From Rhodamnia argentea (taxonomy: Eukaryota > Streptophyta > Magnoliopsida > Myrtales > Myrtaceae): a stretch of DNA of 64,000 nucleotides. Under the pieces are notes generated by a model. It worked only from the letters and a program-made list of their open reading frames with translations, was not told where the DNA came from and made no database searches. Shown here one piece after another: positions 1 to 64,000 of the stretch. The position numbers were made by a program, and so were the translations under genes. The first letter of the stretch is position 1, and each line of letters begins with the position of its first letter. The DNA is taken from the NCBI RefSeq assembly GCF_020921035.1, contig NC_063150.1:5952001-6016000 (forward strand). The letters are read 5' to 3'.

Positions 1-481
1 AGTCTTCTTGAATGGTGAGGTCACTGCGCTAGTGGTTGACGACCACAAGGTGAGCCAAATAATTCACCACCAGCTCCTGAACTTTTTTGGAATCAAGAAC
101 CATGTTGTTGGAAACAGGAAAGAGGCCATTGAAATCCCCTACTCGGGAAAGAAATTCGACCTCATTCTCATGGACAGGGACATGCCTGTCTTAAATGGCA
201 TAGAGGTACTGTCAACTTTCCTATGACTAAGAGCGCAATAAAGCCAAAGTTCGAAGCAAGAGCCATTAATTTTTTGGGAGATTTTTACTTTCGACTTTTA
301 ACAGGCGACGAAGAAGCTGCGAGATATGGGCGTTAGGAGCACGATCGCTGGTGTTTCTTCTCACTCAATATCAGAAGAGAGGCAAGAATTCTTTGAAGCA
401 GGTCTTGATGACTGTCACGAGAAGCCTTTGACAGCTGCTAAGCTCCTCTCTGTTGTCAGCAAGATCAAGTCCAAGGCGTGA
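1..481 (+). CDS. Type-C two-component response regulator (ARR22/ARR24-like), copy 1, 5' end outside window
   Basis: Receiver-only response regulator; such proteins accept a phosphoryl group from histidine phosphotransfer proteins in cytokinin-type phosphorelays. Two exons are visible: up to 205, then a phase-0 GT-AG intron 206-304, then 305-481 ending in TGA. Visible receiver landmarks are the acidic pair in ALVVDD, the phospho-acceptor Asp in LILMDRDMP, and the conserved Lys in HEKPL near the C-terminus. There is no DNA-binding or other output domain after the receiver, and the short C-terminal tail is as in type-C ARRs. The frame is open to the left edge, so the start codon lies outside the window. 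Exon phase, intron position and much of the 3' flank match the copy at 3635-4141, so the pair is a tandem duplication. Family assignment is from recalled ARR22/24 sequences; which type-C member it is most like is unknown. Confidence 0.85.
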
Positions 482-3400
482 AACTTCATGGCATTACTGA
501 CCAGTCATTGTTCCTTTGAGATGCTGCTGTTGTTAGATAGAGTGTTCAGCATGAGAAAATGTAGCATATTTTTCCTCTTTATGAGTCTTGCTGAAGCTTT
601 CTTCTTTGCTCTCTCTCCTGCTAAGAGAGCATGATCTTGACTCAATCAAATGCTAGGGATATTAAAGCTTTGCAGTAACAATTCATCCACAAATTGCACT
701 TAAGTTGGACAGCAACAGCTACAATTTTGCCAAGTTCTTGTAGGCATTATGGATCTTTTCTTGCAATTTCCTGAAAACTCGACAAAGAACGATGACATCT
801 CTTTGTGAAAATTGTTCATCAGACACTCGTTGTTAGACAAGTTTTCCTTTCTGTTGAAACTAAACATGTGACCTTCTGGTTGGTCAAGCACTGTAATAGC
901 AAAAGAAGCGTGCGATGATTTTTTTTCTTTTTCTTTTTCCTCTTTCTGATGGAAGATTGAACAGTATAATGGTACAGGACAATGAGCTCAAAGTTCTCCT
1001 ATGTTCTGAGGAGTATTAACTTCAAAGAAGTAATGAATGCGGGAGTCAACAGCTGCATCAAGAGGCCGCTGCACCTACAAACTTTGGCTGCGATCCTGGC
1101 TTAGATTGACAGCCAGCTGAACCATTAATGGGTGTCTGATGAGCAATTCTGGGGCTCCACTGTCCCCCTCAGTGTCTCTGAAGTTACGTAATAAGAGTCA
1201 GTCTCGGGAATAAGCATCGATATAGTTACAACACCCTTATGCATCAGTGTTCATGTCAGTTTAAGAAGTAAGGATTCCCCTTTTCACAACTCTCCATTTA
1301 TATCTGGTTCCAACTTTATATTGCCATTCCAAACACGGCTTTCTGTTAATTCACCCGCGAAGTTGGTGCCTACAGACTCACCTTTCGTTTGCCGAGTGTG
1401 CTTAAGTTGGACTCGAACAGCTGTGTTCTTATTAACTTCAAGCAGGCATTACACATCTTTTCATGCGACTTCCTGCAAAACTAGAGTACCCATTTTGTCA
1501 AAACTCGACATACCACACCCTGTTTGGTCAGGAAGTGACATTATGAAGCGCCGGATGACCCTTTTAGAGCTCAATGTTCCTGCATGTCCTGTGCGCAAGG
1601 AAAAGATTTCTTTCATCCCGTGTAACCAGTATGAGTACTAGAACAGTTGAACGCCTCATTGCAAATTTACTTGAAATAACTCCCCGTCAACTTTCACAAC
1701 TCTAGGAAATAGGACTGACCTTGTACTCTTTGCATGCTGTACATATAAGATTCAGTTTCATACTTCATATATGACATGTAAGGAATGATGTGAGATAATG
1801 TACCAACATGTCTTCTCTCTTTCCGATCAGAAACCTTCAGATGCGCATTATATGTCTCTAGGAGCCAAATGTATTGTCCAATTCTACGATTTTGAACCCG
1901 AAATGCAAGTTTCCATCAGAAAGCAACCCCTGAGATTAATGCCTCGTGGTTATATCTGAAATATGGAGAAGTTACTGTAACTCAGTGTATTGCTAATATT
2001 ACTGGGACTAAGCCAATTATAACTCAGAACATATCTGATTGCATGTCTGATAGGTGATAAGTGAAAAGCCGTTTTAAGTGCAACCACAATACCCTTCCTA
2101 ACATTCCAAAGCAGAAAATTTTGGATTATTTTTCCTAATAAAAAATCATTAGAAGATGCTTCGAAAAGGCTGATTACTTAAAACTGTTTCTTTCGTTTTT
2201 CGTCGATGCTGATTACTTTCGCCTGAATAAATGCAATATTTAAGCTAGATTTTTGTTTTGTCGGTGTTTAAGTAAATCCTTTTCTCTGCAATTTGAGAAT
2301 TAAGTATAAGAATGGCGGCTGACTCTTGGAAAATTTTAGCCTATAATTAGGCTGTCTATGCAGTTCAAAAATTTAGTGGAAACTAAATCTACTAGAGAAT
2401 CTATTCATGTCAGATGAAAAATCTTAACAATAGGCTGTTCATTTCATATGTGTTGAATGAAGAAAATATTTCCAAAATGCATTCATGAAATGGCATTTCC
2501 TTTTATCATTCTTCATCCAGAGAAAGAAAGATATTCTTTCAAGAATCATATCCTTCTTCTGTTAAACATGCACTCTCTGCACCTGCTTCTATAATAAATT
2601 CCAGGATATGAAAGATGCCAGACTAGACATAAATGTTGCATTTCAAATGTCTTTAGTTCATTGTGTCTTCATTTTAAGGTTGACCTCTCAACGTAAAAAT
2701 CCAAAAATTTGATTTGCTTTGGTATGAGCTTTATGGATGGTAACTTTGCAACTGCTACACGACGCAGCGATGCTGTAATTTAGTTTAAGAGTGAAATTAT
2801 TTCATGTAAACATTTGTATTTCCGAGCAGCGGAGTTAACATCTTTCGACATTCACTAATGCAGTCATAGGGGATTACATTCTTATGGATCTCATATAATC
2901 TAACTATTTTCGGATCTCTTGGGATTTTTTTTTCCAATTTTACATGTGGTTTCTGATACTTGTTTCCAAACAATACAGAAGCACCAAAATCTTGAGGAAT
3001 TTATCGGGATTGAAAGAAAGCAAGTGGAGGAATATCTTAATGAACCTACAAACCTAGACTAATATGATGCGGCAGGGCAAAAAGGAAAACTGCAAAGACA
3101 GATGACACTTTTTCTGTCTATATGACAAAATCCGATCATTTATTTCTTTGAAAGGTAACATATCATGTATGTATTTGAAAAACGATGCCCTGCACATGCA
3201 GACATTTCTATAGGTCTATTAAAAAGTAGCCTCTGAAGGACAACTCGGTGTACGTTTCCTTTCATAAAAGTGGGAACGGAATGTCGAATCGATGAGTTCA
3301 TAGAAAGAGGAATTTCTAAGAGGATGCCAATCAACTCAAGCGCGATTTCTGTCCATTTCTAGCTGAATTCGACATTCGTTGCTCAACAAGAAAAAGCTGC

Positions 3401-3634
3401 TTATTAATGAGTATAACCCAGAAATGGAAAAGATACGATTCATGGATTTCATGAAAAATCCAAGTGATTTCATCATATCTGGTTCTCTTCCTCACTAATT
3501 AATCTCAACCGACCTCACACACAGCCCTTTTTATAGGCCTCCCTTTTGTTTGATATGAAGAACTCATTAGTCATTACAACCACTGCAGACATAGAGTTAA
3601 TCCTGAGGTCCAGTACAGCATTCATAGAAAGAGA
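482..3634. other. Spacer between the two response-regulator genes
   Basis: About 3.1 kb of AT-rich sequence without a recognisable coding gene. The first about 200 bases are the 3' untranslated region of copy 1 and are visibly related to the stretch after copy 2 (4150-4340), including a shared segment ending in AAGAGAGCATGATC. From about 3240 the sequence is probably the promoter and leader of copy 2; part of it (about 3300-3410) recurs at 5985-6120. I see nothing else that I can name. Confidence 0.5.
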
Positions 3635-4141
3635 ATGCCGACAAGTCAATTGCATGGTGTCTCTAGCCCAAAGTGCGAGGTCACTGCACTTGTGGTCGAT
3701 GACGACACGGTTAGCCAAATGATTCACCACAAGCTCCTGAACATCCTTGGAATCGAGAACGATGTCGTCGTGAACGGGAAACAGGCGGTTGACATCCACC
3801 TATCTGGCAAGAAATTTGACCTCATTCTCATGGATAGGGACATGCCTGTCATGAATGGCATAGAGGTACTATTGACTTTCCTATGGTCTAACTAAGAGCT
3901 AGAGAAAACCTAAGCTTGAAGCAAGGAAAAAGCCATCGGAAATTAATGTTTTGTTTTTTGACAGGCAACAAAGAAACTGCGAGACATGGGCATTAGGAGC
4001 ACCATTGCAGGCGTTTCATCTCACTCATCCTCGAAAGAAAAACAAGAATTCTTCGAAGCGGGTCTTGATGTATATCATGAGAAGCCTTTGTCAGTTGCTA
4101 AGCTCCTCTCTGTTGTCAGTAAGATCAAGCATAAGGCATAG
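3635..4141 (+). CDS. Type-C two-component response regulator (ARR22/ARR24-like), copy 2
   Basis: Complete receiver-only response regulator of about 135 residues in two exons, 3635-3865 and 3965-4141, joined across a phase-0 GT-AG intron. The start is the ATG at 3635, which gives a short N-terminal lead before the first receiver strand (ALVVDDD). Visible motifs are the acidic cluster VVDDD, the phospho-acceptor Asp in LILMDRDMP, and the Lys in YHEKPL. Type-C ARRs such as ARR22 are known as small receivers able to interact with or dephosphorylate phosphotransfer proteins, often with reproductive or seed expression; that role is inferred here from family only. Compared with copy 1 the protein is well conserved, and both frames are open, so both may be functional. 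Confidence 0.87.
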
Positions 4142-4589
4142 CGTGAACGTGCACGGCAGTATTTAACCGCTGTTCCCTTGAGATATTGATGATGTCGGCC
4201 TGAATGTACTGCATAAGAAAGTGCAGCATTTTTTTCCCTTCTTATATGGTTCAATGAAGGAACTTTATAGGCATGCTGAAGTTTTCTTTTTTTGCTCTGC
4301 CTCTCCTGTAAGAGAGCATGATCCTGACTCATCACATGCTAATGCTTTGTACTAGGACTTATAACTAATCTTTAAAGGGATGTTCAAATAAGTTGAAACC
4401 AGATACAAAGTGGTTAGCTCATTTTGAATGGCCAATGTCTGTGAACTTTCCAGATTGTTTAGTCTATCTAACTAAATTTAAAGTTCTTCCATCCGGATTT
4501 TTCTTAAGTGGCATATATCAGTTCTTCACACGATAGAGCAAGATAATGAGACTTGGTTTGATTGCGGGACTCCTAATTCTATAGCGTAC

Positions 4590-5140
4590 TTGTATGACGG
4601 ATTTGATGCGACCAATGAGCTATCGACATGTGTCCTTGGTCGCCTGATGGGAACGGAGCCAGCGCCCCACGGTTACCGATTGCAGGACTAACCGGGTGGG
4701 ATGCATCAGGATGACCCCGTTGGCGTGGCACCAGTTGAATCCCTAAGTCTTGAGTTGATCCCACTGGAGGGGGTGGTAGTCTAACCACCACCCAAAAAGC
4801 CGGGTGCATATCGGTCCACTACAGTGGCCTAACTGTAGCCCTGACCCATCTGACAGGTCAGGGCAACGCCTGTAAACGCATTTAAAAGGTAAGTCACCTG
4901 TAAATACAGGCTATTCATGCCCAGGCACGCATAAGCCAGTTCTGTCCTCCAAATACTGAGTCTATTCCTCCCACTCTTTGCAGTTACCGACTTACGTATC
5001 GGAAGGCCAATCCGGATCACACCGCATGCCTTAACCTGTTATATGTGGGTGCATGTCGAATCCTCCATCAGAGCTTGGGCTGCCTTCAAAAGGACCAGAT
5101 TGAACTTCGGCGTGTACGGTGATACTTCTGGTAAAAATGG
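4590..5140 (+). mobile_element. Solo or partial LTR, Gypsy-type (approximate ends)
   Basis: A GC-rich block unlike its AT-rich surroundings. The tail contains a stretch of the kind usual in the R/U5 part of plant Gypsy LTRs (CTCCCACTCTTTGCAG followed by an ACCGACTTACGTATCGG-like segment). No coding part (gag or pol) is seen beside it, so it is probably a solo or truncated LTR. Ends were judged by composition; no target-site duplication was established. It is a fossil. Confidence 0.45.
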
Positions 5141-5770
5141 GTGTCCCAAGCATTTTATGATGTCCATATGTTGTATATACACCAGGATCTGTCACTACAG
5201 ATCTCCTCTAAATTTGATTCTATTATTGATGACAGCCAACTTAAGTTGGATGAGATTTCAGTGGTGGAAAGTACATAAAAGGAAATTTTTTGAACATTTA
5301 AATCTGAGAAAAGGAGAATGATAAGGGAAATAACTACTTGCCGAATCTTTGGTTAGTCCATGATTTATGAGTTATTTGTTTTTGCTGGAATGCGCTAGTC
5401 AAGGGAGTCCTAGTTCAAGTTTTCCTGATGGGACCAAGATTTTTTTTTACTTTCTTGCTAGAACTAGACTCTTCTGCCGTATGTACCTCCTCCATATTCT
5501 GCTGAGTAATGTCCATCTGACTCATCCAATATGGTTATTCCGTACCCCTATTTTCTTTTTTATGGATGATGAGATTCCATTTATATAGTGTCAATTCCAC
5601 TAGAATCCAAGCCTTTACAAAGGAGATTCATATTTTTCCAGAAGATTTGAGGAGATCGATTCACGGCTGCCAACCATATATTTGAAATCTTAACTATTCA
5701 AAGACGAAAAACCAGAAAAAAAACATTCATTAGGAATCAACAATGAAACATCACAACCAAGAATCGAGGT
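5141..5770. other. Intergenic stretch, nothing recognised
   Basis: AT-rich sequence between the LTR fragment and the LINE scrap. Short open frames are present, but none shows family features or codon bias that I recognise. Confidence 0.35.
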
Positions 5771-5774
5771 GTTC

Positions 5775-5960
5775 TAACTCTCCTTTCCTTACAACTAGAT
5801 TCCATCGATCTTGTGCAGAACAAGGCTTCAATCCCACACAAAATGCAGCTTGAAGCTCCGCCAAAGAGTCTGATCTGGGTGGTGGCCAATACCATTCATC
5901 TCCTCAAATTACTGAAGCAATCTTTGCATGTAAATCAACTGCAAAGTCATAGATTACTCT
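5775..5960 (-). mobile_element. Non-LTR retrotransposon (LINE) fragment, region near the reverse-transcriptase zinc-binding domain
   Basis: Read on the minus strand, this stretch translates to a segment with WYWPPPRSDSLAELQ. This resembles the W-x-WP-x-x-R-S-x-x-L-x-E-L/I-Q pattern that precedes the zf-RVT domain in plant LINE polyproteins. An in-frame stop interrupts it shortly before the motif (after KIASVI), and no more of the element is evident on either side. Identification rests on this short motif alone. Confidence 0.45.
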
Positions 5961-5984
5961 GTTAAGAAAAGCTTCATTAAGCAC

Positions 5985-6120
5985 CCCGAAAGTAGGAAAG
6001 GCATTTTGAATCGACCGAGGGATTTCTAAGAGGATGCCAATCGACTGATGTGTGATTTCTGGCCATTTCCAGCTGAATTCCACATTCGTTGGTCCACAAG
6101 AAAAAGCTGCTTATTACTTG
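5985..6120 (+). repeat. Partial copy of the region upstream of response-regulator copy 2
   Basis: The segment beginning around GGATTTCTAAGAGGATGCC and running to AAGAAAAAGCTGCTTATTA is clearly related to about 3300-3410, upstream of the copy 2 gene. No receiver coding sequence follows it. It is probably the remnant of a third repeat unit of the response-regulator tandem array. Confidence 0.6.
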
Positions 6121-6129
6121 AAAAAACTG

Positions 6130-6480
6130 TTAAAAGGCGAAGAAAAGAGCAGCTGTGCATAAAATGACAGTGACAGGATAGTTTAGGAGACGAGACTCTG
6201 CTTCCATCAATTTCTTTTCCACTTCTCGCTCCTTGTTATCCATATGAATACATATTTCCACCATCGCAAGGGCTCGACTTTGCTTGAGTTCTTCAATTTT
6301 TTGGTGTGCACGCCAAATAAGATATTCCTGCAAAGAATGTTGCAAAAATTCAGTCATGGAAGGACATCATATGCTTGAAAGCAAGAGAAAAAATGTGGCA
6401 GAAAGGTGGAACACAGTGTATACCTATCTAGTCTTGGCTTCGTTCTCAGCATATCTAACCCTTACTTCATGACATTCCTC
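6130..6480 (-). CDS. Unrecognised C-terminal exons: coiled coil with a C-terminal membrane segment
   Basis: On the minus strand an exon beginning after an acceptor-like TTTGCAG near 6319 encodes about 60 residues rich in E, K and R (coiled-coil-like), ending in a hydrophobic stretch (VTVILCTAALFFAF) and a stop at 6130. This is the layout of a tail-anchored membrane protein. A possible preceding exon ends near 6460 at a GTAAGG donor (…IEECHE). No upstream gene body is found before the SMG1 pseudogene region, so this is either the end of a gene with large introns or a stranded fragment. I do not recognise the family. Confidence 0.35.
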
Positions 6481-7420
6481 AATCTACAAAACACAGACAT
6501 ATTATACCCAGAACCATAAAATTAGTAGCACCTACCTTAACCTAAGTGCGCTAAGGCAAACAGTTGGCTTGCATTCAAAAATGTATAAGACAATATAGGG
6601 ATTTTACCTTGATCATTTGTCCTTTCATCAGCAGTCCAAGTGGCTTGGGTTCCACTTACTGTTGTTCCAGAGCTGACACAAGTGCAATGCACTGATATAG
6701 ATAGGGAACTCTCAAAGCTCGTAGCTGAGTTAGATCATGGTGTGTCATCATCTCTCACTGCAATGCAAGTTTACTCTCTAGCCTTGTAGATGATTCTTCC
6801 TCTAAATTACCTTACGACCAACATGGTGTATAGGTGGGCTCTAATTTTTGAGTTAAGATTAGGTGTTCTTACATCTGATATCATTTCCATTGCCCGTAGA
6901 CAGGGTGCTTAATTGATATCTAAGCCACTAAACGATTCTCGTGAGTCGGTCAAACATGCTTATGATGACCTGCTGTCCAAACAACGGTTAATATGCCTTG
7001 GAGATAGGGAAAGTTGGAGATGAGTGCGCTGAGCTAGTGAACTCTGTTGGCTCTGAGGCTGAATCTAAAGCTAAGGACCGTCTTCTCTCTAGTTTCATGA
7101 AGTACATACAATCTGCCAATGTAGAAGAGAAAGATCATTTAAAATCACTGGTTTATCCTGGCCAATCTGAGTATGGGGACACAAACAAGGCGAGGTATCA
7201 TAGCCAATTAGCAGACAAAAAAGAGAAGGCCTTCTCTCTGTTGAAGCTGTTGTATCTATTTATGATGATGGGACAAACGGGTTCTTGACATGGCTGATCA
7301 CAATGGAAAGGGAATGGAAGCAGGTCTCTGGATGAATCCTCATCTTTGTTTGGTGAACTCGAAGAGCTAGTAGAGAAATGCTTGATGGTTAGTGAATTTC
7401 TGAATGATTTACGGCATTTT

Positions 7421-8048
7421 TGTTGGGACTTTGGTCTCCAAATCCCATAAGAAGATAAATGAGAAGTGAAGGATGGAGCAAAATCCAAACAAACATGTTT
7501 GTCTGATTTTTTTCTTTGAACAAACATGTTCTTTTGGAAGATGTCTATTCGATTTCGTGACTCTTCATTCTTTTGAAAGGTGTCTATTTGATTTCGTGAC
7601 TCTTCATTTTATTGGAAAATGTCCATTCGGTTTCGTAACTCTTCATTCGTTTGAAAGAGAACTGTTCGGATTAGTAACTCTTCGTTCTCAACCTTTAGTT
7701 CGTGACTCTTCGCATCATTGTCTATAAATAAAGCATTGACCGTCACATGAAAAAACTACTACCATTTTTACTTCATTATTCATCATTTATGCGATTATTC
7801 TACGAAGTGCGTTCGAAGGTTTCCTCTGAAGAAGTATCGCTTTAAAGGAAAGGCGATCCGTTTTATCCTGGGAGGCAATTGTCCAAGACCCTTGGGTACC
7901 GATTGAGGGGACAAATTTGTCTTAAGGACACAACGTCATTTCGTTGGGCTCGGATCATTCCTCTACGTTCAGATTACTCATTTGCATTTGGTTTCAGATT
8001 TGTCGATCAACGTTATTCTACATATACGAACACTTATAGGCGACTACA
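7421..8048 (+). mobile_element. Solo LTR (628 bp) inside the SMG1 pseudogene, with 5-bp target-site duplication
   Basis: The block starts TGTTGGGACTTTGG and ends CGACTACA, the usual TG...CA ends, and is flanked by identical ATTTT at 7416-7420 and 8049-8053. It separates two SMG1-like segments. A TATA-like TCTATAAATAAAG near 7721-7733 fits an LTR promoter. No internal region, gag or pol is present, so it is a solo LTR left by recombination. I cannot assign Copia versus Gypsy with confidence. The insertion is younger than the pseudogene copy. Fossil, non-coding. Confidence 0.8.
7535..7705 (+). repeat. 39-bp direct tandem repeat inside the solo LTR (about 4 copies)
   Basis: The unit, roughly TCTTTTGAAAGGTGTCTATT followed by a CGATTTCGTGACTCTTCAT-like half, is repeated about four times with increasing divergence. 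Because 39 is a multiple of three, it makes an open frame with a repeating 13-residue pattern that is not a gene. It probably lies in the U3 part of the LTR, where such repeats can carry enhancer sites. Confidence 0.8.
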
Positions 8049-9232
8049 ATTTTTGCTGACTGGGATGTTCCTTGCGGTGACAACAGCATGGAAAGTCGGG
8101 AATTTTTTTTCTGAAGAAAACTGGGCATCCATTTTCAAAAGCGATGTTGTTTCCAGTAAAAACTTGGTTGATCAATTGTCTGTTGTTGTTTTACTCGACA
8201 AGATCAGGAATGCTGTTACATTCAATTTAGAGTTTGCAGATGTATTTGGATCGGTCTCACAAGTTCGTGGCACTATTGACACTGCATTCGAGCAGCTATT
8301 GGAAGTTGAAATGGAGCAGGGAACTATCATTGAACGATAACAGGATTACTTTGTAAAGGTAGCCTCATCACTGAGCGGCCGTTGGCTGTGGAAGAAGAAT
8401 CTCTTAAGTGTGGGGATCATCTCTCCTGGGAAGAGGCTGAAGAATTAGCATCTCAGGAAGAATGTTGTAGGGCACAACTGGACCAGCTCCACCAGTCCTG
8501 GAACCAGAGGGACAAACGTACTTTTTCTCTCATTAAGAGAGACAGATGTTGAAAGTCTCTTGAGTTCATGTCGACATCATTTTCAGTCTTTAATGAATGC
8601 TGAAGAAGAAATAGGCTTGCATGCTTTAAGAAGCAAAGCACTCTCGTCCACATTATAGTCAATCCCTTCCACGAATTAGAATCACTAGACAAATTTCTGT
8701 ACAGTTGGTACTTCGGCTTTGAAGGCAGGCATCAGGGCTCCTAATTTAGCAGATTGTGTAAGTTATGGGCAAGCGCTATGTGAAAAAGTCTGGAAGTTTG
8801 GTGGTTCTGGGAAGAAAGTTACCTTCTTTATCTGGAAAATAAAAGGGCAGGGTGCATGAGCTCAAAGAGAACGTAAAGGAGTGCTTATATATTTGTTCAG
8901 ATGGAATGGATGCATGACATTCTATTGACGCCCTCACACGATATCCGGGTCACATTGCATAAATAGCTATTCAGTGGTGACAACCTGCGACAAAATTATA
9001 CTAAATATCAACAGGCAAAGACCGTTGGAAGTAATGCAATCTGCTGCATCCTGAATAGCTCGGTCAATTGTGGGCCCGCAAGCAGTTGAAAGAACTTCCG
9101 TTGCTGCAGAAGGACAGCTAGAAAGGGCAATGGGATGGGCGTGTGGAGGTAGCTGTTCTGGTCTTGCTGGGAATAGTTCCAGCAAAATGTCAAAAGTTCC
9201 TCCTGAGTTCCACGAGCATTTAACTAGTAGAC

Positions 9233-10550
9233 TATGATTTAGTGGGGACTCTATCTAGATTCTAATGTGTGGCACTCTCTTTTCCATTTTTCTATTTTGT
9301 CTAGATGATCGTGGCCTAGATCTAGAAATTTGTTCTTCTTGATTCTTTTAAACTCGCGCTTTTTTCACTCCCCTTATGACTTTGACACTTCTTTTTGAGT
9401 GCATTTTGACCATCATATCATTTGTGTGCCCCACCACTTATGGTACAATTTTAAATTATTTCCTTTTTTTTTGTCAACTCTTTTATTTCGTTTTTCTTTT
9501 TTTCCTTGTGGGTCCCCCTCTTTTCTCCTTTTCTTCTTCTTCTTCCTCCTTCCCACGTCTCCCACTTGTCTCTCTGTTATCTCTCTTGCACGACATACCC
9601 TCTCTATGCCTCACACTCCTTCCAAGAACCTTGGCGTTCTTGTTTATTATCTATGATGTCAATCTGGTCTTCCTCCACACTTTCGCCGATGAAGCTATTT
9701 GACACCCAAAAACTTGAGCTAGGGTTAGGAGCTACGTCGCGAGTGACCCAAGTTGTGCCAAAAGAGTTAGGAGTGGAGTTTGGCACAAAAAAACCTTCTC
9801 CTAGTGTGGGTTCTAGTTAGAAGCAATTCCTCACAAACATAAAAAAAAATAAAAATTGTTATTGACATATGTCTCGCTCCTAATACATCGTCACGACGGC
9901 ATCGTTTGGTAGCCAATTTGAGGAAGCTACTTTATCCGGCTCGCTTTTGAGGCTATTGAGGTGGTTTTCCACGGGAGGTGCGAGGGTGACATGCTTGTGC
10001 GTGCATGTGATGATTTGGTCATGCAGTGAAGTTTGACGGGCACATATCAATAGTCCGAATCGCTCGAGAGAGGCGCACTTCCGTGTTTGTTTCGAGGACT
10101 CAGCTTGCTCTGTTTCCTTCAATTTGATGTTGAGCAAACGCCATCGCAACTATTTTAAGTGATTCGGTCTTGGTCTTGGTCTTGGCCTTTTGATTGGTTG
10201 ATACCATCGTCTTCAGCCTAGGCTATCGTATCGCAACTAGCTACCGTCTGATAACGTTTGGCTCTAGGAAGTGGCAAGATGACCTTCTCAACCCCTCTCT
10301 AGTCATTGCGTGAATCGAATAGGGGTGCCATTGAGAATATATGCTGCGATAATAAGTCGTCTTGATGAATAGATGCTCTTGTTAAAAAAAAAAAAAAAAC
10401 CTTCGAGTTGTGATTCCGCAATTGGCATGGAACGGAAGGAGGAGGAGGAGGAAAGCGGGACCCACAAGGAAAAAAAGAATAAACAAAATAAAGGAGTAGA
10501 CCAAATAAAAAAATCATATAAAATTATATCAAAAGTGATGGGACACGTAA
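9233..10550. repeat. Spacer with diverged inverted repeat (about 9425-9545 against 10425-10550)
   Basis: The sequence around 9440-9520 (…TTTTTCCTTGTGGGTCCC) is related to the reverse complement of about 10440-10545 (GGGACCCACAAGGAAAAA…). The arms are about 110-120 bases and around 900 bases of non-coding sequence lie between them. This is the architecture of a non-autonomous terminal-inverted-repeat element, but neither clean ends nor a target-site duplication could be set; the right arm is abutted by an hAT element. Open frames in the arms are low-complexity artefacts. Confidence 0.45.
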
Positions 10551-11213
10551 TAGGGGTGAGCGGTTCCCGGTTCGGTCCGTTTCTCACTTTTCGGAATCAC
10601 GGACCAGACCGGCCTCCCTCTGAATCGAGAATCGGACCGGACCGGACCGTCGGTCCTGTCCGGCTCCAAAGGTTTCGGGTCTGCGATTCTAAAAAGTGGA
10701 GGTACACTTTGATAGAAGACACGATCGAGCTCGAGATCGAAGAAATAAGAGTCGATGTACCACGAGTTCGGTGGAATCAAGGCCTCTTCAATTGGCGGCT
10801 CCAGATCGAACTCATCCACCAACAACTTGGTTGCAGACGGTGCCAATGAAGTCCGAGGCGAGACAAACGATGGGATGACTTAGGACTCGTCTGTGTAGAG
10901 AGAGAAGTGAAGATTGGATAGTGGAGAGGTAAGAAAAAATGTCTACAGCGCTACGCTGAAGTGAAGCAAAGAAACCCTAAAGGATCTAAACCTAAACAAC
11001 AAGTAAATGTTAGGTTTGCTTTTTAAAAAAAAAATTTTTAAAAAAAACTAGCCCGATCTTAGAACTTGGAATTGAGAACCGGACCGCCCGGTCACCGGTT
11101 CTAATTTTAGAACCTGGGAATTGGACCGGATCCCCCTAAAATCGAGAATCGGACCATCGATCTCGATCCAGTCCGGACAGTCCCGATCCGAGCGGTCTTT
11201 TTGCTCACCCCTA
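10551..11213. mobile_element. Non-autonomous hAT-type DNA transposon (663 bp)
   Basis: Terminal inverted repeats TAGGGGTGAGC at 10551 and GCTCACCCCTA ending at 11213, flanked by 8-bp duplications ACACGTAA (10543-10550) and CCACGTAA (11214-11221) that differ at one base. Subterminal regions are rich in CGGACCGG/CCGGTCC motifs, as in many short plant hAT elements. No transposase is encoded. It lies about 0.7 kb upstream of the MGAT2 start codon. Confidence 0.85.
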
Positions 11214-11941
11214 CCACGTAAGAAACAGAAAATTTGCAGCCATGGAAAAGCAATTACGAGACCATGGAAGGACCCGGTAGTCCTGGAAGTAGGAACAAAT
11301 TACAGTTGGATATCTCTCTCTCTCTGCCTAGAAGTTTCCGTCAATTGAAGCAAAAATCGAAGACTTGTACTAACCCCTTCTGTGCGCCAAACCTTTCCTC
11401 GTTCAACGCCTGCTCTTGACACAGAGTGCGGGGACTTCCCTTCTAATCTTCTCTCACGTTGGCCCGTGTCTTTCAAGTCGGTCAACTGTTGGACAAGCTC
11501 GCTTCATCTCAAAGATTTGAACTTTTTGATCTGGCTCGCTCAAACTGAACTACCCTTTTCCTCTTTGATCTCTTCTCGCGCGAGCTTTTTCTGCTCTCTT
11601 GGCTGGTCCTCGCTGATTTGAGCTCCAAAAAGCCGTCTTTCTTTAGCTCATGTCAACCCAAGGACAGAAGGCTCGGGTTTGAGTTCTTGGGGCGGCTGCG
11701 GATGCCCCAATCTTGAGTTCAAGATCGTTTTGGGAGGTTCTGGTGCTTAACCCAATTGCTATTTCAGTGTGCTATTTAGTGGTTAGATGCAATTCTTTTG
11801 GCTCTTGCTTATCTGATCACCGGCATACGAGTTTGACTTGTAGACTTGGAGATTTAGTGCTTCGGGTTACAGATCGAAACCATGGTTATTGTATTTTAGC
11901 TGTCCCTCGAGGTGTTTGATTTTCGGTTAGTCCACAAATTG
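11214..11941 (+). promoter_or_regulatory. Probable promoter and 5' leader of MGAT2
   Basis: About 0.7 kb between the hAT element and the MGAT2 start codon. It includes a CT-rich stretch (about 11390-11620) of the type common in plant 5' leaders. I could not place a TATA box or transcription start with confidence. No other gene is seen. Confidence 0.35.
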
Positions 11942-13228
11942 ATGGCCGCTTGCAAGAAACCCCGCACCAAAGAGGCGGGTCGTCGCCGATTCGTGTTTGT
12001 AGTTGTATTTACGCTCATGTTTGTCTCTGTTGTGCTTTTTTGCCTAAGAGCATATCCGGTTTCAAACATCGCTATGGAGCCTGCTGATGATACGAATCAT
12101 AAGTATAGTCATTCTCGTTTGAGGGGGAATCTCAACCTCCCTAAGCAAAATGAACTGTCAATTCAATTGGAAATGCGCAACTGGTTGCCTGCTAGAAACA
12201 GAGATCTATATCCCACTCTGGCAAAGGATCACATAACTGTAGTGTTGTACGTTCATAATCGGCCTCAGTACCTCCAAGTAGTCGTGAAGAGCTTATCACA
12301 AGTAAAAGGTATAGGTGAGACTCTGCTGATAGTTAGTCATGATGGGTACTTTGACGAGATGAACAAGATTGTGGAAGGTATAAGATTTTGCCAAGTGAAA
12401 CAGATCTTCTCTCCTTATTCGCCTCACATTTTTCCCAGTAGCTTCCCCGGTGTATCACCTAACGACTGTAAGGGCAAGGATGATGCAGCGAAGAAGCATT
12501 GTGAAGGAAATCCGGATCAGTATGGAAATCACCGAGCGCCAAAAGTTGTCTCACTGAAGCATCATTGGTGGTGGATGATGAACACGGTGTGGGATGGATT
12601 AAAGGAGACTCGGGGGCATTCTGGCCATATTCTTTTCATAGAAGAGGACCATTTTATTTTTCCGAATGCATACCGCAACTTGCAGATCCTCACTTCACTG
12701 AAGTCTAAGAAATGTCCCGATTGCTATGCTGCAAACTTAGCACCTTCTGATGTCAAGTCGAGGGGAGAAGGTTGGGAGAGTTTGATCGCCGAGAGGATGG
12801 GTAATGTAGGTTACTCCTTCAACCTAACTGTATGGAGAAAAATCCATGAAAAGGCTAAAGATTTCTGCTACTTCGATGATTACAACTGGGACATTACAAT
12901 GTGGACTACAGTTTATCCCTCCTTCGGGGCTCCAGTGTATTCATTGCGAGGACCTAGGACTAGTGCGGTTCACTTCGGGAAGTGTGGGTTACATCAAGGC
13001 CAGGGCGAGCAAACTGCTTGTGTCGATAATGGGGTTGTGAACATTGAAGTAAACGATGAAGATAAGGTCGCAAATATCAAATCTGAGTGGAGTGTGCATG
13101 TCCATAAGCATCAACCAGGTTATAAGGCCGGGTTCAAGGGTTGGGGAGGCTGGGGTGATGAGAGGGACCGTCTGTTATGCTTGGAGTTTGCTCGCATGTA
13201 TAAAATCACAGAGACAGCTTCCTTCTGA
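11942..13228 (+). CDS. MGAT2: Alpha-1,6-mannosyl-glycoprotein 2-beta-N-acetylglucosaminyltransferase (GnTII)
   Basis: Golgi enzyme that adds beta-1,2-GlcNAc from UDP-GlcNAc to the alpha-1,6 arm of N-glycans, the step after GnTI and mannosidase II that makes complex-type glycans. The single uninterrupted frame encodes 428 residues. The upstream extension of the frame has no ATG, so the ATG at 11942 is the start. It is a type II membrane protein: short basic tail (KKPRTKEAGRRR), then a hydrophobic anchor at about residues 17-35, then a stem and catalytic domain. Visible family features are YVHNRPQYL, the EED metal/nucleotide motif in ILFIEEDHF (about 234-236), a Trp-rich KHHWWWMMN segment, and several Cys. 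Plant GnTII genes are typically intronless in the coding region, as here. No truncation is seen; length fits the family. Confidence 0.95.
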   Translation: MAACKKPRTKEAGRRRFVFVVVFTLMFVSVVLFCLRAYPVSNIAMEPADDTNHKYSHSRLRGNLNLPKQNELSIQLEMRNWLPARNRDLYPTLAKDHITVVLYVHNRPQYLQVVVKSLSQVKGIGETLLIVSHDGYFDEMNKIVEGIRFCQVKQIFSPYSPHIFPSSFPGVSPNDCKGKDDAAKKHCEGNPDQYGNHRAPKVVSLKHHWWWMMNTVWDGLKETRGHSGHILFIEEDHFIFPNAYRNLQILTSLKSKKCPDCYAANLAPSDVKSRGEGWESLIAERMGNVGYSFNLTVWRKIHEKAKDFCYFDDYNWDITMWTTVYPSFGAPVYSLRGPRTSAVHFGKCGLHQGQGEQTACVDNGVVNIEVNDEDKVANIKSEWSVHVHKHQPGYKAGFKGWGGWGDERDRLLCLEFARMYKITETASF

Positions 13229-15254
13229 ATAGCCAACTTTTGATTTTCCTGCTGCTGTCCCATGAGGCTCCAGTTATTCTAGATGAGTTATCAATAGAAA
13301 TACACATAGCATTTCTGTGTATCTAATAGAAACTTCAATTATTTGGTATAAATTTTCTCAAATGGATCAGCTTTTCGTATTAGCTTTATGGCATATACCG
13401 TCCTTTTGTCTCCCTTTTACTTTTCTTTGGTCGGCTGTACCTAATGTTCAGTCTACATGGCATTAGAAGTTCCTCTCTATCGTCTCAATTTAAGTCACCA
13501 GGAAATTGGAAATCCTTACAAGAGAAGTTCTTTCTCTAAGGATTTGTTGCAATTCATTACTTATAAATGCTGGTTTTTCCATCCAGAGAAAAAGGAAAGG
13601 AAAAGTTGTTTCGGGCTTTTGCCTTGAGGAGAGGCAGAAGAATACTGTAAGCAAGGGCAGCTCATTTGGTCCATATCAGGAAATGGACCGCAATATCCTA
13701 ATTGTGCCAGTTTCGTTGTGTAGTGGTTGACTGGTGAAACATGTTCCTTTGGTTCTGGACGAATTACGAAATATTGCTTTCTGCATGCAGAGTTTTACGT
13801 GATCATTCGCATTGAACGGTTGTCCAGATTAAAGTTAGATGTTCCTTTACCAGCTTCACTTCTCAGGTTCAAGTCCTACTGAAAACTTGTGTCTCTCATA
13901 CTTTGCTGTGGGAAATTCACTTGGACTTGCATTTCTGTTGATGATGGATGAATAGGGTATGTTGGATCAGTTGTGGTTCTTGATCTTCATTCTCAGTTCC
14001 TTGGAATAATGCTGTCGGAGCTGAATAAGGTCGTCCCATGGTTTATTGAGGAAACACATATTATTCGGGATCATTACCAATCTTGATGAGCACTGCAGCT
14101 CTGAATTTATGACTATTGGTTCTTATTCTGGCAATTTAATTTGAAAGACATGCTTTTCCTGAATTTGTAAGGATCAGTCTATGTTGCTGAGGAAGTTGTA
14201 TATGGGCGGTTGTGGAATTTTTCACTTGCATCTTGTTTTGCTCATGATTGCAGTTGCAGCGTCTTTTGCTCTCTGTTATTCGCCATGACAATATTTTATG
14301 TTTCCTATTTTTGGAGATTTAAGCATATGTCAAACCGACCCTGCGCAGAATGAGGGCCTTGGAATCTTCTTGTGTGGCAGAAGAAATGTCTCTGACTTCT
14401 CAGGCTGATGGCTTGTGCGAGGCCCTCTGTTTTGTAGCATTGATCAAGTGGAAAAGTGATTTACAAGAGCTATTAATCCTGGTTTGTGAATATTGAATCT
14501 CCAGGGTTGCTTCATCTGTCAAGTGTACTAGATTCATTGCATTGTTGTTTCTCAGGACATAGATTTGTTGGTTCAGAACTCATTATCTGCTCGGATTCTG
14601 TTCATTTGTATTGCATTTTGAGCTTCTCATACTATTGTTGAACTGCAACCTCTTTTGCACAAGAATTCTTGTGCTTGTTCATCAAAGAGCTGAATCCTGT
14701 TGCTAAATTCATTGAGCACTCCATAAATTCTTGAAGTATTCCTCGTGTTAAATACAAGCGCATTTCTCTTTACTTATTGACATATGGACCGACGACTTCA
14801 GCCGAAGGGATACATACGACGCTCGCGATCAGTCGAGGGAAATGCATTTCGAATGAGTCCATCTTAAGGGTCGAGGGAAATGCAGTTCAAATTAGTCCAT
14901 CTTAAGGGTCAATCGAGTTGGTAAAATGGGAGCCATGTCTTGCTGTAAAGGTGAAATCTTGATTCCAAAACTTGTTTGATGTAAGTTCTCGAGTTTAACA
15001 AAGTAACTCCTCTAAAATGAATCTCTGATCATGATACAGATGACCTTATTTTGGTGTTGGAGATGCTATGTAATCCTGGCATACTTGTATTGGAAAACAT
15101 TGCTGCTCTTGTATCTTCGTAAATTGTATTGCACGATCAATGACATAGAAACGACATTGCTTTGAATGAGCGAAATAGTGGCCAAATAAACCCGACGTGA
15201 CAAAACGTGGGCGAATGACCAAAAGTGGCGCAACGGTTCTAGAATCACAATGCC
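13229..15254. other. Spacer between MGAT2 and the PPR gene
   Basis: The first few hundred bases are presumably MGAT2 3' untranslated sequence. The rest has no recognisable coding gene. A 38-bp direct repeat, beginning GTCGAGGGAAATGCA, occurs twice in tandem at about 14832-14907. The last about 250 bases before 15255 are probably the PPR promoter and leader; no TATA box is obvious. Confidence 0.4.
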
Positions 15255-18200
15255 ATGTTTCGCTGTTTGCTGACACGAACTCGCTCCTGCAGAAAATCCC
15301 GGCGCGGCTCAATCTCTTCACTCCGCAACGTCGGTACGTCCGCTGCAATTTTTCCCAAAGACGACACTTTTGACTTCGCTCAATTCACCTACCCACCTCA
15401 TCTATCTCGCGCCTCATCGGGACCATCTCAAGACCGCGTGCCACACCCTTCTTTGCCTGCAAACTCCCAACTCATCGACCATTTGGTCTCTCGTTACTGC
15501 GGCTCTCGTTGCCCTAACGATGCCAAGGAGCTTCATTTGCAGTTGTTCAAAGCCGGGTTCGACAATGACTTGTTTCTTTGTAATACCCTTATTAATATCT
15601 ATGCTAGAGTTGGCGATCTGGGTTCTGCGCAGAAGCTGTTTGATGATATGCCGAGCAGGAATTCTGTCACTTGGGCTTGCTTGATTTCCGGCTACGTGCA
15701 GAGTGGCATGCCGGAGAAGGCGTGGGTGCTTTTTAGATGCATGGCCAGGGAAGGGTTGATGCCGAATCACTACGTGTTTGGTAGTGTTCTCCGGGCTTGC
15801 CAAGAATACGGGCCATCTGGACTCAGGCTTGGGATGCAAATTCATGGAATGGTTTCGAAGACTTGGTATGCTAGGGATGTGGTGGTGTCAAACGTGCTGA
15901 TATCAATGTATGGGGGTTGTTTGGGCTCCATAGATGATGCTTTAGGCGTTTTTGATGAGATACATTTGAGAAATTCAATATCATGGAACTCTATCATGTC
16001 GGTATGTTCTCAAAGAGGAAATGCAGATTTGGCATTCGAATTATTTGCAAGAATGCAGAGGAATGGTGGTTTGGGGTTCAGTATAAAACCTAATGAGTAT
16101 ACTTTCGGTAGCTTAATTACAGCGACTTGTTCTTCGACTGATTCAAGTTCTTTGCTTGAGCAGATGTTCTCCAGAGTTACCAAATCTGGCTTTATTTATG
16201 ATCTGTATGTAGGTAGTGCTTTAGTAAGTGGATTTGCAAGATCAGGATTGACTGATCATGCAAGAAATATATTTGGGCAGATGACTGAGAGGAATGTGGT
16301 CTCCATGAATGGTCTGATGGTTGGATTAGTGAGACAAAAGAAGGGAGAAGAAGCTTTTAAAATTTTTAGTGAGACGAGGGAGTTAGTTGACATAAATGTT
16401 GATTCATATGTGGTTCTTTTAAGTGCTGTTGCTGAATTCACTGTGCCTGATGAAGGGAAGAGAAGTGGAAGAGAAATCCATGCATATCTTATCAGGACTG
16501 GCTTAATTAACAATAAGGTTGCTGTGGAAAATGGGCTAGTAACCATGTATGCTAAATGTGGTTCTGTTAATGATGCTAAATCAGTTTTTGCATTGATGAA
16601 TGAGAGAGATTTGGTTTCATGGAATTCCTTGATTTCAGCCTTAGATCAAAATGGCTGTTTCGATGATACGGTTATGAGCTTCTCAAAGATGCTGAGAAGT
16701 GGACTGATACCTTCTAATTTCACTTTAATAAGTACATTGAGTTCATGTGCTAGCTTGGGATGGATTTGGCTTGGCCAGCAAATTCACGGAGAAGGGATCA
16801 AATTAGGGCTTGATTTAGATGTTTCGGTTTCAAATGCTCTTCTTGCTTTATATGCTGAAGTTGGGTGTCTTGCTCAATGCGAGGAAGTTTTCTCCTTGAT
16901 GCCAGAACATGATCAAGTTTCATGGAATTCGATCATTGGGGCATTTTCTGATTCAGAAGCATTAGTTTCTGAGGCAGTGAAGTATTTCTTGGGCATGATG
17001 CGGGCGGGATGGAGTTTGAACAGAGTAACCTTTATAAACATTCTTGCAGCTGTCTCATTGTTATCACTTCAGCGATTTAATCACCAAATTCATGCTCTAG
17101 CATTAAAATACAATCTCGCTGATGATATTGCCATTGAGAATGCACTTTTGGCCTGCTATGGGAAGTGTGGAGAGATGGACGAGTGTGAACAGATTTTTTC
17201 AAGAATGTCTGAAAGAAGGGATGAAGTGACTTGGAATGCTATGATCTCTGGGTACATCCACAGTGAGTTCTTGTCCAAAGCCATGGATATGGTTTGGTAT
17301 ATGTTGCAGAGAGGACAGAGGTTGGACTCTTTCACCTTTGCTACCATTCTTAGTGCTTGTGCTTCAGTTGCAACACTAGAACGTGGCATGGAAGTTCATG
17401 CTTGTGGGATTAGGGCCCACTTGCAATCCGATGTTGTAATAGGTAGTGCATTGATTGACATGTACTCGAAATGTGGAAGAGTAGATTATGCCTCCCGATT
17501 TTTCCAAAACATGCCCAAAAGAAATGTTTATTCATGGAACTCCATGATATCTGGCTTTGCACGCCATGGACACGGAGAAGACGCTCTAAATCTTTTCAGA
17601 CAAATGAAGCTATGTGGACAACTACCAGATCATGTGACTTTTGTCGGAGTACTTTCAGCTTGTAGCCATGTGGGTTTGGTCGAGGAAGGTTTTATGCATT
17701 TCAAAGCCATGCAAGAAGAGTTTGGCTTGACTCCTAGGATGGAACACTACTCATGTATGGTGGATCTGCTTGGCAGGGCAGGGGAACTCGGCAAAATAGA
17801 GGATTTTATCAATAAGATGGCTATGGAACCTAACATTCTTATTTGGAGAACAGTGTTAGGAGCCTGTTGCCGAGCCAATGGCCGTAATAGCGAGCTTGGT
17901 CAAAGGGCAGCTCATATGCTTTTTGAGATGGAGCCGCAAAATGCTGTGAACTATGTCCTTCTCTCGAATATGTATGCTTCAGGAGGGAAATGGGATGATA
18001 TGGCAAAGGCTAGAAGAGCAATGAGGCAATCTGCAGTGAAAAAGGATGCTGGGTGCAGTTGGGTCACGATGAACGATGGTGTTCATGTCTTTGTGTCTGG
18101 AGACAGATCTCACCCAGAGAAAGATCTGGTCTATGAGAAGCTAGCAGAACTTAATAGGAAAATGAAGGATGCTGGTTATGTGCCCCAGACGAGCTTTGCC

Positions 18201-18452
18201 CTGTACGATCTTGAACACGAGAACAAGGAAGAGCTGTTGAGCCATCACAGCGAGAAAATCGCTGTTGCTTTCGTCCTCACGCGAAAATCAGAAAAGCCTA
18301 TAAGGATCATGAAGAACCTTCGCATCTGCGGTGATTGTCACTCTGCATTCAAATACATCTCAAAAATAGTCGGGCGGACCATAGTGTTGCGGGATTCGAA
18401 CAGGTTTCATCATTTCGAAGACGGTGCATGCTCGTGCAGGGATTACTGGTGA
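15255..18452 (+). CDS. PPR protein, PLS class with E and DYW domains (MEF7/At5g09950-like)
   Basis: Intronless frame of 1065 residues, typical for PPR genes. The N-terminus is rich in R, S and T and low in acidic residues, as in mitochondrial targeting peptides. About 25 P/L/S-type repeats follow, with recurring patterns such as NTLI-x-Y-x-G, SWNSMISG and ACSHVGLVEEG, then E/E+ motifs, and a DYW cytidine-deaminase-like domain. In that domain HSE lies at about 998-1000, CGDC at 1025-1028, then CSC and a terminal DYW. The HxE and CxxC groups are the zinc-binding deaminase signature. Such proteins carry out site-specific C-to-U editing of organellar RNA. Sequence blocks through the repeats match my memory of Arabidopsis At5g09950 (MEF7), a mitochondrial editing factor; orthology is inferred, and the edited sites cannot be read from the gene. 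All key DYW residues are present, so it looks functional. Confidence 0.93.
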   Translation: MFRCLLTRTRSCRKSRRGSISSLRNVGTSAAIFPKDDTFDFAQFTYPPHLSRASSGPSQDRVPHPSLPANSQLIDHLVSRYCGSRCPNDAKELHLQLFKAGFDNDLFLCNTLINIYARVGDLGSAQKLFDDMPSRNSVTWACLISGYVQSGMPEKAWVLFRCMAREGLMPNHYVFGSVLRACQEYGPSGLRLGMQIHGMVSKTWYARDVVVSNVLISMYGGCLGSIDDALGVFDEIHLRNSISWNSIMSVCSQRGNADLAFELFARMQRNGGLGFSIKPNEYTFGSLITATCSSTDSSSLLEQMFSRVTKSGFIYDLYVGSALVSGFARSGLTDHARNIFGQMTERNVVSMNGLMVGLVRQKKGEEAFKIFSETRELVDINVDSYVVLLSAVAEFTVPDEGKRSGREIHAYLIRTGLINNKVAVENGLVTMYAKCGSVNDAKSVFALMNERDLVSWNSLISALDQNGCFDDTVMSFSKMLRSGLIPSNFTLISTLSSCASLGWIWLGQQIHGEGIKLGLDLDVSVSNALLALYAEVGCLAQCEEVFSLMPEHDQVSWNSIIGAFSDSEALVSEAVKYFLGMMRAGWSLNRVTFINILAAVSLLSLQRFNHQIHALALKYNLADDIAIENALLACYGKCGEMDECEQIFSRMSERRDEVTWNAMISGYIHSEFLSKAMDMVWYMLQRGQRLDSFTFATILSACASVATLERGMEVHACGIRAHLQSDVVIGSALIDMYSKCGRVDYASRFFQNMPKRNVYSWNSMISGFARHGHGEDALNLFRQMKLCGQLPDHVTFVGVLSACSHVGLVEEGFMHFKAMQEEFGLTPRMEHYSCMVDLLGRAGELGKIEDFINKMAMEPNILIWRTVLGACCRANGRNSELGQRAAHMLFEMEPQNAVNYVLLSNMYASGGKWDDMAKARRAMRQSAVKKDAGCSWVTMNDGVHVFVSGDRSHPEKDLVYEKLAELNRKMKDAGYVPQTSFALYDLEHENKEELLSHHSEKIAVAFVLTRKSEKPIRIMKNLRICGDCHSAFKYISKIVGRTIVLRDSNRFHHFEDGACSCRDYW

Positions 18453-20512
18453 TTCAGCCGCAGGTTGGTACGAGGTTTCCTGGACTCTGGAAACATGTAG
18501 ATTAGTTGATTGCAGATTATCTCTGGCCTCTTCAGCCCGGATAGTGGGCCGGATGGACCGCAAAGGTGCGACATTTGAAGAGTTTGCAAAGTCAAAATGA
18601 GCAGAGCAGAGATGGAAGATGCTCCTCATAAGTCATAGTACATGTAGCAAGAAGATCCAGCACAACTATAGATGTCTACAATGAGAACCGGAGTTGTAAG
18701 AAATAGGCCACGAGGCTCAACACATAAAATTCATTTGTATCATAGCAATTCGACAATTCATTCCTACTAGTTACCGTACTTTGCCATCTCCGATTTTGGA
18801 CAATCTAGTAGGTCGGACCCCTTGGATTTCCAATTGGTCCCTCACGTGATCCATCTCCCGAGACACCGTGTATGCGTTCATCGATATGCCGTCATCCGAT
18901 TGTTATCACTTCGAAAGAAATTTAAGAAAATTCATAAGGCTCGAGAAAATGCGGACTTAATATGGTGAGATGCTGTTTCCTTTTTGCTTAATTAGCTTGA
19001 TTTTGGATTAAACGAGGAAAACATTAGTATACATATTTGTCCACGTCATCTTGTCAGCCCGCTCGAGCCAGCTCGGCATTGGGTCTTTCATGGGCCTCAG
19101 GGTGGGCTGGTAAGTAAAGTTGGGCCTGTTCCATTGACTTCTCCTCGTACTTCCACGGACGGCGTTATGAACGACAAACCGAAGCAACTTTTATTTTTTT
19201 TTTTCAAGAAGACGAATTAACAGAGCAGATGATGGAAATAGCTGATGTCTCTTCCACCTTTGGTACTGTAGTCGTCTCGCAAATATCGATTCCGGGTGTT
19301 GTCTGAATCAATTCCTTCGTTCTTCATTTGGGTGTTTTTAATTCGTGAACTCGAATGAGCAAAAGCGACGGACTTGGTTCTGAATTCTGATCGCCCGCTG
19401 TGTCTGCTTCCTGAAGTCTGACGATTCGTGTGCTTCCAATTCCAGATTCTGGGGAGGGAAAGTTGACGAATTGGAGTTGGGCAATTCCTTTTCACCGGTA
19501 CGTGGAAGCTCGAGAGGAACCGCTGCTACTTCTTTACTGTTCAATGTACTGCTTTGATGAAGCTAAAGTTTGTGTTTTTCCGATATTATTTGCCGATGAC
19601 GGATGGAATGTCGTTCGATGCTTGTGTTACATTTAGGATGATGATGAGAAATGGGTACTTTTGTTTCACATCTTTGTCAAACATGTTGGTTCTTTGTTTG
19701 TCATTGGACAGCTTCTTCCAAGTTCAACCATACCCTGTTAAAACTAAGTTGTTCATCTCAGTAGTGTTTGGTCAAGAATAGCTTGCTCTCTCCAATTTCA
19801 TTTCTCCATGTCTTGATTTTCTGATCGGTAATAAAATTCTTAGCAAGTCCATTAGAGTGAATGATTTGTCTTGAGCATAGAGGAAATAATTTATGCCGCC
19901 GAGTTCTTGATTTGGCTTACTTTCATTTGTGTCTGGTGCTCTTTTCTTTCTTTTGCATTGGAATCTGTCCATTTATGTCTTCGCTGAATAAATGCCTACT
20001 CTGTCATCGCTCCACTAGTAATGTGACTAATCCCAGACTTTTTGAAAACCAATTATTTTCCTTGTATATCGTGTTTCTCTTTTTCAAGTGTATGTTGTAC
20101 AAGTGATCGTGTTTTTCGGTCAGATATTTTCTAGACATGTGGTGCTTATGTAAGATATCTCTTCTTTTTTGTTTCATCATGCTATTCTGGGCTGAATGAA
20201 TGATTAATTACTGAGGCCGCAAAAGAGCAGAGGTTTTCGGATATATGTTAGCAGATACATAGAGGGTTTACATTTTATTCTTGACGTGACATTGTGATAA
20301 TGATCAGATGTAATAGCAGCTGTTATTGATACTATCTATTTTGAAGTTGGGAAACGGGGTGCAAGTATTACAAAATGTTAACGCTTTAAACAATCGTGTG
20401 ATTACAAGCCTCGTCTCTTTTTCTCCCAATTTGACTAATTTCAGGTGATAAAGGAAGTGAGGGACAGAAAGTGAAACTGGGAGGTTTTGGAAGACCTCCC
20501 AGTTGATGGGAA
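18453..20512 (+). promoter_or_regulatory. Spacer and probable 5' leader with intron of the FRS10-like gene
   Basis: After the PPR 3' flank no coding gene is recognised. A donor-like CCG|GTACGTGG at 19498 and an acceptor-like CTAATTTCAG ending at 20444, 68 bases before the start codon, suggest a leader intron of about 0.95 kb in the downstream gene. This is inferred from splice motifs only. A poly-T tract at about 19193-19204 lies in the likely promoter zone. Confidence 0.35.
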
Positions 20513-22776
20513 ATGAAGCCATCAGGTAATATATGGATTCGGCGCCAACAGTGTCCATGTGGAGATTGGAAGTGTTACATCAAATCTGATGGAGATGATC
20601 TGCCATCGGTGAGCTCCCAGCCTGCCAAGGAGAAGACACTATCATTGCCAACCTCAGAAGCTGTCTTTACTCCTTATGTAGGCCAAATTTTCACGACTGA
20701 TGATGAAGCATTTGAATACTACAGTAATTTTGCTCGAAAAAATGGATTTTCAATTAGAAAAGCACGCTCAACAGAAAGCCAAAATTTAGGAGTTTATAGG
20801 AGAGATTTTGTTTGTTATCGATCTGGGTTTAACCAGCCAAGGAAGAAGGCAAATGTCGAGCACCCCAGGGATAGAAAATCAGTACGGTGTGGATGTGATG
20901 CAAAATTGTATCTGACAAAGGAAATTGTTAACAATGCCACACAATGGTACGTTTCACAGTTCAGTAATGTTCATAATCATGAATTATTGGAGGATGACCA
21001 AGTTCGTCTGCTTCCAGCTTATCGGAAGATACAAGAGGCCGATCAGGAGCGCATCCTTCTGCTATCCAAAGCTGGGTTTCCTGTGAATCGAATAGTGAAG
21101 CTCCTGGAAATAGAAAAAGGGCTGCAACCTGGGCAATTACCCTTTATTGAAAAGGATGTCAGGAATTTTGTTCGAACTTGTAAGAAGACGGTCCAAGAAA
21201 ATGATGCTTTGCTTAATGAGAAGAGGGAGAGTGATGTGATGGAACTTCTTGAGGCGTGCAAACGTATGACAGAGAAGGATGCCGATTGTGTTTATGATTA
21301 TACTACTGATGAGAATGAAAAAGTTGAAAATATTGCGTGGTCATATGGACATTCTTCACGTGCTTTCACTGCTTTTGGAGATGTTGTTACTTTTGATACC
21401 TCTTATAGATCGATTACCTATGGGTTGCTACTTGGTATCTGGTTTGGTATTGATAATCATGGGAAGGCGGTTTTCTTGGGGTGCGTGTTGTTGCAGGAGG
21501 AAAGTGCCCATGCATATTCATGGGCCTTACAGGTTTGTCGAACATAAATCCTTGTGATTCATAAGCACGCTGTTTTCGTATGTCTCCTCATGATTTCTTG
21601 TTTTGGGCAGACATTTGTCCGGTTTATGAGGAGAAGACATCCGCAAACAATTTTGACCGATCTAGATTCTGGGCTTAGGGATGCCATTGCTAGAGAGTTG
21701 CCCAACACCAAGCATGTCATAAGTATATGGCATGTCCAGTCCAAATTATCTAGTTGGTTCTCTTTGACTCTTGGATCACAGTATGCAGAGTTCAAAGCCG
21801 AGTTGGATACATTATGCCAATTGGAGAGCATGGATGAATTTGAACTTAAATGGAATCATGTCATAGCTCGGTTTGGACTTGTTGCTGATAAGCACATAGC
21901 TCTGCTCTTCTCTTATCGGGCTTCATGGCCATTGTCAATGATTAGAGGAAATTTTGTGGCTCGTGCCATGACAGCAGAGTATTCAAAATCAGTGGATACA
22001 TTTGTGAAAAAGATACTAACTTCTGAGGCTTGCTTGCACATGTTCTTTGAGCTGGTATGGTTATTTAAAGTGGTCATGTCTCATGCTCTCTGTCCTTTTT
22101 ATGTTATCGCTTTCGAATTTGCTAATTCAAATTGGTTGTTCTATTTTCTGGACTTTTTCAGGTTGGAGTAGCTTCTAGGTCTGTAAATCAAGCTGCTGAA
22201 AATCTTCAGTACGTGCATATGAAAACATGCATGCCCATTGAAGAACATGCTCAGAGTATTCTCACTCCTTATGCCTTTAAGGTCTTGCAGAATGAAATGA
22301 TTCTCTCTCTGCAATATGCGATGACTGAAATGGCCAATGGATCATATCTTGTGCAGCACTTCAAAAAACTGGATAGAGAGTGTCTCGTAATTTGGACACT
22401 GGAAGATGAGCTCATACGTTGTTCCTGCAAGGAATTCGAGCATTCTGGATTACTATGCAGGCACTCAATTCGAGTTCTCGTGGCAAAGAACTACTTCCAA
22501 CTCCCTGAAAAGTATTTTCCACTTCGTTGGCGGCTGGTGAGTTCTTTAGTCCCAGTGGATGATGACAATGTTCCAAGAAGCAGCAATGATTGCGTCCAAG
22601 CCTTCAATTCATTAGCTGCGTCTTTATTGACTGAATCCTTAACATCCAAGGAACGGTTCAATTATGTTAACCGAGAACTCAGTAGTCTGATTGATCGTGT
22701 TAGGGATATGCCGGCTGATGATGACTCTGCTGCAAATATGGCACTGAACAATGTGAGTGAATCTTTTCAATGTTAA
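20513..22776 (+). CDS. FRS10: FAR1-RELATED SEQUENCE 10-like protein (FHY3/FAR1 family)
   Basis: Nuclear regulator derived from a Mutator-like transposase. Three exons (20513-21532, 21611-22054, 22162-22776) with phase-0 GT-AG introns give about 692 residues. The N-terminus IWIRRQQCPCGDWKCYI is a hallmark of FRS10-type members. Next come a FAR1 DNA-binding domain at about 68-159 (FVCYRSG, RCGCDAKL, HNHELL zinc ligands), a MULE-transposase-like domain (VVTFDTSYR with Asp 295, then a second Asp in TILTDLDSG), and a SWIM zinc finger CSC...C-R-H at about 575-589. Unlike FHY3 and FAR1, the role of FRS10 is poorly known. The ATG at 20513 starts the conserved N-terminus. The last codons are uncertain: a GTGAGT at 22753 could be a donor that would change only the final few residues. 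Confidence 0.92.
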
Positions 22777-23465
22777 CGGTGCCTTATACAGTTGATGATA
22801 TAAAATTACCTGGTCAATCCGCGTGAGGGGTCTCATCACATTCTAAGCGGAAAGCTGTGAAGGCGCAGGTGAGAAATGGATGGGAAACATTCTTTTTTGA
22901 GGCTGGTTGAAGGAATTGATCTGGCAAGTTGTAGTTTTCCGATAGTACAGAATTAACAGTTGGAAATTTTTTTAGGGGGGCCTCCACTGTGAAAAGTCTA
23001 TGGGAATTTAACTGGCAATGTCCGGGTCGACGAGGTGACTGTCTTGCACTAGTCGGTGTAAATGCACTTGTACATTGCACGTGCGAATTTTAGCGGGAAA
23101 AGAGAGAGACGGTGGATCTAAACGGCCTACTCAGTTGTACATATCCATACTTTGTGTGACAATATACTGGAATTCTTAGTTTGCTGAAGCCTTTTCATGG
23201 ATGCATATCGCCGATTCTTCATGATGCCGACTATCCGATACGGTTTCATGAACTCAGGTGATCAAAAAAAGGAAAGTATGGTGAAAATCACACATACCCA
23301 TTTCGCATCAACTCGCGGACTTTGAATCTGAGCAATCAAAATGTAGACAGTCTTGGCGTGTGGCAGAGTCAAAAGAACTATAAATTGTCGCTAACCGGAA
23401 GACCTGTAAGTCAACACAGAAGTTGCGTTGAAGTTTCTTTCTCATTTCGCGGTGTAAGCATAGGG
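22777..23465. other. Spacer before the segmental duplication
   Basis: Contains the 3' flank of the FRS10-like gene and unremarkable sequence. No gene, repeat or structural RNA is recognised. It ends at the left boundary of duplication unit A. Confidence 0.4.
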
Positions 23466-24089
23466 AAAAATCTTTGCGTTCACACAGCAGGAAAAAGGAG
23501 GATTCGGACATAGCTTCGTACAGTACACGGGAGACCAAGACCGAAAGACATCTAATAAAAGAACAATTTTTTTGTCTGAATGAGTGTGACAAGTTGTTTC
23601 TTTATTGTAATGTTCTTAAAGCAGCTGGGAAATACTACCGTCTAAAGAACGAACACTATATAGTTGGTTGCCAGAGTGCTCTGGCTTTCCACCAATGAAA
23701 AGAGATGCTTCAGAGCATGTCTCATGAAAGAAAGATGGAACATTATACATGATAGTATGACATGTAGTTCAACGATCTCGAGCTAGAGCGAAAATTTTCA
23801 CGGACGCTTATAATGATATCGCATTGGCCGAACCACGCATCTTAGCCTTCGGTTAAGATCGATTATGAGCCATGGTTCGATGTCGATAAAGAGATGAAAT
23901 GTTGGTCCAAAGCAAAAATAAATCACAGTTGTAAATGCAGAAGCTTCTCTGTAGATATATTCCATAATATCCCTTTTAGACCAAGACAACCAAGAAGGCT
24001 TGTGAGCCACAGTCCTCCAAGAAGAAAAAAAATCTAGGCAAAAGAAAGTACGTTTTTAGAACTTCCAAATTACATCTGGTATTAGGGAG

Positions 24090-24857
24090 CTACAAGATTT
24101 CGACATCGAAAAGTTCTCCTTTCATTTTCTTTATGAATTCGTCGCATTTTCTGTTCAATTCGTCTATGCTTAGCTCCCCATGTGCTTCGCCGTCGTCACC
24201 ATTGTCGTCGTCCTCGATAACTGCTCGATCAATGATCATCCTGAGCTCACTTGGTTGCTCTTGCATTGCCTGTTCAGTGATCAAGCATTCATCTCTGCTC
24301 AACTCATCCTCAATTTCATCATCATCATCATAATCATGACTCGTCACAGTAATAGCCAGCTCACTTCCTTGTTCTTGAACTTCATCTGTCTGAATCAAGA
24401 ACTCTCCCTTGATAGCCATTGGAAGCATTTCTTCAGCATCTGTTGTTCTTCTTCTCCTTCTCTCCATCAGTCCATTCGAGATATCACCACCATCTCTGTC
24501 GAACCGAGGAACGATACGCGCGGTCTGTGGACCAGAAGGAGCAACGCCAGACCGTCCGGTCTCGATCAGGCCGGAGCTCCTGACGATGATCACCAAGATC
24601 CCGTTGCAGAGCAAGAACATGTAGTTCTTGCTGGGGGTGTGGATGAGAGACTGCAGCTCTGCGAAATACGCAGAGAAATGAAAGCTCCCGAAGGAGTGGA
24701 AGCAAAGATGGACGAGGAGAGGCGAGAAGAGGAGCAGCAACATCCCGGTGAAGATTGAGACTGAGACCATGATTTGGATGGTTCTCCTCTGGAATTTGGA
24801 ATCAGTGGACAGGCTCGGACATGGGTTGTGATCTTGGTGATGCTTCACAAGCTCCAT
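24090..24857 (-). CDS. DUF761-type membrane-anchored protein, copy A
   Basis: Encodes 255 residues. The MELVKHHQDH start at 24857 is preferred over an in-frame upstream ATG (24929), because that ATG is only about 30 bases from a TATA box and is followed directly by a stop in copy B. Order of parts: two hydrophobic segments (about residues 28-54, and a shorter one near 75-92), a basic linker with RRRRR, an acidic middle with a run of Asp, and a C-terminal ELNRKCDEFIKKMKGEL motif of the DUF761 (cotton vascular) type. Proteins of this layout are plant-specific and mostly uncharacterised; function is unknown. Copy B has a longer Asp run from extra CAT/ATC triplets. Probably expressed, since both copies keep open frames. 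Confidence 0.8.
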   Translation of the reverse strand: MELVKHHQDHNPCPSLSTDSKFQRRTIQIMVSVSIFTGMLLLLFSPLLVHLCFHSFGSFHFSAYFAELQSLIHTPSKNYMFLLCNGILVIIVRSSGLIETGRSGVAPSGPQTARIVPRFDRDGGDISNGLMERRRRRTTDAEEMLPMAIKGEFLIQTDEVQEQGSELAITVTSHDYDDDDEIEDELSRDECLITEQAMQEQPSELRMIIDRAVIEDDDNGDDGEAHGELSIDELNRKCDEFIKKMKGELFDVEIL

Positions 24858-24956
24858 TAAGAGAAGAAACGATTGGAGAGAAGGAGATGATGCAACAAGA
24901 TGGGAAAGTGCGTGGCTTTTGGCTTGCATTTACACTGAGTGCATGCATCGCCCTTG

Positions 24957-24964
24957 TTTATATA
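24957..24964 (-). promoter_or_regulatory. TATA box of DUF761-type gene A
   Basis: TATATAAA on the minus strand about 100 bases upstream of the chosen start codon. It is conserved in position in copy B at 32533-32540. Confidence 0.55.
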
Positions 24965-26472
24965 GGACTCAAAAGTCATCAGGTCAATCTCGAGGAAAAA
25001 GTGAAATAAAGAACCGGTCAATTGAAGGATAGATTCGACCAAAAAAAAAAAAATTGAAGGATAGATGAATTTTACATATCTAACCTTGCTTGATTTTTTG
25101 CGGCATGTTATTTTATATTTTTTTACTTGGTACAATTTTTTTTTGTCAAACATGGTAATATAATCGACTCACAAGAGCTATCGACGGAATGCCTGGTGAG
25201 CTCATCGATCATGAGTTTTCGATGGGCGGACTCTAGGTGAAGTATATGATGCATGGCGATGATCGATCAAACTCTAAACATGCACAAAAGTTGAAGATCG
25301 ATCGAAGTAGGTTCCATCGACCGAGGGATAGTCGTAATTAAAGAATTGGGAGCAGTCAAGATACTTAGAAGTTCTTGGGGAGAAATATTAAGATGTGATA
25401 ATGAAAATGAGCATTTAAAGATACATCACGAATCAAAGAAAAAAAGCATTCAAACAGCGCGTACAAAAATCACGAGCAATCAAGAGACGACAGGAGAAAT
25501 CATTAGGGGTTTGCCCTAGTAGCCATCCTTCTCACTTGAAAAGGGAGAGGTAGGGATTTCGATTCCCCACCTTCTCGGGGAGTTGAAGATGGAGACAAGT
25601 GAGTGAGGAAACGAGGTTTCGTAATCTATACAAGGCACATAGCGCACACAGTGTGGTTTGTATAATAGAATATGATAGAATATAACTATACTTAAAAAAA
25701 AAAATGCTACAAGAGAAGACAATAACATATTAGACTTTAACCCTGAATATAAATAAAAATAATCATTCGTCATAGATCGGGTTTCTCGATTCCAGCACTT
25801 CACTCTCTTTGTAAAAGCTTTTTAGTGGCATATTGTAAGCTTTTGTTTTGGCTACGCACTCTAGTCATCTCCATTAATTTTAGTTTATTGAATAAGTACG
25901 ACTTCCGAGAATGTAAGCTATCCGTTCCAAATGCAATAGAAGTTTCAATCAATTTTTTTCACAAAATCCTTCAAGCTTCAAGGCATGTTATAATTCATTT
26001 GCCCTTTGAACTCGAAATCGACTTTGACAGTTCAATTGGTCATCAATCATCCTCAATCGAACTTTAATTACTAGTCGAGATCATTAAAAAAGAAAAAAGA
26101 AAAAAAAAGACACCGGCATTTTTGACATGAATTATGAAATTAATTTGACCGTGACAAAAGCTGATTACTGTGATTAAAAGTGGAAAAGTCCCCATTCTTG
26201 AAATTCACCAGGAAAGTAATCATGTCGAGCGACTTGGGCCGCGGCTGGAGGTCCAAACATTGAAGTGGTCTGACAAGGCTGTACGTGTTAGAAAGAATGA
26301 GTCAATGGTCTTTCGTTAGTCACAAATTTCACGCGGTTAGATCGGAATCGGACCCGGGTCTGCCATCCCGCCCTTTAGCCGCCAGGCCGGTGGATACTCA
26401 TGACCTATTTAGTAACAATTCTATTTTCGATAACAAATTTTAAATAAAAAATAAATTTTTCTAATTTTGTTA
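24965..26472. other. Intergenic part of unit A
   Basis: AT-rich spacer shared with unit B. Near 26340-26400 a conserved GC-rich stretch reads, on the minus strand, as GGTCCGATTCC with upstream GC-rich sequence. This resembles a Pol III B box, but no tRNA fold could be built. Nothing else is recognised. Confidence 0.35.
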
Positions 26473-26881
26473 GGAAAAAAGCCATCAAAAATCCTAAACT
26501 ATGCCCGCTGTGATACATTTACCCCAAACTTTTATTTGTGACGCAAAAAACCCTAAACTTTTACGTATGTGACACATTTACCCCAAACTTTTTGTTATGA
26601 CACTAAAAACTCCAAACTTATATTCGTGTGACACATTTACCTCAAAATTTTGAGGTAAATGTGTCACATGAATATAAGTTTGGGATTTTTTATGTCACAA
26701 AAAAATATTTTGAGGTAAATATGTCACACAGGTATAAGTTTAGGATTTTCAATGTCACAAGAAAAAGTTTGGGGTAAAAATGTCACGAGTAGAAGTTTGA
26801 AATTTTTGGTGTCACAAAAAAAAAGTTTAGGCTAAATGTGTCACAGTTGGCATAGTTCGGGGTTTTTGGTGATTTTTTCCC
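26473..26881. mobile_element. Mutator-type foldback MITE (409 bp), present only in unit A
   Basis: Long terminal inverted repeats of up to about 200 bases each (left end GGAAAAAAGCCATCAAAAAT, right end complementary to GGGAAAAAATCACCAAAAAC), so nearly the whole element can fold back. Internally both arms repeat short motifs of the kind AAACTTT...TGTGACACATTTACC. It is flanked by the identical 9-bp sequence ATTTTGTTA at 26464-26472 and 26882-26890. Unit B has the single, uninterrupted ATTTTGTTA at 33995-34003. A 9-bp target duplication is the Mutator superfamily signature. Non-coding. Confidence 0.88.
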
Positions 26882-27244
26882 ATTTTGTTAATGAGAATAA
26901 ATAAATAATTTTTTTTCACTTCTTATTTCTGTTTCAAATCTGTTCTCTATCATCAATCGAATCACTGTTTGCGACTCAGAAAATACATTTTACATGCAAC
27001 GAATATTGTAAAGAGACAAATTCCACGCATCAAATGATTACCAAGCGATCTGCTATCGAGAATAGAAAAATTAATTGATGTTACCAAATAGATTTCTAAA
27101 TTCACGTCTTTATTCTTTTACAATCCCGACCCCAAAATCCACAAAAAAATAAAAACAAGATTTAAGCCATTTATTTTCATTTTGGCCTTCCTTTCTTGAT
27201 TTTTCTCCACGCCACTCGGCATCGGCCCATTTTAGTATTTCTCA

Positions 27245-29218
27245 TCAAATAGCGCAAGATATCCACAGGGGCTCCTCAAACTGCCCTCTCAGCTTATCCT
27301 CGTCACAGCCATCACCGCTGCCCGATCTCAGATCACTGGGGCCCGCGTCGTCCGTCGGGTGCCACGCGGGCGTCCCATTCTCGAACCCGTTCCACGTCAG
27401 CCTCCGGAGCCCGCTCCCGTCCAACCTTGCCACGTATAGCTCCCCGTACGGCTGGAACTGGTTGGGCAACGACACTGGCTCCGCCGTCACGCCGCCCAAG
27501 TTCGCCGTGAACAGCAGCCACTCCCCGTCCCTGCTGAAGCACACGTGATTGATCCTCTCCCGTTCAACCTCGGGCGACCCCGCCGGTCCCGCCACGTGTG
27601 CCCTCTTCAGGTCGGACCCGTCCGGTCTAATGAGATAGATGCTAAATACGCTCACATCGTCCGGGTTGTGCCGGTTCGAAGAGAAGGCTATGAGGTCACC
27701 GTTGGGCGACCACGACGGCATCGTGTCGATCCACGGTCCGTCCGTCAGCTGACGGATCCCACCGCCAAACTCACCGTTCGCGGCGTCGACGATGTACAAG
27801 TTCTTGTGGCCAGTCCGACCGGACCGGAACACGAGCCACTTGCCATCGGGAGAGCACGAGGGGAAGGCGTTATTCCCCGAGTCCTCCCTCGTGAGCACCT
27901 TCAAGTTACTTGTGACGTTGCCCTCCGGACCGGATAAGTCGAACTCGATCCGAGCAATCTGAACCGTCGTTTTCGGCGAATCGAAGATGGGTCCGATCGA
28001 GGTGTACACGACGTTTTGCTCGGTGGGGCTCCATGAGTTGTAGAACGCGGTCCGATCCTTAATCAGCGTCCACCGCCTCGATCCGTCCGACTGAACGATC
28101 TTCACTCCGCCGTTGACGTCAGCCTCGAAGTCGTGGTTGAAGGCTATGAGCTGCCCGTCAGGGGAAGAAGAAGGGAACGCGCCGTTCAGTCTCAGCATCC
28201 GGAGCCCCCTGATGGGCGACGCGACCGGGTCGAGATTGGGGACCCTTGACTCGCCCCCAGTCGACTCGCCTCGGAACCGGTGGTACCCGATGTACCGTGA
28301 CCCGGCAGACACGAAAGGGTTGTAGTGGTGGAAGTTCGGGTTCAACGGTTCGGTGACGGGGACGAAGGACTCCGACCCGGCGTCGAAAATCTCGATGTGC
28401 CGGAAGCTCTTGCCTCGCCGCCGTGTCGCGACGGCGATTTTGTTGGAGCCGGGCATGGCGGCCGGAGTGAAGCAGTGGACCCCTGGAGGAGTGACCCGGG
28501 TCGGAGCCAGCGGGAACCCAGAGGAGTCCGTGTCTGGGGCGAATTCGAATTCGACCCGGAAAATGCTCCACCACCCGTCCTCCGCCTTCCGGTGGAAGTA
28601 GACGACGGAGTCGCCGGACCAGGTGGGCCAGCCCCCGGACTCCGCCACGACGATGCGCTCCTTCGGCTCGGATTCCCGGAACACGACGATGTCCGTATTC
28701 AGGGCGTGGAACTCACCGCCCCAATGGCGCGACCCATAGGACGCGACAGCTACGAACTTTCCCGACTGCGAGACCGCCGGACTGTAGTCGACGGACCCGT
28801 ACGGGGTCAACCTGGCAATTTGGCTACCCTCCAGGTCGGCCGAGTAGAGAGCGGACCAGCTCGCGAACGGCTTGTTGGGCTCCTCGTGAGCCGAGATGAA
28901 GTAGAGCCGACCGTCCCTGAGGACGGGCCGATCGTGGAAGAGGCTGCCCGGGGCGGAAGGCAGCAGGTCGGGCTGGGAGAAGCCGGATCGGGCGAGGTAG
29001 ACCCGGGGGCAGCCGGTCCGCTCGGAGACGAAGACGACGGCTTCTGGGCCATCGTCGCCCTCGTCGCCGGCGGAGGCGAATTGGGCGTTGTAGTTGATGG
29101 AGAGGCCGTCGGTGAGGCGGCGCTCGCGGCGGGAGGTGAGGTCGAGGGAGAAGACGTCGAAGCCGTAGTAGGGGCGGCCGACGGTGGTGAAGAGGACGGT
29201 GCCTCTGGGCTCGTCCAT
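27245..29218 (-). CDS. TolB/DPP6-N-terminal-like beta-propeller protein, copy A
   Basis: Intronless frame of 657 residues starting MDEPRGTVLFTT. It consists of repeated WD40-like (PD40) blades with the SPDG-type turn: SSSPDGQLIAF, SCSPDGKWLVFRSGR and SWSPNGDLIAFSSNRH. Arabidopsis has similar intronless proteins annotated as TolB-related or DPP6 N-terminal-like (At1g21670/At4g01870 type). No peptidase catalytic domain follows the propeller, and no signal peptide is evident. Molecular role is unknown. The coding sequence is strikingly GC-rich against the AT-rich surroundings, so long antisense frames arise within it. Copy B has the same length with about two dozen amino-acid differences and no frame damage, so both copies appear to be maintained. 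Confidence 0.85.
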   Translation of the reverse strand: MDEPRGTVLFTTVGRPYYGFDVFSLDLTSRRERRLTDGLSINYNAQFASAGDEGDDGPEAVVFVSERTGCPRVYLARSGFSQPDLLPSAPGSLFHDRPVLRDGRLYFISAHEEPNKPFASWSALYSADLEGSQIARLTPYGSVDYSPAVSQSGKFVAVASYGSRHWGGEFHALNTDIVVFRESEPKERIVVAESGGWPTWSGDSVVYFHRKAEDGWWSIFRVEFEFAPDTDSSGFPLAPTRVTPPGVHCFTPAAMPGSNKIAVATRRRGKSFRHIEIFDAGSESFVPVTEPLNPNFHHYNPFVSAGSRYIGYHRFRGESTGGESRVPNLDPVASPIRGLRMLRLNGAFPSSSPDGQLIAFNHDFEADVNGGVKIVQSDGSRRWTLIKDRTAFYNSWSPTEQNVVYTSIGPIFDSPKTTVQIARIEFDLSGPEGNVTSNLKVLTREDSGNNAFPSCSPDGKWLVFRSGRTGHKNLYIVDAANGEFGGGIRQLTDGPWIDTMPSWSPNGDLIAFSSNRHNPDDVSVFSIYLIRPDGSDLKRAHVAGPAGSPEVERERINHVCFSRDGEWLLFTANLGGVTAEPVSLPNQFQPYGELYVARLDGSGLRRLTWNGFENGTPAWHPTDDAGPSDLRSGSGDGCDEDKLRGQFEEPLWISCAI

Positions 29219-29330
29219 GTGATAGAAGGAAGCGAGCGACGGAGTTGGTGAGCGAGATAGTTAGTGAGAGAGAGCGAGTTGCGGAGGGCAGTGAAGATGG
29301 TGGTGGGCCTGGTGGCTGTAGTGGGGTGGA

Positions 29331-29341
29331 GCTATATAAAG
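29331..29341. promoter_or_regulatory. TATA-like element upstream of beta-propeller gene A
   Basis: GCTATATAAAG, about 115 bases upstream of the start codon at 29218. As read on the coding (minus) strand it is CTTTATATAGC. The matching site in unit B has become TGTAAATAAAG (36440-36450), so the TATATA core is lost there. Confidence 0.4.
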
Positions 29342-30245
29342 AATCGGCGAGTGGATAGGTTTGATCATGGCATGGCTTGGTTGACACGACTTGCGTCACT
29401 TGGAAGATCAGGGGGTGTAATTAAATTATTAAAAGGAGGAAAATTTCGGATCGGATAACGATGGGGGAAAGCGAAATCGGAACAGGAAAGCTTTAAAGAA
29501 ATGTATCCGCTGTCTTCAACTGCCAAGTGCTTCTTTGGGAAGAACCACGGCGAAGAGGGAGACCAAGTGAAGAGTGCCAGAACGATTTGGAATTTTCCGT
29601 TGATTTGTGTCTGCGGACAGAATGGCTGCAGACGTTAACCGTCGATGTTCGCCTTGTGTTTCTAGTTCGAAAGTGAGAATGGCAAATCAATAGAATTCAT
29701 GGTATCGAAATGGGAATTTTGCCTTGCACCTTTGGAGTGTTTTCTAAGAGTTAGTTCCTAGAACACGTATCTCCGACTTCTCGATAGTTGTCGGGTTAAA
29801 ACCTCTTTTAAGTAGATGGAAGAACGATAGACGATTACGATGAGTTAGGACGAAAGAATTGTCCCAGAAGAACCCAACACTTAGTTTTAACGGTTGAGAA
29901 AGTTATCAATCATGAGGATCTCAGTGAACCACCTTTGTTACCAGAAACAAACATGATATCCATCGAAGACTTGGGAACATTAGCCTTAGCATTAGCCTCT
30001 ATTGGGTCCAAGCTGAGGTGTTCAAGTTGGACTCGACCCCAGATACATTGGTCCATCAACTCAGTATCAGGGAATCTAATCGTGAAAGCGCGTTCACATT
30101 CAAAAACTTCAAACTCTGTAGTGTCTGTTCTCAGACCAAAAGTTTACACATTCCTCAGCAAATCCAACGACATAAATCCCTTGATTCAAATGAAGAAGTA
30201 GAAGATACTCCCATGATTCCACAATTGAGATGTAGACAGAATTCA
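29342..30245 (-). other. Spacer of unit A with an unrecognised minus-strand reading frame
   Basis: Between the beta-propeller gene and the TRM13 fragment. Around 29930-30140 the minus strand has an open stretch (…FEVFECERAF, FPDTELMDQCIWG, LEHLSLDPIEA…) that looks protein-like and is tandemly duplicated in unit B. I do not recognise it and cannot find its ends; it may be an exon or a fragment of a lost gene. Confidence 0.3.
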
Positions 30246-30951
30246 TCACAATCCAGTTTGCCTCTTGGCAATCAACGAATGGTTCTCCGGCGAGATGTTT
30301 TGGGGAACGTATTTGACAAGTTGCGCGTCCAGTCCGCGTCCCTTCAGCCACATTAGTCTCCCGATGTCGATGATCTGCTTGCACATGAACCCCAGCACAG
30401 CCCTTTCTACTGCTTCCATCTTTCCGTTGGTGTCTTTAACAGGGGTCGCATCCTCTCCATCTTCTTCCTTCTCACTTAAGGCAAAAAGTACAGAGACTTG
30501 CAAAATAATAGTGTCGATTCGTAGGGTCAATGTTACAATCAAAGATGTTAATCGCGATCGAGCAATTGCAAGTTAAGAGTTTCAGATGATTACATAGTTG
30601 GAAGATGAGATCTTGGATCCTTGACATCAGAAAGATCCGAACCGTGATCAGCATCCACTGCCCAGCTGGTAAACCATGTGATGGCATGGAACTCTTCCTT
30701 CTTGATACCCAAATTTGAGAAATATCTCTTATCTGGAGAGAGAATTCGCAAGGTCAGCTTTAACCGGTCAATCATACAAAAACATGCATCTTAAAAATGA
30801 GCAATCTGAAAACAGAATGATAGATTACTTATGTAGTGTTTCCACTGGCAAAGATGATGGCAACATGTTGCAATAGCTAGGCCTTGAATGGGGCATTTCT
30901 GAACATCATCAATCATATTTCTTTCTAATAAGCAACATCTTAGAGTCAAAT
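30246..30951 (-). pseudogene. TRM13 3' fragment (exons 7-9 only), unit A
   Basis: Three exons equivalent to the last three of the complete TRM13 gene are present with the same splice sites: 30829-30951, 30594-30732, and 30246-30474 with stop. Exons 1-6 are missing, because the duplication boundary at 31070 falls in the intron before exon 7. The retained exons are still open, as expected for a recent duplicate. Without the methyltransferase N-terminal and SAM-binding part, it cannot make an active enzyme. Readthrough transcription or a role as a conversion donor is possible but unproven. Confidence 0.9.
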
Positions 30952-31653
30952 CTGCACCAAGAGTTAGATCAGGTTTATCATGTAGAAACGTTGCTTCCTT
31001 TAAAAAGCTGATAAAGATGAAGAGTGACTATGAATCCATCTTCATGTTTCTTGGGCTGGCATTATCTGAAAAATCTTTGCGTTCACTTAGCAGGGGAGAC
31101 CAAGACCGAAAGACTTCTAATAAAAGAACAATTTTTTTGTCTGAATGAGTGTGACAAGTTGTTTCTTTATTGTAATGTTCTTAAAGCAGCTGTGAAATAC
31201 TACCGTCTAAAAAACGCACACTATACAGTTGGTTTCCAAAGTGCTCTGGCTTTTCACCAATGAAAAGAGATGCTTCAGAGCATGTCTCATGAAAGAAAGA
31301 TGGAACATTACACAGGATAGTATGACATGCAGTTCAACGATCTCGAGCTAGAGCGAAAATTTTCACGGACACTTATAATGATATCGCATTGGCCGAACCA
31401 CGCATCTTAGCCTTCGGTTAAGATCGATTATGAGCCATGTTTCGATGTCGATGAAGAGATGAAATGTTGGTCCAAAGCAAAAATAAATCACAGTTGTAAT
31501 GCAGAAGCTTCTCTGTAGATATATTCCATAATATCCCGTTTAGACCAAGACAACCAAGAAGGCTTGTGAGCCAGAGTCCTCCAAGAAGAAAAAAAATCTA
31601 GGCAAAAGAAAGTACGTTTTTAGAACTTCCAAATTACATCTGGTATTAGGGAG

Positions 31654-32433
31654 CTACAAGATTTCGACATCGAAAAGTTCTCCTTTCATTTTCTTTATGA
31701 ATTCGTCGCATTTTCTGTTCAATTCATCTATGCTTAGCTCCCCATGTGCTTCGCCGTCGTCACCATTGTCGTTGTCGTCGATAACTGCTCGATCAATGAT
31801 CATCCTGAGCTTACTTGGTTGCTCTTGCATTGCCTGTTCAGTGATCAAGCATTCATCTCTGCTCAACTCATCCTCAATTTCATCATCATCATCATCATCG
31901 TCATCATCATCTTGACTCAGCACAGTAATCGCCAGCTCACTTCCTTGTTCTTGAACTTCATCTGTCTGAATCAAGAACTCTCCCTTGATAGCCATTGGAA
32001 GCATTTCTTCAGCATCTGTTGTTCTTCTTCTCCTTCTCTCCATCTGTCCATTCGAGATATCACCACCATCTCCGTCGAACCGAGGAACGATACGCGCGGT
32101 CTGTGGACCAGAAGGAGCAATGCCAGACCGTCCGGTCTCGATCAGGCCGGAGCTCCCGACGATGATCACCAAGATCCCGTTGCAGAGCAAGAACATGTAG
32201 CTCTTGCTGGGAGTGTGGATGAGAGACTGCAGCTCCGCGAAATACGCAGAGAAATGAAAGCTCCCGAAGGAGTGGAAGCAAAGATGGACGAGGAGAGGCG
32301 AGAAGAGGAGCAGCAACATCCCAGTGAAGATTGAGACTGAGACCATGATTTGGATGGTTCTCCTCTGGAATTTGGAATCAGTGGACAGGCTCGGACATGG
32401 GTTGTGATCTTGGTGATGCTTCACAAGCTCCAT
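31654..32433 (-). CDS. DUF761-type membrane-anchored protein, copy B
   Basis: Encodes 259 residues, beginning MELVKHHQDH. Same layout as copy A: two hydrophobic segments, basic linker, acidic region and C-terminal NRKCDEFIKKMK motif. The Asp tract is longer through repeated ATC/CAT triplets (around 31878-31910), a replication-slippage difference between the two copies. Substitutions elsewhere are few (for example V/G and R/Q changes in the linker). A TATA box sits about 100 bases upstream (32533-32540, minus strand). Function is unknown. Confidence 0.8.
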   Translation of the reverse strand: MELVKHHQDHNPCPSLSTDSKFQRRTIQIMVSVSIFTGMLLLLFSPLLVHLCFHSFGSFHFSAYFAELQSLIHTPSKSYMFLLCNGILVIIVGSSGLIETGRSGIAPSGPQTARIVPRFDGDGGDISNGQMERRRRRTTDAEEMLPMAIKGEFLIQTDEVQEQGSELAITVLSQDDDDDDDDDDEIEDELSRDECLITEQAMQEQPSKLRMIIDRAVIDDNDNGDDGEAHGELSIDELNRKCDEFIKKMKGELFDVEIL

Positions 32434-34362
32434 TAAGAGAAGAAACGATCGGAGAGAAGGAGATGATGCAACAAGATGGGAAAGTGCGTGGCTTTTGGCT
32501 TACATTTACACTGAGTGCATGCATCGCCCTTGTTTATATAGGACTCAAAAGTCATCAGGTCAATCTCAAGGAAAAAGTGAAATAAAGAACCGGTCAATTG
32601 AAGGATAGATGAATTTTACATATCTAGCCTTGCTTGATTTTTTGCGGCATGTTATTTTATTTTTTTTACTTGGTACAATTTTTTTTTTGTCAAACATGGT
32701 AATATAATCGACTCACAAGACCTATCGACAGAATGCCTGGTGAGCTCATCGATCATGAGTTTTCGATGGGCGGACTCTAGGTGAAGTATATGATGCATGG
32801 CGATGATCGATCAAACTCTAAACATGCACAGAAGTTGAAGATCAATCGAAGTAGGATCCATCGACCGAGGGATAGTCGTAATTAAAGAATTGGGAGCGGT
32901 CAAGATACTTAGAAATTCTTGGGGAGAAATATTAAGACGTGATAACAAAAATGAGCATTTAAAGATACATCACGAATCAAAGAAAAAAAGCATTCAAACA
33001 GCGTGTACAAAAATCACGAGCAATCAAGATACGACAAGAGAAATCACTAAGAGTTTGCCCCAGTGGCCATCCTTATCATTTGAAAAGGGAAAGTTAGGGA
33101 TTTCGATTCCCCACCTTCTCAAGGAGTTAGAGATGGAGACAAGTGAGTGAGGGAACGGGGTTTCGTAACCTATACACGGCACATAGCGCATACGGTGTGG
33201 CTTGCATAATAGAATATAATAGAATATAACCATACTTAAAAAAAATACTACAAGAGATGACAACAACATATCGGACTTTAACCTTGAAGATAAATAAAAA
33301 TAATCATTCGTAATAGATTGGGTTTCTCAATTCCAACACTTCACTCTCTTTATAAAAGCTTTGTGGCATCTTGTAAGCTTTTGTTTTGGCTACGCACTCT
33401 AGTCATCTCCATTAATTTTAGTTTATTGAGTAAGTACGGCTTCCGAGAAGGTAAGCTATCCGTTCCAAATGCAATAAAGTTTCAATCAATTTTTTCACAA
33501 AATCCTTCAAGCTTCAAGGTATGTTATAATTCATTTCCCCTTTGAGCTCAGAAATCGACTTTGACAGTTCAATTGGTCATCAATCATCCTTAATCGAACT
33601 TTAATTACTAGTCGAGATCATTAAAAAAGAAAAAAAAAAGACGTGGGCATTTTTGACATGAACTATGAAATTAATTTGACCGTGACAAAAGCTGATTACT
33701 GTGATTAAAAGTGGAAAAATCCCCATTCTTGAAATTGACCAGGAAAGTAATCATGTCGAGCGACTTGGGCCGCGGCTGGAGGTCCAAACATTAAAGTGAT
33801 CTGACAAGGTTGTACGTGTTAGAAAGAATGAGTCAATGGTCTTTCGCTAGTCACAAATTTCACGCGGTTAGATTGGAATCGGACCCGGGTCTGCCATCCC
33901 GCCCTTTAGCCGCTAGGCGCGTGGATACTCATTACCTATTTAGTAACAATTCTATTTTCGATAATGATTTTTAAATAAAAAATATTTTTTTAAAATTTTG
34001 TTAACAAGAATAAATAAATAATTTTTCTTTTTACTTCTTATTTCTATTTCAAATTTGCTCTCCATCATCAATCAATCAAATCACTGTTTGAGACTCGGGA
34101 AATACATTTTACGTGCAGCGAATATTGTAAAGAGACAGATTCCGCGCATCAAACGATTACCGACTGATTTGCTCTCGAGAATAGAAAAATTAATTGATGT
34201 TACCAAATATATTTCTAAATTCACGTCTTTATTCTTTTAGAAACCCGACCCCAAAATCCACAAAAGATAAAAACAAGATTTAAGCCATTTATTTTCATTT
34301 TGGTCTTCCTTTCTTGATTTTTCTCCACGCCACTTGGCATCGGCCCATTTTAGTATTTCTCA
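32434..34362. other. Intergenic part of unit B with empty MITE site
   Basis: Homologous to 24965-27244 but without the Mutator-type MITE. The uninterrupted target ATTTTGTTA is at 33995-34003. The GC-rich B-box-like stretch of unit A is also present here (about 33870-33935). No gene is recognised. Confidence 0.5.
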
Positions 34363-36336
34363 TCAAATATCGCTAGATATCCATAAGGGCTCCTCAAACT
34401 GCCCTGTCAACTTATCCTCGTCACAGCCCTCACCGCTGCCCGATCTCAGATCACTGGGGCCCGCGTCGTCCGTCGGGTGCCACGCGGGCGTCCCATTCTC
34501 GAACCCGTTCCACGTCAGCCTCCGGAGCCCGCTCCCGTCCAACCTTGCCACGTATAGCTCCCCGTACGGCTGGAACTGGTTGGGCAACGACACTGGCTCC
34601 GCCGTCACGCCGCCCAAGTTCGCCGTGAACAGCAGCCACTCCCCGTCCCTGCTGAAGCACACGTGATTGATCCTCTCCCGATCAATCTCGGGCGACCCCG
34701 CCGGTCCCGCCACGTGCGCCCTCTTCAGGCCGGACCCATCCGGTCTAATGAGATAGATGCTAAATGCGTTCACATCGTCCGGGTTGTGCCGGTTCGAAGA
34801 GAAGGCTATGAGGTCACCGTTGGGCGACCACGACGGCATCGTGTCGATCCACGGTCCGTCCGTCAGCTGACGGATCCCACCGCCAAACTCACCGTTCGCG
34901 GCGTCGACGATGTACAAGTTCTTGTGGCCAGTCCGACCGGACCGGAACACGAGCCACTTGCCATCGGGAGAGCACGAGGGGAAGGCGTTGTTCCCCGAGT
35001 CCTCCCTCGTGAGCACCTTCACGTCACTTGTGACGTTGCCCTCCGGACCGGATAAGTCGAACTCGATCCGAGCAATCTGGACCGTCGTTTTCGGCGAATC
35101 GAAGATCGGTCCGATCGAGGTGTACACGACGTTTTGCTCGGTGGGGCTCCATGAGTTGTAGAACGCGGTCCGAACCTTAATCAGCGTCCACCGCCTCGAT
35201 CCGTCCGACTGAACGATCTTCACTCCGCCGTTGACGTCAGCGTCTAAGTCGTGGTTGAAGGCTATGAGCTGCCCGTCAGGGGAAGAAGAAGGGAACAAGC
35301 CGTTCAGCCTCAGCATCCGGAGCCCCTTGATGGGCGACGCGACCGGGTCGAGATTGGAGACCCTTGACTCGCCCCCAGTCGACTCGCCTCGGAACCGGTG
35401 GTACCCGATGTACCGTGACCCGGCAGACACGAAAGGGTTGTAGTGGTGGAAGTTTGGGTTCAACGGTTCGGTGACGGGGACGAAGGACTCCGACCCGGCG
35501 TCGAAAATCTCGATGTGCCGGAAGCTCTTGCCTCGCCGCCGTGTGGCGACGGCGATTTTGTTGGAGCCGGGCATGGCGGCCGGAGTGAAGCAGTGGACCC
35601 CTGGAGGAGTGACCCGGGTCGGAGCCAGCGGGAACCCGGAGGAGTCCGTGTCTGGGGGGAATAAAAATTCGACCCGGAAAATGCTCCACCACCCGTCCTC
35701 CGCCTTCCGGTGGAAGTAGACGACGGAGTCGTCGGACCAGGTTGGCCAACCCCCGGACTCCGCCACGACGATGCGCTCCTTCGGCTCGGATTCCCGGAAC
35801 ACGACGATGTCCGTATTCAGGGCGTGGAACTCACCGCCCCAAGGGCGCGACCCATAGGACGCGACAGCTACGAACTTTCCCGACTGCGAGACCGCCGGAC
35901 TGTAGTCGACGGAGCCGTAAGGGGTCAACCTGGCAATTTGGCTACCCTCCAGGTCGGCCGAGTAGAGAGCGGACCAGCTCGCGAACGGCTTGTCGGGCTC
36001 CTCGTGAGCCGAGATGAAGTAGAGCCGGCCGTCCCTGAGGACGGGCCGGTCGTGGAAGAGGCTGCCCGGCGCGGAAGGCAGCAGGTCGGGCTGGGAGAAG
36101 CCGGACCGGGCGAGGTAGACCCGGGGGCAGCCCGTCCGCTCGGAGACGAAGACGACGGCTTCTGGGCCATCGTCGCCCTCGTCGCCGGCGGAGGCGAATT
36201 GGGCGTTGAAGTTGATGGAGAGGCCGTCGGTGAGGCGGCGCTCGCGGCGGGAGGTGAGGTCGAGGGAGAAGACGTCGAAGCCGTAGTAGGGGCGGCCGAT
36301 GGTGGTGAAGAGGACGGTGCCTCTGGGCTCGTCCAT
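34363..36336 (-). CDS. TolB/DPP6-N-terminal-like beta-propeller protein, copy B
   Basis: Intronless, 657 residues, same length as copy A. The MDEPRGTVLFTT start at 36336 is chosen because it matches copy A. The frame happens to stay open for 121 more codons upstream, into an hAT element, but that part is leader and transposon sequence, not protein-like. Visible blades are SSSPDGQLIAF, SCSPDGKWLVF and SWSPNGDLIAF. About two dozen residues differ from copy A, including a cluster at EFEFAPDTD/EFLFPPDTD and the last residues. The promoter is altered: the TATA-like core of copy A is changed, and an hAT element is inserted 130 bases upstream of the start codon. Expression may therefore differ from copy A. 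Confidence 0.85.
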   Translation of the reverse strand: MDEPRGTVLFTTIGRPYYGFDVFSLDLTSRRERRLTDGLSINFNAQFASAGDEGDDGPEAVVFVSERTGCPRVYLARSGFSQPDLLPSAPGSLFHDRPVLRDGRLYFISAHEEPDKPFASWSALYSADLEGSQIARLTPYGSVDYSPAVSQSGKFVAVASYGSRPWGGEFHALNTDIVVFRESEPKERIVVAESGGWPTWSDDSVVYFHRKAEDGWWSIFRVEFLFPPDTDSSGFPLAPTRVTPPGVHCFTPAAMPGSNKIAVATRRRGKSFRHIEIFDAGSESFVPVTEPLNPNFHHYNPFVSAGSRYIGYHRFRGESTGGESRVSNLDPVASPIKGLRMLRLNGLFPSSSPDGQLIAFNHDLDADVNGGVKIVQSDGSRRWTLIKVRTAFYNSWSPTEQNVVYTSIGPIFDSPKTTVQIARIEFDLSGPEGNVTSDVKVLTREDSGNNAFPSCSPDGKWLVFRSGRTGHKNLYIVDAANGEFGGGIRQLTDGPWIDTMPSWSPNGDLIAFSSNRHNPDDVNAFSIYLIRPDGSGLKRAHVAGPAGSPEIDRERINHVCFSRDGEWLLFTANLGGVTAEPVSLPNQFQPYGELYVARLDGSGLRRLTWNGFENGTPAWHPTDDAGPSDLRSGSGEGCDEDKLTGQFEEPLWISSDI

Positions 36337-36466
36337 CGGACAGGAGGAAGCGAGCGACGGAGTTGGTGAGCGAGATAGTGAGTGAGAGAGTTCGAGTTGC
36401 GGAGGGCAGTGAAGATGGCGGTGGCGGTAGTGGGGTGGATGTAAATAAAGAAACGGCGAGAGTGGA

Positions 36467-37140
36467 TAGGGGTGTGCAAACTTGACCGGACCGGCCCGGA
36501 CCGGCCGAGTTGGTCCGGTCTTTGAGGTTGATGGTCCGGTCCCCGGTCTCAATAAATGGGACTGGTGATTGGGCGGTCCGGTCCTCGGGTTTCTTGTATT
36601 GGGGGCAGACCGGGCCAACCTGGACCGGACCGCCAATAATATATAATTATTTACATATAAATATATACAATTGCAAAAAAAAAATTGAAAACAAAACAAA
36701 ATATTAAAAGTCTACTGCCCATTTTTTTCCAACCTTGTACGGTCGCACTCTCCTCCTCAAGACTCTCTTTTTAGTCTTATTTTCCATCTTGTTTTTGGTC
36801 ATCTTTTCTCTCTGCAGGCTTTTTTGAGTGCGGTTGGTGATGTTTTTATCATGTAATGGATGGATTTGGTATTGAATTCGAACATTTTGGTCAAGTTCGT
36901 CGATTATAAAAGTCATTGCGAGTCGCTATGTTTTTACCATGGCATAGTTTATTAAGTTGACTAGATTTTCAATAGTTAGTGGTCCTACTGGGCCGAGATC
37001 GAGACCGGACCGGGACCGGCCCGGATCGGAACCGCCGTTCCCGATCCGGTCCTTGGTCTCGAAATATTGGGGACCGGGACTACAGTCCGGTCCCCGGTTC
37101 CATGCCGGTATCGGACCGGCCTGGACCATGCACACCCCTA
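36467..37140. mobile_element. Non-autonomous hAT-type transposon (674 bp) upstream of beta-propeller gene B
   Basis: Perfect terminal inverted repeats TAGGGGTGTGCA (36467-36478) and TGCACACCCCTA (37129-37140), with an exact 8-bp target duplication AGAGTGGA at 36459-36466 and 37141-37148. Unit A has the unoccupied site, GGCGAGTGGATAGG, near 29348-29362. CCGGTCC/GGACCGG subterminal repeats fill both ends. No transposase is encoded. The exact inverted repeats and target duplication point to a recent insertion, after the segmental duplication. Confidence 0.93.
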
Positions 37141-37148
37141 AGAGTGGA

Positions 37149-38180
37149 TAGGTTTGATCGTGGCATGGATTGGTTGACACGATTTGCGTCACTTGGAAGA
37201 TCTGGGGGTGTCATTAAATTATTGAAAGGAGGAAAATTTCGGGTCGGATAACGATGGGGGAAAGCGAAATCGGACCAGGAAAGCTTTAAAGAAATGTTTC
37301 TGCTTCTTCAACTGCCAAGTGCTTCTTTTGGAATTTTCCGTTGATTTGTGTTTGTGGACGGAATGGCTGCAGACGTTAACCGTCGATGTTCGCCTTGTGT
37401 TTTTAGTTCGAAAGTGAGAATGGCAAATCAATAGAATTCATGGTATCGAAATGGGAATTTTGCCTCGCACCTTTGGAGTGTTTTCTAAGAGTTAGTTCCT
37501 AGAAAACGTATCTCCGACTCCTCAATAGTTGTCGGGCTAAAACCTCTTTTAAGTATATGGAAGAACGATAGATGATTACGATGAGTTACGACGGAAGAAT
37601 TGTCCCAGAAGAACATATTGCTGCCCCCAACACTTAGTTTTAACGGTTGAGAAAGTTATCAATCATGAGGATCTTAGTGAACCACCCTTGTTACCAGAAA
37701 CAAACATGATACCCATCGAAGACTTGGGAACATTAGCCTTAGCATTGGCCTCCATTGGGTCCAAGCTGAGGTGTTCAAGTTGGACTTGACCCCAGATACA
37801 CTGGTCCATCAACTCAGTATCAGGGAATCTAATCTTGAAAGCACGTTCACATTCAAAAACTTCCAACTCTGTAGTGTCTGTTCTCAGACCATGGAAGGCT
37901 TGGGAACATTAGCCTTAGCATTAGCCTCAGCCTCCATTGGGTCCAAGCTGAGGTGTTCAAGTGGGACTTGACCCCAGAAACACTGGTCCATCGACTCAGT
38001 ATCAGGGAATCTAATCTTGAAAGCGCGTTCACATTCAAAAACTTCAAACTCTGTAGTGTCTGTTCTCAGAGCAAAAGTTTACACATTCCTCTGCAAATCC
38101 AACGACATAACTCCCTTGATTCAAATGAAGAAGTAGAAGATACTCCCATGATTCCACAATTGAGATGTAGACAGAATTCA
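37149..38180. repeat. Unit B spacer with 176-bp direct tandem duplication (37723-38074)
   Basis: The segment starting CTTGGGAACATTAGCC at 37723 is repeated from 37899 with a few differences. Unit A has it once (about 29968-30143). The duplicated piece includes the unrecognised minus-strand reading frame with FPDTELMDQCIWG. The junction lies in CTCAGACC/ATGGAAGG. The rest is homologous to unit A. Confidence 0.85.
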
Positions 38181-41129
38181 TCACAATCCAGTTTGCCTCT
38201 TGGCAATCAACAAATGGTTCTCCGGCGAGATGTTTGGGGGAACGTATTTGACAAGTTGCGCATCCAGTCCGCGTCCCTTTAGCCACATTAGTCTCCCGAT
38301 GTCGATGATCTGCTTGCACATGAAGCCCAGCACAGCCCTTTCTACTGCTTCCATCTTTCCGATGGTGTCTTTCACAGGGGTCGCATCCTCTCCATCTTCT
38401 TCCTTCTCACTTAAGGCAAAAAGTACAGAGACGTGCAAAATAATAGTGTTGATTTGTAGGGTCAATGTTACAATCAAAGACGTTAATCGCGATCGAGCAA
38501 TTGCAAGTTAAGAGTTTCAGATGATTACATAGTTGGAAGACAAGATCTTGGATCCTTGACATCAGAAAGATCCGAACCGTGATCAGCATCCACTGCCCAG
38601 CTTGTAAACCATGTGATGGCATGGAACTCTTCCTTCTTGATACCCAAATTTGAGAAATATCTCTTATCTGGAGAGAGAATTCGCAAGGCCAGCTTTAACC
38701 GGTCAATCATACAAAAACATGCATCTTAAAAATGAGCAATCTGAAAACAGAATGATAGATTACTTATGTAGTGTTTCCACTGGCAAAGATGATGGCAACA
38801 TGTTGCAATAGCCAGGCCTTGAATGGGGCATTTCTGAACATCATCAATCACATTTCTTTCTGATAAGCAACATCTTAGAGTCAAATCTGCACCAAGAGTT
38901 AGATCAGGTTTATCGTGTAGAAACGTTGCTTCCTTTAAAAAGCTAATAAAGATGAAGAGTGACTGTGAATCCATCTTCATGTTTCTTGGGCTGGCATTAT
39001 CTGAACAAGCATTCTAATCACCTGTTGCCGGACCACAGAGATGCTTGCCAATAGCCAAGAATGGAGATCCCCGTAAAGACTCGACAGCATGCAAATTTAA
39101 ATCCTCAACTGCAAAAGAAGCAACTCCAATGTAATCTTGTCCATTTCACATTTCAAAGCGGTAGCAGTGATGATTGAAATTAAATTATGCATATCTCTAA
39201 AACTACACACTGAAGTCAATTCAAGAAATTGCCTACATGGTCAGCATATCTGGTAGAGTTGTATACTAGTTCACAAAATCTTAGCAACTAAACAGCGAAA
39301 CAACTCTCGTCAGATTATTAGCATTCAGTATTGGTCTCTGAATGAATGACAGAATGGTAGAGGCATCTCCTTTCTGACCGGTTATAAATCAGCTCGGACC
39401 AGAAATACCACTCTAGAGTTATATACAGAAAACAATACGGCAAACTTCGATTGAAGACCTTCTAAAAAGAACTTCACTGTAGGGTGTGACAATTCTGCAA
39501 TAAAGCTAATATCTGTCGCCAGGGACATGCCTTCAGCACTAATCAATTATGCGGTGTAATTATTGCAACCATAGCTATAGCCTGGCTAGCAAATACTAAC
39601 GAAGGACAACAATCACTCACACTGTGAAGACATCTCCGTCACCAACAATAGCCATAGCCTAGCTAGCAAATGCTAACAAAGCAAAATAATCCCTCATCAT
39701 AAGAAGGCAACTCCCTGTCATGAAACAATAGATTTGCAATGTAGATGCTTCAATTAGTTGGTTTTATATGAGCGGAGCATACATCAAGAGAGAATTAGAT
39801 GCTCCGCTAAAATATTAAACACTATAATCAAATAAATATTCAATGAATCAGTTTTCCTGGCAGGCTAAAACGTGAAAGCACTACTGATTTACCAATAATT
39901 TCGGGAAATGCAATCTAGGATACTGAAGAACTTGAAAATCTTACTGTCAATTCTCAAGCGCTCTAATAACAAGCTCTCTTTTTGTCGCAAGGATCGATCA
40001 GCCTAGAAGTAGCATTTGAATGACATAAAACAACAAATAAAATGCAGCTCAAGACCAGGCAGAATCTGAAAAAAGTAATTGAAGTTTCAATGGAGACAAT
40101 GTACTGTTCTAATAAAACTCAATACTCACCTTAAGCTTGTATGCCTTCCGCTCAACCAAGAAGACTCTATTAATCCCATAACAGTCAGCAAGCATTTGCG
40201 TCAAATAACCTCTTCCTGCTCCAAACTCAACAACGGCAGGAACATCATTCTTATTTTCATCATTCACACATTGTCCCTCATTATCACACTTATCCCTCAT
40301 ATCAAATCTCTTCAAAACCCCATGCTCCACCATGTTCCCCAGAATCGACGCCTGTTGCATCACATGTTTCTCCTGAAATGGTAATTTTCTGCAAAGAACA
40401 ACTCCTATCACCATTGAGTGCACGCATGATAGCAAAATAACTGAGAACATCTCAAGATACCTATCAACTTGTCCCTTGATCCAGATGTCACAAGCATCTG
40501 TGACCTTGAACGAGTCTCTAATATCCCCGCATGTAGACTCGTGCAGAGACTTAATCTTGTCAATCAGACTACAAAACTCCGGCACACTCAGACCATACAC
40601 TGCACTCCTCTTCATCTCCGATGAAACATTATCCGGATGCCCCAGCGACGAATTACTCAACGGCACACCATCCTCGTCCTCATTACCAGCATTGATACCC
40701 TTCTGGTAGAAAGGTTGCAAGGACAAGGACTGAGTTTGTTTGAGCAAAGGGCATCTCTTGATGTGCCCTTCCAAGTTATCTTGAAGCACAGAGCTTCTCA
40801 GACCAAGCACGCAAAGCCCAACAAAAATCAACAGCAAGAAGCATAAAAAAGCGAACTTGAACATATACTCATTTCAAAGACACAAAAGGGCAAAGGGGAA
40901 TGGAAGATTTACTGAGATGGGTCGAGTGGGCATGGTATCCACTGAGCATCGGACCTCGGAGTGTGATTGCCACAGAACCTGGTGATGAGCATTTCTTGGC
41001 AAAATCAGTTCAAATTGAAGAGAAACCCAAGAGAAAGAGAAGATTCAGAGCTTACGGTGAATCGTTGAGAGGGGTGTTGGCGCAGAATCTGTTCTTCTTG
41101 GGCAGCCAGAACTTGCAGCGAGCCGCCAT
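38181..41129 (-). CDS. TRM13: tRNA methyltransferase TRM13 homolog (tRNA:m4X modification enzyme), nine exons
   Basis: TRM13 2'-O-methylates position 4 of certain tRNAs (Gly, His, Pro in yeast) using SAM. Exons, in transcription order: 41056-41129, 40913-40978, 40461-40796, 40130-40388, 39945-40002, 39022-39108, 38764-38886, 38529-38667, 38181-38409. All junctions are GT-AG and phases agree, giving about 456 residues. The N-terminus has a CCCH-type finger (RCKFWLPKKNRFC...CGNH), then a CHHC finger (PCPLDPS...HIKRCPLLKQ). The SAM-binding motif is VVEFGAGRGYLTQML; then KHLCGPATDLTLRC and IATCCHHLCQWKHY, and the C-terminal block GFMCKQIIDIGRLMW. The start is the ATG at 41129 that opens the first finger. 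The right edge of duplication unit B lies in intron 6, so the gene is intact and unit A carries only a 3' copy. Confidence 0.93.
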
Positions 41130-43008
41130 CGGAGCTTCTCGGTCGGTTTCGGCGACTCTCGGGTAGTTTAGCGAGGCACCTGCGCCTTTTGAGGCCGGAT
41201 TAGGAGCAAGTATCTTATAGGTAAACGGCCCAAATTGTCCTCGACTTCGGTCTAATACGTAAATAGGTACATGAACTTCAAATTATATAATAAGGTACTT
41301 AAATTTTAGCAAATGTGCAATTTCATGACAAAAATTTTAATTTATTTAATATGATTTCTTAATTTTTGGTAAATGTTTAATTTAATCCGTGAACTGTATC
41401 AAAATTGTTAATGCCGTCCCCGAACTTATATTAATAAAAGAAAAACATTGAACATTTCTCTACGATTCGATGACTAAATTAAATATGTACCAAAAGCTGA
41501 GGGATTTAATTGAACAAGTTAAAAGTTCATGGATAAAGTTAAAATTCATGGATCAAATCGCATATTAAGCCAAAATTTAAATATTATATGTGTGTTTTTT
41601 GACCAAAAAATATATATATACACTGTTTGTGTCATTCCCTATCTTATACTATAGGTAAAACACACTTTAGTTATGCGACGAAAATTTCATCCTATTTTTT
41701 GACGGGTCACTTCAACCGTGTGTCACTTCTACAAAAATCGTTTAAATTTTTGTAAATATTGAAAAAAGGGAGCGACAAATAATAATGACAAATCATCAAA
41801 TAATGGACAAAATAGTAATTGAATCCAATCCGAACTTCGTCGTGCGATTGATACGAGGGTCATTTAGTAAGTTCCGCGACAACAACGTAGACATGCTGGC
41901 TCTGCCCTCGCAACAAAACTGAATTCGGCATTGGCAAGGCACAATGACTCGACCGATCGGGAAGAATTGCCGGGGGGGAAAACGTCGGAAGCTACTTCAC
42001 GTTCGTTTCGGGGTGAGATTTGATTCGTCCCAGTTAATCAAGTCAAGACGCTCACGTACATCTCCATCATCCTTGAGTGGATCCTACATCTCTATTGTCG
42101 AGAAAAAAGGCAAAGAGTGGCTTTTGTGGTTTTGCCTCAATCGATTGCTCGTTCCCGCGTTGTTCTGAGCGCGACCTGTCGCTAGCGTGGAACGATAATG
42201 AGCCGATAGCCTCGTGTGTATTCTGTCAATAAAAAGCCGTCAACTGCTGTATAATTTCATTTCACCGACCTGTGCGAAGCACGGATCGATGATGCAAGAG
42301 TCGAAACTCCTATGATTCACCTCCGTCGCGAGATGTTACTATACGACCTTATCCGGCGATAGCCAACCGAAAATAACGTGATGTCTACCTTCCCCACCAT
42401 CACCTATCTAAATTGAGAGAAAATATTTTTTTCTCTTCATCCTAGGGAATACCCCCGAATTTTACGTCTCGTAGTTCGGACGAAGCGGTTTAAGGACTTT
42501 ACTCAAGTTCACCGATCGTCCTCTTTTGCACCAATACAGAATTCAATGATAATGACATTTGACATCGGGGGAAAAAAAAAAAAAAGAACAGCCGAGAGGG
42601 TAACTCTTATCCAAACCACGTGCGAGTCTCGTCGGAATATGAGAAAAATATTTTCCCGAATAATATATTTTTTACGAAACAAACGGAACCGATAGTATTT
42701 TTGACGTGTACCAATTATTTCAGAGTTCCGCCAATTGAAAAAAAAGGAAAAAACCGTCTTTATGGGGAGCTGAATAATTGAATCCTCCTCGACGGATAAA
42801 TTACCATCATCTGATATACCTGTCTTCACGAAATGTATTTTATCAGATGTATGATATTAATTCCACCAAAAAAAAGAGATGTATGATATTAGCATCGTGC
42901 AATCAAATTAGGACCGTAAACAAGGAATAAGTAAATAAGTACCCTTATAACGAAACGCACTTGTGTAATTTCGCAAATAGAGATGAAATAAATCAATCAC
43001 GATATCAC
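41130..43008. other. Spacer, AT-rich, no gene recognised
   Basis: Begins with the likely TRM13 promoter. About 41210-41600 has degenerate alternating AATTT/TTAAAT sequence resembling plant repeats of the type in which GGTAAATG and TTTAATTGAAC recur, without clear ends. The piece around 41880-42260 is more GC-balanced, with a short open frame I do not trust. No RNA gene is recognised. Confidence 0.35.
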
Positions 43009-43368
43009 TAGAGGTGTCAAACGGGTGGGCGGGTCAGATTTGGTCCAATCCTCCATTGACTCATTTAATTTATTTTGAACCATTTTCATGTAGTACGAAT
43101 CTAACGACTCATATCCATACCCGACTCGACCCCACCTATATTGACTAAAACACTTTCGTATTCACCTCAATTTAGCAAAACTTATGAATTATAAAAATAT
43201 ATATAAATAAAAAATATAAAAATTGACTCACTTAAGATAGTTAGCTAACCCATTTATGATCCATAAAGTTATTAAGTGATCAATTTATGAACCACTTAAG
43301 TTTGTTAAGTAACTCATTTATGACCCATATTCTTAAATATAGGTTCTTGACCTATTTTGCCACCTCTA
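43009..43368. mobile_element. Short hAT-type element (360 bp), degenerate target duplication
   Basis: Ends TAGAGGTGTCAAA (43009) and TTTTGCCACCTCTA (to 43368) are inverted repeats of the hAT type. The flanks GATATCAC (43001-43008) and GATATTGT (43369-43376) agree at five of eight bases, as expected for an older insertion. AT-rich interior with no coding capacity. Confidence 0.65.
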
Positions 43369-44245
43369 GATATTGTGATATTTCCGCTAAACTATAATGT
43401 ATGGTCTTATTATCCCACTATGCTTTATATTTATTTGCCACAACACCTTGGACCATGTCTCTTCACTCAAATTTTTAGGATAGAGATCAACTCCTATTTC
43501 ATATATACAGTATCATGCCATCATTTGGAAATCATCCATTATAAATTGGTGTTTGGTACCATCCTCCCTTTCTTCAACTACAAATAGAATGTGGCTATTG
43601 CCTAGCGTGTCTAATCTTTGTATCGCTTACAAAAATATACATACGAAAAAAATTCTCATTGTGCACGAAAATATTTAGCCATAAATTATTGTCGATAATG
43701 TATTTTTCATTAATTGATTATTTCAAGCAATATAAGCGATCATTCTCAGAAAAATATTTTTCAAATCATTCAATTTTACGAAATAAACGTACTCTTAGTT
43801 TGCATTTGCAAATCGTCGTTCCAACTACCTAGAAATTAATATCCACTATGATTCTATTTGATGTCTCGGAATCTACAACTTATATGGACGCTCTATCTAC
43901 TTTCATTGTGTATAGATCAAATATATCTTTGCATGTTGATATTTATCAACCCGGCTTATTGCAAATGGCCGTCCGTCGGCCTTGCCATGTGAAATGGCCG
44001 TCGCCGACTAGATCACCAGGTCAACAATTTGCGGCTGAACTTAGCCGAAATGACTAAATTGATAAATTATTAAAAGGTTTAAAAATAAATTGGTAAGCCA
44101 TTAAGATGTTTACGACGAAATTGAAATAATTGAAAGGTCTTATGATTGAATTGACCGTTGCATAATAGGTTTAAGAATTTTTGGATAATTTTCATCGTAA
44201 CTTCCCTTCTTTCAAAAGGTATTTCGACAAAATATATGATTTTTA
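43369..44245. repeat. AT-rich spacer with MITE-like fragments
   Basis: Around 43620-43800 the sequence, read in reverse, starts with ACGTTTATTTCGTAAAATTG followed by GAAAAATATTTTTC. This is related to the foldback element at 47888-48127. No gene is recognised. From 44246 the sequence belongs to the peroxidase duplication. Confidence 0.35.
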
Positions 44246-44433
44246 GGTCAGATCAAAGAGAGGAAGAACCAATCCATGGTCGGAATTTCAATCAGATTCT
44301 CTGCCAATAAGAAAGACTTACATCTGAAAACACGTCCAAACAAATCGAGTCAAGCAAAGAGTAACTGTTAAGGACGGGAGATCACTTTTCAATCTCTCCA
44401 TCCTACGAAAAATCAGAACTCTCCGGCCCGTCC

Positions 44434-45605
44434 TCAGTTGACAACACTGCACAGCTTCCTGATCTCTCCTTGTTTACCAGTGAGCACGTCGATCGAGCCC
44501 ATCTTCACCATCGCCTTCGCGAACTTCGCGCTCCAAGCTAATCCGTTCTTCGTGTTGTTCCCCACCATCCTCGAAGTCGAGGGACTCGTGTACAACGTCT
44601 CGTCCGAAGTCAACAAGCCGCGGAGCTTCGGCAACTGAAGGTAGTACTTGTTGTCCAAAGTGTCGGCTGTGATGCTATCGAGCGGCACTGTCGGTCCTGC
44701 TTGGGTCGCGTTGCTCGGTGGCCGGCACTCGTTCTTCAAGAAAGCAGCGTACGCAGGGTCCAAGGAGGGATCTTGGGCCAGTGTGGCATTGAACGCATAG
44801 AGACGGCTCGAGCAGGAAGAGCAGCGGCAGATTCCGATCGAGTGCGCTCCCGAGAGGGTCACTGTCTCGTCCACCGAGAGTCCTTTCCTCACGAAGTTGG
44901 CAATGAGCTGTTGGCCATTGAAGCTTGGCGGCGGGAGGTTCAGGGTAACTTCAGGGAGGCAAGAGATGCGGATCTGGTGGCCAGCGGGGACGTCTTAGTA
45001 CATGCCTCCGGCCTTGTGGGCACTGTTGCGGGCGGCGAAAGCGATGATATCGGGGCATGGTCCGGTCCTAGGGCATGAGGCTTCGAGCCAGGCCTTGGCC
45101 TGATCGATGATTTCAAACCTGCGAAGGCTAGGGTTGTTTGCGGGGTGCTCTCTATCTGCCAGGTTTCCTGGGGTTGAGTTCACCAGCACTGAAGCATCAC
45201 ACCCCTGAAATAAGTCGAAAGAGCTAATAACATTATATGTTTTAACATTTCTATGAGTCTGAGAACATCATCCTTCCGAGAAAAGGGAATTGCTGAAAAT
45301 AGAAAGGGAAGGAAATTTAAAGAAAGAGAATATAAGTTGATGAAGGCAGAACTTTTGAGCATATATATTTCACCGTAGCCTAACAAAGCAGTCCTGAAAA
45401 TGCATGCGAACGAGGCCGGCCACCGTCCTGGGTTCCTCGAGACTGCATCGAACACGGTTTTATTGATGATAGCTTCTGCCGACAGGCAAGTATGTCAGTA
45501 GCATCCCACATTTAGGGACGAGTTTGGGCGATGAGCCGCTGTTGCAGAAACCAATACGAAGAGAACCAAGGCGAGCACACGAAACCCCACCCTAAGTGAA
45601 GCCAT
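44434..45605 (-). pseudogene. Class III peroxidase pseudogene
   Basis: Two-exon layout like the intact copy at 52537-53736. Exon 1 (from ATG at 45605) shows the signal-peptide-like start [16 protein letters not shown], then an in-frame TGA after NVGCY and a frame change after SRNPG. Exon 2 has a TAA at 44995-44997 in place of a codon near AGGMY-DVPAG. The motif VRMHFHDC of active enzymes reads MHFQDC here, so the distal catalytic His is replaced by Gln as well. The proximal-His region LSGAHSIG and the C-terminal part are well kept and still open for 152 codons. It cannot encode a working peroxidase. Confidence 0.9.
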
Positions 45606-46570
45606 GTCGCTGGAGAAAGGCAAGGTTGAAGTAGTTCAGTTGGGATGGAGATGTTTCTGATGGGATACTTCTTTTTTTTTTTTTGGTCGAATGATGGAGT
45701 ACTTGGCAAAGTATCGTGTGAGGCAGTACTATTGAAGTAGCCATACGTTCTTTTTTTTTTTTTTGTCATTTTTTTTAGATAAATTCTTCCCTGACAGTAC
45801 TATCGGGGATAGTATAATTTTAATCGTAGATCTACACAATATTATCGTGTGTTTTGTATAAAACACTTATTAATTGGGAGATCGTGTAGTCAGAAATAAC
45901 TAACATTACTATCACACTGTTAAACTAGCAGTTTTCTTTTTTCTACTGGGAGATGACCATGTGTATCCAAACTATATATACATAAAGTCTGTGACAAGAT
46001 TATAAAATAATGAACAGTTAATAAGGAATAGTTCTTTCTTTGCTCCTTTTGACTTTTTGATCCCTCTTCCAGTTGTGTTTTGTCTCTTTATTTTTTTCTC
46101 CTTTTCCAGCTCACTTCCTTCCCAATTCTTCTATCATTCTTTGACTTTTCTTCGAAGGTCAGCTTTTGCCAAGTCAGAAGCCAATGAGATGAATTTGAAG
46201 TTGTTGAGAATATGTTTAAGAAAATAACATGTTACAAATAAAGGAATAATTAATGTCTGTTCCTGTCTGATCCATTTTATGGAAGAAATGGGTATACTTC
46301 TGTTTGAGTTTCATTTAACCCAACAAAAAGGAGTAGTCAAACTATTGGGCTCGACTAATTTTCACGGATGAACGTGAGCCCGCTTTGTGTACGTGCACTG
46401 AATAAGACTCTATTCACAAGATGGTTCACAAGATGGCCAATCTGGCGGTTCAATATATTGAGTAAGGAACATTGTGATTTGAACACCATTCGATTTTTTT
46501 AGCAACTAATTCAGATCATATATACAACTTCGCAAGCTCTAATAGCACATGTAAGCTGCTATAAACCTTA
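45606..46570. other. Spacer upstream of the peroxidase pseudogene
   Basis: Former promoter region and flanks, partly alignable with 54797-55060 on the other side. Contains poly-T tracts (about 45670 and 45755). No gene is recognised. Confidence 0.4.
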
Positions 46571-47013
46571 TGTTGGCAATCCCAGGATCAACATAATTAG
46601 AATCTAAAAACATTGTAATAGTTTAAAGGAATTTGTGCACTTGATTTGGGATCCGTTGTTCTTGACGCAGTTGGAATCCATCGTTACTTTAGGCGGAATC
46701 ACGATGATCCGATGCTCCGGATCTCACCTCCGTGACCTTCTATATCCCTGGCTTGATGAGATAGTCCTCAATGATGCCAATCCGTATGTGTTCTATGTGT
46801 GAGGTTGTTATGAGTTCGTTAGAGCTAAAGGAGGGACTTGAGTACTATTTATAGAGTTTTCGGCTAGGACCCTCTCATCACGGGTCGGGGCTCAACTCGA
46901 CCCACACCATGCCATACCCATATTAGACCGGTTAAGAATCCTTATATCTTACCTTATTAGACCAACCCCGTAAATGGTAAATTAATCCCGTAAAACGGTA
47001 ATTACAATCTCAA
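46571..47013 (-). mobile_element. Possible LTR or TRIM-like fragment (uncertain ends)
   Basis: On the minus strand a TATA-like CTATAAATAGTACTC (about 46847-46861) is followed by a more GC-balanced stretch and ends ...GATTGCCAACA at 46571. This arrangement fits the promoter and R/U5 part of a plant LTR. No matching second LTR or target duplication was found. Family is unassigned. Fossil. Confidence 0.35.
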
Positions 47014-47140
47014 TTGATATAAGCTCACATTAGGAAAACCTTGCATGAAACAGGTGATTATCTAAGTGCGAAGGAGATCATATTTTGGAGATTTTGTGTT
47101 AGAATACGAGAAATGACTTCGTATCGGTGACCATCGATTT

Positions 47141-47553
47141 TTAAAAATTACCAAAAGTCATAACTTTTTGCAATTATGCCAGTTTAGTGCTAAACATTTT
47201 TTTGCCAATTGAGTTTTAAACATTTTACAATTGTGCTAATTCATTCCATTTGTCCAGTTGGCTCTGATATGGAAGAGGCCGCAACAATCGCTAGCGGCCA
47301 ACGGGGGCTCTCAAGCCCTTGCCCGGTGGCCATCGGCTTTCTATCAACCCCTAAAAAAAAAGACATAAAAAATAATAATAATAAATTGAAAATTTTTAAA
47401 AATATATTATTAAAAATTATCTATGTCAATACCATCCGATCAAATGGACTGAATTGGCATAATTGTAAAAATTTAGGGCTCAATTAGAAAAAAAAAAAAA
47501 AGAACTAAATTGGCACAATTGCAATAGGTTTTGGACTTCTTTGATAATTTTCC
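47141..47553. mobile_element. Mutator-type MITE (413 bp)
   Basis: Inverted arms of about 100-110 bases (left with AATTACCAAAAGTC...TTGCAATTATGCCA, right complementary to AATTATCAAAGAAGTCC...TTGCAATTGTGCCA). Flanking 9-mers CATCGATTT (47132-47140) and CATCAATTT (47554-47562) differ at one base. A GC-rich middle with GCTAGCGGCCAACGG separates the arms. The 92-codon open frame crossing it is not a gene. Confidence 0.75.
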
Positions 47554-47887
47554 CATCAATTTTTCATGGGTGAATGATATTATTTGTGGAATTTATGTTT
47601 TACAATATTTACGATCAGTTTGTGACAATCAAATTTTCATATCTAAATGATATTATTTGCGAAGTTTTATGACACATAGCATTAACGGCTGAAATTTATT
47701 AAAATATCAACAGAATATTCTATGGGGTATAAGAACATTATTTGGTGTGAGTTATCAATCTTTAACTTGTTTGGAGATTTTATGACTGAAACCATTCAAT
47801 TGTTAAACAACCATCAAGTCTATTGTTCTACTTTGTTCTCTATGAACAATCAATCATTATCGATTGAGAGATGAAATAGTTACTTAG

Positions 47888-48127
47888 GATGCGTTTGTTT
47901 TACGGAAAATTTAAGATTTGAAAAATATTTTTCAAAAAATGACTGATTATATCGCTTATAAAAATTAGCCAACAGAAAATATTTTCATTATCGACAACAT
48001 TTTATGCTTAAATATCTTCGTGGGTGATGAAAATATTTTTTGTTTATTAATTTTTTTAAGCGATGCAACTAATTATTTTTCAAAAAATGTTTTTCAAGTT
48101 TTGAGTTTTCTGTCAAACGGACACATC
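47888..48127. mobile_element. Foldback MITE fragment with GAAAAATATTTTTC-type ends
   Basis: Left end GATGCGTTTGTTTTACGGAA is imperfectly complementary to the right end (TTTTCTGTCAAACGGACACATC). The interior is rich in AAATATTTTC palindromic motifs. The target duplication was not determined. A related fragment lies at about 43620-43800. Confidence 0.5.
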
Positions 48128-49057
48128 GTCGAATAGCAAGTAAATCGTGTATATCTACACATTGCTCGCTTTGTTGCAGTAATAATATAAGCTCATAATG
48201 AACTAGTTCTGCTCCGATGTCATAGTGTTGTAATAACTATGACACTATTTGGATTAAGGAGTATATTATTATTACACTGTTTGGTTTCATGGATGACTTA
48301 TGTAATAATCGCAAATAGTATTAGAATTACCAAAATGTCCATAAAATCAAAATTGGAGAGCATATAATCATTTTCATTTTAAATTGTCAATCATGATAGA
48401 TTAGTTTACTACTCCGCATATTACTAGACATATACATTTATCACATCACATATTTATTTATCTTTCAATAAATTTTTTTTTTACGATTATAACAAAAAGT
48501 TAAGCACATAAAGTGCAATAACTTCCGAATAAATATTGTACTAAGCTAGTTATTGCTTTCATAACAATCGGGAGTGTAATATCCCATCTATATTTTCAAG
48601 ACACAACAAATTAATAAGTACATATTTGTTGATCAATTATAACTAATCTATGCTTATAGTTTAGATTTAACCACACAATATGTGATGTATTGAACAAATA
48701 TTATTCATCGAATGACTAGCAATATCATCAAAATAACGATTATATAACAATATGAGTATTAACTAGTTCAATATATAGTATTATTAGTATATCATGAATT
48801 GTATAATGACTGATAATGAAAATGTAGACAACCATACCAAATAGTAAGCAACTAATGTTTTGCTAATCAATGTTTAGTATTCTCCTTATTGATAATATAA
48901 TATCTTATTATGTCCTAATAATTGTAGTTTGTGTTACCATTAGATAAATATTCTAGAGATAATAGTCTAATATCGGTACAGTGAGTGAACAAAACAGATA
49001 GGGCTATTCTGAAAATAACAATTAGAGTGATGGTACAATAGTAATTGAATGGGGGTC
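48128..49057. other. AT-rich spacer, no gene
   Basis: Very AT-rich, with recurring TAATAAT and ATTACAAT motifs that resemble degenerate units of the adjoining 171-bp repeat family. Nothing coding is recognised. Confidence 0.35.
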
Positions 49058-49575
49058 ATGCCATAATCATTAGAGCTTTGGCTATAATAGAAATTACACT
49101 ATAATAACGATTGCGACAAGTAAATATTATAGTAAGCAATCAAATTGTAATAAACTTGTGATGTGATTGTTATTATCGCAACCAATTGTGCCGTCCTTAT
49201 TTAAAAGGTTTGCATGCGTTAAGAAATTATGTCATAATCGTTAGAGCTGTGGCCATAATAGAAATTACACTGTAATAATGATTGAGAGGAGAAAATATTA
49301 TAGTAAGCAATCAAATTGTACTAAACTTGTGATGTAATAGTTATTATCACAACCAATCGCGCCATGCTTTTTTCAAAGGATTGCATGCATTAAGAAATTA
49401 TGTCATGGTTGTTAGAGCTTTCGCAGAGTTTTGGCTATAATATAAATTACATTGCAATAACAACTGCGACGAGTAAATATTATAGTAAGCAATCAAATTG
49501 TAGTAAACTTGCGATGCAATAATTATTATCAAAACCAATCGTGCCGTGCTTTTTTCAAAGGTTTGCATGGATTGA
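49058..49575 (+). repeat. 171-bp direct tandem repeat, three copies
   Basis: Copies begin near 49058, 49229 and 49400 (ATGCCATAATC / ATGTCATAATC / ATGTCATGGTT) and share AAATTACA, AAATATTATAGTAAGCAATC, AAACTTG and TTTGCATG landmarks. The third copy has a short insertion. With only three copies inside a duplicated euchromatic block, it is a local repeat rather than a centromeric array. Confidence 0.85.
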
Positions 49576-50599
49576 GAAGGCTATCATCAAATGACTTGTG
49601 CAAAATTGCTACCCACCATGTGATGAGATTTTTTTTTTTTTCGAAATCTTAGAGCAAAATAGTTGGTTGATATGGGAGCACAACCGTACAAGTATCCACG
49701 TGATGCCCCTCTTTGACTTTGTTAATTATCATTTTGGTCCTCGAGCAAGTGGACTTAAACAAGCTTAATATGGATAGACCAGAACCTGGTCAAAGATCCG
49801 ATACTTCTTCTTTTGTTAATGTTATGAGGACTTAATCCAAAACTTTATACCAAATGAAATAATTCAGATAACATAGCAAAATCAAGCTGCTTCGCTGTTT
49901 CTTTATCTTTAGCATGCATACCATGCATCAAGACCAGTTCAAAGTTTGAATAACTTCGACATTGTCTACTGGATCCCAATTTTTTATTTTTTCCATTTGA
50001 GCCAAAAGCTAGCATTTTCAGAATCTCTTAGCCCAATGCATATCCAACCTGGCTTTGGTTTTGAACATCTTCCGGAATGCTATTCATATATTTTTCCTTT
50101 CAACATTGCCATAGTTAAACTTTCAAAATTTCATGTTTTGCCTTCACTAGCATGCTAGGGCGAGTTTAGATCTGACCTGAAGCGAGGGCTGCCAATGCTA
50201 GATTTGGCTTGCTGGCTTCCAGCCACCTGAGCCCTTTGCCTCCGCACCACCAGTTGCTAAGCTTTTAGTATTCTGTTGTTTATTTATTTTAAAAATATAA
50301 CCAGAGTCCTTTAAAGGTGTAGGTTTTTTCCTAACAGCATTCATGCCAAAGTTGCTTTCTAATATACTTTACAATTACAATTTATCATACACTATTTGCA
50401 TTTTGGAAAAACAATCTAACATAAAATTCTTTGCATTTCCCTATGCTCTCCAAACGCACATTAGTCTTTCAAAAAAAAAATTATGGATATTAATTTTTGT
50501 AAATCCTAAAACACAGAATCGGTTATAATCTCGTAGTTTTTGCAATAAGAAATTACTATGGCCATTTTGAGGTGGATAGTGAGTACCGACTATTTCTCT
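49576..50599. other. Spacer, no gene recognised
   Basis: Right part of the left peroxidase duplication unit (to about 50025), then unassigned AT-rich sequence up to the hAT element. Short open frames lack any family feature. Confidence 0.35.
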
Positions 50600-51091
50600 T
50601 AGGGCTGATCATAATGGACCGACTGGATTGGACCGAACTAGTTCGGTTCTCGATTCCTAAAAGTGAAACCGATGTTTAGGGGGTCCAGTGCCCGGTTCTA
50701 GTGGGGGAAATGGACCGATGGGCCGCCCAAGCGGACCGACAATTTTTCTCTCTCTTTTTTTCCCCTTTTTTATGTTTTAAATACAAAACCTAATTTGGGG
50801 CTCTCTGTCATGTTAAACAAATGAGAACATAAGTTATTTCTCTATAGTTTAATACTATTCACTAAGTTTTTGAGTGGTAAATAGTGACTACTTTTTATTT
50901 TTTTTAATATTATTTTAAATTCACTAACTTCTTTCTTTATGTTAAACTTCGATTCCTTTGGACCACTCGGGATCCAGACTGGACCAATCAGTCAGGTCCA
51001 AATTCCAGTCCTGAAAATTAGGAATCGGGACCACTAGTCCGGTCTCCGGTTCATGAGAGAGCCGGACCAACCTGGACCATTCTCACCTCTA
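50600..51091. mobile_element. Non-autonomous hAT-type transposon (492 bp)
   Basis: Imperfect terminal inverted repeats, TAGGGCTGATCATAATGGACC at the left and its rough complement ending TTCTCACCTCTA at the right. The element is flanked by an exact 8-bp duplication ATTTCTCT at 50592-50599 and 51092-51099. Subterminal GGACC/GGTCC motifs are as in the elements at 10551 and 36467, so this is the same broad family. No transposase. Confidence 0.85.
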
Positions 51092-51099
51092 ATTTCTCT

Positions 51100-52287
51100 G
51101 TGTAATTAGTTGACATGTAAAGATTCAATGAAGGTCAAGAAGAATATTCAATTCACGAATGATCCAAGAGACAAAGAATTGCATTCTTCGTTGACGAGGA
51201 CAAGGAAAATAACTTTATTTTTTCTGAACGATTAAAATATAGTCCAAATTTCAAAAATCCATAGACGATAATGGCAAGACATAGACCAAGTGTAAGTGGT
51301 GTGCACTAACTTATATGGTGAGCCATGGGATATAAGGTTGATGGATCATTTAGTTACTCATCCCAATCGAAAGCTAATGTTGATGATTTCATGGTATGAA
51401 TCGACCAAATTGTGTTTAGAGACATGCTAGCACAAGCCAACAATATCCTTTTTATCAGACAAATCGTTCTTCCCTGAAGTTTAAATTGTTAGATTACGAG
51501 TCAACAATATATGACTTCAGACTCCTCTCGAACGAAAGCAGATTTTAAACGCATAAGACATGTTGTGCACCAAATCACTTTAAGAAGATTACCAGTGAAA
51601 TGGGCAAAATAATAGGCCAAGTAGGAGAAAATGGAGAGAATGTCAAATTCGATCTCTTCACATTTGCTCATATACCATGTGGATTAACCATTTAATATTG
51701 TACCATATGACCTAACATTTTTTATCACAAAAATCTCAATAGATTTTCAATTATAGGGTCTAATCCGAATAAAAAAACGGTTAATTGCATGTCAAATCCC
51801 AATTCTACCCTGAATTTTTCTACTTACAAAAAAAAAAATCATCAACTTTCATTCTAGACTCAAATTTGCCCATGCATCTAAAAGTCACCACCGATTTCTT
51901 TAAAATTATTAACATCATTGCCAATTAGAGGTCCATTATTCGTATATGGATTTAGACACCCTCATCATTGTATGGAATAACAGTGGCCTCATGATATTGA
52001 TAATTTTGAAGAAGCCCGTGGCGAAGAAGCATGAGCAGATTTGAGACTAGAGGAAAAGTTGATGATTTTTTTTTTTTTTTTGTTAGACAAAGAAAAGTTG
52101 GAGAGGAAATTGGAATTGGACTTAAAATTGAGTTTTTGTGCGGGGAATTAGCCCCTAAATGGGGGGGAAAATGGGGGCCGCAACGAAAGGGAAGAAAAAA
52201 TGTACACCTGCCGCGGTTAAATTAGCAAATCCGATTAAGTTTTCCTTTGACAATTCAACTTCTACAATGTGATATGAAATGTGTTTT
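51100..52287. other. Spacer, no gene recognised
   Basis: AT-rich sequence up to the right peroxidase duplication unit, including a poly-T tract near 52066-52081. Short open frames have no recognised features. Confidence 0.35.
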
Positions 52288-52536
52288 GGTCAGATCAAAG
52301 AGCGGACGAACACTTTCGAAAGACTTAAACATGGATCAGCATTTCAATCAGAATTTTGCCAAGCAAGAAAGACTTTTACATCCGAGAATGAAACGTCGTA
52401 AGACCTTCATAATTGGAAAATAACTTAACATTAAAAAGGACAACAAACACAGTCAAGCAAAGAATAAATATTAAGGACGAGAGGTCACTTCCCCCCAATC
52501 TCCATCCTGCAAAAATCAAAACTCTGTGGCACGTCC

Positions 52537-53736
52537 TCAGTTCACAACACTGCACAGCTTCCTGATCTCTCCTCGTTCACCGGTGAGCACGTCGATCGAT
52601 CCCATCTTCACCATCGCCTTGGCGAACTTCACGCTCCAAGCAAACCCGTTCATCGCGTTGCTCGCGACTATCCTTGAAGTCGAGGGACTCGTGTACAACG
52701 TCTCGTCCGAAGTCAACAAGCCGCGGAGCTTCGGCAACTGAAGGTAGTACTTGTTGTCCAAAGTGCTGGCCGTGATGCTGTCCAGCGGCACGGTCGGGTC
52801 TGCTTGTGCCGCTTTGCTACGCGGTGGGCACTTGGCCTTCAAGAAAGCGGCGTACGCAGGGTCCAAGGAAGGATCCTGGGCGAGCGTGGCGTTGAACGAG
52901 TAGAGGCGGCTCGAGAAGGAAGAGCAATGGGAGATTCCGATCGAGTGCGCTCCAGAGAGGGTCACCATCTCGTCCGCAGTAAGCCCTTTCCTAGCGAAGT
53001 TGGCGATGAGCTGTTGGGCATTGAAGGTTGGCGATGGGAGGTTCTGTGTAACTTCTGGGAGGCGAGAGACGCGGCCGTCGCGGCGGCCAGCGGGGACGTT
53101 GTAGAATATGCCCCCAGCCTTGAGGGCGCTGTCGCGGGCGGCGAAAGCGAGGATGTCGGCACACGAGACGGTCCTGGGGCACAAGGCTTCCAGCTGAGCC
53201 TTGGCCTGATCGATGATTTCAAACCCTCGTAGGCTAGGGTTGTTTGCCGGGTGATCTCTTTCCGCCGGGTTCCCTGGGGTTGATTTTAGGAGCACTGAAG
53301 CATCACAACCCTGAGATAAGACCAATGAGTTAGCAATAGTATAGAAAGCTCACATTTCCAATACATATTTTACGCACGCTAATTACAATTTCCTTCCAAG
53401 CTCAATCATTGCTACAGGGAAGCAAGGGGAATTACTGAATAGAGGAGACGGAAATTTAAAGAAAGGGAAATAAGTTAGATCGAGGCAAAACTTTTGCGCT
53501 TAGTTACTTCGTCGTCGTACCCTAACGAAACAGTCATGAAAATGCATGCGAACGAGACCGGCCGCCATCCCAGGGTTCCTCGAGACGGCATCGAATACGG
53601 TTTTCCTGATGATAGCTTCTGCAAACGGGCAAGTAAAAAGGTAGTGCCCCACGTTTAGGGAGGGAGCTGCGGTTGCGAAAGCCGACATGAAGAGAACCAG
53701 CGCGAGCACACGAAACCCCGCCGCACCGGAAGCCAT
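52537..53736 (-). CDS. Class III secretory peroxidase (peroxidase 5-like)
   Basis: Heme peroxidase of the plant cell wall or apoplast that uses H2O2 to oxidise phenolics. Two exons, 53521-53736 and 52537-53310, with a phase-0 GT-AG intron, give 329 residues, the usual length. The start ATG at 53736 opens a signal peptide ([20 protein letters not shown]...ATAA, about 24 residues). Visible motifs: LNVGHY-x-x-TCP at the mature N-terminus, the distal site VRMHFHDCF (catalytic Arg and His), [22 protein letters not shown], the proximal heme ligand in TLSGAHSIG, and conserved Cys for disulphides. All catalytic residues are present. It is the working partner of the pseudogene at 44434-45605. The substrate cannot be told from sequence. 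Confidence 0.95.
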
Positions 53737-53973
53737 GTTGCTGGAGAGAGAGAGAGAGAGAGGCAAGGTTGAAGTAGTTTGAGCTGAAATGGAGATGCTT
53801 CTGATGGAGTACTCGAGATGATGAGATGAGAGTCCAAATAGTTCCGTGCAAGTATTTATAGATGGAGATGACGGAGGGTGTTCGAGCAAAAGGTTGACTT
53901 GGGCTATTTCGAAAGCAAAGGAACGTGGGTGGCTGTACTATTGAGGGGCTACATGCTCCTTTTTAATTTTTTC

Positions 53974-53992
53974 ATATATATATATATATATA
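53974..53992. repeat. (TA)n microsatellite
   Basis: About nine TA units next to the Mutator-type insertion site. Likely polymorphic between individuals. Confidence 0.85.
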
Positions 53993-54002
53993 TAATTACA
54001 TA

Positions 54003-54787
54003 GAAATCACCGGCTAAGCTGACCGTCCCACCAAGTCAGACGGCGGGACGGTCAACTTTTTACCAAAAATATTGTTTGTTGAAATCGGATCATCACTTAT
54101 TATCCGGTTTCACTTCACATTCTTATTTTTTTTTCACTTTTATGTATTTTTATTGTAAGCTAAAAATTAGAAGACAAAATTATAAGAGGGCACACACAAT
54201 CAAAGTTATAATGAAACATATCCAATTGATAAACATATCACGCGGATATGTGGTCCATACATGTTAGACGTGGACTTTTAGCCGACAAGCATATTACACG
54301 GATATGTGATGTGTTCATGTCGGACATGAACTGTTGGATAACAAGCATACCACGCAGATACATGATGCGTACATATCAGACGCAGAATTTTGGCTGGCAA
54401 GCATATCACGCGGATATGTGGTACGTACATATTAGAAGTGGACTTTTGGCTTACAAGTATATCACGCACATATGTGGTGCGTCATGTCAGATGTAGACTT
54501 TTGGATGATAAGCATATTACGCGAATATGTGGTGCGTACATGTAATGCGTAGACTTTTGGCCGGCAATCATTTCACGTGGATATGTTGTGCGTTCACATT
54601 GATAGAAACGTAATTATCTTGTACACTTTGTTTTCTAATTTTAACTTACAATAAAAAACGCATAAAAGAAAAAAAAAGTGAAGTGAAACCGGATCAACAA
54701 GTGATCCGGTTTTAGCAAACTATCTACCATAAATAGTTGACCGTCCCAACGTCTGACTTGGTGGGACGGTCAGCTAAGCCTTTTTCC
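54003..54787. mobile_element. Mutator-type element (785 bp) with long inverted repeats and an internal satellite
   Basis: Terminal arms of roughly 200 bases: the left contains GGCTAAGCTGACCGTCCCAC and the right is complementary to GGCTTAGCTGACCGTCCCAC. Further in, both arms share CACTT-x-TT-x-TCCGGTTTCACTTCAC-like sequence. Exact 9-bp target duplications AATTACATA lie at 53994-54002 and 54788-54796. The centre is a 56-bp tandem repeat. No transposase. It sits about 270 bases upstream of the intact peroxidase start codon, hence in its promoter zone. Confidence 0.85.
54234..54600 (+). repeat. 56-bp direct tandem repeat (about 6.5 copies) inside the Mutator-type element
   Basis: Units begin CATATCACGCGGATATGTGG and end near GGACTTTTGGC-x-GACAAG. 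Starts are at about 54234, 54290, 54346, 54402 and 54458, then less regular. Each unit contains an ATATCACGCGGATAT-like partial palindrome. Confidence 0.85.
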
Positions 54788-54796
54788 AATTACATA

Positions 54797-56194
54797 TTAT
54801 TGAAAGGTTCAAGGAGAGTTGTTGAGATTGAGTTTATGGGAACGACATGTTACAATTAACACAAATAATTAACTCGATTGGCACCGACAATGCCTACCCT
54901 GTTTGATCGATTTCATGGAAGAAATGTCATTCCCCCTCTCATTAAAGGGAGTAATCAAGCATTATGGGCTCTCGACTAATCTCCACAGATGCACGTAAAA
55001 TCCATCCCTTGCAAATGCACGGAATAAGGCTCTATTCACAGGAGGGCAAGCCAGTGTGATCAGATTATATCGAGGGACTATCCAAAATGCCCTTAAAACA
55101 GAATTAGAGGGAATGTAATCATTATCGTGCTTATAGTCAAATAATGATCCATTAGTCTTATAACCCCATGTATAATCATATGTATAGAATGTTATGCCAG
55201 ATGTTCGTTAGTATTTTTAGCAATTTACTCTTTTGAATGGGACTAAAATTCAAAGGGCATAACATGTGATAGTAGTTAAATAAATATTGTGTTACAGTGA
55301 TTATCATTTTAAGACCAAGTCATGAATGCAACGCCCCATTTAGATCATCAGGACATTAGACTTAATGGATTTTTATAAATCGTTGGGATTCATGGGAAAG
55401 ACTGTGGTCCGCCCCCATATGGGCTATCGTAGCCCTTGACCCACATTGGATAACTACCAAGGCAGTTATTTTTACACGGGATAAAATGTTATCACATTCT
55501 TTTCCTCACGTCGGTTCTTAAGAACAAGAAAGATGTTTTTCCGACATAGAACAATGACGAGAATGACAAACGAAAGACGAATCTCTCCTCGAAAGTCTCT
55601 TGAGGCTGTAATGGTAACATCTAATCTGTGAAAATCACGATGTGTTCTCCTTGTGCGACATACTCGTTTATGATCAGTGATGCAAGTTGTATCTTGGGTA
55701 TATTTCTCGTATGTTATTCGCGATGTGTTCCCTTCATAAAATAATAATACACAATGTTGCCTTCGTTACTCATATGATGTCGGAGCGAATCCAGTTGGTC
55801 GATGTAGGAAGACAACCGTACAAGCATCCACGTCATGCTCCTTTTGACTTTGTTAATTATCATTTTTTTGTCCTTGTGCAAGTGGGCTTAAACAAGCTTA
55901 ATAGGGATAAGGTACGGTAAAGCGGAAACCCGGTCAAAGATCCGATACTTCTTCTTTTGTTACACATTTTTTTTAGGATTAATTTAAATTTTGCACACAA
56001 CAAAATAATCAAGATAAAATAGCATAGTTTTTATCTACAACTTCAATTACAGAGCGTTCGACTTTTCCGAGGGACTCTTTTGATTCGTTCGATTCGATAT
56101 ACCATGCATCAAAGATTAGTTCGATTTTTGTAGGGGATATGTCCCAATTTACTATTTTCATTTTAGATGAAAGCAATTATTTTCGTCATACATT
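54797..56194. other. Spacer of the right duplication unit
   Basis: Alignable in patches with the left unit (54820-55060 and 55790-56190). The middle (55080-55780) has no gene that I recognise; around 55390-55450 is a more GC-rich patch of unknown origin. Confidence 0.4.
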
Positions 56195-56680
56195 GATAGA
56201 TAAAATAAGAAATGAAAATATTCAACGAAAAATTGGAATAGTACCGATGACAGAAAAGATTAGAGAACATAAATTGAGATGGTTTGGGCATATTCTTCAA
56301 AGATCCTTATATGATCCGGTAATAACAGAAGTTTGTTATCGAGAGCATGACATGAAGAAAGGAAGGGATCGGCCGAAACTTACGTGGGGGAAAGTAGTAA
56401 AACAAGATTTAATGAAGTGAGAAATAGATTGGCGTACGGTTTATCTTAGGACGGAGTAGAGGAAAGCTATTAGCATTGTACAATGGCAGAATTCCGATGC
56501 TCCAGATCGTTCTTTTTAGTCATTTTTTCCATGTATATATTTATATATTTTTATTTTTATTTTTATATAATTATTTATTTTCCCTCAATCGGTCTTGTTT
56601 TTATTTATTTATTTTTAGGTTCATCGATCGCCGACTCCAACTAGTTTGGGATAAAGGTGATGTTGATGAAAGCAATTATT
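56195..56680 (+). mobile_element. RTE-type LINE 3' end fragment
   Basis: An open stretch ending at 56420 contains the pattern IDKIRNENIQ...EKIREHKLRWFGHILQR...GRDRPKLTWGKVVKQDL, the C-terminal tail of plant RTE/LINE reverse-transcriptase polyproteins. About 200 bases on, GCCGACTCCAACTAGTTTGG followed by GATAAAGGTGATGTTGATG is the very characteristic 3' terminus of plant RTE elements, which end in a short TTG/GTT-type repeat. An AT-rich insertion of about 130 bases (about 56510-56620) lies between tail and terminus. The 5' part of the element is absent, and stops interrupt the last codons of the tail. Confidence 0.85.
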
Positions 56681-58000
56681 TAAAACAAATTTTAAATTCG
56701 TTGTGTTCAGTAGTGATCGTGTATTAAAGCAACTAAGGTGTGAAAATGCTTCTTTTTATTTGTGATGAATAATATAGTTATATGCCATATATATTTTGGT
56801 CGAACTTTCGACTCGATTAACCTCCATTGCCATGTGTGGCCTCCAAGGTTTACTTTGAATGGACTCCGTAGGAGGCAGCTATGCAACGGACAATGTAACT
56901 CTCGAGGGCATGGCAAGATCTCGAACACTATCTTGAGTGGATCAATGAATGTACAGGTCGGGAACATCGGGAGGCACCTCCATCTGTGGGTCGGTGGACA
57001 CTTCCACCAAAATTTTAGTGGTAAAGGTAGATGTTATTATTGAGAATATATGTAGGATTTATCTCGAAGGCGCAACACTTCTAAAAATAGATTTATGCTT
57101 TTGAAGTATTTCCGGAGCGTAAATCCGTTTGGTAATTTAACTTTTGAAGCAAAAATCTGTTTGGTAAATTTTTTTTTTTTTATTTTCGAAAAAAATTTCT
57201 ACTTCTGAAGTTGTTTTTCCTCCAATTTGAGAAGTTAAAAAAAAAATTGATTCTCAACTCAAAAAATATTTTTCACCTCACCCTCTTTTCATTACGCCAT
57301 CACCCTCTTTTCGACTATGCTTGCCTCCGTTCGCCGCCACCACTGTTGACCACAAGCTGCCGCCGCCCCCCATTCCCAACCGTCGACCACCGTTGTCGCC
57401 TACCACCGCCGACAGACCTCCGCCCATCGCTGCCTGCAACCATTGCCAACCGTCAACCATGGCTCGCCATCGCCCATTGCAGACCTTTAGCGGATACTAC
57501 CCACTATAGACCTTTGTCGGACATTGCCCACCGCTGCCATCTACCGATTGCCCCTCCGTCGACCTTCGTTCGCCGCCAACCATAGCACCCCGCCGCCAAC
57601 TATCGACCACAGCCGGCCGCCACCAAAAGCCGACCACTGCGGCCCCCCACAGGTGACCGCCACCGCCGCCGTCTCCGGCCACGCAAAGTAAAAAATAAAT
57701 AATTTTTTAAAAATTTTTAAAAAGTAAAATAATAAAAATTATTTTTTAAAGATATTTAAAAAAATTAAAAATGAAGTAGAAATTTTTCGACCGCTCATAA
57801 TAGTTTTTCATAAAAGATTCTGTGTTAATAATATTTCAGAAATGAAAAATTTTGATAGCTACCAAACAAAATTTCTCTGATCAGAAATCAAATTCTGGAG
57901 CAGAAGTAAAAAAATCAATTTCTACTTCAAAGTAGAAGCAGAAAAATTAATTTATGACCAAAAGTTGATTTCTAAAATAAAAGTGTTGCCACGTACGCCT
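56681..58000. repeat. Spacer with a possible inverted-repeat element around a GC-rich core (about 57080-57990)
   Basis: Left AAGGCGCAACACTTCTAAAA and right, complementary to AAGGCGTACGTGGCAACACTT, look like eroded inverted ends, each followed by AT-rich sequence with AAATTT and ACTTC motifs. Between them 57300-57690 is strongly C-rich, made of CCGCCGACCACCG-like words, and gives Pro/Arg-rich or Gly-rich frames on the two strands. I regard it as non-coding. Ends and target duplication are not established. Confidence 0.35.
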
Positions 58001-58179
58001 TTAATGAGCTGAAACCCGCGAGCCTCGACGGGTGATTTGAGATGGGATTTGGGAATTGGGATTAAAATGGACTTGTCCGACCCATCTCGGTTCTGACCAA
58101 ATTATAATCCAACAAAGCCCAAGCCCAAGTAACCAGCAAAGCCCACGTGTCCTCCTCTCTCTCTCCCCGCCACAAAAAC

Positions 58180-58721
<542 letters not shown>

Positions 58722-60380
58722 GATTAGAGATATACATAGAGATGGAGAGTTTTAAGGAGTATGTAGTCGTAATATTAGACTGATTTAGCTCAAGGTGCTT
58801 CCATTTTTGTGGTAACTCGGTGCTTCTTGTGTTCACTGTGGCTCCGAATTGTCGAAATTTGGTGCTGATATTTAGCTTCTTGAATGCCTCCTTATGAATC
58901 ATTTTGCTTTTAGCTTTGACTAGCTCGTTTTGATTTCTTTTCTTTTGGACTTCGATTCTGGTGCCTCGGTCAATGAACATGCTTCTGATCATTGTCACGA
59001 ATGCTTTCTGGGATGTGCATTTGTGGGGTTGAGTCGATAAAGCATTAGATTCTTTCAAAATCCAATCATGCAAGGCGGTAGTAATGGCCCGATGATGCTT
59101 TCAATAGGGCAAACTAGTGGTTTTTGGTGTTTTCTATGCGGATTGCAGATTGTGGTTCTGTCCGGGCCAGAGAGAGGACATCTTTTGTATCTCCGTCTGG
59201 GATATTAGTGCACTCAGATAATTTTTGGTCATTTTTCTCAGCTCTTCGGCTTGTCGATTGCTCATCGCCTTGTCGATAGCTGAGTTGGAACTGGTTTCCT
59301 AGAACGAATGGAATTGATGTATCGAGTCTGTCTGGACAAGAAGCTCTAAACTATGAGCAGGCGGGTGTGTTTAGTCTTTGGCTTTCTAGTTCTTAGCTGC
59401 TGTCGTTTAACAATATAATCTTAGCCCTTCTTTTATCTTAAGCATCTTGCTCCTACGGATTAGCTCCTTTCGTGACTTCTCTCCATTTTTGGATACCACT
59501 GTCATCGGAATTCATAAGCTGCAGCTATCAATTTGGTTCTCCGGATTAGAGCTATGCATCTCTCCCGCTTATCAGCTACTTTTTTATTGTAGTAGAATGG
59601 GGATTGATGTTTGACGCGGTGCTGACATTTCAAGAGTGAATTCAAACGAATATTTCGTGGACTAACTGCGTATCTTGACATTAGATGCGATGATTTCTTC
59701 ACTTAGTAGCTCTTGCACCTGGAACAGATTTTCTTCTCTGCTGCTTTAGGTTCGCTTTTGAGATTGAAAAGTTCTCCTCCTGTGTGTGATTGACCGAATT
59801 TCTTGATTTTCAGTGTTATACTTTGTGCACCGTTGTTCTCTAGTAGCTTTAAACTTTGTTGTAATTTACTGCAAAACCTCATGAAATGTAAAGAAAGAAG
59901 CTTTTACTGTCGGACAAGAAAATCACCTTCCGGTCATTCAGTCAGTCGTTCTCCGCTCCTTACAGGTAAGTGGGTTTTTTTCAGATTCCCAAGTGAACCA
60001 TACATGTACTCTATTTGATAGCAAGCCGATAACTTTACCAACAATGTACCAGTAGAACAGAGCACTGTGATGTGTGGTTGCTGAATAGTTACTTCACCCA
60101 TTAAAGACAATCAACCAATACAATTAGCTCCGTCGAAATGAGGCATCGAGAAAAACAAGATTGTGAGGTTCCTGTCATGTTCTTGCATAAGCTGTAAGGA
60201 GCATAAGCACTCCGACTACAATTGATGTCAATGGTTGATGAAGCAACCCATTTACTCTGTTTTGAGAAATGAAGAAATGAATGGTCGAGATCAATTTGTT
60301 TCTTGTGGAGCTTCCGACAAATACCGAGAATGTGCGCTTTCACATAAGGGATCGATCGGTAGAGGAAAGTGCTAGATTGC
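58722..60380. other. Spacer after ubiquitin-S27a gene 1
   Basis: The first part is the 3' untranslated region. No coding gene is recognised; the sequence is unrelated to the 3' flank of gene 2 beyond the first bases. Confidence 0.4.
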
Positions 60381-60384
60381 AAAC

Positions 60385-60625
60385 CATGTAGCTGTAATAA
60401 TCAAAGCCAGGGTGTGTCTCAGTCTCTATTCCGACGGGACAAAGCGAAAGGCTCATTGCCTGGGTTAGAAGCTAGGTTACAGGCGTTGAACTTTTCGATA
60501 GTGTTGGGATCGCATCTTTCGGCCCTTGCAAATCCAAAGGAGCGCCAACACGAAATCGGGACTGGGATCGCGTCTTTCGGCCCTTACAAATCCAAAGGAG
60601 CACCAACATGAAACCGGGAAGTCGT
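60385..60625 (-). pseudogene. Remnant of a DUF26/ginkbilobin-like secreted protein gene
   Basis: Minus-strand pieces resemble the start of the domain found at 63492-64000: a segment with IEKFNACNLAS..NEPFALS, and in another frame ETHPGFDYYSYM. The remnant is short and broken. Next to it, about 60506-60625 holds an imperfect 58-bp tandem repeat (CTTTCGGCCCTT-x-CAAATCCAAAGG). Identification is by resemblance to the better-preserved copy. Confidence 0.45.
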
Positions 60626-61910
<1,285 letters not shown>

Positions 61911-63491
61911 GATGGAGAGATAGAAAATTATATTGTGGACTCTGTAGCGGTAATTTTTGTCTGGATTTAGTTTATGTTGCTGTCGGATGTTGATTGCGGG
62001 ATTTTAGTGCGGATTTTGGAGCTCAAAGTTAGCTTTTTGAATGATTCCTCCTGAACCATTTGGCTCTATCTTGACTCGTTTCTCTCGTTCGGAGTTTGGT
62101 TCTAATGCCTTGATGAGTGATTGTGCTTCTGATCATTACTGCAGTTGCTTTATGCTGCCCGAAGAGCTCAAATTTGATTCATTCAAAATTGAGACTAGTA
62201 ATAAAAGTGTATTTGATGTGATGGTTTTCAAATGATTCGCTTTTCTGTCATCGCTGATATTCGCCTTAATCGCTTGCTCCTCATAGTGGAAATATGTAGC
62301 CTTGAATGGAAATTTTATTCACGAATTGATTAGATTGATACTCTCGAGTATATCTGGACAAGGTCTGAGAGCACCAGGTCTCATGTATGTGTTTGTCTCT
62401 TATGCACCCTACCAATTGTCTATAATCTCTTTTCAAATGCTCTTGGTTTTGTATGAGGGGTTTACATAGTATAGTTTATCAAAGTTGCTTCATTTTAGAT
62501 GGAGCTGTCTTTGTTGTTTGATAATAGGATGCAACACTTGTTTGTCGTCGGCATCTCTTTCTTGTATGAATCTGCTGTGGACTCTGGTTTCAGAAATGTT
62601 CGTTAGTTAGCACTTGTGAAATAGCCGTAAGAGACTGTCGATAGCAAAATTCATCAGCTGCAGTTGATAATGAGGTGTTCCGAGGGGGCACTTGTCCTGC
62701 AGCCAAGCAAATTTCAGTAGTAGAATGTGAATCTATTGCCATGAGGCGTGATGTCGGATGTCCAAGATGGCTGAATAGAAGTCCAAATGTATAATTGATC
62801 TGATTCAAGGATCTCAAATACTTTTCTTGACACTTGATGTGGATATCTTTTTTCAGTAATCCCTTGCATCCAGAATGCAAGAGCTTGTAGATATTGTTTC
62901 TTATGTTGCTTTAAGCTTTCATATTGCTCACTTTAGGTAATCTTTCCTGTTAATGATCCACCAGATTTCCTGATCCCTGGCATTATACTTAGTGCATTAG
63001 GCATTGTTTTGACCTGTAAAGATGCCTGGCTGTTACATACTTTGCAGCCTAGGAAGGTAGTATGAAAATTTTCTAAGGTACAGTAATGTTCCATATGTTG
63101 CTGTCATCTGACGGTTAACATTTGTTGAACGAGCATTATCTAACTGTGGATAGTCGGCGGTGCTCGTAATAAATGTCGGGCCAAATACGATATGAGCGCC
63201 CAATCCGACATTATCCTAAACTTTGAAACAGTCTTGTTTCATTGACGTTGATATAGCTTCAGTCATGCAGACTGCTTTTGACACGATTTTTTTTCGATTA
63301 CTTGTCTCCAAGTCCAACGGATCATGCTTCTAATCTTAAGCAAGTGCAAAACATCCTAATATGTGTTTGCTTTTTCCAGGTTTCGTCGCAAGAAAAAGCA
63401 ACTTTTGTACTAGTTATGCTATGAAAACACCATAAAAAGGCCCTCTAAAAATAGGGTGACATGACTTGTTCTCTTTGAAATCGAGACGAAT
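61911..63491. other. Spacer after ubiquitin-S27a gene 2
   Basis: 3' untranslated sequence followed by AT-rich intergenic DNA. Short open frames have no recognised features. Confidence 0.4.
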
Positions 63492-64000
63492 TCATTCCAA
63501 CATGATGTTGCTCCAAATGTATGCGCTTTCAAAGATCCCTAGGCCACCAAAGAAGTGTAAAATGGCTTTAACAGTAAATAATCTAAGTTTGTCGTGATAA
63601 ATAAGGAAATGAGCATTGTGCTGAGTTTGGATTGCTTCTTGACGAGCAGCGCAATCGATCAGATCAACGGTTATTGTTCGTACCTCACACTGAAATCCTA
63701 AAAAATTGCTTGCGCCCCTGACCCTGTTGGGGCAACGTTCGAGTAACTTTGCTTTCACATAACTGGTACACTCGACGCAGTCGGGAGCGGTAATTGCTGG
63801 ATTGCAAGTGGCATGGCCGTAGGCTACTACTGCTTCCGGAGGAGACTCGGTGTAATAATTGAAGCCCAAGTGGTTGGGTGTCACGGTCTCTAAAGTTCAA
63901 CAACACATGCTACACTATAAGCGAAAGGGTCATCGGCTTGGAACGTCGCGAAATTACAGGCCCAGAACTTTTCGGTCATGTCCGGACCGATGCTCCTCAC
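63492..64000 (-). pseudogene. DUF26 (Gnk2-type) cysteine-rich secreted protein, broken and cut by window edge
   Basis: Minus-strand sequence shows the Gnk2 fold landmarks: KFWACNFA...DPFAYSV, TPNHLGFNYYTESP, YGHATCNPAITAPDCVEC (the C-x8-C-x2-C motif), LERCPNRVRGASN and a closing Cys region. Proteins of this kind are secreted, often single-domain ginkbilobin-like or cysteine-rich repeat secretory proteins, some with mannose-binding or antifungal activity. The N-terminus lies beyond the window. The reading frame appears interrupted about once, so the copy is probably inactive, though a sequencing error cannot be excluded. Confidence 0.7.

Follow-up and report, generated by a model that had tools for sequence, protein, structure and literature searches.

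The 64-kb window of the Rhodamnia argentea genome analysed here (the whole stretch of 64,000 nucleotides) contains, between a FAR1-family gene and intron 6 of a TRM13 gene, two adjacent segments, units A and B, that carry the same genes in the same order. On the minus strand and in the direction of transcription, each unit holds exons 7-9 of TRM13, a PD40/TolB-like beta-propeller gene and a DUF4408-like gene. The genes of the two units and of their flanks are as follows:

20507-22776, plus strand, FAR1-family (FRS) gene of the left flank, seen as three ORFs (approximate extent, not a gene model)
24090-24857, minus strand, DUF4408-like gene of unit A, counted from the MELVKHH methionine
27245-29218, minus strand, PD40/TolB-like beta-propeller gene of unit A, a single ORF of 657 aa
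30246-30951, minus strand, orphan TRM13 exons 7-9 of unit A (30829-30951, 30594-30732 and 30246-30474), with an open frame and intact splice sites
31654-32433, minus strand, DUF4408-like gene of unit B, with 4 extra acidic residues
34363-36336, minus strand, PD40/TolB-like beta-propeller gene of unit B, a single ORF of 657 aa
38181-41129, minus strand, TRM13, full gene of nine exons encoding 455 aa, modelled from genomic sequence alone

Both copies of the TolB-like gene match the Pfam family PF07676 (E = 4.4e-18 and 65.2 bits in A, E = 1.3e-17 and 63.7 bits in B). The matches of the other duplicated gene to DUF4408 lie below the cut-off of 22 bits in either unit (E = 0.09 and 13 bits in A, E = 0.0063 and 16.7 bits in B), and we name these predicted genes 'DUF4408-like' only. 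An upstream in-frame ATG of this gene is followed by an open frame in A and by an in-frame stop in B; because this ATG is found near a TATA-like box, we take the later methionine as the probable start. In the left flank, the first and third ORFs of the FAR1-family gene were scanned; the first has the Pfam domains FAR1 and MULE, the third SWIM. The last ORF of this gene ends ~690 bp short of the left edge of the duplication. A preliminary description of this DNA had placed that edge by 'FRS10'; the gene is there, but its assignment is confirmed at the level of the FAR1 family only.

In the gene model of TRM13, which has introns of the GT-AG type, unit B contributes exons 7-9 and the right flank contributes exons 1-6. 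Three domains were found by Pfam (PF11722, E = 1.7e-13; PF05253, E = 2.5e-9; PF05206, E = 9.3e-80), and the protein carries the CCCH and CHHC zinc fingers and the TRM13 methyltransferase domain by which a TRM13 protein is recognized. Exon 4 encodes VVEFGAGRGYLTQ, which we take to be the SAM-binding motif. The duplication ends on its right 17-19 nt inside intron 6, so that what unit A has of TRM13 is an orphan tail lacking exon 4 and, with it, this motif. Downstream of TRM13, at its 3' side, there is an ORF in both units (29916-30143 in A, 37669-37908 in B), which in B overlaps a 182-bp tandem repeat. As a candidate gene, the ORF of this repeat was rejected, having no Pfam match at E values up to 1.

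The limits of the units and the three boundaries, obtained by self-BLAST, alignment and comparison of the exact ends, are:

23465-31067, duplication unit A, 7,603 bp
31068-39002, duplication unit B, 7,935 bp
23465-23467, left parental end, GAA
31068-31070, A/B junction, GAA microhomology without filler bases
39003-39005, right parental end, GAA, in intron 6 of TRM13 (placed with the TRM13 model)

Self-BLAST of the window returns one large block pair (23.5-31.07 and 31.09-39.01 kb), which bears out the head-to-tail tandem arrangement proposed in the preliminary description; the coordinates given there (A, 23466-31070; B, 31071-39005) are correct within 1-3 bp, and GAA can be assigned to either side. 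That two complete genes and three exons of TRM13 are doubled is likewise borne out, all of them being open frames. In a global alignment of 23466-31073 with 31071-39008, the two units are 96.3% identical (6,779 of 7,040 ungapped columns), with 23 gaps, of which the 2-bp gap at the start is an artefact of the chosen end points. Non-coding columns account for 183 differences in 3,807 (4.8%) and for 22 indels, this end effect included; the coding stretches (3,233 bp) have a single indel. Across the genes of the block, Ks between the copies is ~0.03-0.06. With the substitution rates that we assume, this would suggest an age of the order of a few million years for the duplication, and more in a slowly evolving tree.

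Selection on the copies was assessed by the Nei-Gojobori method for Ka/Ks and by the Fisher test for the excess of synonymous over non-synonymous changes. The two TolB-like genes differ with Ks of 0.047 and Ka of 0.018 (ratio 0.37), a synonymous excess with P = 0.001. The corresponding values for TRM13 exons 7-9 are Ks 0.061, Ka 0.019 and Ka/Ks 0.30 (P = 0.035), and those for the DUF4408-like gene, compared over 277 codons from the AKSHALSHL residue, are Ks 0.029, Ka 0.020 and a ratio of 0.71 (P = 0.56). Thus, constraint is evident for the TolB-like gene, weakly indicated for TRM13 and not detected for the DUF4408-like gene. Gene conversion between the units was considered as well. The longest identical tract spans 251 columns, compared with a random mean of 164 (P = 0.026); as it falls within the constrained coding region of the TolB-like gene, we did not take it as conversion.

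The orphan exons of unit A contain no stops and no indels and differ from those of unit B by six amino acids. We compared these values with simulations (3,000 runs per setting) in which unit B served as a proxy of the ancestor, the A copy evolved neutrally and constrained copies had an assumed Ka/Ks of 0.25. With the pooled Ks, a neutral A copy acquired 9.5 amino-acid differences on average, with a probability of 0.15 of six or fewer and of 0.64 of remaining free of stops; with the Ks of TRM13 itself, the mean was 12.8 and the two probabilities were 0.02 and 0.57. Neutral orphan exons would be expected to have ~1.4 indels, as against the zero observed (probability of none, 0.25). Where both copies were constrained, the simulated means were 3.7 differences with the pooled Ks and 5.0 with the gene's own Ks. 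The product of these figures favours two constrained TRM13 copies by a factor of ~6 to 60, according to which Ks is taken. No outgroup structure of TRM13 by which the six differences could be polarized was found in a PDB sequence search, which gave two matches that we took as chance (E = 0.57 and 0.69). We also looked at the Pfam scores as a sign of decay. Exons 7-9 score 144.9 bits in A and 146.8 bits in B, 1.9 bits lower in A, which is the direction expected of a relaxed A copy; yet the TolB-like gene scores 1.5 bits lower in B, so that such gaps are at the level of noise, and this sign was rejected.

One conceivable reading of this constraint is that the orphan exons of unit A are kept by selection, with a small protein or RNA that would serve a purpose in the absence of the SAM-binding half. 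On the same strand, upstream of these exons, lies the DUF4408-like gene of unit B; they might be transcribed by read-through from it and spliced at their intact sites. We consider this highly improbable.

The preliminary description had called the duplication clean. The two copies are indeed head-to-tail units, but they differ by two MITEs, by the 182-bp repeat of unit B and by indels of 38, 32 and 51 bp, all three being stretches of unit A that are missing from B in the alignment. The main unit-specific features are:

23491-23528, stretch of 38 bp close to the left edge, unit A only
26473-26881, MITE of 409 bp, unit A only, a long imperfect hairpin with the 9-bp target duplication ATTTTGTTA on both sides
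36467-37140, MITE of 674 bp, unit B only, with 12-bp terminal repeats TAGGGGTGTGCA and the 8-bp target duplication AGAGTGGA
37713-38073, 182-bp tandem repeat, unit B only, downstream of the TRM13 stop (self-BLAST and alignment)

By the lengths of the target duplications, we take the 409-bp MITE to be of the MULE type and the 674-bp MITE to be of the hAT type. Unit B has the empty site for the former. The site for the latter in unit A lacks 2 bp of the target and is therefore only a near-perfect empty site. The hAT-type MITE, which is rich in CCGGTCC motifs, lies 130 bp from the start codon of the TolB-like gene of B, on its upstream side, and the TATATA motif that precedes the A copy corresponds to TATTTA in B. 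This unit-specific MITE just upstream of a duplicated gene is a candidate cause of a difference in expression and could make the two TolB-like copies diverge in this respect. Divergence around the A-only MITE is among the highest in the block, with many transitions, and we considered MITE-driven methylation decay of one copy. As the C/T changes within 25453-27244 go in both directions (C in A facing T in B at 36 positions, T in A facing C in B at 33), one-sided decay was rejected.

All three boundaries can be read, as the preliminary description had it, with GAA at the left end, at the A/B junction and at the right end. The last of these occupies nt 17-19 of TRM13 intron 6 (exon 6 ends at 39022), in agreement with the earlier placement of the right edge inside this intron. 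Rightwards from the left GAA, the left end and the junction are identical over 19 bp before the first difference, and leftwards none of the first 12 bases agree. Leftwards from the right GAA, the junction and the right end are identical over 40 bp, and rightwards the very first base is different. The parental ends share GAA only, as had been stated: 1-kb stretches centred on the two ends gave a best E value of 1.5 and a longest alignment of 18 bp at 83% identity. A long repeat at both parental boundaries, which the preliminary description had named as evidence against its reading, was thus looked for in these stretches and not found. Among 200,000 random pairs of sites within 20-43 kb, 5.5% share at least 3 bp, and GAA is accordingly suggestive but not strong.

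Adjacent copies in the same orientation, sharp ends, a microhomology of ~1-10 bp and no long homology are marks of a tandem duplication joined by microhomology, and these are found in this block. An orphan gene fragment would further be expected to evolve free of constraint, and in this respect the TRM13 exons of unit A lean against such a duplication. The lack of similarity between the parental ends leaves recombination between long repeats unsupported and fits end joining or template switching. To that extent the mechanism suggested in the preliminary description stands, although neither of its two pathways is proven. In our opinion, the block is probably a fairly recent tandem duplication formed by microhomology-mediated joining or template switching, an event that is ordinary in plants. 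Given the observed structure, breakpoints, gene content and divergence, we propose for its location in the chromosome, its repair pathway and the order of events the following. A single-copy block between the FAR1-family gene and TRM13 intron 6 would have been doubled head to tail in one event, in which a broken or stalled end in this intron may have been joined, via GAA, downstream of the FAR1-family gene on the sister or homologous chromatid. The pathway would be microhomology-mediated end joining or replication template switching, and the outcome a second intact copy of two genes together with a fragment of TRM13 (exons 7-9) without upstream exons or promoter, TRM13 itself remaining whole through unit B. 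Thereafter, the copies would have become different through point mutations, small indels and MITEs inserted separately into each.

Two other ways of duplicating such a block in the chromosome bear on this reading. Non-allelic homologous recombination between repeats flanking the block, which PMC3744419 describes as the prevailing model of how tandem direct duplications arise, would require similarity that is not seen here, as the 1-kb stretches at the parental ends gave no alignment below E = 1.5 and only the 18-bp match described above; it is almost certainly not the source of this block. The presence of a hAT-type MITE in unit B brings in reversed-ends transposition of a pair of hAT elements, by which Ac/Ds makes tandem duplications in maize whose junctions are marked by transposon ends and 8-bp target duplications (PMC3744419). 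We searched for the 12-bp hAT-type terminus with up to two mismatches and obtained seven matches, none at the three boundaries; two were exact and are the MITE's own ends, and five lie elsewhere. An 8-bp target duplication was looked for at the A/B junction and is absent there, and unit A has the near-perfect empty site for the MITE. For the one hAT-type family found here, which is the one covered by the search, these data leave transposition with next to no credence.

Units A and B could also be two haplotypes of one locus that the assembler placed serially (a false heterotype duplication), which we regard as rather unlikely. Their divergence of 3.7% is possible between alleles in a very heterozygous outcrossing plant. 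The orphan TRM13 exons match the TolB-like gene in constraint (Ka/Ks of 0.30 and 0.37, respectively), and constraint on both TRM13 copies is the pattern of two alleles, which keeps this rival alive. The open TolB-like copies with their Ka/Ks of 0.37 count for a tandem duplication, although they are expected of alleles too, and so do the unit-specific MITEs with target duplications set against empty sites, which are possible for alleles as well. Adjacent false duplications have been documented, one of them with three exons of a gene inserted into another (PMC9516828), and the block resembles those described there in having adjacent copies that diverge by a few percent and are partial for one gene. 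It differs from them in that its copies have no intervening gap. A gap between the copies is given as a main mark of false duplications on the same scaffold (PMC9516828), but there is no N at the junction or elsewhere in the 64-kb window. A random join would carry a microhomology such as GAA with the chance of 5.5% given above, and the unit edges are free of variants (19 and 40 matching bases), unlike what we would expect, by our own reasoning, of a linearized haplotype bubble. In our judgement, the gapless microhomology junction outweighs the constraint signal of TRM13.

Seen as a tandem duplication joined by microhomology, the block exemplifies a known kind well and leaves the known picture of tandem duplication unchanged. 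Non-homologous recombination accounts for 52.98% (4,872) of the rice copy-number variants reported in PMC4812662, mobile elements for 44.28% (4,072) and non-allelic homologous recombination for 0.48% (44); in the maize set of PMC5800051, 414 of the 1,028 anchored presence/absence breakpoints have microhomology. The variants attributed to non-homologous joining in these two reports resemble the block in their kilobase scale and in breakpoints that show a few bases of microhomology and lack long homology. They were called from reads or from genome comparison, whereas the evidence here is one sequence with copies ~4% diverged, and the maize set consists of presence/absence variants rather than tandem copies. 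Gene fragments left by tandem duplications that break within genes are well known from Drosophila yakuba (PMC5460883). As in that report, one end of the duplication lies in a gene and a 3' fragment comes to follow another gene that is transcribed in the same direction; the present case differs in that the upstream gene has its own stop codon, so that no chimeric protein is predicted, and in being known from DNA alone. Among the titles listed by literature searches there was none on this locus. The block offers a clean, readable example of the gain of plant gene copies without flanking repeats, and equally a test case of how real tandem copies can be distinguished from haplotypes assembled serially.

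Several other features were observed in the window. At its left end, self-BLAST gave a ~0.65-kb direct repeat of 75% identity (17-655 and 3677-4341), followed by a ~100-bp inverted repeat whose arms (9426-9529 and 10446-10546) are separated by 0.9 kb, share 82% identity and may be the termini of a non-autonomous element. MGAT2 (N-acetylglucosaminyltransferase II; 11942-13225) and a DYW-type PPR protein of 1,065 aa (15255-18449) are each encoded by a single open frame. tRNA genes, sought in the window as landmarks, numbered zero. To the right of the block there are two minus-strand peroxidase genes (PF00141; 44339-45669 and 52442-53813) with 79% DNA identity, of each of which one ORF piece was scanned. 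Farther to the right, two ubiquitin-ribosomal protein S27a fusion genes lie side by side (58149-58732 and 61344-61922) with 94% DNA identity and constitute a second local duplication.
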